Virus record (IMG/VR): IMGVR_UViG_3300009183_000409
Coordinates: 1 to 21,870 of that record
From: a virus
Length of the DNA stretch: 21,870 bases
Reading direction: 5' to 3' (one strand)
A program made the translations under genes and the position numbers. The notes below the pieces were generated by a model. The model did no database searches and had not been told where the DNA came from. It was given only the letters and a program-made list of their open reading frames with translations. This document shows, one piece after another, positions 1 to 21,870 of the stretch (positions are counted from its first letter, which is position 1; every line of letters starts with the position of its first letter).

Positions 1-137
1 GTGAATTTGAATTATGGGTTAAAGCCAATGGTGGTACAAAAATACAGGGAGCAGCATTTGAAGCAGTAGCTAGGCTTTGGAAGCGTGCTTACGGATTTGA
101 AAACAGATATATTATAGTGGAGAAACAAATAACATGA
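1..137 (+). CDS. C-terminal end of an unknown gene, cut by the window edge
   Basis: An open frame (codons from base 3) runs in from the left edge for 44 residues and stops at TGA 135-137. Its stop overlaps the next start as ATGA, so the two are probably translationally coupled. The visible tail has an alanine-rich helix followed by a W-K-R-A-Y-G-F-E-N-R-Y segment and a short strand-like I-I-V-E end. That layout loosely resembles the end of a GNAT acetyltransferase, but the acetyl-CoA motif would lie outside the window, so this is only a guess. Confidence 0.6.
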   Translation, partial: EFELWVKANGGTKIQGAAFEAVARLWKRAYGFENRYIIVEKQIT

Positions 138-1246
138 TTAACCTTAATAACTGGCTATTTAATTTAGTAGACAACTTTACCTTTTACAAAGGTGGTGGCG
201 GTGGTGGTGGTACATCTCAAACTAATAATCAATTAGACCCTACGGTACAACCGTTTGTTAAATATGGTTTGGAAGAAGCACAAAACCTTTACAAAACATC
301 TACTCCAGAATATTATGCTGGTCAAACTTATGTATCTCCATCTGCACAAACAACAACAGCATTACAACAAGCTCAAAATCGTGCATTAGGAGGTAATCCA
401 TTATTACCTGCTGCCCAACAACAACAACAAGATGTAATATCTGGTAACTACTTAGAAAACAATCCATACTTTAACCAAGCTCTAGCTGGTGCTGCACAAG
501 GTGCTACACAAAACTACAATGATGCTATTAAGGCTGCACAAGGCAATGCTTCTATGGCTGGTCGTTATGGCTCTGGTGTGTCTGCTGACATTCAAAATCG
601 TGCTGCCAATACATTATCTAATACACTAGCTAATAAATATGGTGAATTAGCTTATAGTAACTATGCTGGTGAACGTGGTATGCAAAACCAAGCTGCACAA
701 AATGCTCCTGCTTTGGCTGCTTCTGATTACCAAGATATTCAACAACTTATGAATGTAGGTAAGACTCAAGAAGATTATTCTAAAACTGCATTACAAGCTG
801 ACATTGATAAATTTAACTTTGAACAAAATAAACCATATCAAAAACTTAATGCTTATCTTGGTGCTGCTTACGGTGCTCCTACAGGTTCAGTATCTACTAC
901 TACGCAATCTGGTGGTGGTAAAATAGTATGTACAGCTATGAATAAAGCATATGGTTTTGGCTCATTCCGTCAAGCTATCTGGTTACAACATTCAGCTACA
1001 ATGCCTAATGCTAAAACAATTGAAAAAGGTTATCACAAATTATTTTTACCAGTTGTTGCATTTGCATTTAATGATAAACAAACATTGGTTCGCAAATTTG
1101 TTCGTAAGGTTTCAGAACATATTGCAAGACATAGAACTGCTGACTTATGGAAAGAAATGCGTGGTAAAAAACGTGACCCATTAGGTCGTTTATATCGTGG
1201 AATTATTGAACCAATTTGCTATTTAGCAGGTAAGGTAGGTAAATAA
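134..1246 (+). CDS. Gly/Ala/Gln-rich virion or ejection protein with a distinct C-terminal module
   Basis: The protein has 370 residues. Residues 1-19 are an amphipathic segment, followed by seven glycines (20-26). A long Q/A/N-rich helical region follows (about 30-245), with short Q and A runs. A second linker (S-T-T-T-Q-S-G-G-G, near 250-260) leads to a basic, cysteine-containing C-terminal module (about 262-370) around a C-T-A-M-N-K-A-Y-G-F-G-S-F motif. Helical, low-complexity proteins of this kind lie between tail and lysis genes in many podoviruses and are often internal virion or ejection proteins. I know similar C-terminal modules from other phage structural proteins but cannot name a function. 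Translation is coupled to the upstream gene by ATGA. Confidence 0.75.
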   Translation: MINLNNWLFNLVDNFTFYKGGGGGGGTSQTNNQLDPTVQPFVKYGLEEAQNLYKTSTPEYYAGQTYVSPSAQTTTALQQAQNRALGGNPLLPAAQQQQQDVISGNYLENNPYFNQALAGAAQGATQNYNDAIKAAQGNASMAGRYGSGVSADIQNRAANTLSNTLANKYGELAYSNYAGERGMQNQAAQNAPALAASDYQDIQQLMNVGKTQEDYSKTALQADIDKFNFEQNKPYQKLNAYLGAAYGAPTGSVSTTTQSGGGKIVCTAMNKAYGFGSFRQAIWLQHSATMPNAKTIEKGYHKLFLPVVAFAFNDKQTLVRKFVRKVSEHIARHRTADLWKEMRGKKRDPLGRLYRGIIEPICYLAGKVGK

Positions 1247-1247
1247 T

Positions 1248-2000
1248 ATGGGACCACCTTTATTAATTGGTGCAGGTTTAGGTGCTATTACATCAGCTGC
1301 TATGGGTAAAAATCCATTTATGGGTGCATTACTTGGAGGTGCTACAGGTGGATTATTTGGTGGTGCAGGTGCTGCTGCTGAAGGTGCTGCTGGCACTATA
1401 GGAACTAATGGTCTTATTGGTGGTGCTAATCTGACTGGTGCAGGAATTGCATCTGGTTCTGGTGCTAGTGCTGGAGGATTTGGAAGTGGATTATTTTCTG
1501 GATTAAAAGGTATAGAAACAGCTCCTGTTAGTTTTGGTACAGGTGGCTATGCTTCTGGTATAGGTGGTCAAGCGTTAAATGCTGCTCCATCTTTAAGTAC
1601 TATAGGAAATGGTGAAATTGGTTCTTCTTTACTTACAAATAGTAAAGGTAATCCTTTAAATATGATGGATAAAGTAGGTAATTATGTATCTAATATTCCA
1701 TCTAATGCTATGGACTATGTACAAAACAATCCTTTATCTTCTGCAAAAATGGCTTTAGATGTAGCAACTCCAGCTCCTGAAGCTCCTATGCAAGATAGGT
1801 CAACTCCTATAAAGCAAGGTAATACAAATATGTTAGTTGCACCTAATTTTAATACAAATCCATCTTCAAATTTAGATACATCATTACAAATAGGTCAAAC
1901 AAAAGATAATAGAATGGGATTGTTAGATGCTTTAAAAACAAGAATCCCTCTTACAGATGAAGAAAAAGCACAACTATCTCGTTTAAATCAAAGATATTAA
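1248..2000 (+). CDS. Glycine-zipper virion protein, probable ejection protein
   Basis: The protein has 250 residues. The first ~100 are almost entirely small residues (G, A, S, T) with repeated G-x-x-x-G/A spacing, as in glycine-zipper segments that insert in membranes. The middle is S/N/G-rich. The C-terminus (about 225-250) turns charged and helical (T-D-E-E-K-A-Q-L-S-R-L-N-Q). It starts one base after the previous stop, with an AAGGTAGG-like ribosome site inside that gene. A role in forming a DNA-entry channel or as an internal capsid protein fits the composition and neighbours, but nothing proves it. Confidence 0.7.
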   Translation: MGPPLLIGAGLGAITSAAMGKNPFMGALLGGATGGLFGGAGAAAEGAAGTIGTNGLIGGANLTGAGIASGSGASAGGFGSGLFSGLKGIETAPVSFGTGGYASGIGGQALNAAPSLSTIGNGEIGSSLLTNSKGNPLNMMDKVGNYVSNIPSNAMDYVQNNPLSSAKMALDVATPAPEAPMQDRSTPIKQGNTNMLVAPNFNTNPSSNLDTSLQIGQTKDNRMGLLDALKTRIPLTDEEKAQLSRLNQRY

Positions 2001-2010
2001 GGAAAACAAA

Positions 2011-2994
2011 ATGGCATGGTATGACAATTTAAATTTAAATAGTTTATTAGGTACTACTCAAAGTGCTGAATTAGCTAAAACATTATTCCCAGACCAAGCT
2101 CAAGCTATCCAAGATAGGTCTATTCAAGGTGGTTTATTGGGTGGCTTATCATCTTATCTTAAAGCTCCTAAGAATCAAAACAGAGGATATGGTGCTCTTA
2201 TAGGAGATATACTTGGTGGCGTTCAAACTGGTGCACAAGGTTCCTATGATACTAACATGGCTAACTATTTAACAAAAGAAAAAATTCAAGGCATGCAAAA
2301 AAATAAAGCAGAGTCTGAAGCACTTGATAGAATTTTTAAAGAGTCTGGTGGTAAATTTGACCCTAAAAAATTACAAGAAATGATTAACTCTGGTAACATT
2401 GAAGGTGCTCAAAAATATGTTACATTATTTAGAGGTGTTAAAGATATTAATGAAGCAAAAACTGGTAAAGTTACTTATAAACAATTAACTCCTGATGAAG
2501 TTAAATTGCGTGGATTAAATCCAAATCTTGTATATCAAATTGGAAGTGATAATCAAGTAACTCCTATAGGTGGTCAAGCAGATAAAACTCCAAGACAAGT
2601 ATCTAAAGAAGATGTAAGTATTGTAGGTAAAATGCTCACTGATTTAGGTGGAAAAGATTTAGCTCCTTATGCTGGATTTGTTGCTGCTGAAGCAAATAAA
2701 AAAGTTTCACAATCTGGTATGTCATTGCCTGAAGCTGTTCAAGCAACGGTTAATGATTTAAAATCTTCTGGTGCTATTAAAAATATGCAAAAAACATTTT
2801 TAGGTTTACCAGTTCCAGCAACTTCTTTTAAAGAAATTGACCCAGCAAAATTATATGGACAACCACAACCAACAACTGCTAGCCCAGCTAGTGTTGAATC
2901 TAAAAAACAACCTATATCAAAATCTGAATATGATAAACTTCCTATAGGTGCTAGTTATCTAGCTCCTAATAATCAAGTATTAATAAAGAAATAA
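2011..2994 (+). CDS. Hypothetical virion-associated protein
   Basis: The protein has 327 residues, with an AAGGA ribosome site about eight bases before ATG. The N-terminal ~90 residues mix short helices with glycine-rich turns (G-G-L-L-G-G-L, I-G-D-I-L-G-G-V). The middle (90-200) is charged and helical. The end (about 280-327) is rich in P, S and K and finishes in basic residues. No catalytic motif is visible. Its place between the glycine-zipper protein and the very large ejection-like protein suggests a structural role. Confidence 0.7.
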   Translation: MAWYDNLNLNSLLGTTQSAELAKTLFPDQAQAIQDRSIQGGLLGGLSSYLKAPKNQNRGYGALIGDILGGVQTGAQGSYDTNMANYLTKEKIQGMQKNKAESEALDRIFKESGGKFDPKKLQEMINSGNIEGAQKYVTLFRGVKDINEAKTGKVTYKQLTPDEVKLRGLNPNLVYQIGSDNQVTPIGGQADKTPRQVSKEDVSIVGKMLTDLGGKDLAPYAGFVAAEANKKVSQSGMSLPEAVQATVNDLKSSGAIKNMQKTFLGLPVPATSFKEIDPAKLYGQPQPTTASPASVESKKQPISKSEYDKLPIGASYLAPNNQVLIKK

Positions 2995-2997
2995 CAT

Positions 2998-5676
2998 ATG
3001 GCAAACTTTTGGGATAAAGATGTACCAGTAGCCCAAAGTAATTTTTGGGAAAAAGATATTCCTCAATCCGCTAATTTTTGGGAAAAGGATATTCCTTCAA
3101 AGAATATTGATTTTAGTATTCCTACGCCTGAAGCTATGCGTACAAGTTCTGTTTCTCCTACTCAAGAACCTTCTGCATTAAGTCAACTTACTTATGGTGC
3201 TGCTGAAGTGCCTACAGCTATTGCAGGTACTATTGTAGGTGGATTAGGTGGCGTTGTAAATAGAGTATTGCGTGGTACTGCATCGTTAGATAACACTGGT
3301 TTTGAAGAGGGTGCACAATATGTAGCTCCTGTTACAGCACCACAAACTGAAGCTGGTAGAGCAGCATTGGAAAATTTTGGTGAGTTTAGTGATAGATATT
3401 TAACTCCTTTAAGTGGAATGGGAGAGCTTGGTGCATTAGCTAGACTAAGACCTGTATCAGGTATGCCATCAACATTTAGAGCATCTGAACTTCCTGTTGT
3501 TGGAAAAACTTTAGAAAAAGCTGGTCAAGTAGCAGAATCTGTTACTGCTCCTATTGTAGAAAATATTAAAGGTGCATTCCAAAAATCTCCTGAAGCTAAA
3601 ACAAAACAGTATAATCAAGTTATAGATAACTATGAATTAGAAGCTGCTGATGCTATGTCTAAAGGTATGGCAATTGATGATATCAAACCATTTGTATTAT
3701 CTAAACTAGGAATTCCAGAGCAAAGACTAACTCAAGCTACTAATTATTTAAAAAGAAATGTTGAGATTCCTGCAACTATGGAGGAAGCAAATTTAGTTTC
3801 TAGAATTAAAGCTGCTGGAGAATATAAAGACCCATCTGTTATGTCAAAAGTATTGCAACCTATTCAGAGTAGATTACAACAAATTGCAGAACCTGTTGCA
3901 AATAGATTAGGTAAATATGAATTTAATTTGCATACTAATACAGCAAAATATATAGATGAAGCTACTCCATTTTTAACATCATTAAATAGATTAGATAAAC
4001 CAGTTGCAGAAAAAATATCTTTAGATTTATATAATGGTAAATTTGATAATGTACGATCTACTTTGCAACAAACAGACCCTGCATTAATAAATTCATTTAA
4101 TAAAACAGAAGCTGTTTTAAAAGACATATATCAACAACTTGTAGATTCTGGATATAAAGACTTAGCTAAAATTGAAAATTATTTTCCTAGAAGAATTAAA
4201 GATTTAGATGGCTTATACAAAGAATTAGGCGTTCCTGCTAAAGGTAAAATTGAAACATTGCTTAATGATAAAGCAAATAAACTTAATGTATCTAGGTCTG
4301 AATTAACTGATGAGCAAGTAGCTGATGCTGTAAATAAATACCTTCGTGGTTATGGTCAAAAAACTTCATCTGGAAAACCATATTTTACAAAGTCTAGAAA
4401 CATAGACCAAGTAGACCCTAGAATTTTACCATACTATGATAATCCAGCAACTAGTTTTCAAAACTATGTGCGTTCAGCAGTTAATAATATAGAGAAAAAT
4501 AAATTCTTTGGCAAGAGTGCTGTAGTAGATGCAGGTCAAAAACTTAATATTGATTCATCTATAGGTAATTTTATAGCTCAAGATATTGGAGGAACTTCTC
4601 CAGCAGCAGATGAAATAAGTTCTTTATTAAAAGCTAGATTTACATTGGGAGAACAATCCCCTAATGCAATTGTTAAAGCTGCTAAAAATATTATGTATAG
4701 TTCTACAATTGCAAACTTTAAATCTTCTGTATCACAGATAGCTGACTTAGGTATGAGTGCATTTGTTAATGGTAACAGAAATAGTATTGCTGCAATGCTT
4801 AAAAGTAAAGAAGTTACTATGCACGATTTAGGTTTGGCTGAAGCATCTGCTGAACTTAGCACTGCAGAAGGAACTTCAAAAGCACTTAATAGTCTTCTTA
4901 CAATATCTCAATTTAAAAGAATTGATAAATTAGGAAAAGAAACATTTATTAATGCAGCATTATCTAAAGCCAGAAAAATGTCACAAAGTGAAACTGGTAC
5001 TAACGCATTAAAAAATAGATATGGCAAAGTATTTGGAGAAGAGTTTAATTCTTTTGCTAATGATTTAAAATCTGGCAAAATTACTGACAATGTTAAATAT
5101 TATTTGTTTAATGAGTTGGCAGAAGTTCAACCAATTAACCTTTCTCAAATGCCTAAAATGTATTTAGAAAATCCTAATGGTAGAGTTTTATATGCACTTA
5201 AATCATTTACCATTAAGCAATTAGATGTAATGAAAAAACATATTTATGACCAATATAAAGCAGGTAATAAAGGTCGTGCTGTTAAAAATGCTGCAGCTTA
5301 TGTAGCATTAATTGGTGGTGCTAATACATCAGCAGACCAACTTAAAAAAATAATGGAAGGTAAAGAAATAAATGTAGATGACCTTCCTCAAGAATTTGCA
5401 TTTAATGTACTTAAATTATTTGGTGGTTCTAAATTTTTGTATGATAAATATTTACAACAAGGCAAATTTGGTGAAGCTGCAATTAGAACAATAGCTCCTC
5501 CATTAGATGTACTAACAGCACCTGTAGAAGACGCAATAGGTTACCTATCAGGCAAAGAAAATTACCAATATAAAACTCCTAAAAAATTACCATTAGTTGG
5601 GTGGGCTATATATAATTTCTGGGGTGGTGGTTTAGAAAAATATAATACAGAACAACAAAATAAATTATATAAATAA
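2998..5676 (+). CDS. Large internal virion/ejection-like protein with N-terminal NFWxKDxP repeats
   Basis: At 892 residues this is the largest protein in the window. It opens with three copies of N-F-W-(D/E)-K-D-(V/I)-P at residues 3-10, 15-22 and 26-33. Short W-x-K-D motifs of this kind occur near the N-terminus of large virion-carried phage proteins. A small-residue segment (about 65-95) could meet a membrane, and the rest is mostly charged helices. I see no lysozyme or transglycosylase active site, so an enzymatic role cannot be claimed. Length and position, last before the lysis genes, match internal core or ejection proteins of podoviruses. The ribosome site is weak, so translation may be coupled to the gene three bases upstream. 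Confidence 0.75.
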   Translation: MANFWDKDVPVAQSNFWEKDIPQSANFWEKDIPSKNIDFSIPTPEAMRTSSVSPTQEPSALSQLTYGAAEVPTAIAGTIVGGLGGVVNRVLRGTASLDNTGFEEGAQYVAPVTAPQTEAGRAALENFGEFSDRYLTPLSGMGELGALARLRPVSGMPSTFRASELPVVGKTLEKAGQVAESVTAPIVENIKGAFQKSPEAKTKQYNQVIDNYELEAADAMSKGMAIDDIKPFVLSKLGIPEQRLTQATNYLKRNVEIPATMEEANLVSRIKAAGEYKDPSVMSKVLQPIQSRLQQIAEPVANRLGKYEFNLHTNTAKYIDEATPFLTSLNRLDKPVAEKISLDLYNGKFDNVRSTLQQTDPALINSFNKTEAVLKDIYQQLVDSGYKDLAKIENYFPRRIKDLDGLYKELGVPAKGKIETLLNDKANKLNVSRSELTDEQVADAVNKYLRGYGQKTSSGKPYFTKSRNIDQVDPRILPYYDNPATSFQNYVRSAVNNIEKNKFFGKSAVVDAGQKLNIDSSIGNFIAQDIGGTSPAADEISSLLKARFTLGEQSPNAIVKAAKNIMYSSTIANFKSSVSQIADLGMSAFVNGNRNSIAAMLKSKEVTMHDLGLAEASAELSTAEGTSKALNSLLTISQFKRIDKLGKETFINAALSKARKMSQSETGTNALKNRYGKVFGEEFNSFANDLKSGKITDNVKYYLFNELAEVQPINLSQMPKMYLENPNGRVLYALKSFTIKQLDVMKKHIYDQYKAGNKGRAVKNAAAYVALIGGANTSADQLKKIMEGKEINVDDLPQEFAFNVLKLFGGSKFLYDKYLQQGKFGEAAIRTIAPPLDVLTAPVEDAIGYLSGKENYQYKTPKKLPLVGWAIYNFWGGGLEKYNTEQQNKLYK

Positions 5677-5686
5677 GGAAGTTTTA

Positions 5687-5896
5687 ATGTCTAACGAAAT
5701 TGACCCAATACAGTACGGGCAACTTATTGCCCAAGTACAAAACCTACAAGATAAGGTAGATAGCATGGAGACAGATATAAAGTCCCTTCTAGAGCTTGCA
5801 AACAAGTCTAAAGGTGGATTCTGGGCAGGTATGGCTATTGCCTCTGCTATCGGTGGCTTTATAACATTTATTGCTAATCATTGGTTAAACAGATGA
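5687..5896 (+). CDS. Coiled-coil plus single-TM protein, XhlA/holin-like
   Basis: The protein has 69 residues. Residues about 8-42 form a heptad-like coiled coil (L-I-A-Q-V-Q-N-L-Q-D-K-V), followed by K-S-K-G-G and one membrane span (about 44-63) with a short basic end. This is the layout of haemolysin XhlA-type and class III holin-like phage proteins. It is the first gene after the structural block, has an AAGGA ribosome site, and its TGA overlaps the next ATG. Holin or holin-accessory is the best guess. Several other membrane proteins nearby compete for the role. Confidence 0.7.
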   Translation: MSNEIDPIQYGQLIAQVQNLQDKVDSMETDIKSLLELANKSKGGFWAGMAIASAIGGFITFIANHWLNR

Positions 5897-6222
5897 AAGC
5901 CCTTGCCTACTTTACAGTTTTAGTAGTATTTTGGTTATTCTTAATTGATACACCTTATGCTAAAGACCTTGTAAAAGAAATGGTTATGGTTACAGAAGCA
6001 GGTGAAATTGTACTAACAAGTGAAGAGTGTATCTTTAAAAAAGAAGGATTACAAGGTTACGACTATGCTGCCTATGCAACGGACAAAGGTCATCCTAACC
6101 ATGAAGGTTGCTGGAAGTCTGATAGTTACGAAGGTAAGCACGCAGTGTTTATATACTTTCCAGAGATAAACCAAACAGCAGTATTTGACGCTAAACTATT
6201 TCATCCTAAAGCCACTATATGA
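5893..6222 (+). CDS. Secreted small protein of unknown function
   Basis: The ATG at 5893 overlaps the preceding stop as ATGA and places a signal peptide right at the N-terminus, so I prefer it over an in-frame TTG four codons upstream. The product has 109 residues. A hydrophobic signal (about 1-21) ends at T-P-Y-A, a plausible signal-peptidase site before K-D-L-V. The mature part has two cysteines (in E-E-C-I-F and E-G-C-W-K) that could form a disulfide in the periplasm. The sequence is acidic and aromatic at the end. It has no lipobox and no C-terminal membrane anchor, so it does not look like a spanin. Confidence 0.7.
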   Translation: MKALAYFTVLVVFWLFLIDTPYAKDLVKEMVMVTEAGEIVLTSEECIFKKEGLQGYDYAAYATDKGHPNHEGCWKSDSYEGKHAVFIYFPEINQTAVFDAKLFHPKATI

Positions 6223-6578
6223 CATTCATTACAGAGAACAACATTGCCAATCTATATTCGGCTTTGATAGAATTCCCTGTATTTGATGAGTATAAACTTC
6301 CCCCATCTTCCAAAGTAGATTTTGTAATAGTTAATGACCCAGAAATGTATGGTCAGTATGAGCCACCAGAACAAGGTGAACCTCATGTTATTACAATTAG
6401 CACAGCTAAATGTGGGCATCTTGATACAGTTATGAAAACTCTTTGCCATGAAATTATACATATGTGTATTTATTTAGAAACACCTAAAACAGATAAGTAT
6501 ACTAGCCATAAAGGTTTATTTTTAAAACTACAAAAACGTGTAGCCAATCATCTTGGTTTTGACCCAAAGGAATTATAA
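6219..6578 (+). CDS. SprT/zincin-like metallopeptidase-like protein
   Basis: The protein has 119 residues and is coupled by ATGA to the secreted protein upstream. The key feature is H-E-I-I-H at residues 77-81, an HExxH zincin motif. About 15 residues later comes T-S-H-K-G-L-F, whose histidine (97) could be the third zinc ligand, as in SprT/WLM-type minimal peptidases (H-E-x-x-H ... H-x-x-x-F). There is no signal peptide, so it should act in the cytoplasm or be packaged. The substrate is unknown; virion maturation or host-protein cleavage are possibilities. Confidence 0.72.
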   Translation: MTFITENNIANLYSALIEFPVFDEYKLPPSSKVDFVIVNDPEMYGQYEPPEQGEPHVITISTAKCGHLDTVMKTLCHEIIHMCIYLETPKTDKYTSHKGLFLKLQKRVANHLGFDPKEL

Positions 6579-7084
6579 TGGATTTAACAGAACTTTTAAA
6601 GAATATAAATTTATTAGCTCCACCAAGAGCATCTATAGGTAATGATAATTTAAATGTTAATGCTTATACTAATCCAACATTAGGTGCTAATGCTAATGCA
6701 ACACAACCTACTGATATGGGTTTATTAAGTGCTACTATAGGTAAAAATATTAATGAGCCATCATATAAAGATGTAGCTTTAAATAGAGAAAATATGCGTT
6801 ATGGAGTTACAAAACAAGCAGGTGATACTGCACCATATGCACAATACACAGACCCAAATATGATGGTAAGGGCTATGGGAGGCAATAACCCAAATGTGCA
6901 AGGTAACTACATGACTGATTTAATGGGTGGTCAGGCTAGTATAGGTGGTCAATATGACGCATCTGGACTATCTGCAATGGCAGCATACAAAAAGAAATTA
7001 GCAGACGATTGGCTATTAAATACTTATTTACAAGCTAACCCTTATGCACATTCAGCAAATGTTACAATAGGTAAAAACTTTTAA
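6578..7084 (+). CDS. Hypothetical N/G/A-rich protein
   Basis: The protein has 168 residues, and its start overlaps the previous stop as TAATG. It is rich in Asn, Gly, Ala, Met and Tyr, with a short helical stretch near the end (S-A-M-A-A-Y-K-K-K-L-A-D-D-W-L-L). It has no signal peptide, membrane span or known motif. Composition resembles the structural proteins at 134-2994 more than the lysis genes, so it may be a minor virion component. I do not recognise the family. Confidence 0.65.
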   Translation: MDLTELLKNINLLAPPRASIGNDNLNVNAYTNPTLGANANATQPTDMGLLSATIGKNINEPSYKDVALNRENMRYGVTKQAGDTAPYAQYTDPNMMVRAMGGNNPNVQGNYMTDLMGGQASIGGQYDASGLSAMAAYKKKLADDWLLNTYLQANPYAHSANVTIGKNF

Positions 7085-7093
7085 GGAGTTACA

Positions 7094-7483
7094 ATGTTCG
7101 GTTCAATCATATCTTTAATTTTACCAGCCTTAGTCCCAGCATTTGCTGACGGTGCTAGAGGTCTTATAGCCAAGTTTACAGGTGGTGCAGGTGGACAACC
7201 ACAGAACATGACAGAACGTATAGAGCTTATGAAAGCAGAAGCTGAAAAGTTACAGGCTTTAGCTGCATTAGATAACCCTACTGGCGAACCTTCTAAATGG
7301 ATTATAGACCTTCGTGCTTCATTTAGATATGTCATCATAACTGCTATAATGATATTCACTGCTATTGTAGTATTTAACCCAGACGTTGTAGGTGCATCTG
7401 TAGTAGCAGTATTCCTTGACATGACTGGAGCTTGTATGTCTTTTGTTATTGGCGAAAGAATGTACCTGACACTTAAAAAATGA
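7094..7483 (+). CDS. Holin-like protein with three hydrophobic segments (GTA-type holin family)
   Basis: The protein has 129 residues and a clear AAGGAG site seven bases before ATG. Hydrophobic segments are at about 2-18, 76-95 and 100-120. Between them lies a charged helix with M-K-A-E-A-E-K-L-Q and the phrase P-S-K-W-I-I-D-L-R-A-S-F-R. That phrase resembles the three-TM holin family found in gene-transfer agents and many alphaproteobacterial and marine phages. This is the strongest holin candidate, being upstream of a lysin gene. Its TGA overlaps the next ATG. Confidence 0.72.
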   Translation: MFGSIISLILPALVPAFADGARGLIAKFTGGAGGQPQNMTERIELMKAEAEKLQALAALDNPTGEPSKWIIDLRASFRYVIITAIMIFTAIVVFNPDVVGASVVAVFLDMTGACMSFVIGERMYLTLKK

Positions 7484-7638
7484 TTTTATTAAACATAATG
7501 AATTGGATAGGTTTAACTATTCTTAAGTTTTTAATAGTAGCATTGTTATTTGGTGCTATGGGTTTTTCTATTATCTTTATGTATGCTATGCAATATTTAA
7601 CACAAGCCTTACATTATGTAGATAAAAATGTTAATTGA
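7480..7638 (+). CDS. 52-residue membrane protein
   Basis: This short gene begins at an ATG overlapping the holin-like stop as ATGA and ends inside the start of the lysin gene. The middle (about 9-38) is one strongly hydrophobic stretch with G-A-M-G-F, followed by a polar tail ending in D-K-N-V-N. Position and topology suggest a second holin, antiholin or pinholin-like protein, but no family match is visible. A second in-frame ATG at 7498 could give a shorter form, a familiar trick of dual-start holins. Confidence 0.6.
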   Translation: MILLNIMNWIGLTILKFLIVALLFGAMGFSIIFMYAMQYLTQALHYVDKNVN

Positions 7639-8017
7639 AGTAAAAAGATATGAATTTAATGATACCTATACTGTAGGCAGAATGTATATCAACAATGTTT
7701 ATTTCTGTTACACCCTAGAAGACGTAGTTAGAAAGGGAGCTAAAGTAAATGGACAAACAGCTATTCCTGCTGGGACTTACGATGTTATTATTGATGACTC
7801 TGCTAGATTTGGTAAGCCTATGCCTCATATTTTAAATGTTCCTAATTTCACAGGCGTAAGAATACATGCTGGTAATACATCTAAAGACACAGATGGATGT
7901 ATCTTATTAGGTCACACATATGCAGGTAAAGACTTTATAGGAAATTCTAAATTAGCATACGATGTATTTTTTAACAAACTTAAAGAAGACAAAACAGCAA
8001 CTATTAAAATATGGTAG
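7628..8017 (+). CDS. DUF5675-type endolysin candidate (YkuD-like active-site motif)
   Basis: The protein has 129 residues, the usual size of the DUF5675 family. The signature is V-P-N-F-T-G-V-R-I-H-A-G-N at 71-83 followed by D-T-D-G-C-I-L-L-G at 87-95. The His-80/Cys-91 pair resembles the H...S-x-G-C catalytic pattern of L,D-transpeptidase (YkuD) folds. The earlier L-E-D and I-P-A-G-T-Y motifs are also typical. Such proteins sit in phage lysis cassettes and are thought to cut peptidoglycan. Here it follows two holin-like genes, starts inside the upstream gene and has no signal peptide, so it would need a holin. Confidence 0.8.
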   Translation: MLIEVKRYEFNDTYTVGRMYINNVYFCYTLEDVVRKGAKVNGQTAIPAGTYDVIIDDSARFGKPMPHILNVPNFTGVRIHAGNTSKDTDGCILLGHTYAGKDFIGNSKLAYDVFFNKLKEDKTATIKIW

Positions 8018-8118
8018 AGTATTTAATCTGTGATGTGCTTTGTGCTATTGACAATTTAAAGTATGTATTAGTCTTGTTTTTTGCATTTATAGTATATAAT
8101 AGTTTATCTAAACATTAG
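8011..8118 (+). CDS. 35-residue membrane micropeptide
   Basis: The ATG at 8011 lies inside the last codons of the lysin gene and the frame stops at TAG 8116-8118, eight bases before the exonuclease start. Residues about 16-31 form one hydrophobic span (Y-V-L-V-L-F-F-A-F-I-V-Y). The N-terminal part has two cysteines and acidic residues. No good ribosome site is seen, so expression would rely on coupling. It fills an otherwise empty gap and resembles the other tiny membrane genes here, but it could be chance. Confidence 0.42.
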   Translation: MVEYLICDVLCAIDNLKYVLVLFFAFIVYNSLSKH

Positions 8119-8126
8119 AGACTACT

Positions 8127-8864
8127 ATGAAAATCTTACTTATTGATATTGAAGTAGCACCAAATACTGCTCATGTCTGGGGTATCTTTGACCAGAACAT
8201 CTCTATAAATCAATTATTAGAATCATCCTATACTCTCTGTTATGCAGCCAAGTGGTATGGTGAATCTAAAATCATGTTTGACTCTATTCAAAAATCTGGT
8301 AAGCAAAAGATGCTAGACTCTGTGCATAAACTTCTTGATGAAGCTGATGCTATAGTCCACTACAACGGCTCTAGGTTTGACATACCGATACTACACAAAG
8401 AGTTTTTACTCTCTGGTATGCCTCCTCCAGCACCCTCTAAACAGATAGATTTACTTCAAGTAGCTCGTAGACAGTTTAGGTTTGTATCTAACAAACTAGA
8501 CTATGTATCACAGGCTTTAGGTCTTGGTGCTAAAACAGCACATGAAGGTCATGCACTATGGTTAAAGTGTATGAATGATGACCGTAAAGCATGGAAGACA
8601 ATGGAAGAGTATAATAAAAATGATGTTATATTACTTGAGAAAGTCTATGACAAATTTAAAGGATGGATTAAACAACATCCAAATCATAATGCGTATTCCG
8701 CAAATGTATGTTGCCCTAATTGTGCATCACGCAAATTAAATTCAAGAGGTACGCAAAGAAGTAGAACTGCTATATATCAAAGATTCCAATGTCAAGATTG
8801 TGGCTCGTGGGCAAGGTCTGTTAAGTCAGAAAAGATTGCTAAAGATTCTGTAGTAACTATTTAA
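8127..8864 (+). CDS. DEDD-type 3'-5' exonuclease with C-terminal zinc ribbon
   Basis: The protein has 245 residues. Motif I is D-I-E (D7, E9), motif II is Y-N-G-S-R-F-D-I-P-I-L (D85) and motif III is Y-N-K-N-D (Y162, D166). These are the four acidic residues and tyrosine of the DEDDy branch of RNase H-like nucleases, close to the YprB group. A C-P-N-C (196-199) and C-Q-D-C (222-225) pair forms a zinc ribbon after the catalytic domain. It probably trims DNA or RNA ends during replication or repair. Its place after the lysis genes, away from the replication block, is slightly unusual. Confidence 0.85.
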   Translation: MKILLIDIEVAPNTAHVWGIFDQNISINQLLESSYTLCYAAKWYGESKIMFDSIQKSGKQKMLDSVHKLLDEADAIVHYNGSRFDIPILHKEFLLSGMPPPAPSKQIDLLQVARRQFRFVSNKLDYVSQALGLGAKTAHEGHALWLKCMNDDRKAWKTMEEYNKNDVILLEKVYDKFKGWIKQHPNHNAYSANVCCPNCASRKLNSRGTQRSRTAIYQRFQCQDCGSWARSVKSEKIAKDSVVTI

Positions 8865-8872
8865 GGAACATC

Positions 8873-9040
8873 ATGAACATTGAAAAATTATGTGAACACA
8901 TTGTAGGAAAAATGATTGTAGAGGCAGAAGCCTACTACGGAGAAGATGTTCTCGTAATTATACTAGATGACGGAAGTCACATCGAGATTACTGGTGATGG
9001 ACTATCCGTCTATGCAGAAGTTCCAGAACTAGACGACTAA
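8873..9040 (+). CDS. Hypothetical 55-residue acidic protein
   Basis: The start has an AAGGA ribosome site (TTTAAGGAACATC-ATG) directly after the exonuclease stop. The protein is acidic, with an N-terminal helix (E-K-L-C-E-H-I-V-G-K-M) and strand-like segments (V-L-V-I-I-L-D-D-G-S, I-E-I-T-G-D-G). It is the last plus-strand gene of the lysis/accessory block. Its stop overlaps the stop of the opposing gene by four bases. The family is not recognised. Confidence 0.65.
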   Translation: MNIEKLCEHIVGKMIVEAEAYYGEDVLVIILDDGSHIEITGDGLSVYAEVPELDD

Positions 9041-9189
9041 GAACAAATCACTACGTTCTTTTGAACAGTACAAATTGTTGTAGTACCGTCTGGACTAACA
9101 ATAATAGTAGTATCTGCTAGTGCTTTTTCTGTTCCCCATACAGCTAATGCAGCCATTACCACAATAAATATCAAATAGATTTTATTCAT
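9037..9189 (-). CDS. 50-residue secreted peptide with two cysteines
   Basis: This minus-strand frame starts at ATG 9189, overlapping the end of the DUF3310 gene. It encodes a clear signal peptide: N-K, a hydrophobic core (I-Y-L-I-F-I-V-V-M-A-A-L-A-V), then a cleavage-like A-L-A before D-T-T. The mature peptide is only about 25 residues and ends in a C-T-V-Q-K-N-V-V-I-C hairpin whose two cysteines could pair. It would be periplasmic. Function is unknown; superinfection exclusion or envelope modification are possibilities. Confidence 0.6.
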   Translation of the reverse strand: MNKIYLIFIVVMAALAVWGTEKALADTTIIVSPDGTTTICTVQKNVVICS

Positions 9190-9457
9190 CATCTACTCTG
9201 CCTAGCATGGCTTCTAGTGCTGGTGGATTAATAGCAATTTCATCCTTTAGTATTTCTAATAACTTATCTTTATACCATTCAGACTTTTCAAGGTCTTGTT
9301 CAAATGAATTTTTAAATGGATAGCGTAAGTCATATTTCATCTTACATCCTTTTAAATACCCAACAAACTCTTCCTTTGTTAAACGACTAGCAATAACATC
9401 TATTGCTTCTATACCGCCTTGTAAATAGTGCGGTGGTCTATTAACCATATCAACCAT
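9182..9457 (-). CDS. DUF3310 (SaV-like) protein
   Basis: The protein has 91 residues. It begins near V-N-R-P-P-H-Y-L-Q-G-G-I-E-A-I-D-V-I, then E-F-V-G-Y-L-K-G-C-K-M-K-Y-D-L-R-Y and E-K-S-E-W-Y-K-D-K-L. This order (P-x-H-Y ... E-x-I-D ... G-x-x-x-K-Y-x-x-R ... A/S-x-W-Y) is the hallmark of DUF3310, a common phage family sometimes annotated as nucleotide kinase-like. The true activity is unclear because it has no P-loop. The start has an AAGGGGG ribosome site. Confidence 0.85.
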   Translation of the reverse strand: MVDMVNRPPHYLQGGIEAIDVIASRLTKEEFVGYLKGCKMKYDLRYPFKNSFEQDLEKSEWYKDKLLEILKDEIAINPPALEAMLGRVDDE

Positions 9458-9459
9458 AA

Positions 9460-9576
9460 CTACCCCCTTATAAACATTAAATTAATAACTTGAAATATAC
9501 CATAAATAAATGCAGCAATACTAACTAATATTAACAACCATACAATCCAGTCAATAAGTTTTAATACCCTATCCAT
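9460..9576 (-). CDS. 38-residue single-TM micropeptide
   Basis: It starts at ATG 9576 inside the 3' end of the upstream minus-strand gene and stops at TAG, two bases before the DUF3310 start. After a short charged N-terminus (M-D-R-V-L-K), residues about 8-33 form one membrane span (I-V-W-L-L-I-L-V-S-I-A-A-F-I) and the end is basic. It fills the gap exactly, which supports its being real. The role is unknown. Confidence 0.55.
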   Translation of the reverse strand: MDRVLKLIDWIVWLLILVSIAAFIYGIFQVINLMFIRG

Positions 9577-9812
9577 CTGCCTTCTTCCCTTCCTACTCTT
9601 ACAGAAATGTAATTCCTAGGTTTTCTTTTGCTTACTATATCTTGTATTGTTATTTTTGGCAAGACTAAATAACCATCACTTTGTAACCCTCTTAATCTTT
9701 TTTTGCTAGTCTTAAAAACCCTCATCAATTCTTTAATAGAGCATTTACTATTTAATGCCATATATTCATTCATTACTTTAGAATCTTTTTGGTCATCTAA
9801 TTTTGTGTACAT
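9561..9812 (-). CDS. Small basic protein with possible helix-turn-helix
   Basis: The protein has 83 residues, and its start overlaps the stop of the glycosyltransferase as TAATG. The middle (about 24-50) reads like a helix-turn-helix: S-I-K-E-L-M-R-V-F-K-T-S-K-K-R-L-R-G-L. The C-terminus is basic (S-K-R-K-P-R-N, G-R-E-E-G-R). A DNA-binding role is possible but I cannot assign a family. Confidence 0.6.
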   Translation of the reverse strand: MYTKLDDQKDSKVMNEYMALNSKCSIKELMRVFKTSKKRLRGLQSDGYLVLPKITIQDIVSKRKPRNYISVRVGREEGRWIGY

Positions 9813-10543
9813 TATACAAGTCTTCCACTATACTGATAAGTTCCTGTATGGACTAACTGTGCCCATGCTGCACCCCATACTTTAATGCCATTGTCCCTAG
9901 CTAGTTTACAGAAATGATAATCCTCTGACAATAACTTCTTATCTTCATCAATGCTAGTAGCAAAGTACTCTACTATCTCATCACCTAAATCAGAATTGTT
10001 AGTGGTATCATTCATGTTATGGATGTATTTAGGGCACTTGTCTTTAAGTTTATCAAATACTTCACGCTTAATTACCATGAATCCTGTTCCACCATATTTA
10101 ATCTCAAAAGGTTTGTCTAAAGGTACAAGCTCTTCTTTAACATTACCTAACATATTAACTACATACTGACCAGTAAAGTATTTTAATTGGTTTTCTGGTA
10201 CATTCTTTTTAATAGCAAATGCTAATGAACCAAAGTTAATTTCTTTTTTAGGGTAAAGACCACATATAATTTCTACATCAGAATCAATCATCTTAAATAA
10301 ATGTTCTGGGTCAAAGTGTATATCAGCATCAATGAATATCATATGCGTACAATCAGACTTTAAAAAATCATTGACTAATGTATTGCGACCACGAGTAATA
10401 AGGCTTTCATTATATAGAAAGGAAAAGTAAGCATTTATGTTCTTAACAGTTAAATGTGATTGAAGGTTTAGTATAGACTCCATGTAAGTGCCATAACATA
10501 ACCCACCATACATTGGGGTTGCTATAAATAAATTATGCTTCAT
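9812..10543 (-). CDS. GT-A fold glycosyltransferase
   Basis: The protein has 243 residues. An N-terminal strand with I-A-T-P-M-Y-G-G is followed by R-G-R-N-T-L-V-N-D-F-L (51-61). Then comes H-M-I-F-I-D-A-D-I-H-F (67-77), where D72-A-D74 is the DxD metal/nucleotide-sugar motif. This series is common in phage GT2-like enzymes. The C-terminal part (L-L-S-E-D-Y-H-F-C-K-L-A-R-D-N-G) contains the E-D-x-x-F-C acceptor-side motif of the family. Substrate is unknown; it could modify phage DNA, virion proteins or host surface sugars. A GGAG site lies six bases before ATG. Confidence 0.85.
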   Translation of the reverse strand: MKHNLFIATPMYGGLCYGTYMESILNLQSHLTVKNINAYFSFLYNESLITRGRNTLVNDFLKSDCTHMIFIDADIHFDPEHLFKMIDSDVEIICGLYPKKEINFGSLAFAIKKNVPENQLKYFTGQYVVNMLGNVKEELVPLDKPFEIKYGGTGFMVIKREVFDKLKDKCPKYIHNMNDTTNNSDLGDEIVEYFATSIDEDKKLLSEDYHFCKLARDNGIKVWGAAWAQLVHTGTYQYSGRLV

Positions 10544-10679
10544 GTTTTACTCCATGTAATTGTTCGATAATTCTTGCAAACTGTATCATTCTATTTATTG
10601 TCATTGGCTCATATCTTGTTGGAAATGCTTGACTATATGCACCAATTATTTGTTCTTGTGTGAGTGGTTTATAATCCAC
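10533..10679 (-). CDS. 48-residue protein with GTG start
   Basis: The frame begins at GTG 10679 inside the last codons of the upstream gene. A strong GGAGG lies six bases before this GTG, which is why I accept it over ATG starts. The product (D-Y-K-P-L-T-Q-E-Q-I-I-G-A-Y ... N-R-M-I-Q-F-A-R-I-I-E) is helical and soluble. It overlaps the glycosyltransferase start by eleven bases. Similar short proteins occur in aquatic phages, but I know no function. Confidence 0.65.
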   Translation of the reverse strand: MDYKPLTQEQIIGAYSQAFPTRYEPMTINRMIQFARIIEQLHGVKHEA

Positions 10680-10899
10680 TGTTAGCCTCCGTTAATTTTT
10701 TACTGTCATACTTCTTTGCATTAGTTACTTTAACAATGTTTTGCGTATCTGGTATCAAAGGCGTTATTGTTACATTATGCAGTTTAGATTTAAGGTCTTT
10801 AAACCAAGACATTTCTTTGGGTTCAGATGACATAAGACCAGACCATACAAGTACACCTGTGCTATCAAACTCTTCTACAAGCCATGCTATAGGTTTCAT
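10669..10899 (-). CDS. Hypothetical 76-residue protein
   Basis: The start overlaps the SleB-like stop as TAATG. The N-terminus has strand-like segments (P-I-A-W-L-V-E-E-F, G-V-L-V-W-S-G), then a short amphipathic stretch (S-W-F-K-D-L-K-S-K-L) and a basic end. There is no known motif. Confidence 0.65.
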   Translation of the reverse strand: MKPIAWLVEEFDSTGVLVWSGLMSSEPKEMSWFKDLKSKLHNVTITPLIPDTQNIVKVTNAKKYDSKKLTEANSGL

Positions 10900-11297
10900 T
10901 AATAAAATACCATCCTTCCTATGTGCGTTTTTTTCCTTTTACCGAACCATGTTTTCTTTGGCGGTATCGAGTCATCATGGAAATATAAAGCATTTGCAAC
11001 TGGGTTAGTATGTTTATTAAAAACAACCGTATCAATAACCAATAGTTTAGTCTCCAAATACGCCCTTTCATCAACTGGATGGTGGGTTTCGTCTTGCACA
11101 GCAAACTGATTATTAGCATAAACGACAGAGCATACAGAGTAACCCCAACGACCACTATGCAACCTATTACGAATAACATTAATCACCCCAACCTTTTCTT
11201 CTAATGAACGAGTATTCACCTCATGATACACCGCAGTGGCATAACATGCAATATCTAACTCCATATTATTAATGTCCATTTGGTTGATAAAACTCAT
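10899..11297 (-). CDS. SleB-like cell wall hydrolase
   Basis: The protein has 132 residues. C-Y-A-T-A-V-Y-H-E-V-N-T-R-S (18-31) matches the 'E-A-R-x-E' opening of the hydrolase_2/SleB family, with E26 as likely catalytic acid. It continues with G-V-I-N-V-I-R-N-R-L (37-46), N-Q-F (63-65), A-L-Y-F-H (103-107) and a final H-I-G-R-M-V-F-Y. The family cuts glycan strands as a lytic transglycosylase. There is no signal peptide. The N-terminal start is uncertain: ATGs at 11297 and 11279 are both possible and neither has a good ribosome site. It overlaps the upstream gene. Being on the minus strand, far from the holins, it is a second wall-cutting enzyme in this phage. Confidence 0.85.
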   Translation of the reverse strand: MSFINQMDINNMELDIACYATAVYHEVNTRSLEEKVGVINVIRNRLHSGRWGYSVCSVVYANNQFAVQDETHHPVDERAYLETKLLVIDTVVFNKHTNPVANALYFHDDSIPPKKTWFGKRKKTHIGRMVFY

Positions 11298-11631
11298 GGA
11301 CTAAAGGAAGTATATTTTCTGCACCTAATTTGTCAATAATCATGTCTCTTATATTGTGCTTACTAATTCCTGCTAACTCACAACATAAATCATAAACATC
11401 ATTATCATCAAACAACCACTCTATAGCGTCTATCTTATCTTTTGCACCAGCTTTATTTTTAGACTTAAGACTATTTACTGAACATTCTGTTGCATTTGTT
11501 TTAACTTTTTTAGGTGAATATAAAGCATCTTCTATAGCTTGATATAGCATAGCTAATAACAGCTTAGATTCAGGTAATCCAGATAGTTCACTTTTATCAT
11601 CAAAATCTATTACATCTTTACTTGTGTCCAT
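11269..11631 (-). CDS. Hypothetical 120-residue phage protein
   Basis: It has a good GGAG ribosome site six bases before ATG 11631 and is the first gene of the minus-strand block running to 9037. An acidic N-terminus leads to a helix (E-S-K-L-L-L-A-M-L-Y-Q-A-I-E-D-A-L-Y), a lysine/serine-rich loop, and a second helical part beginning A-I-E-W-L-F-D-D-N-D. Proteins with this A-I-x-W-L-F pattern are found in many phages, but no function is known to me. Confidence 0.65.
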   Translation of the reverse strand: MDTSKDVIDFDDKSELSGLPESKLLLAMLYQAIEDALYSPKKVKTNATECSVNSLKSKNKAGAKDKIDAIEWLFDDNDVYDLCCELAGISKHNIRDMIIDKLGAENILPLVHEFYQPNGH

Positions 11632-11747
11632 AATGTCTCCGTATTTTCATTAGGTCAATATAAATGTTTATTAGTTGCTTTTGTGTTGCAAAAACAGGAT
11701 AATTTGCTAGACAAACAATTTTGTATGTCATAAACAAGGAGCAAACT
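11632..11747. other. Divergent intergenic region between pqqA and the minus-strand block
   Basis: This is 116 bases with no gene. It holds the candidate pqqA promoter and ribosome site on the plus strand. For the minus-strand gene starting at 11631 I find a ribosome site but no convincing -35/-10 pair, so that block may depend on a phage activator or on read-through. Confidence 0.5.
11675..11703 (+). promoter_or_regulatory. Candidate sigma70 promoter for pqqA
   Basis: A GATAAT -10 (11698-11703, five of six matches to TATAAT) lies 17 bases after TTGCTT (11675-11680, three of six). Transcription would start near 11710, about 38 bases before the pqqA start. The -35 is weak, so this is a moderate call. 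Confidence 0.5.
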
Positions 11748-11819
11748 ATGTGGACAACACCATCAGCAACTGAAATGCGTTTTGGCTTTGAAGTAACTAT
11801 GTACGTTATGAATAAATAG
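11748..11819 (+). CDS. pqqA: PqqA, precursor peptide of pyrroloquinoline quinone
   Basis: This 23-codon gene encodes a peptide beginning M-W-T-T-P and containing R-F-G-F-E-V-T-M-Y. In PqqA the PqqE enzyme links a Glu and a Tyr in an E-x-x-x-Y motif to build the PQQ backbone. Here they are E15 and Y19, inside the conserved G-(F/L)-E-V-T-(M/L)-Y core. The length and both positions equal those of the well-known Klebsiella PqqA, which also starts M-W and ends N-(R/K). A perfect AAGGAG lies six bases before ATG and an intrinsic terminator follows. No pqqB-E gene is present, so host enzymes would have to process it. It is surrounded by minus-strand phage genes, as in a moron. Such a short match could in principle be chance, but the motif, length, ribosome site and terminator together make this unlikely. 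Confidence 0.9.
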   Translation: MWTTPSATEMRFGFEVTMYVMNK

Positions 11820-11834
11820 CTCTAAAACGAACAG

Positions 11835-11857
11835 AAAGGGGTGTTAAACCCCTTTTT
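11835..11857 (+). terminator. Intrinsic terminator after pqqA
   Basis: AAAGGGG (11835-11841) pairs with CCCCTTT (11849-11855) around a seven-base loop, and the T-tract runs 11853-11857. It lies 15 bases after the pqqA stop. In the opposite direction the hairpin is followed by CTGTTC, not a T-tract, so it is weaker for the minus-strand operon that ends at 11861. Confidence 0.8.
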
Positions 11858-11860
11858 GTA

Positions 11861-12097
11861 TTAGAAAGGTACATCTTCATCTACTTCAACTGCTTTAGGC
11901 TTCACATCACCATCTTTTAGCTGAACAGTACCGCTAATAAACTTACCACTTTTACCCTCACGAATCCATCCTGCGATTCTAAACTCAATACCATCTACAT
12001 TTGCCAATCCAGTATAGTTTGGTTTTTTAGGGTTATCACCTTGCTCATTTTTAAATAACGTAAACGTATTTGTATTATCATACTTTTGCTCTGCCAT
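11861..12097 (-). CDS. Small protein with SSB-like acidic tail
   Basis: The protein has 78 residues, with AAGGAG before an ATG that overlaps the upstream stop as TAATG. The core reads N-T-F-T-L-F-K-N-E ... Y-T-G-L-A-N-V-D-G-I-E-F-R-I-A-G-W-I-R-E-G-K-S-G-K-F-I-S-G, strand-rich like a small OB fold. The end E-D-V-P-F copies the D-D-x-P-F tip that SSB proteins use to recruit partners. In a recombination operon with an exonuclease and ERF protein, a single-strand-binding or accessory role is reasonable but unproven. Last gene of the operon. Confidence 0.65.
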   Translation of the reverse strand: MAEQKYDNTNTFTLFKNEQGDNPKKPNYTGLANVDGIEFRIAGWIREGKSGKFISGTVQLKDGDVKPKAVEVDEDVPF

Positions 12098-12300
12098 TAT
12101 TTTCTCCTTAACATTACTTGTTTAACTACTGAACCTCTAAATAAATCTGGACTTTCTGAAATAACCTTATCAACTACATCATCTAATTTATCTAGATAAC
12201 TATTTTGTTCCCTAAGTTTTAACTCTACAAAGCGGTCAGCACTTATTCCACTGTAACATGCTTTAATTCTTTGTTGTTGATCTTGCGTTAAAAAGTTCAT
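12097..12300 (-). CDS. Hypothetical 67-residue recombination-block protein
   Basis: It starts at ATG 12300, coupled by ATGA to the YqaJ exonuclease gene. It is helical and polar, with Q-D-Q-Q-Q-R-I-K-A-C and S-Y-L-D-K-L-D-D-V-V-D-K-V, and a basic end (M-L-R-R-K) whose codons also carry the ribosome site of the next gene. No known family. Confidence 0.62.
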   Translation of the reverse strand: MNFLTQDQQQRIKACYSGISADRFVELKLREQNSYLDKLDDVVDKVISESPDLFRGSVVKQVMLRRK

Positions 12301-12899
12301 TTTATCTCCTTCAATTTATTAATTACATCATCCACTTCTCCTAAGAATTGCTTTACTTCTGACTCTAATTCTTTTTGATATGCTGTATCTGCTTCTACAC
12401 GCTTCACGAATATTTGAAGATGTTGTGGAAACATTGGGTTATAACTTACAAAATCACACCACTTACGATTTGTACATAAAAGCTGAAACTGTATCTGTGG
12501 TATATATCTACTAGGTACATCTTGAGTCATCAGTGTTTCTGTATGTGTACTTCCCATTGGGCATTTAATTTCAAGAATACCATCATCTCCTACCATGCCA
12601 TCTGGACTAGCACCAGCTTCTAAGGTAGGATGTTTTACAAACCCTACCTCTTCCACTTCCCCAAATTGCTGAACATATCTATCCCTAGCAAATATTTCTC
12701 TATCTATACCATCTTGCATAGCTTGGTTAATATAAGATTCTTGTTTTTCTCCAGTCAATCGTTCACTGACTAACTGAATTTTGTAGTTACGTCTAGACGC
12801 AGATTCACCACTCTTAATCTTTGCTAGTACATCAGCCACACGACTAGCTGTAACCTTTCCTAGTCGTGCTTGAAACCACTCTTCCGAACGCTGTTCCAT
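12297..12899 (-). CDS. YqaJ-type viral recombinase exonuclease
   Basis: The protein has 200 residues, standard for the YqaJ/lambda-exonuclease family. R-S-E-E-W-F-Q-A-R-L-G-K-V-T-A-S (4-19) is the opening motif. G-A-S-P-D-G-M-V (96-103) carries D100, and L-E-I-K-C-P (109-114) gives the E-x-K of the PD-(D/E)xK site. It would chew 5' ends of double-stranded DNA to leave a 3' strand for the annealing protein encoded just upstream, whose stop overlaps this start. Confidence 0.92.
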   Translation of the reverse strand: MEQRSEEWFQARLGKVTASRVADVLAKIKSGESASRRNYKIQLVSERLTGEKQESYINQAMQDGIDREIFARDRYVQQFGEVEEVGFVKHPTLEAGASPDGMVGDDGILEIKCPMGSTHTETLMTQDVPSRYIPQIQFQLLCTNRKWCDFVSYNPMFPQHLQIFVKRVEADTAYQKELESEVKQFLGEVDDVINKLKEIK

Positions 12900-13318
12900 T
12901 AGATAAAGTCCTCTGCTTTTGTATCTTTCATTTTAATCACAGCACCTGCACTAGAGTCAATGGCATCATGCTCTACAATTTCAAAAGCATTAGTCCATAA
13001 ATATCTACGCAAGTAAGTTTGAACTGCACCTAAGTTTTGTACTTCATGGCAACCTTTTAAAGCTGCTGAAGACATAGGACATTTAAACTCAATGAATTGT
13101 GTAGCATCATTCATATCTGTAATAGTTAAAACTGCAATGTCTGTATAAAAAGTTACTGTGCCACAGATACCCACCTCATTACAAATCTCTTGAATAGTAG
13201 GTAAGAAATCACCTAACTCAAAATACTTGTATCCTGCAAATTTATTGTGACCAGACTTTTTAAGGTCTGCTACTTGTAACTTAAGTCTAGCTTGCATTAA
13301 CTTACTGTGTATGCTCAT
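12899..13318 (-). CDS. ERF-family single-strand annealing protein
   Basis: I place the start at ATG 13318, which has a strong AAGGAG eight bases upstream. A longer frame upstream overlaps another gene and is glutamine-rich junk-like sequence. The product has 139 residues. K-L-M-Q-A-R-L-K-L-Q-V-A-D-L-K-K-S-G-H, K-F-A-G-Y-K-Y-F-E-L-G-D-F-L-P and A-V-Q-T-Y-L-R-R-Y are the ERF signature (N-K-x-x-x-Y-x-Y ... L-x-Y-x-x-R-Y-x-L). It anneals single strands made by the YqaJ exonuclease. Length is on the short side for ERF, which often carries an extra tail. Confidence 0.88.
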   Translation of the reverse strand: MSIHSKLMQARLKLQVADLKKSGHNKFAGYKYFELGDFLPTIQEICNEVGICGTVTFYTDIAVLTITDMNDATQFIEFKCPMSSAALKGCHEVQNLGAVQTYLRRYLWTNAFEIVEHDAIDSSAGAVIKMKDTKAEDFI

Positions 13319-13466
13319 CTTGCTCTCCTTTTGATGTTGTTGCATCATCACCTGATCGTAATGTTGTTGTTGGCTCATTTGCTTTCTCCCACTTGTCATT
13401 GTCTAACTTTAACTCTTCGTTTAATTCTTTTAATATTTGTGCTATATGTTCTAAACCATTCGCCAT
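13302..13466 (-). CDS. 54-residue acidic protein before ERF
   Basis: From ATG 13466 the protein has an N-terminal helix (L-E-H-I-A-Q-I-L-K-E-L-N-E-E-L-K) and a polar T/G/E/D-rich tail. An upstream GTG at 13550 would add 28 residues, but an AGGA abuts that GTG without spacing. The GGGGG eight bases before 13466 is a better though modest ribosome site. It overlaps ERF by 17 bases. Function is unknown. Confidence 0.55.
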   Translation of the reverse strand: MANGLEHIAQILKELNEELKLDNDKWEKANEPTTTLRSGDDATTSKGEQDEHTQ

Positions 13467-13540
13467 ATAAAATACCCCCAAAATATTACTAAAAACCATG
13501 CTACCACATAGTAGAACTTTTGTGTAAACTTTTTTTGCAA
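13451..13540 (-). CDS. 29-residue TM micropeptide with TTG start
   Basis: A TTG at 13540 lies about eight bases after AGGAG and opens a frame encoding a basic N-terminus (Q-K-K-F-T-Q-K) and one aromatic membrane span (V-V-A-W-F-L-V-I-F-W-G-Y-F-I-W), ending R-M-V. Its stop overlaps the start of the next gene. This frame competes with the GTG-extended version of that gene on the same bases. The clean topology and good spacing favour this one. It would be the first gene behind the leftward promoter. Confidence 0.48.
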   Translation of the reverse strand: MQKKFTQKFYYVVAWFLVIFWGYFIWRMV

Positions 13541-13568
13541 TTGTTTTCACTCCTAAATTTGAAAGAAC

Positions 13569-13597
13569 ACTATACTCTTAGTCATTACAATTGTCAA
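13569..13597 (-). promoter_or_regulatory. Strong leftward early promoter
   Basis: Reading the minus strand, TTGACA (13592-13597, full consensus) is followed after exactly 17 bases by TATAGT (13569-13574, five of six). Start would be near 13562, a few bases upstream of the micropeptide ribosome site. An eight-base palindrome ACAATTGT (13587-13594) overlaps the -35 edge and could be an operator half. Confidence 0.85.
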
Positions 13598-13641
13598 TAA
13601 GTATTTAAATAGGGGTGGTATTTATCCTGCATTTATAATTG

Positions 13642-13670
13642 TTGACAAGATTTGCATTAGGTGTTATAGT
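13642..13670 (+). promoter_or_regulatory. Strong rightward early promoter
   Basis: TTGACA (13642-13647) and TATAGT (13665-13670) are separated by 17 bases, the same hexamers and spacing as the leftward promoter opposite. Start would be near 13677, about 22 bases before the Cro-like gene, which has AAGGAG. This is a P_R-like arrangement. Confidence 0.88.
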
Positions 13671-13698
13671 CGCTTTTCATTTCAATAAGGAGATTTAA

Positions 13699-13887
13699 AT
13701 GAACTTTACAGAGGCGGTATCACACTTTAATAATTCAAGACGTAAGATGGCATATGCTTTAGATATATCTATTCAAGCTATTCAGTATTGGGCTAAAGAC
13801 CCAGCAAAAGAAATTCCTAGGAAACGTGCAGAACAAATTGAAGAACTTTTAATTAAACGTAGACAAGCTGAAACTATTCCAGAATAG
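13699..13887 (+). CDS. Cro-like transcriptional repressor
   Basis: The protein has 62 residues. A helix-turn-helix at about 14-31 (R-R-K-M-A-Y-A-L-D-I-S-I-Q-A-I-Q-Y-W) is followed by I-P-R-K-R-A-E-Q-I-E-E-L, the ordinary continuation of phage Cro and YdaS-type proteins. It is the first gene of the rightward operon, directly behind one of the two mirrored promoters, so it probably binds in between and regulates both. No CI-like partner gene is visible on the other side. Confidence 0.85.
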   Translation: MNFTEAVSHFNNSRRKMAYALDISIQAIQYWAKDPAKEIPRKRAEQIEELLIKRRQAETIPE

Positions 13888-13895
13888 GAGACAAT

Positions 13896-14492
13896 ATGAT
13901 GCCGAGAAATTGGAAGAAATTCCAGCACTATAACAATAGATGTCCTCCTTGGATTAAGGTTCACAATGACCTGTTAAAAAATCCAGATTGGTTTGCATTA
14001 AAAGATAGTAAAAGCACTTGGGTTTTAATAAATATTTGGTTGATTGCATCAGAAGATGTTGATGGAAATTTACCAGATAGCAGAACGCTAGCATTTCGCT
14101 TGCAAATGTCAGAAGATGAATTGAAAAAACATTTATCTGTATTAAATCAATGGCTTATTGAGAATGATAGCATCATGCTAGCATCATGCAAGCAAAGTGG
14201 GGTTACAGAGACAGAGACAGAGAGAGAGACAGATATATCGTTGTCTAGATTTAATGACTTTTGGAAAGAATATCCTGCTAATAGAAAAGTAGGTAGGAAG
14301 CCTTGTGAAACTAAATGGCAAAGACAGGGGTTAGATAAGATTGCAGATAAGATTATTAATCATGTTAAAACTATGAAACAAAGTAAGTCATGGAAGGAAG
14401 GATTTAATCCTGCACCATTAACTTATATTAACCAAGAGAGATGGGAAGATGATAATGCACCTAAACGAAATGTATGGGATAACGCAATATGA
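13896..14492 (+). CDS. Replication initiator/helicase-loader-like protein
   Basis: The protein has 198 residues. The N-terminal half (about 18-90) is a winged-helix replisome-organiser type domain: W-I-K-V-H-N-D-L-L, W-V-L-I-N-I-W-L-I-A, then L-P-D-S-R-T-L-A-F-R-L. A short T-E-T-E-R-E-T linker (104-112) leads to a C-terminal domain with F-N-D-F-W-K-E-Y-P, K-P-C-E-T-K-W and P-A-P-L-T-Y-I-N-Q-E-R-W, found in phage O-like and DnaT-like proteins. It probably opens the origin and loads the helicase encoded next. Repeats inside the gene may be the origin itself. Confidence 0.82.
   Translation: MMPRNWKKFQHYNNRCPPWIKVHNDLLKNPDWFALKDSKSTWVLINIWLIASEDVDGNLPDSRTLAFRLQMSEDELKKHLSVLNQWLIENDSIMLASCKQSGVTETETERETDISLSRFNDFWKEYPANRKVGRKPCETKWQRQGLDKIADKIINHVKTMKQSKSWKEGFNPAPLTYINQERWEDDNAPKRNVWDNAI
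14168..14234 (+). repeat. Internal tandem repeat and purine-rich tract, candidate origin
   Basis: Two adjacent copies of TAGCATCATGC occupy 14168-14178 and 14179-14189. They are followed by a stretch of repeated ACAGAG/AGAG units at 14205-14234 in which one strand is almost all purine. Lambda carries its origin iterons inside gene O at the equivalent linker position, and the encoded linker here is likewise low complexity. Function is inferred. Confidence 0.5.
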
Positions 14493-15412
14493 ACCTAGGT
14501 GATGCTATGGAGTCACTAACAGTTAGTCAGTCTGTAATTACTGATTACTATAAACAAAAGGAATATGCTCATGCAGAATTTAAAGTTAAAGATACGTCTG
14601 TATTTACTGACGATGTCTTGCGATATTTTAATACTGAAATACATAGCGGTAAAACATTGGGCTTCATTAAAACGGAAGATTCGTTTAGGGTAAGACCTAG
14701 CGAGCTGACTGTGTTGACGGGCGTATCAGGGCATGGCAAGAGTCTCTGGTTGTCACAGGTTATATTGTCGCTTATGGCACAAGGAACAAAGTGTTTATTA
14801 TCAAGCCTCGAGATGCGTCCAGTGTTATCTATCGCACGAATGGTGACGCAGACGTTAGGCTCACCAGAACCTACAGATGAATTCATAACAAAATTTTGTG
14901 AACGTGCAAAGGATAAGTTATATATTTATGACCAGATGGGTTCAACATCTAGTGAAGACATGATAGCAACGTTGTATTGGGGTAAGCATGTTTTAGGTGT
15001 AGAAGTATTTGTGATTGACTCACTCATGAAAATGTCAGATATTTCTGAAGACAATTACGAGAAGCAAAAGTTGTTTATAGATAGGCTTGCTGTTACTTGC
15101 AGAGATTTAGAAATTCATGTATTCTTAGTAGCACATACAAGAAAGATGTCAGATGAATCGGAAGTGCCAGATGCTACTCACATTTTAGGTTCAAGTCATA
15201 TTCGAAACTTAACAGATAACGTGATATGTGTGTGGAGGAATAGAAACAAAGAACGTGAAGTAGAGAACAACGAGAAGACAGAAGAAGAGTTAAAGAAGAT
15301 ACCAGATGCTATGGTCTTCGTACAGAAGCAACGTAACTACCAATTTGAAGGCAAGTTTTCATTTTGGTTTGACCCTAAAGGATTAAAATATAAGGAGAGT
15401 CCGTCAAGATGA
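14489..15412 (+). CDS. DnaB-like (SF4) replicative helicase, no primase domain
   Basis: The protein has 307 residues. Walker A is G-V-S-G-H-G-K-S (78-85). A catalytic glutamate lies in S-S-L-E-M-R-P (105-111). Walker B is E-V-F-V-I-D-S-L (172-179). Motif H3 includes F-L-V-A-H-T-R-K. The late G-S-S-H-I-R-N-L-T-D-N-V and arginine-rich tail are DnaB-family features. It lacks the N-terminal domain of DnaB and any primase part, so it resembles the RecA core of phage helicases. It is coupled by ATGA to the loader-like gene. Confidence 0.88.
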   Translation: MNLGDAMESLTVSQSVITDYYKQKEYAHAEFKVKDTSVFTDDVLRYFNTEIHSGKTLGFIKTEDSFRVRPSELTVLTGVSGHGKSLWLSQVILSLMAQGTKCLLSSLEMRPVLSIARMVTQTLGSPEPTDEFITKFCERAKDKLYIYDQMGSTSSEDMIATLYWGKHVLGVEVFVIDSLMKMSDISEDNYEKQKLFIDRLAVTCRDLEIHVFLVAHTRKMSDESEVPDATHILGSSHIRNLTDNVICVWRNRNKEREVENNEKTEEELKKIPDAMVFVQKQRNYQFEGKFSFWFDPKGLKYKESPSR

Positions 15413-15576
15413 GAACATTAACAGATTACCAAGTAAGAAAACAATGGCGTGTTAAGTTACATGCTAAACGATGTGCAGATCAAGACCAATCAGTAGAACG
15501 ATATCATCGTGATGCTAAAGTTTTAAATAGATGTATGAGTATTTATAAAATTGAAGGCACTAAAGCAACGTGGTAA
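15409..15576 (+). CDS. Small basic protein, 55 residues
   Basis: ATG 15409 overlaps the helicase stop as ATGA, with AAGGAGAG about ten bases upstream. The product is very basic (R-K-Q-W-R-V-K-L-H-A-K-R-C) with a helical H-R-D-A-K-V-L-N-R-C segment. A nucleic-acid role is plausible; no family is recognised. The next gene starts inside its last codons. Confidence 0.62.
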   Translation: MRTLTDYQVRKQWRVKLHAKRCADQDQSVERYHRDAKVLNRCMSIYKIEGTKATW

Positions 15577-15743
15577 CAATAAATGATTTTATAAAGGAAT
15601 GTAAAAAAATATTTGGTGAAGACATTTCATACAAAGCAATATCTAAAGATGGTGTAACATTTAAGAGCAAAGGATGGGAAGATAAATATGATTCGATTTG
15701 TTTTGACGAAATACAATTACGAAAACTTACTAACAAAAATTAA
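15570..15743 (+). CDS. 57-residue hypothetical protein with GTG start
   Basis: A GTG at 15570 opens a frame that fills the gap between two genes and continues 56 bases into NinB. The protein reads D-F-I-K-E-C-K-K-I-F-G-E then strand-like S-Y-K-A-I-S-K-D-G-V-T-F-K-S-K-G-W-E, an orderly alpha/beta pattern rather than random sequence. No strong ribosome site is visible, so coupling is likely. Confidence 0.5.
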   Translation: MVTINDFIKECKKIFGEDISYKAISKDGVTFKSKGWEDKYDSICFDEIQLRKLTNKN

Positions 15744-16044
15744 AGCTCTTGATTTGTCTAAACGATGGCGTGTGAATATTTCTGAGGAGAAAGTTGTGAG
15801 GTCACTTGAGCAGAACGAACGCCTCTGGTCGTTGTATAGTTCAGTTGCTAACTACACAGGCGAAGACCCAACCACTATTCATGAGTTGATGGGCTATAAG
15901 TTTCTACGTTATCAAACTGAAATTGCTGGTAATGCAGTAGAGTTAGTTAGGTCAACGACAAAGTTGGATAGTAAACAAATGGCAGAGTATCAAGAACACA
16001 TTGAACAATGGGCTAGTCAGTTGGGTTGGAGTTGGGAGTTATGA
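15688..16044 (+). CDS. ninB: NinB-like recombination mediator
   Basis: The protein has 118 residues. K-R-W-R-V-N-I-S-E-E-K, R-S-L-E-Q-N-E-R-L-W-S-L-Y, and the end S-T-T-K-L-D-S-K-Q-M-A-E-Y-Q-E-H-I-E-Q-W-A match the NinB (lambda Orf) pattern, in which R-S-x-x-Q-N and S-T-x-x-L are the most conserved. It would bind single-stranded DNA and assist recombination. Slightly shorter than lambda NinB. The start sits in the end of the preceding gene. Confidence 0.78.
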   Translation: MIRFVLTKYNYENLLTKIKALDLSKRWRVNISEEKVVRSLEQNERLWSLYSSVANYTGEDPTTIHELMGYKFLRYQTEIAGNAVELVRSTTKLDSKQMAEYQEHIEQWASQLGWSWEL

Positions 16045-16334
16045 GTAACTATAGAAACAAAAAACTATTAGAAGCTGTTAGAGAGTTCCCTTGTGCTATG
16101 TGTGGTAGACAGGATGGGACAGTTTGTGCGTCTCATTCCAATCAACAAAGAGATGGTAAGGGTACAGGAATTAAAGCACATGACTATCGTATAGCTAGCC
16201 TTTGTTACCAATGTCATGATATGATAGACAATCATAAAGAGTTAAGCAGGGCAGATAAAGTAGAAGCATGGGAGTCTGCTCATCGTAAAACTGTAGGATT
16301 GTTATTTGATAAGGGGTTAATTAAAATTGGGTAA
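16041..16334 (+). CDS. YbcO/DUF1364-like HNH-type nuclease
   Basis: I use ATG 16041, overlapping the NinB stop as ATGA, instead of a TTG 15 bases upstream. The product has 97 residues. C-A-M-C (18-21), C29, A-S-H-S (30-33), G-K-G-T-G-I-K-A-H-D-Y-R (39-50) and C-Y-Q-C-H-D-M-I-D (55-63) are the zinc and catalytic features of YbcO-like nucleases found beside ninB in lambdoid phages. It may resolve or trim recombination intermediates. Confidence 0.82.
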   Translation: MSNYRNKKLLEAVREFPCAMCGRQDGTVCASHSNQQRDGKGTGIKAHDYRIASLCYQCHDMIDNHKELSRADKVEAWESAHRKTVGLLFDKGLIKIG

Positions 16335-16527
16335 AGGTTCTACAAGAAGACCATTGTTAATTTCTGAGCAAGAAGCGGAAGACAATTGGAATAAAATATT
16401 TAAAAAAGATTACGAATATCAGTTAAACAAATCTACAGGTGAAGTAGAAAAGCGTTTCCTAGATGGCATATCTAAACCTAACGAAAGTCAATTTGATGGC
16501 GACAAGCCCAACGCAGTTAAGCCTTAA
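16327..16527 (+). CDS. MGKGSxxRP-type small phage protein, TTG start
   Basis: TTG 16327 starts inside the end of the nuclease gene, with AAGGGG about twelve bases upstream. The TTG is supported because the resulting N-terminus (G-K-G-S-T-R-R-P, then N-W-N-K-I-F) is a pattern I know from small proteins of many aquatic podoviruses. The role is unknown. Confidence 0.65.
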   Translation: MGKGSTRRPLLISEQEAEDNWNKIFKKDYEYQLNKSTGEVEKRFLDGISKPNESQFDGDKPNAVKP

Positions 16528-16810
16528 GAAGCTCAGATCAGAGGGATACTTAGTATCAATTACAGAAAAATTTAATCATTTCTGTAAGATAAGGCAGGAC
16601 ATGTGGGGTTGGTGTGATCTCCTTGCTATAAAAGAAGATGAAGTATTAGCAGTACAAACTACAAGCTATACAAATATATCTGCAAGAATTAAAAAAATTG
16701 CTGATAGTGATACTATAGCAATAGTAAGAAAGGCTAACATAAAAGTGCATGTACATGGTTGGCGTAAGGTTGGCAGTCGTTGGGAATGTAAAATGGTGGA
16801 TGTATCGTGA
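16496..16810 (+). CDS. PD-(D/E)xK-like nuclease-fold protein
   Basis: I choose ATG 16496 (A-T-S-P-T-Q-L-S-L-K-K-L-R) because this N-terminus matches a widespread phage family; an upstream start at 16463 would only duplicate the end of the previous gene. The product has 104 residues. K-I-R-Q-D-M-W-G-W-C-D-L-L-A-I (31-45) and L-A-V-Q-T-T-S (51-57) give the D...Q-x-T variant of the restriction-endonuclease core. Q-x-T instead of E-x-K means activity is uncertain. H-V-H-G-W-R-K and W-E-C-K complete the usual end. Confidence 0.72.
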   Translation: MATSPTQLSLKKLRSEGYLVSITEKFNHFCKIRQDMWGWCDLLAIKEDEVLAVQTTSYTNISARIKKIADSDTIAIVRKANIKVHVHGWRKVGSRWECKMVDVS

Positions 16811-17124
16811 GACCCCATGAAAGACAGTATGAATTAAATGGTAAGTCAGTCAATATAGAAAAGATACGAATGAGTATTCTAGAAGCTATTGATGATAACC
16901 CATTAACACTTCCTCAATTAGCTGACGCATTAAAGACTGAACCTAGAAAACTACAATACATATTACTCAATATGCACACTATTGGATTAGTCCATATTAA
17001 TAAAGAGGAAAAGTTTCACAGGTATTCTAAAGTAAAAGCACCCATGCTACAAGATATATTTCATCCAATGCCTGATTTTAGCAATATGATTAAGGGCGTT
17101 TATATTTATACCAACGAGGATTGA
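16807..17124 (+). CDS. Winged-helix DNA-binding-like protein, GTG start
   Basis: GTG 16807 overlaps the previous stop as GTGA. In 105 residues, I-R-M-S-I-L-E-A-I-D-D-N-P-L-T-L-P-Q-L-A-D-A-L-K-T-E-P-R-K-L-Q-Y-I-L (20-53) is a standard winged-helix arrangement, followed by a turn and wing (G-L-V-H-I-N-K-E-E-K-F-H-R-Y). Directly before the Q-like gene, it may be another regulator. Confidence 0.68.
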   Translation: MRPHERQYELNGKSVNIEKIRMSILEAIDDNPLTLPQLADALKTEPRKLQYILLNMHTIGLVHINKEEKFHRYSKVKAPMLQDIFHPMPDFSNMIKGVYIYTNED

Positions 17125-17451
17125 ATGCACATAGATAGACTTAAACAAATACTTGACGATTGGTCTTTATGGATGCACGCACCTAGTCATAAGCTAGGCT
17201 ATCCAAGTAAGTCATTAGGAATGATTAGCGGAGGAGAGTCTACTAGCGATGCCTTTGAAGAGATGTTGTCAGAGATGGACATGACTAACGTCAGGACAAT
17301 TGATGCCATTATCAGTAGTTTACCTGAAGATCAGAGAGATGCGGTCTATGCTAGGTATTTAAAAACATCCAAGTATGACGACTATGAGACCCAACTATCA
17401 TTAGCCTTTGACAACATGTTGACTATAGCTTCTAGAAGGATTGTGGCTTGA
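17125..17451 (+). CDS. Q-like late antitermination protein
   Basis: The protein has 108 residues. It has the W-x-x-W pair (13 and 16), L-G-Y-P (24-27), a serine/glycine loop, and a C-terminal helix-turn-helix-like half beginning V-R-T-I-D-A-I-I-S-S-L-P-E-D-Q-R-D-A-V-Y-A-R-Y. These features follow the phage antitermination Q family, which joins RNA polymerase at a paused late promoter. Context gives strong support: a consensus promoter begins in its last codons and a terminator lies just beyond. Sequence similarity alone would be moderate. Confidence 0.72.
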   Translation: MHIDRLKQILDDWSLWMHAPSHKLGYPSKSLGMISGGESTSDAFEEMLSEMDMTNVRTIDAIISSLPEDQRDAVYARYLKTSKYDDYETQLSLAFDNMLTIASRRIVA

Positions 17452-17477
17452 CAGACCTATATGGTTTATGATATAAT
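17448..17477 (+). promoter_or_regulatory. Full-consensus promoter at the end of the Q-like gene (P_R'-like)
   Basis: TTGACA (17448-17453) overlaps the Q-like stop codon and TATAAT (17472-17477) follows after 18 bases. Both hexamers are exact. Start would be near 17484. A -10-like GATAGT (17489-17494) occurs in the first transcribed bases, where lambdoid late promoters carry the sigma-dependent pause signal used by Q. Confidence 0.9.
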
Positions 17478-17483
17478 TCGGTT

Positions 17484-17554
17484 GTTGGGATAGTCTCGCC
17501 CATAATCTCCGTACTCTCCTCAAAGTCCCCTATTCTCATTAGGGGATTTTTTTT
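17484..17554 (+). ncRNA. Possible short leader RNA between late promoter and terminator
   Basis: Promoter and terminator together predict a roughly 70-base RNA with no open frame of note. In lambda the comparable 6S RNA is an untranslated abortive product of P_R'. An independent regulatory role cannot be judged from sequence. Confidence 0.5.
17526..17554 (+). terminator. Intrinsic terminator downstream of the late promoter
   Basis: TCCCCTA (17526-17532) pairs with TAGGGGA (17540-17546) around a seven-base loop and is followed by eight T (17547-17554). A transcript from the promoter above would end after about 65-70 bases unless antiterminated. It also ends the early rightward operon. Confidence 0.93.
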
Positions 17555-17565
17555 ATAGGTATATT

Positions 17566-17736
17566 ATGAAAGCCACTAAAAAACAGCAAGTTAAGATGTC
17601 TAAAGTGTTTAAAGAATTTGGTAAGGGTGAATTGAACATCGGAAAATCATCTAAGAAAGTACCGAACACAAAGACAGGGCAAAAGCAAGCTATCGCAATC
17701 GCCTTATCACAAGCAAAGATGTCTAAAAAGAAATAG
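17566..17736 (+). CDS. DUF6496-like lysine-rich protein
   Basis: This 56-residue protein begins 12 bases after the terminator. K-M-S-K-V-F-K-E-F-G-K-G-E-L-N-I-G then Q-K-Q-A-I-A-I-A-L-S-Q-A fits the DUF6496 pattern (K-V-M-x-E-x-x-x-G-x-L ... Q-A-I-A-I-A-L-S-x-A). It ends in K-K-K. It is the first gene behind the late promoter and may be a virion or DNA-binding protein. Its stop lies one base from the opposing gene. Confidence 0.75.
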   Translation: MKATKKQQVKMSKVFKEFGKGELNIGKSSKKVPNTKTGQKQAIAIALSQAKMSKKK

Positions 17737-17737
17737 C

Positions 17738-17911
17738 CTATTTCTCATTTATCTTATTTCTGATAAGTGAGTTAGCTTCCTTTTTAGTGTTAAGAAAATA
17801 ATAGTTTTTAATTGTAGATTGATTGTAAAGAATTACATCATTCAAAAAGCTAGATAGCTTTTTACTGTTAAAGTTAGCAATAGTTCTGTTTTTAAAGTCG
17901 ATAACATACAT
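17738..17911 (-). CDS. Hypothetical 57-residue basic protein (end of minus-strand array)
   Basis: ATG 17911 has a GGGAGA ribosome site. The protein is polar and lysine/asparagine-rich, with F-N-S-K-K-L-S-S-F-L-N-D-V-I-L-Y and a helical end T-K-K-E-A-N-S-L-I-R-N-K. It is the last gene of the leftward array. A hairpin formed by CTCATTTATC/GATAAGTGAG (17744-17753 with 17762-17771) lies in its own coding end. Confidence 0.62.
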   Translation of the reverse strand: MYVIDFKNRTIANFNSKKLSSFLNDVILYNQSTIKNYYFLNTKKEANSLIRNKINEK

Positions 17912-17912
17912 T

Positions 17913-18059
17913 TTAGTCTCCCAATTCGCATAAGTTATAAATTAACTCATAGATTTCTTGACCGCTTTCACTCATTCTGTCATAGTCAAAAGATAAAAGG
18001 TCTATAAGTTCTCTCAATTCTAAATATTGAGCCGATGTAATAGTGTCATGTTTTTGCAT
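17913..18059 (-). CDS. Hypothetical 48-residue acidic protein
   Basis: AAGGAG lies before ATG 18059, which overlaps the previous stop as TAATG. The protein is helical and acidic (Q-Y-L-E-L-R-E-L-I-D-L-L-S-F, then Q-E-I-Y-E-L-I-Y-N-L-C-E-L). No motif is recognised. Confidence 0.65.
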   Translation of the reverse strand: MQKHDTITSAQYLELRELIDLLSFDYDRMSESGQEIYELIYNLCELGD

Positions 18060-18223
18060 TATTTGTTCTCCTTATATTCAATATAAAGCTCTTCGGCTAG
18101 GTTGTCGGCTTCTTTATCTGTCATAGGGTCGCAATCCTCAAACGAATAAACAAGTTCATGATTAACATAGAATTTAAACTGATACTTTGAATCAGGGTCA
18201 TAAGAATAGGTGTAATCACTCAT
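18059..18223 (-). CDS. Hypothetical 54-residue protein
   Basis: ATG 18223 overlaps the upstream stop as ATGA. It contains Y-Q-F-K-F-Y-V-N-H-E-L-V-Y-S-F and D-P-M-T-D-K-E-A-D-N-L-A-E-E-L-Y-I-E-Y, a strand-hairpin plus helix plan also seen in the genes at 18593 and 19592. Acidic; unknown function. Confidence 0.62.
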   Translation of the reverse strand: MSDYTYSYDPDSKYQFKFYVNHELVYSFEDCDPMTDKEADNLAEELYIEYKENK

Positions 18224-18447
18224 TTTGAAGCACCTTGAACCCCTCTATCAATAGAATCTAACTCTTCATTGGTATTGATAAGTTCTAGTAAGTGTTCTGC
18301 AAGTTCTAAACGCCCTTGATAAATACCCTCTGAACCATCTGTTAAGGCACCTTCTAGAGCTTCGTTAGCGTCATCAATAGCACCTTGCAATTGCATTTTA
18401 ATAACATTTATAAGTCTTTTCTGTTGATGTATTAATAAATCGTTCAT
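18220..18447 (-). CDS. Hypothetical 75-residue helical protein
   Basis: GGAGG lies before ATG 18447, coupled by ATGA to the upstream gene. It is almost wholly helical (R-L-I-N-V-I-K-M-Q-L-Q-G-A-I-D-D-A-N-E-A-L then L-E-L-A-E-H-L-L-E-L-I), a likely two-helix or coiled-coil dimer. No known family. Confidence 0.65.
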   Translation of the reverse strand: MNDLLIHQQKRLINVIKMQLQGAIDDANEALEGALTDGSEGIYQGRLELAEHLLELINTNEELDSIDRGVQGASK

Positions 18448-18596
18448 ATTTCCTCCGTTTGAATATTAGTAAACTCAATGCTTACTTTCTCATTAGTAGG
18501 ACTTATTGATAATACATCGCATATGCTTTCCCAAACATATACGTTATCAAATTCGTCTGCGTATAGCTTTAATATATTGACTTTTTTTTGTGTCAT
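18444..18596 (-). CDS. Hypothetical 50-residue protein
   Basis: ATG 18596 is coupled to the upstream gene by ATGA and follows a GGAGA site. A basic start (T-Q-K-K-V-N) leads to strand-like V-Y-V-W-E-S-I-C-D-V-L and K-V-S-I-E-F-T. No function is known. Confidence 0.62.
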   Translation of the reverse strand: MTQKKVNILKLYADEFDNVYVWESICDVLSISPTNEKVSIEFTNIQTEEI

Positions 18597-18772
18597 GATG
18601 CGTTCTCCATGTTGATAAAGTTTTTAGCTTGTTTAATAGACCGAAAATTATCTCCCCAAACGTCATAAGGGTCTCCATTTTCGTCTAATTTCCAAACGTG
18701 ATAGTATTCTGTTCTACCTGTAAAGCTATAGCTGTTATTTATAAGATAATTGTTATATATGATTGAGTGCAT
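18593..18772 (-). CDS. Hypothetical 59-residue protein with Y/W-rich strands
   Basis: It has an AAGGAGA ribosome site. Y-Y-H-V-W-K-L-D-E-N-G-D-P-Y-D-V-W-G-D-N is a beta-hairpin with a D-E-N-G turn, followed by a helix (S-I-K-Q-A-K-N-F-I-N). The same W-x-L-D-x-x-G then helix layout occurs in many tiny phage proteins that bind host proteins. No family is assigned. Confidence 0.62.
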   Translation of the reverse strand: MHSIIYNNYLINNSYSFTGRTEYYHVWKLDENGDPYDVWGDNFRSIKQAKNFINMENAS

Positions 18773-18783
18773 GGTTATTCTCC

Positions 18784-18969
18784 TTAAATATATTCATGGT
18801 CAATTTTGATATTCCAATGGATAGCGTCTCCAAATTGGTTTGCTTTGTCAATGGCTTCAATAAGTGTATCTAGTTCGCTTGTATCTATTAAATCAAGCCT
18901 TAATTCAAAGCATGGTCTACCTTCTTTTTCTTTATTGGTATAGCCTTGCATAATTGTATTAGCTAACAT
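18784..18969 (-). CDS. Hypothetical 61-residue protein
   Basis: AAGGAG lies before ATG 18969, which overlaps the previous stop as TAATG. F-E-L-R-L-D-L-I-D-T-S-E-L-D-T-L-I-E-A-I-D-K-A and A-I-H-W-N-I-K-I-D-H suggest a small alpha/beta fold. Function unknown. Confidence 0.65.
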   Translation of the reverse strand: MLANTIMQGYTNKEKEGRPCFELRLDLIDTSELDTLIEAIDKANQFGDAIHWNIKIDHEYI

Positions 18970-19121
18970 TATGTATTCTCCTTAAATGATAATTCTAATT
19001 CCTCTAATTGAGTTTTTATATTGTCATAACATTCATTGATAGAATCATATCCAAATGGTATAGAGCCATTTTGTAGGTCTGATATATCAAAGAAAATACT
19101 TTGTATAGTTTCTAATTGCAT
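18969..19121 (-). CDS. Hypothetical 50-residue helical protein
   Basis: It starts at ATG 19121 after an AAGGAG site. The sequence TTGTCAAG (seen here as CTTGACAA) lies between ribosome site and ATG. The product is acidic and helical, ending K-T-Q-L-E-E-L-E-L-S-F-K. Unknown family. Confidence 0.6.
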   Translation of the reverse strand: MQLETIQSIFFDISDLQNGSIPFGYDSINECYDNIKTQLEELELSFKENT

Positions 19122-19133
19122 TGTCAAGTCTCC

Positions 19134-19220
19134 TTATAAAGATAACATTAATAGTAAAAACATATATAGATTAATAAAGCCTAGTAATAATATTAAAAAG
19201 TGTTTAAGTAAGTTATTCAT
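19134..19220 (-). CDS. 28-residue TM micropeptide
   Basis: AAGGAG sits seven bases before ATG 19220. After N-N-L-L-K-H the rest is one membrane span (F-L-I-L-L-L-G-F-I-N-L-Y-M-F-L-L-L-M-L). It overlaps the end of the gene upstream and fills an otherwise empty gap. Real expression is likely because of the good ribosome site; the role is unknown. Confidence 0.58.
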   Translation of the reverse strand: MNNLLKHFLILLLGFINLYMFLLLMLSL

Positions 19221-19404
19221 TGTTTAATCTCCTTGTAATTTCATTATTTAATGCCTCAAGTAATAGAGTGTCATAACGTAATATATAACCGCTATCAATT
19301 CTATTTTTAAGATAGTTATATTCATACTTTAAAGAATCAATGTCAATGAATTTAATATCTATACAAGTTTGAGGGTAAAATGTTTTTAATGTTATTTGAT
19401 TCAT
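19213..19404 (-). CDS. Hypothetical 63-residue protein
   Basis: AAGGAGG lies before ATG 19404, and the start overlaps the stop of the gene upstream. The helical part (L-K-Y-E-Y-N-Y-L-K-N-R-I) and E-A-L-N-N-E-I-T-R-R-L resemble the 'L-x-x-E-L-x-R-R' end of small phage coiled-coil proteins. No function assigned. Confidence 0.65.
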   Translation of the reverse strand: MNQITLKTFYPQTCIDIKFIDIDSLKYEYNYLKNRIDSGYILRYDTLLLEALNNEITRRLNNE

Positions 19405-19550
19405 TATAAAACCTCCTTATTAATATAACTGTCAATTTGTTTGATAATGCTGTCATATTGCTTTAATGATATAGATTGAGGAAGACATAAAGTCAAGCCT
19501 TTGTCAATCTGTTGTTTAATCTCTTTAAGTTCTGTTATAGATAGTTTCAT
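19404..19550 (-). CDS. Hypothetical 48-residue helical protein
   Basis: AGGAG lies before ATG 19550. T-E-L-K-E-I-K-Q-Q-I-D-K-G and L-K-Q-Y-D-S-I-I-K-Q-I-D-S-Y form two helices; the end overlaps the next start as TAATG. A consensus-like promoter sits immediately upstream, so this gene may also start its own transcript. Confidence 0.63.
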   Translation of the reverse strand: MKLSITELKEIKQQIDKGLTLCLPQSISLKQYDSIIKQIDSYINKEVL

Positions 19551-19578
19551 AATGTTATCTCCTGTTAGTGTATAAGTA

Positions 19579-19606
19579 ATAATACATAAGTTTATAATGT
19601 TGTCAA
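19579..19606 (-). promoter_or_regulatory. Candidate internal leftward promoter of the small-gene array
   Basis: On the minus strand TTGACA (19601-19606) is followed after 16 bases by TATTAT (19579-19584, five of six). It lies in the end of the 45-residue gene and just before the next. Start would fall near 19572, about 22 bases before ATG 19550. Confidence 0.6.
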
Positions 19607-19729
19607 GTATTCTTTAAACAATCTTTTAGCGTCTTTAATAGTGTAAAAGTAATATGTTTGATATATATATTGATTATCTTTTATATCTGATAGCGTTATA
19701 GAGCCATTATAATTCTTTGTTATAGACAT
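19592..19729 (-). CDS. Hypothetical 45-residue protein
   Basis: AGGAGA lies before ATG 19729. A strand-rich start (Y-N-G-S-I-T-L-S-D-I, Q-Y-I-Y-Q-T-Y-Y-F-Y) is followed by a helix T-I-K-D-A-K-R-L-F-K-E-Y. This F-x-x-I-K-x-A-K-x-x-F end recurs in the gene at 18593, hinting at relatedness. Unknown function. Confidence 0.62.
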   Translation of the reverse strand: MSITKNYNGSITLSDIKDNQYIYQTYYFYTIKDAKRLFKEYLTTL

Positions 19730-19779
19730 GGTTATATCTCCTGTTATATTGTCAAGTTTGATTAATTCGTAGTTATAAA

Positions 19780-19803
19780 AGGGGTTCTTTATAAAATCCC
19801 CCT
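19780..19803 (-). terminator. Weak leftward terminator or attenuator
   Basis: On the minus strand AGGGG and CCCCT pair around a 14-base loop, followed by TTTTAT. It lies between the 91-residue gene and the rest of the array, so it could reduce read-through from the promoter at 20155. The stem is short. Confidence 0.42.
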
Positions 19804-19815
19804 ATAACATATATA

Positions 19816-20091
19816 CTAGTTTAAGTTAGCTAAGATGTAAACACCTTCTTTAATTTTCTTTTCTGTCTCTTTAGTAGATTCATTTAAGAACGTAGAACGA
19901 TGTTTTGATGTAGTTCTTGAATAGTTCCAATAAACAGGGTCAAGCGTTACTTTGTCAGGTAAAGAGCCATTATCTTCTATCTTTACGATAATAGACTTGT
20001 AAGATTGAAAGTAAGTAACCTTGTCATCTTCAATTATGAATTGGTTAGCTACTATATTATTTCTGTTATTAGTTATGTTAGAGACTTTCAT
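19816..20091 (-). CDS. Hypothetical 91-residue early protein
   Basis: I place the start at ATG 20091, seven bases after AAGGAG; an in-frame ATG at 20127 has no ribosome site and lies inside an operator-like palindrome. N-R-N-N-I-V-A-N-Q-F-I-I, T-Y-F-Q-S-Y-K-S-I-I-V-K-I and T-S-K-H-R-S-T-F-L are a pattern I recall from short early proteins of many aquatic phages. It ends L-A-N-L-N. Function is not known. It is the first gene of the leftward array. Confidence 0.7.
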   Translation of the reverse strand: MKVSNITNNRNNIVANQFIIEDDKVTYFQSYKSIIVKIEDNGSLPDKVTLDPVYWNYSRTTSKHRSTFLNESTKETEKKIKEGVYILANLN

Positions 20092-20111
20092 GGTGTGACT
20101 CCTTAAGTTAT

Positions 20112-20127
20112 TTGTCAAGATTGACAA
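20112..20127. promoter_or_regulatory. Palindromic operator candidate
   Basis: TTGTCAA (20112-20118) and TTGACAA (20121-20127) are exact inverted repeats two bases apart. The site lies over the predicted start of transcription of the leftward promoter, where a bound repressor would block it. Confidence 0.6.
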
Positions 20128-20132
20128 TGCCT

Positions 20133-20160
20133 ATACTAAACTCATTAAATAGATTGTCAA
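20133..20160 (-). promoter_or_regulatory. Candidate promoter of the leftward small-gene array
   Basis: TTGACA (20155-20160, minus strand, full consensus) is followed after 16 bases by TAGTAT (20133-20138, four of six). A start near 20126 fits with the ribosome site of the 91-residue gene downstream. Confidence 0.6.
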
Positions 20161-20175
20161 GCATTATTATTAATT

Positions 20176-20195
20176 AAATTGTAACAAATTGTAAC
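20176..20195 (+). repeat. Tandem 10-base repeat
   Basis: AAATTGTAAC occurs twice in tandem (20176-20185, 20186-20195), 15 bases upstream of the leftward -35. It could be an activator site or chance in AT-rich DNA. Confidence 0.5.
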
Positions 20196-20296
20196 AGGAT
20201 AGTTAAGGGTATTTATATAGTATAGATAGATTAAAGACATCATATAACCATAATCAGACGCACACAATTGCACGCTAACGCATTATTAAACAAGGG

Positions 20297-20325
20297 TTGA
20301 TACTTACCCCTAACCAATTTATAAG
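20297..20325 (+). promoter_or_regulatory. Candidate rightward promoter before terminase
   Basis: TTGATA (20297-20302) and TATAAG (20320-20325) are each five of six and 17 bases apart. The start would fall next to ATG 20334, almost leaderless, and the -10 overlaps the AAGG ribosome site. This conflict lowers confidence. Confidence 0.35.
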
Positions 20326-20333
20326 GTCATAAC

Positions 20334-20771
20334 ATGGAAGAGATTCATTCAACAGATAACATAGAGACGATAGAAGACATAAGGGAAGAGGTCATATCAT
20401 CTGAGTTAGTAGAGATTGACAAGGAAAAGGCAACAGGAAGAGGAAGACCCCCGCACCTTCCAAACGACACCACCCGAAATAGAGTTTTTATTTTAAGTAC
20501 AGTAGGCACTCGCCATGAAGATATCGCAACCGTATTAAACATATCACATGATACACTTGTCAAGTACTATAAAGAAGAGCTTGACAAAGGTCGTATTGAA
20601 GCTAACGCTTCTGTAGCAGAGACCTTATTTAAACAAGCTAAAGAAGGAAACACTACTGCTATGATATTCTGGTTGAAGTCTAGAGCTAAATGGAAAGAAA
20701 CATCACAACATGAGATTAGTGGTAATCCAGATGGTACGCCTGTTGAAGTAAAGATTATTACAGGAATATAA
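20334..20771 (+). CDS. Terminase small subunit
   Basis: The protein has 145 residues. An acidic N-terminus (1-30) is followed by G-R-G-R-P-P (35-40) and a helix-turn-helix (about 60-78: R-H-E-D-I-A-T-V-L-N-I-S-H-D-T-L-V-K-Y-Y). Then come E-L-D-K-G-R-I-E-A-N and G-N-T-T-A-M-I-F-W-L-K-S-R-A-K-W-K-E (105-122). That order is typical of small terminase subunits that recognise the packaging site. The large subunit should follow beyond the window or after the small genes. Confidence 0.85.
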   Translation: MEEIHSTDNIETIEDIREEVISSELVEIDKEKATGRGRPPHLPNDTTRNRVFILSTVGTRHEDIATVLNISHDTLVKYYKEELDKGRIEANASVAETLFKQAKEGNTTAMIFWLKSRAKWKETSQHEISGNPDGTPVEVKIITGI

Positions 20772-20773
20772 GA

Positions 20774-20798
20774 CCCCCCCACCCCTTTTTTAAAAAAA
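20774..20798. repeat. Homopolymer cluster downstream of terminase small subunit
   Basis: A run of seven C, one A, four C, six T and seven A lies just after the terminase stop. It is unusual in such an AT-rich genome. It could belong to a packaging or cutting site, or be hard-to-sequence DNA; no hairpin terminator is formed. Confidence 0.45.
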
Positions 20799-20855
20799 CG
20801 AAAAACCTCTCTGCGAATAAAACGTCAGTAGGGTAAATTTTACACAGGATATTTT

Positions 20856-21269
20856 ATGGTTGAACCAGTAGAACAAGAAAGCATGCCAACTTATGCGGAT
20901 GTGAGCAATGATAACGTAGTGGCAGTTTTTGTGCTATTATGCCTTCATGCTGTTACTAACAACCACATCAACCACTGGCGTACAGATTCTTTCTCTATAC
21001 ACTCTGCCCTTGGTGAGTTCTACGAATCGCTTGGCGAGGCTCTAGATGAGTTTGTAGAAGCATATATGGGTAAGTATGGGCAAATCAAAGATTACCCAGA
21101 GTTTTACTCATTACCTAATAAAGACGCTTTAGCTGAACTAAAGATGTTATGTGGAGCTGTAATTGCTCTTCGTGAACAAATGCCAGATGACTCTGAACTA
21201 GAAAACCTTCTGGATAATATTGAAAGTTTAATTGACTCAACTATGTATAAGGTAAAATTCTTAAAATGA
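20856..21269 (+). CDS. DUF5856-type ferritin/Dps-like protein
   Basis: The protein has 137 residues, with AGGA seven bases before ATG. H-W-R-T-D-S-F-S-I-H-S-A-L-G-E-F-Y-E-S-L (40-59) and L-D-E-F-V-E-A-Y-M-G-K-Y-G (63-75) follow the DUF5856 pattern. They resemble the H-W ... H ... D-x-x-x-E metal site of Dps mini-ferritins. The rest is helical, consistent with a four-helix bundle. Iron binding or DNA protection is possible; the family has no proven role that I know. Its TGA overlaps the next ATG. Confidence 0.72.
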   Translation: MVEPVEQESMPTYADVSNDNVVAVFVLLCLHAVTNNHINHWRTDSFSIHSALGEFYESLGEALDEFVEAYMGKYGQIKDYPEFYSLPNKDALAELKMLCGAVIALREQMPDDSELENLLDNIESLIDSTMYKVKFLK

Positions 21270-21412
21270 AAAACGGATTATACGCAAACATAAACGCTAA
21301 ACAAAAAAGGATAGCTGCAGGCTCTGGTGAGAAGATGCGTAAGGTAGGCACCAAAGGTGCTCCTACTGCTAAAGCATTTAAACAATCAGCAAAGACAGCT
21401 AAAAAGAAATGA
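21266..21412 (+). CDS. Lysine-rich 48-residue protein
   Basis: ATG 21266 overlaps the previous stop as ATGA. It reads G-L-Y-A-N-I-N-A-K-Q-K-R-I-A-A-G-S-G-E-K-M-R and G-A-P-T-A-K-A-F-K-Q-S-A-K, ending K-K-K. This is a common tiny protein of aquatic phages near terminase or portal genes. Strongly basic, so a DNA or virion role is plausible. Confidence 0.72.
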   Translation: MKNGLYANINAKQKRIAAGSGEKMRKVGTKGAPTAKAFKQSAKTAKKK

Positions 21413-21705
21413 GTGCTGCTTGGCAAAAGAAAGAAGGCAAGAATCCTAAAGGCGGTCTTAATGCCAAAGGTCGTGCATCTTACAAAGCTGAAACAGGCGG
21501 TACTTTAAAAGCACCTGTAAAGTCTGGTGACAATCCTAGGCGTGCATCCTTTCTAGCTCGCATGGGTAACATGGCTGGTCCAGAACATAAACCTAACGGT
21601 GAGCCTACTAGACTCTTATTATCCCTAAAGGCTTGGGGTGCTTCATCTAAAGCAGATGCAAAAGCAAAAGCAAAAACTATTTCAGCAAGGAATAAAAAGA
21701 AATGA
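21409..21705 (+). CDS. DUF6321-like basic protein
   Basis: The protein has 98 residues and ATG overlaps the previous stop. A-A-W-Q-K-K-E-G-K-N-P-K-G-G-L-N-A-K-G-R, then R-R-A-S-F-L-A-R-M and P-T-R-L-L-L-S-L-K-A-W-G, is the pattern I associate with DUF6321. The end is A/K-rich (K-A-D-A-K-A-K-A-K) and finishes K-K-K like two other genes here. Function unknown. Confidence 0.75.
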   Translation: MSAAWQKKEGKNPKGGLNAKGRASYKAETGGTLKAPVKSGDNPRRASFLARMGNMAGPEHKPNGEPTRLLLSLKAWGASSKADAKAKAKTISARNKKK

Positions 21706-21870
21706 AATGTCCAGTAGCCACACATGATATTCAACTCAATCTTAAAAATAGAGATTGGGCATTTAAGAATGTAGGCTATGGTCCAGTAAATCCAAACATA
21801 GAAGATAAAGTATTTTGGGCTAAACGTGCAGACGAATGGGCTACTACACCAGAGATTGCTAAACAATCAC
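21702..21870 (+). CDS. Start of a small conserved phage protein, cut by the window edge
   Basis: ATG 21702 overlaps the previous stop as ATGA and the frame is open to the end. M-K-C-P-V-A-T-H-D-I, then Y-G-P-V-N-P-N and F-W-A-K-R-A-D-E-W match the opening of a family common near terminase genes in aquatic phages. In that family a C-G-N-C-type motif follows, which would lie outside the window. Confidence 0.7.
   Translation, partial: MKCPVATHDIQLNLKNRDWAFKNVGYGPVNPNIEDKVFWAKRADEWATTPEIAKQS

Follow-up and report, generated by a model that had tools for sequence, protein, structure and literature searches.

A host-type solo pqqA unit with a predicted operator in phages of methylotrophic Methylophilaceae

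We found that a virus record of 21,870 bases and 34% G+C (IMG/VR record IMGVR_UViG_3300009183_000409), analysed over its whole length and hereafter called the window, encodes PqqA, the 23-residue precursor peptide of PQQ, and that the same gene is spread over unrelated phages of methylotrophic bacteria (methylophages). PQQ is built from a Glu and a Tyr of PqqA, and one peptide is consumed for every PQQ. In the window, pqqA is a host-type metabolic gene that forms its own transcription unit inside a phage genome. We propose that it is a phage copy of the solo pqqA unit of Methylophilaceae, which would supply the consumed PQQ precursor during infection, and taken as a whole we judge this account to be probable.

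A selected pqqA gene in the window

The window peptide MWTTPSATEMRFGFEVTMYVMNK (Table 1) matched the PqqA profile PF08042 with 41.3 bits and an E-value of 1.4e-10 over 19/19 profile positions (cut-off 21.1), and the NCBIfam equivalog TIGR02107 with 38.5 bits (cut-off 20), both scores being nearly double the respective cut-offs. The peptide has the Glu-x-x-x-Tyr pair, Glu15 and Tyr19, as a sequence-only reading of this DNA had claimed for a 23-codon PqqA frame. The alignment to Methylophilaceae proteins that this reading had called for revealed that a PqqA of the methylotroph HTCC2181 is identical to it in 100% of residues, and the best 80 genome matches were all Methylophilaceae-type PqqA, most of them from genomes named as that family or its genera. 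No PHROG family was returned for the peptide, which fits PqqA being overlooked in phages.

Table 1 Features of the pqqA unit and its neighbours in the window.
Feature	Position	Strand	Remarks
Divergent neighbour, 120 aa, no family	11269-11631	-	Pfam and PHROG scans
Dyad operator CTCCGTATTTTCATTAG (predicted)	11637-11653	+	Fits host PQQ-regulon motif CTMATGA-N3-TCATKAG
-10 element GATAAT	11698-11703	+	53 nt from operator centre, as in most host pqqA promoters
Shine-Dalgarno AAGGAG	11736-11741	+	6 nt ahead of pqqA ATG; from sequence
pqqA, 23-aa PQQ precursor peptide MWTTPSATEMRFGFEVTMYVMNK	11748-11819	+	ATG start, TAG stop
Intrinsic terminator hairpin and T-run, probably bidirectional	11831-11859		-19.4 kcal/mol, z -5.1
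Convergent neighbour, single-strand DNA-binding protein (ssb)	11861-12097	-	PHROG 18154

Relatives were sampled through the YqaJ nuclease encoded next to pqqA in the window (60-100% identity), so that the sampling did not depend on PqqA. This yielded 80 loci, of which 77 reach far enough to assess pqqA, and in 77/77 the gene is located downstream of yqaJ and in the opposite orientation; loss of the Glu/Tyr pair or of the frame in close relatives, which the sequence-only reading had named as a refutation, was not seen in any of them. The 41 distinct pqqA coding sequences of this lineage have a pS of 0.40 and a pN of 0.041 (pN/pS 0.10), and Glu15 and Tyr19 are invariant in all 41, as is the pair in all 113 distinct viral PqqA sequences. 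The low pN/pS and the unchanging residues indicate that the frame is translated and that selection maintains it as a PQQ precursor. A chance open reading frame is excluded by the E-values, the conservation among relatives and the codon-level selection, and it is close to certain that this is a genuine, selected phage pqqA.

These data also bear on the idea that the unit is a passive host remnant, the core of an attachment site or host DNA in viral bins, with no function for the phage. The unit does resemble that of the host, and att sites can consist of short stretches of host origin; however, cultured phages carry pqqA (see below), the window relatives all retain it, and no integrase was recognised among those window proteins that were scanned, which are part of the set. 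Moreover, viral and host pqqA coding sequences have only 3/71 nucleotide versions in common, with high synonymous divergence and few amino-acid changes. We therefore consider such a remnant highly improbable, and contamination of viral bins with host DNA is ruled out by the cultured phages and the differing synonymous sites.

The Shine-Dalgarno sequence, the upstream -10 element and the terminator following the frame, all described in the sequence-only reading, were located, and pqqA indeed lies on the plus strand between minus-strand genes (Table 1). The start of the unit had been placed at 11675 and needs to be revised, since the regulatory region begins further upstream at about 11637, where, in the window lineage, the left half of a dyad overlaps the Shine-Dalgarno sequence of the divergent neighbour. 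The convergent ssb is the last gene of an ERF-YqaJ-ssb recombination operon (YqaJ and ERF by Pfam). As the hairpin is terminator-like on the minus strand too, it is probably common to pqqA and this operon. The unit had been called independent and likened to an acquired moron. It is a transcription unit of its own that supplies only the precursor, but it carries a host-type operator; and while it has its own promoter and terminator, it is an old, fixed part of the window lineage and not a recent acquisition.

The Manatee Spring relative of the window is a circular genome of 41 kb. Of the part of the window searched, 9,000-14,500, it covers three quarters with 74.5% identity, and the window is therefore probably a fragment. 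The window gave no Rfam match, no tRNA and no long repeat. At 8127-8864 it encodes a protein in which an exonuclease domain of the RNase_H_2/PolB type is combined with a zinc-ribbon-like C-terminal region resembling IS1595/InsA.

Distribution among phages and viral contigs

A tblastn search with the 23 PqqA residues against 50,697 phage records in GenBank identified ten genuine phages with pqqA. Nine are isolates of OM43/LD28 methylotrophs (P19250A, Venkman, MEP301, MEP401, MEP402 and four Melnitz records), which represent six species from several unrelated phage groups, and the tenth is the Manatee Spring relative. Every cultured OM43/LD28 phage examined encodes pqqA, and carriers include one Zobellviridae phage and one Kyanoviridae myophage. 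No annotation exists for the gene in P19250A, Venkman, MEP301, MEP401 and MEP402, and wrong-strand hypothetical genes overlap it in Melnitz and the Manatee phage; the expectation that gene finders miss such short genes thus held for nearly all phage copies. Likewise, pqqA goes unmentioned in the papers that describe Venkman, MEP301, MEP401/402 and Melnitz, the last of which names PQQ solely as a medium supplement.

Beyond the nine isolate records, the search for the frame in related phages and metagenomes, also suggested at the outset, recovered at least 587 IMG/VR contigs that encode PqqA relatives. As many as 11 gene neighbourhoods were distinguished among viral pqqA loci, although some singletons may be short contigs, and a clear terminator follows 32 of 129 viral copies under a strict rule. 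Among five viral contigs with an HTCC2181-like XoxF, three (L515, L517 and L518) encode pqqA on the same locus, and in L518 its start lies about 200 bases past xoxF. This agrees with the methanol dehydrogenase and PqqA found in methylophages of Lake Baikal (PMC7678222).

A Methylobacterium-type PqqA query returned nothing beyond Melnitz from the GenBank phages. Two weak matches to Acinetobacter 'phages' were rejected. The one that was opened, CAKLQF020000010.1 (named Acinetobacter phage MD-2021a), is a bacterial contig that encodes an entire bacterial pqq operon next to ppk and resembles chromosomal DNA; CAKLQH020000055.1, which bears the same name, gave the same match. Alphaproteobacterial-type PqqA (MKWSAPIVQEVCVGMEVTSYDSAEIDTFN and similar) was observed on three viral contigs, L522 (265,895 bases; around 4436-4462 on the minus strand), L524 (around 2748) and L523 (around 417), with no pqqB-like sequence on any of these loci. 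Large phages of other methylotrophs may hence carry solo pqqA too.

Other phage groups differ from the window lineage. The site ahead of gp154 in Melnitz-like myophages is empty or is occupied by tRNA-Leu only, by pqqA only or by both, and MEP401-like phages have pqqA at the matching site in 3/12 relatives. Judging from the comparison of these sites, pqqA is a gene that behaves as a gain/loss cassette in both groups. The region ahead of the gp5-like gene in Melnitz-like myophages (L007 3900-4240; L291-L304) is a hot spot for small genes with these same four states, and some close Melnitz relatives (L291) have no pqqA at that site.

A predicted operator common to host and phage pqqA

Expectation-maximisation on 77 non-redundant host pqqA upstream regions recovered the motif tTCATGAattTCATTAGg, usually 105-130 nt ahead of the ATG. 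One half is the reverse complement of the other (correlation 0.90, reached in 0/2000 permutations), forming the 17-bp dyad CTMATGA-N3-TCATKAG. One locus labelled as host (L097) was omitted from the training; it groups with phage loci by gene content and thus probably represents a phage contig that was assigned to a MAG. A simple pattern search with 3 mismatches proved too loose to be useful, and a weight matrix was used instead.

When the model was retrained without HTCC2181 and run over the whole 1.30-Mb genome of this strain, exactly four intergenic sites reached the threshold of 11 bits (contig positions 753854, 1046131, 235656 and 350059). These sites precede a tandem pqqA pair, pqqBCDE and a third pqqA, and lie in the gap between xoxF and the adjacent solute-binding-protein gene, which we take to be xoxJ by its position. 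Sites within long HTCC2181 open reading frames also occur, at about the Markov-null rate. The site before pqqB is identical in three genomes and the one in the xoxF-xoxJ gap recurs across OM43 genomes, whose xoxF upstream regions had no strong dyad, the site being downstream of this gene. As the intergenic HTCC2181 sites are confined to pqqA, pqqBCDE and xoxF-xoxJ, we predict that the dyad is a PQQ/methanol operator. The distance from dyad centre to -10 element is 53 nt in 36/71 and 54 nt in 10/71 host promoters (46/71 together), a position that would be typical of an upstream activator. We found no description of the dyad in the literature searched, which covered subscription journals only to a small extent.

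With models trained solely on host pqqA upstream regions, the window dyad scored 17.4-17.8 bits. It is the top site of the window, its score was reached in 0/300 shuffles, and its centre lies exactly 53 nt from GATAAT, the most frequent host spacing. Upstream of pqqA in other phages, host-trained scores were 18.1 bits in Melnitz, 17.5 in Manatee, 17.0 in Venkman, 14.4 in P19250A and 12.8 in MEP301, and the model detected no dyad upstream of MEP401 pqqA. Overall, 38/66 non-redundant viral pqqA upstream regions have a dyad of at least 12 bits compared to 0/619 upstream regions of other genes on the same contigs, a control from which divergent genes sharing the operator were excluded. Viral spacings between dyad and -10 element have one mode at 30 nt and another at 53 nt. 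The operator of Melnitz-like phages starts at the cassette edge and is absent from empty sites, which indicates that operator and pqqA came together. The upstream region is wholly replaced in five distinct window-lineage sequences (L209, L224, L228, L256 and L265), which makes the operator a frequent feature of viral pqqA but not a universal one.

A strong and widespread operator that would multiply with phage DNA could also act as a decoy, its copies titrating the host PQQ/methanol regulator with the peptide as a passenger. However, the pqqA coding sequence is under strong codon-level purifying selection, and the peptide is retained where the operator is missing, in MEP401 and in the five sequences of the window lineage. 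We therefore regard a decoy as very unlikely.

Proposed role during infection

Eight Methylophilaceae genomes contain between 1 and 12 pqqA genes each. Hosts without pqqB-E had been suggested as evidence against the proposed role; PqqB, PqqC and PqqE were found in 6/8 of these genomes, a set that may not include the host of the window, and the two without full detection are one MAG and one single-cell genome. A solo pqqA is the native arrangement, since none of the pqqA genes of HTCC2181 and Ca. Methylopumilus adjoins pqqBCDE. Methylophilaceae have multiple pqqA copies (3-12) and usually one set of the other pqq genes (PMC4109929), as expected if the PqqA peptide is the consumable, which strengthens the stoichiometric argument for precursor supply made in the sequence-only reading. 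At the same time, the need for one more copy is not obvious since hosts already have several. A MAG of OM43 type (FRAM18_bin317, locus L098) encodes pqqA and a split xoxF frame, with no confident PqqB, PqqC or PqqE; this genome is possibly incomplete or dependent on outside PQQ.

We propose that a phage of Methylophilaceae captured a complete single-gene host unit consisting of operator, -10 element, Shine-Dalgarno sequence, pqqA and terminator. During infection, the predicted host PQQ/methanol regulator and RNA polymerase would read this unit, with the operator as a putative activator site, and host PqqE/PqqD would cross-link the phage peptide at Glu15-Tyr19. An overexpressed precursor might in principle compete for its modifying enzyme, and the phage peptide could conversely be a competitive inhibitor that occupies PqqD/PqqE and stops PQQ synthesis. 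Phage peptides, however, have retained every reactive residue and in many cases match host PqqA exactly, so that they would be substrates, and inhibition appears scarcely credible. Under the supply model, host PqqB/C and proteases would convert the cross-linked peptide to PQQ. Because one PqqA is used per PQQ, the extra gene would keep PQQ supplied, and we infer a benefit from raised PQQ that would keep the XoxF/Mxa methanol dehydrogenase active as expression of host genes falls over a long latent period. This period is 17-20 h in MEP401/402 (PMC10580990). The published medium for OM43 includes 1 nM PQQ (PMC9004378), an amount that could hide an effect of the phage gene in culture.

The precursor might instead serve another purpose, as a source of a redox protectant, of cofactor for another quinoprotein or of a further modified peptide. 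PQQ has other uses, and the hosts encode several PQQ-dependent dehydrogenase-like proteins, but the dyads are concentrated around xoxF and pqqBCDE, and pqqA is also present on viral contigs with xoxF. This makes a different purpose unlikely, if less so than the other alternatives. Methylophage pqqA, as far as genome comparison can tell, suggests that these viruses keep the energy supply of the host running while they multiply. We lean slightly towards the further view that methylophages of unrelated families separately captured the whole host-regulated pqqA unit and thereby plug into the host PQQ/methanol regulon. If true, supply of the precursor peptide would be a general infection bottleneck in these abundant plankton bacteria. 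Two questions become testable, namely phage support of methanol oxidation during infection, with its bearing on marine and freshwater carbon flux, and the regulation of PQQ and methanol genes in Methylophilaceae. In addition, pqqA is a practical marker to recognise methylophages in metagenomes.

Comparison with known systems

PqqA has been reported in the Lake Baikal methylophage population VP_266, with a proposed support of methanol dehydrogenase (Coutinho et al. 2020, PMC7678222), and pqqA is listed among the genes of reservoir-sediment viruses (PMC13188868). VP_266 is likewise a virus of methylotrophs, but it is one population and was reported together with a viral methanol dehydrogenase, whereas the unit described here is precursor-only, has a host-type operator and occurs in lineages that include all cultured methylophages examined. 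Viral pqqA was therefore known before, while its breadth, the solo unit and the operator appear to be new.

A close counterpart is the solo pqqA of HTCC2181, Ca. Methylopumilus and Methylotenera, which has the same peptide, operator, -10 element, Shine-Dalgarno sequence and terminator, and is likewise apart from pqqBCDE. In contrast to this host unit, the phage copy is virus-borne, differs at synonymous sites, is mostly unannotated and sometimes has a shorter spacing between operator and -10 element (mode 30 nt). With its predicted operator, it is a clear case of phages retaining a host cis-regulatory element.

Like phage morons, the unit has its own promoter and terminator and an orientation unrelated to that of its neighbours. 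However, it is old and invariant in the window lineage, and is a recent gain/loss cassette of the moron kind only in the Melnitz-like group. Cyanophage psbA is an auxiliary metabolic gene, a host gene kept by phages, and pqqA resembles it as a host gene that would sustain host energy metabolism in infection. Unlike psbA, phage pqqA encodes a consumed 23-aa peptide and no enzyme or catalytic subunit, and comes with a predicted host operator; it would thus be an auxiliary gene that delivers a substrate instead of an enzyme.

Follow-up and report, generated by a model that had tools for sequence, protein, structure and literature searches.

Does the short interval directly behind a small Q-like gene of a freshwater phage constitute a late switch of the lambdoid kind, and where on the DNA would its antiterminator load? 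The question was addressed using the complete IMG/VR record IMGVR_UViG_3300009183_000409 (21,870 bases, 34% G+C), the whole of which is referred to here as the window. The lambda P_R'/tR' switch comprises a constitutive late promoter, an early pause, a terminator and Q, and the window module shares this logic. A preliminary description of the window had matched its parts and their order to P_R'/tR' within 110 bases. Comparison with relatives supports a real, conserved Q-type late switch, the working of which we infer from sequence. The layout itself is already known from 21Q-family phages; what is new is the placement of the conserved region in which loading and pausing are proposed to occur.

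Promoter, leader and terminator in the window

The Q-like antiterminator gene (108 aa) occupies 17125-17451 on the plus strand, and all elements described in this section lie on the same strand. The -35 hexamer TTGACA (17448-17453) overlaps the stop codon TGA (17449-17451) of this reading frame and is followed after an 18-nt spacer by the -10 hexamer TATAAT (17472-17477), the two being exact and spanning 17448-17477, as the preliminary description had reported. This was the only exact copy of TTGACA-18-TATAAT in the whole window (0.01 expected from shuffles) and the sole 12-of-12 promoter within 12000-21870. An extended -10, TATG, lies at 17467-17470 (-17 to -14).

The strong hairpin with eight T that had been noted downstream was likewise present. 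It forms a tR'-like intrinsic terminator at 17522-17554, in which the TCCCC...GGGGA hairpin and T8 occupy 17526-17554. The last T lies 77 bases beyond the -10, and the distance from the -35 to the last T is 107 nt, so that all the claimed parts were present. The 71-nt leader folded at -19.3 kcal/mol (z -3.3), a value that beat 199 of 200 shuffles.

Conservation of the module among related contigs

Homologues of the window protein were found in viral_contigs at 303 of 309 candidate stretches, and the best 80 of these were used. A further 41 homologues were obtained with the protein of Methylophilales phage Venkman as query and 3 with that of EBPR podovirus 1. A total of 126 loci with a Q-like gene was examined, leaving out L109, L112 and L124 (contig ends) and L129 (a weak match of 46 residues). 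The scan of genome_contigs returned no relative, and therefore yielded neither host nor prophage.

At 84 of the 126 loci TTGACA overlapped the Q stop codon, with TATAAT following after 17 or 18 nt (40 and 44 loci, respectively). The remaining 42 loci comprised 28 Venkman-type, 11 type B (L113-L123) and 3 EBPR-type. Type B and EBPR-type loci carried their own promoter a few bases past Q (TTGAAA, TTGAAC or TTGCAC with TATAAT; TTGACA-17-CAGAAT), plus a terminator. Venkman-type loci had no such promoter behind Q, the gene running directly into another gene, and the link between Q and promoter is therefore not universal. A scan of viral_contigs with the DNA pattern TTGACA-17/18-TATAAT-N6-R-TTGG gave at least 79 loci plus L032; the pattern was discarded as a source of further candidates, the matches listed being unrelated promoters save for copies of known Q contigs.

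The base 7 nt after TATAAT was a purine in 47 of 47 distinct sequences (39 G, 8 A), which set the inferred transcription start (+1) at 17484. Within the extended -10, all 47 distinct relatives retained T-17, and 44/47 had T-15 and G-14.

Among distinct type A sequences, 57 of 58 showed a hairpin of -6 kcal/mol or below ahead of a T run, compared with 50 of 300 random stretches from the same contigs. In L018 the top-scoring hairpin was the leader hairpin. Terminator stems varied between relatives with pairing kept (AAGCCCTT/AAGGGCTT, AAGCTCTT/AAGAGCTT, AAACCCTT/AAGGGTTT and TCCCCT/AGGGGA). Terminators of the type B and EBPR loci, which fall outside the length and tail limits of the terminator script, rest on folds. 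Promoter and terminator were clearly above chance and conserved, unlike the downstream hexamer GATAGT considered below. These counts support the conclusion that Q gene, late promoter and intrinsic terminator are maintained together across many related contigs.

Several variants of the leader were seen. Four loci (L004, L020, L029 and L080) have a tandem pair of terminators in the leader after Q. Type B loci have a short 5' hairpin, the arms of which differ with pairing kept among phages whose Q proteins are nearly identical, and a terminator loop that contains CTCTCCGT, the same word as type A +23 to +30.

The conserved transcribed region and the candidate pause element

Identity between relatives was unevenly distributed over the promoter and leader. 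In 43 sequences, which exclude the four L001-type sequences that are included in the 47-sequence counts, mean pairwise identity was 44% in the spacer from -29 to -18, 74% in the extended -10, 89% from +2 to +30 and 58% from +31 to +45. The corresponding figures for Q codon positions 1, 2 and 3 were 88, 93 and 63%. The block from +2 to +30 (17485-17513 in the window) is thus held about as tightly as coding sequence; it is itself non-coding, since it has stops in all three frames, and its conservation ends at +30. The spacer from -29 to -18 contained no conserved 6-bp element among the distinct relatives, and hence no conserved Q-binding element between -35 and -10, though the Q proteins of these relatives are 75-91% identical to that of the window. 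Given an unconserved spacer and a block at 89%, the Q loading site probably lies at or below the start site, and 17485-17513 is regarded as a candidate Q-loading element plus pause. The block could alternatively serve another protein or the RNA.

The association of the block with this module was specific. The +2 to +28 motif (pattern TTGGNNNANNCTCGYCCANNNTNTCCG) occurred at 80 stretches in the 2.9 million contigs of viral_contigs. All 80 copies had TTGACA-16..19-TATAAT-N7 directly before and a T run after. A Q gene lay directly upstream of 77 copies; the other 3, at contig edges, begin inside the last codons of Q.

Two -10-like hexamers lie within the block. The first, GATAGT, had been proposed as a pause-like box at about +5 to +10; it is present at 17489-17494 (+6 to +11) and did not hold up as a conserved -10-like element. 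Its A2 and T6 were both retained in 35 of 47 distinct relatives, a -10-like hexamer in 32 of 47, and the replacements included ATAAGT, AATAGT, ATAAAA and ATAACT. The second, CATAAT at +18 to +23, kept both A+19 and T+23 in every one of the 47, the three positions between them (+20 to +22) being variable (CATACT, CACAAT, CATCAT, CAGCAT, TATCGT, CACACT), and was followed by CTCCGT or similar. For AlpA, positions A2 and T6 of the -10-like element have each been shown to be important (PMC9371919). CATAAT-CTCCGT (17501-17512) is accordingly the best candidate for a sigma-dependent pause element with its downstream pause sequence. A -10-like element plus YYCYGT stood at +18 in 26 of the 39 distinct leaders examined. 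Of the 6 distinct type B leaders, 2 had this string, at +6 or +7, and the single distinct EBPR-type leader had none; in all, 11 of the 39 lacked it, one of which (L019) was mis-registered by the pattern. Among random 45-nt stretches the string occurred in 161 of 20,000.

These figures bear on whether the module simply has the canonical geometry of lambda and phage 21, in which the pause would fall at GATAGT and the Q site in the spacer between -35 and -10. The window and most relatives do have a -10-like hexamer at +6 to +11, the type B leaders L113 and L118 have one at +6 or +7, and a Q site spaced as for 21Q or AlpA would fall at about -20 to -13, where TATG is conserved. Yet TATG is accounted for as an ordinary extended -10 within an otherwise divergent spacer, the A/T pair at +6 to +11 is less well kept than that at +18 to +23, and the conservation of +12 to +30 would be left unexplained. 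We regard the canonical geometry as quite improbable. The part of the preliminary description that likened the module to P_R'/tR' consequently needs one amendment, in that the spacer Q site has no conserved counterpart here.

A downstream displacement of the known geometry would account for the extent of the block. In the 21Q complex the bubble runs from +3 to +15 and the active site is at +14 (PMC6606751). If this geometry is shifted to CATAAT, the bubble would span about +19 to +31 and the pause would be near +30, where conservation ends; the predicted pause is at about +29 to +31. On geometry alone, a Q site moved along with the pause would be expected around -9 to +7, a range that takes in the invariant TTGG (+2 to +5).

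In the L001 type, CTCTCCGTA had been considered as an element inserted elsewhere. This was rejected, as +18 to +30 aligns gap-free on re-registering (TATCGT-TTCTGT), and the later copy of CTCTCCGTA is therefore probably incidental.

The block might instead be kept because +1 to +30 works as RNA, either as a 5' hairpin, a nascent-RNA element or a terminator-ended small regulatory RNA. The pairing of UGGG with CCCA (+3 to +6 with +16 to +19) is maintained in 7 of the 11 sequences that change +6, the L001 hairpin is strong (-17.2 kcal/mol, from a fold that stops within the L001 terminator), and both the re-paired hairpin arms and the recurrence of CTCTCCGT in type B point in the same direction. 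Against this, the change at +6 is unpaired in the other 4 of the 11, the window's own fold does not contain the UGGG/CCCA pairing, and no Rfam family was matched. An RNA function therefore seems unlikely to be what the block is conserved for, and a DNA element for loading and pausing is preferred.

The Q-like protein

The structure model, which was built from 32 sequences (pLDDT 77.6), comprises an N-terminal helix, a loop and a C-terminal helix-turn-helix resembling sigma region 4. The loop (residues 22-39) is conserved and was modelled at low confidence (pLDDT below 50); it is a candidate nozzle.

Sequence comparisons linked the family to antiterminators at low scores. The window protein had no Pfam match above cut-off, its best being Sigma70_r4_2 (sigma-70 region 4) at E 0.001, and did not itself match PF06530. 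PF06530 matched 12 of 32 diverse members (best E 3.3e-4), the three with scores shown all being under the 26-bit cut-off. The profile phrog_79, 'anti-termination protein Q-like', matched 5 of the 32 and phrog_248, 'transcriptional activator', matched 4 (best 0.0018). Alignment by hhalign to a 7-member 21Q-family alignment was weak (probability 4%, E 0.01). E. coli ydfT (250 aa), which we take to be of the lambda-Q type, was dropped as a member of that family and QuuD taken instead; a QuuD scan of viral_contigs gave 80 copies, all 100% identical and so useless for a profile. A PDB sequence search with the protein alignment returned unrelated matches only (best E 0.07).

Foldseek against the PDB yielded no match below E 1 and placed phage 21 Q at rank 12. 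When the Foldseek-ranked chains were realigned using VIA-align, phage 21 Q (6p18) was at rank 1 with Z 6.5 over 98 residues, a value in the range that common arrangements reach (Z below 8 being no proof) and one nearly equalled by sigma region 4 chains. Phage 21 Q entries were at ranks 1, 6, 8 and 11, and among the top 11 rows only these four spanned residues 1-108, the others being sigma region 4. A Q-type role for the gene is thus supported by the recurrent promoter overlap, the weak PF06530 matches and the whole-length fold match; the protein likely works like 21Q and may belong to its family.

The resemblance to sigma factors allows another reading, in which the protein is an ordinary activator or a sigma-region-4-like factor that raises initiation, the terminator merely insulating the late genes from the early operon. 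The matches to Sigma70_r4_2 and phrog_248 and the sigma region 4 chains among the fold matches are what it would predict. An exact consensus promoter with an extended -10 should, however, need no activator, and a terminator directly between promoter and late genes is kept in 57 of 58 sequences. Phage 21 Q also resembles sigma region 4 (PMC6606751), so the resemblance fits a Q protein too. An activator role is considered unlikely, and an antiterminator is retained as the working interpretation.

Genes downstream of the terminator

The first gene past the terminator (17566-17736, plus strand) encodes a DUF6496-like protein of 56 aa. It is followed by leftward genes and then by the terminase small subunit gene (20334-20771, plus strand), the first recognised late gene, 2.9 kb after Q. 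In all 41 distinct type A layouts the terminase small subunit gene lay on the Q strand, 2,346-4,598 nt past the Q stop, and the intervening reading frames were mostly leftward. In EBPR podovirus 1 the corresponding distance is 118 nt.

The region upstream of the terminase gene was examined for other promoters. In the window a leftward promoter, TTGACA-16-TAGTAT (20133-20160, minus strand), faces the late transcript, and the palindrome TTGTCAAGATTGACAA (20112-20127) is likely the operator of this accessory promoter. A leftward promoter matching at least 10 of 12 positions was found in 36 of 37 distinct regions and the palindrome TTGTCAAnnTTGACAA in 18 of 37; a rightward promoter of at least 10 of 12 adjoined the terminase gene in only 6 of 37. 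The P_R'-like promoter is therefore the best candidate for the late promoter. Since genes on the other strand separate it from the late genes, which begin 2.3-4.6 kb downstream, read-through would run antisense to these intervening genes.

Proposed working of the switch and comparison with known systems

The reading we favour, with somewhat better than even confidence, is a Q-dependent late switch of the phage-21/AlpA working type in which the loading and pause site has been moved downstream. A near-constitutive promoter, set into the end of the Q-like gene, would let RNA polymerase initiate at 17484, transcribe about 30 nt and pause as sigma region 2 grips CATAAT. Where the Q-like protein is absent, transcription would stop at the terminator and give an RNA of about 71 nt. 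The protein would bind DNA at or just below the start (about -8 to +17) and load on the paused enzyme, and its loop (residues about 19-39) would close round the RNA exit and prevent terminator hairpins. Polymerase modified in this way would pass the terminator, continue for 2-5 kb antisense to the leftward early operon and so reach the terminase and structural genes. The pausing, Q binding, antitermination and antisense effect in this scheme are what we infer from the conserved elements and the order of the genes.

A more specific version is offered tentatively and is held to be less probable than its contrary. Here Q would load from the transcribed side at a site overlapping the -10, the start and the first 17 or so bases, the sigma-dependent pause would be displaced downstream by about 16-19 bp relative to phage 21 or AlpA, and loaded polymerase would transcribe the leftward early operon of the phage itself in antisense over 2-5 kb before reaching the late genes. 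If so, late switching would also silence early genes, the read-through switching off the opposing operon.

The closest known systems are those of the 21Q family (phage 21 Q/21PR', PF06530; SE1, HK639, ST64T, Proteus phage Pm34 and E. coli QuuD). They likewise have a small Q of N-terminal helix, loop and C-terminal helix-turn-helix, phage 21 Q being matched by the modelled fold of the window protein over its whole length, and the gene directly precedes promoter and terminator within about 110 nt. The window protein is shorter, with no HMM match above cut-off, and the -10-like element of its family is at +18 rather than about +2 as in phage 21. The Q sites of phage 21 consist of TGAGCA repeats whose C residues lie at -21 and -13 (PMC6606751). 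SE1 has TGAGCA-AA-TGAGCA in the spacer right behind Q and HK639 the near-exact TGAACA-AA-TGAGCA, whereas the family of the window has no conserved element there. Lambda similarly differs in having its QBE in the spacer (PMC6606751), and lambda Q (PF03589) belongs to an unrelated sequence family (PMC7171158).

AlpA of Pseudomonas aeruginosa (PalpB, tB) is also an antiterminator with a DNA site, a -10-like element whose A and T matter and a terminator before the first gene (PMC9371919, PMC7969949). Its ABE lies in the spacer at -25 to -20 and its -10-like element at -1 to +5 (PMC9371919), and it serves a bacterial lysis programme rather than a phage late operon. GafZ of the Caulobacter gene transfer agent is again a phage-like antiterminator acting at one late-type promoter; its site is between -35 and -10, and it is described as dissimilar to both Q and AlpA (PMC11150451).

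In known Q-type switches the Q site lies in the promoter spacer, and pausing occurs only a few bases into the transcript. A shifted site and pause in a widespread aquatic phage group would, if it holds, show how far loading geometry can shift, and dozens of natural variants are available for testing that geometry. The module also suggests how late gene expression may be timed in apparently lytic phages that infect streamlined aquatic bacteria. No description of this late switch in such phages was found in the open-licence PubMed Central literature.

Annotated relatives, neighbouring genes and life style

Three annotated phages carry a homologue: MW202481 (84%), Venkman (52%) and EBPR podovirus 1 (38%). 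In the first two the depositors' annotation is antitermination protein. MW202481, an uncultured podovirus from Manatee Spring, is a full member of the module. The hypothetical CDS annotated in it at 8182-8439 begins at a GTG within the leader and extends across the terminator, and the true DUF6496-like gene probably starts after the T run. The G+C-rich EBPR podovirus 1 has the same layout apart from its nearer terminase: at 7720-7860, the gene for the Q-like gp41, annotated only as hypothetical, gives way to a promoter, a short leader and a terminator, immediately after which comes the gene for the terminase small subunit. Venkman differs in having no promoter behind Q and its late genes on the other strand. 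As its whole late operon is opposite to the Q strand, Q must act at a distant promoter there; TTGTGG-17-TATAAT was found upstream of the terminase, with no clear terminator. Venkman infects marine Methylophilales, is described as having podovirus-like particles and was compared with a freshwater LD28 phage (PMC8163748). A Methylophilales host for the window phage would be a guess.

The module has lambdoid-like neighbours (Cro-like, NinB and replication genes). Neither an integrase (PF00589) nor an S24 repressor (PF00717) was found in any of 10 records, of which 2 are annotated as complete and 8 are possibly fragments (IMG/VR), and the phage group is apparently lytic, as had been supposed. A leader RNA antisense to the cro ribosome site was considered and rejected, the site being always a generic AAGGAGA that did not change with the leader.

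A P22-Cro-like gene lies at 13699-13887, and no CI-type repressor was seen. Upstream of it, at 13569-13670, are divergent promoters with TTGACA-17-TATAGT on both strands. The words TTGTCAA/TTGACAA recur in this region and at the leftward promoter (20112-20160), and one repressor may therefore act on all three promoters.
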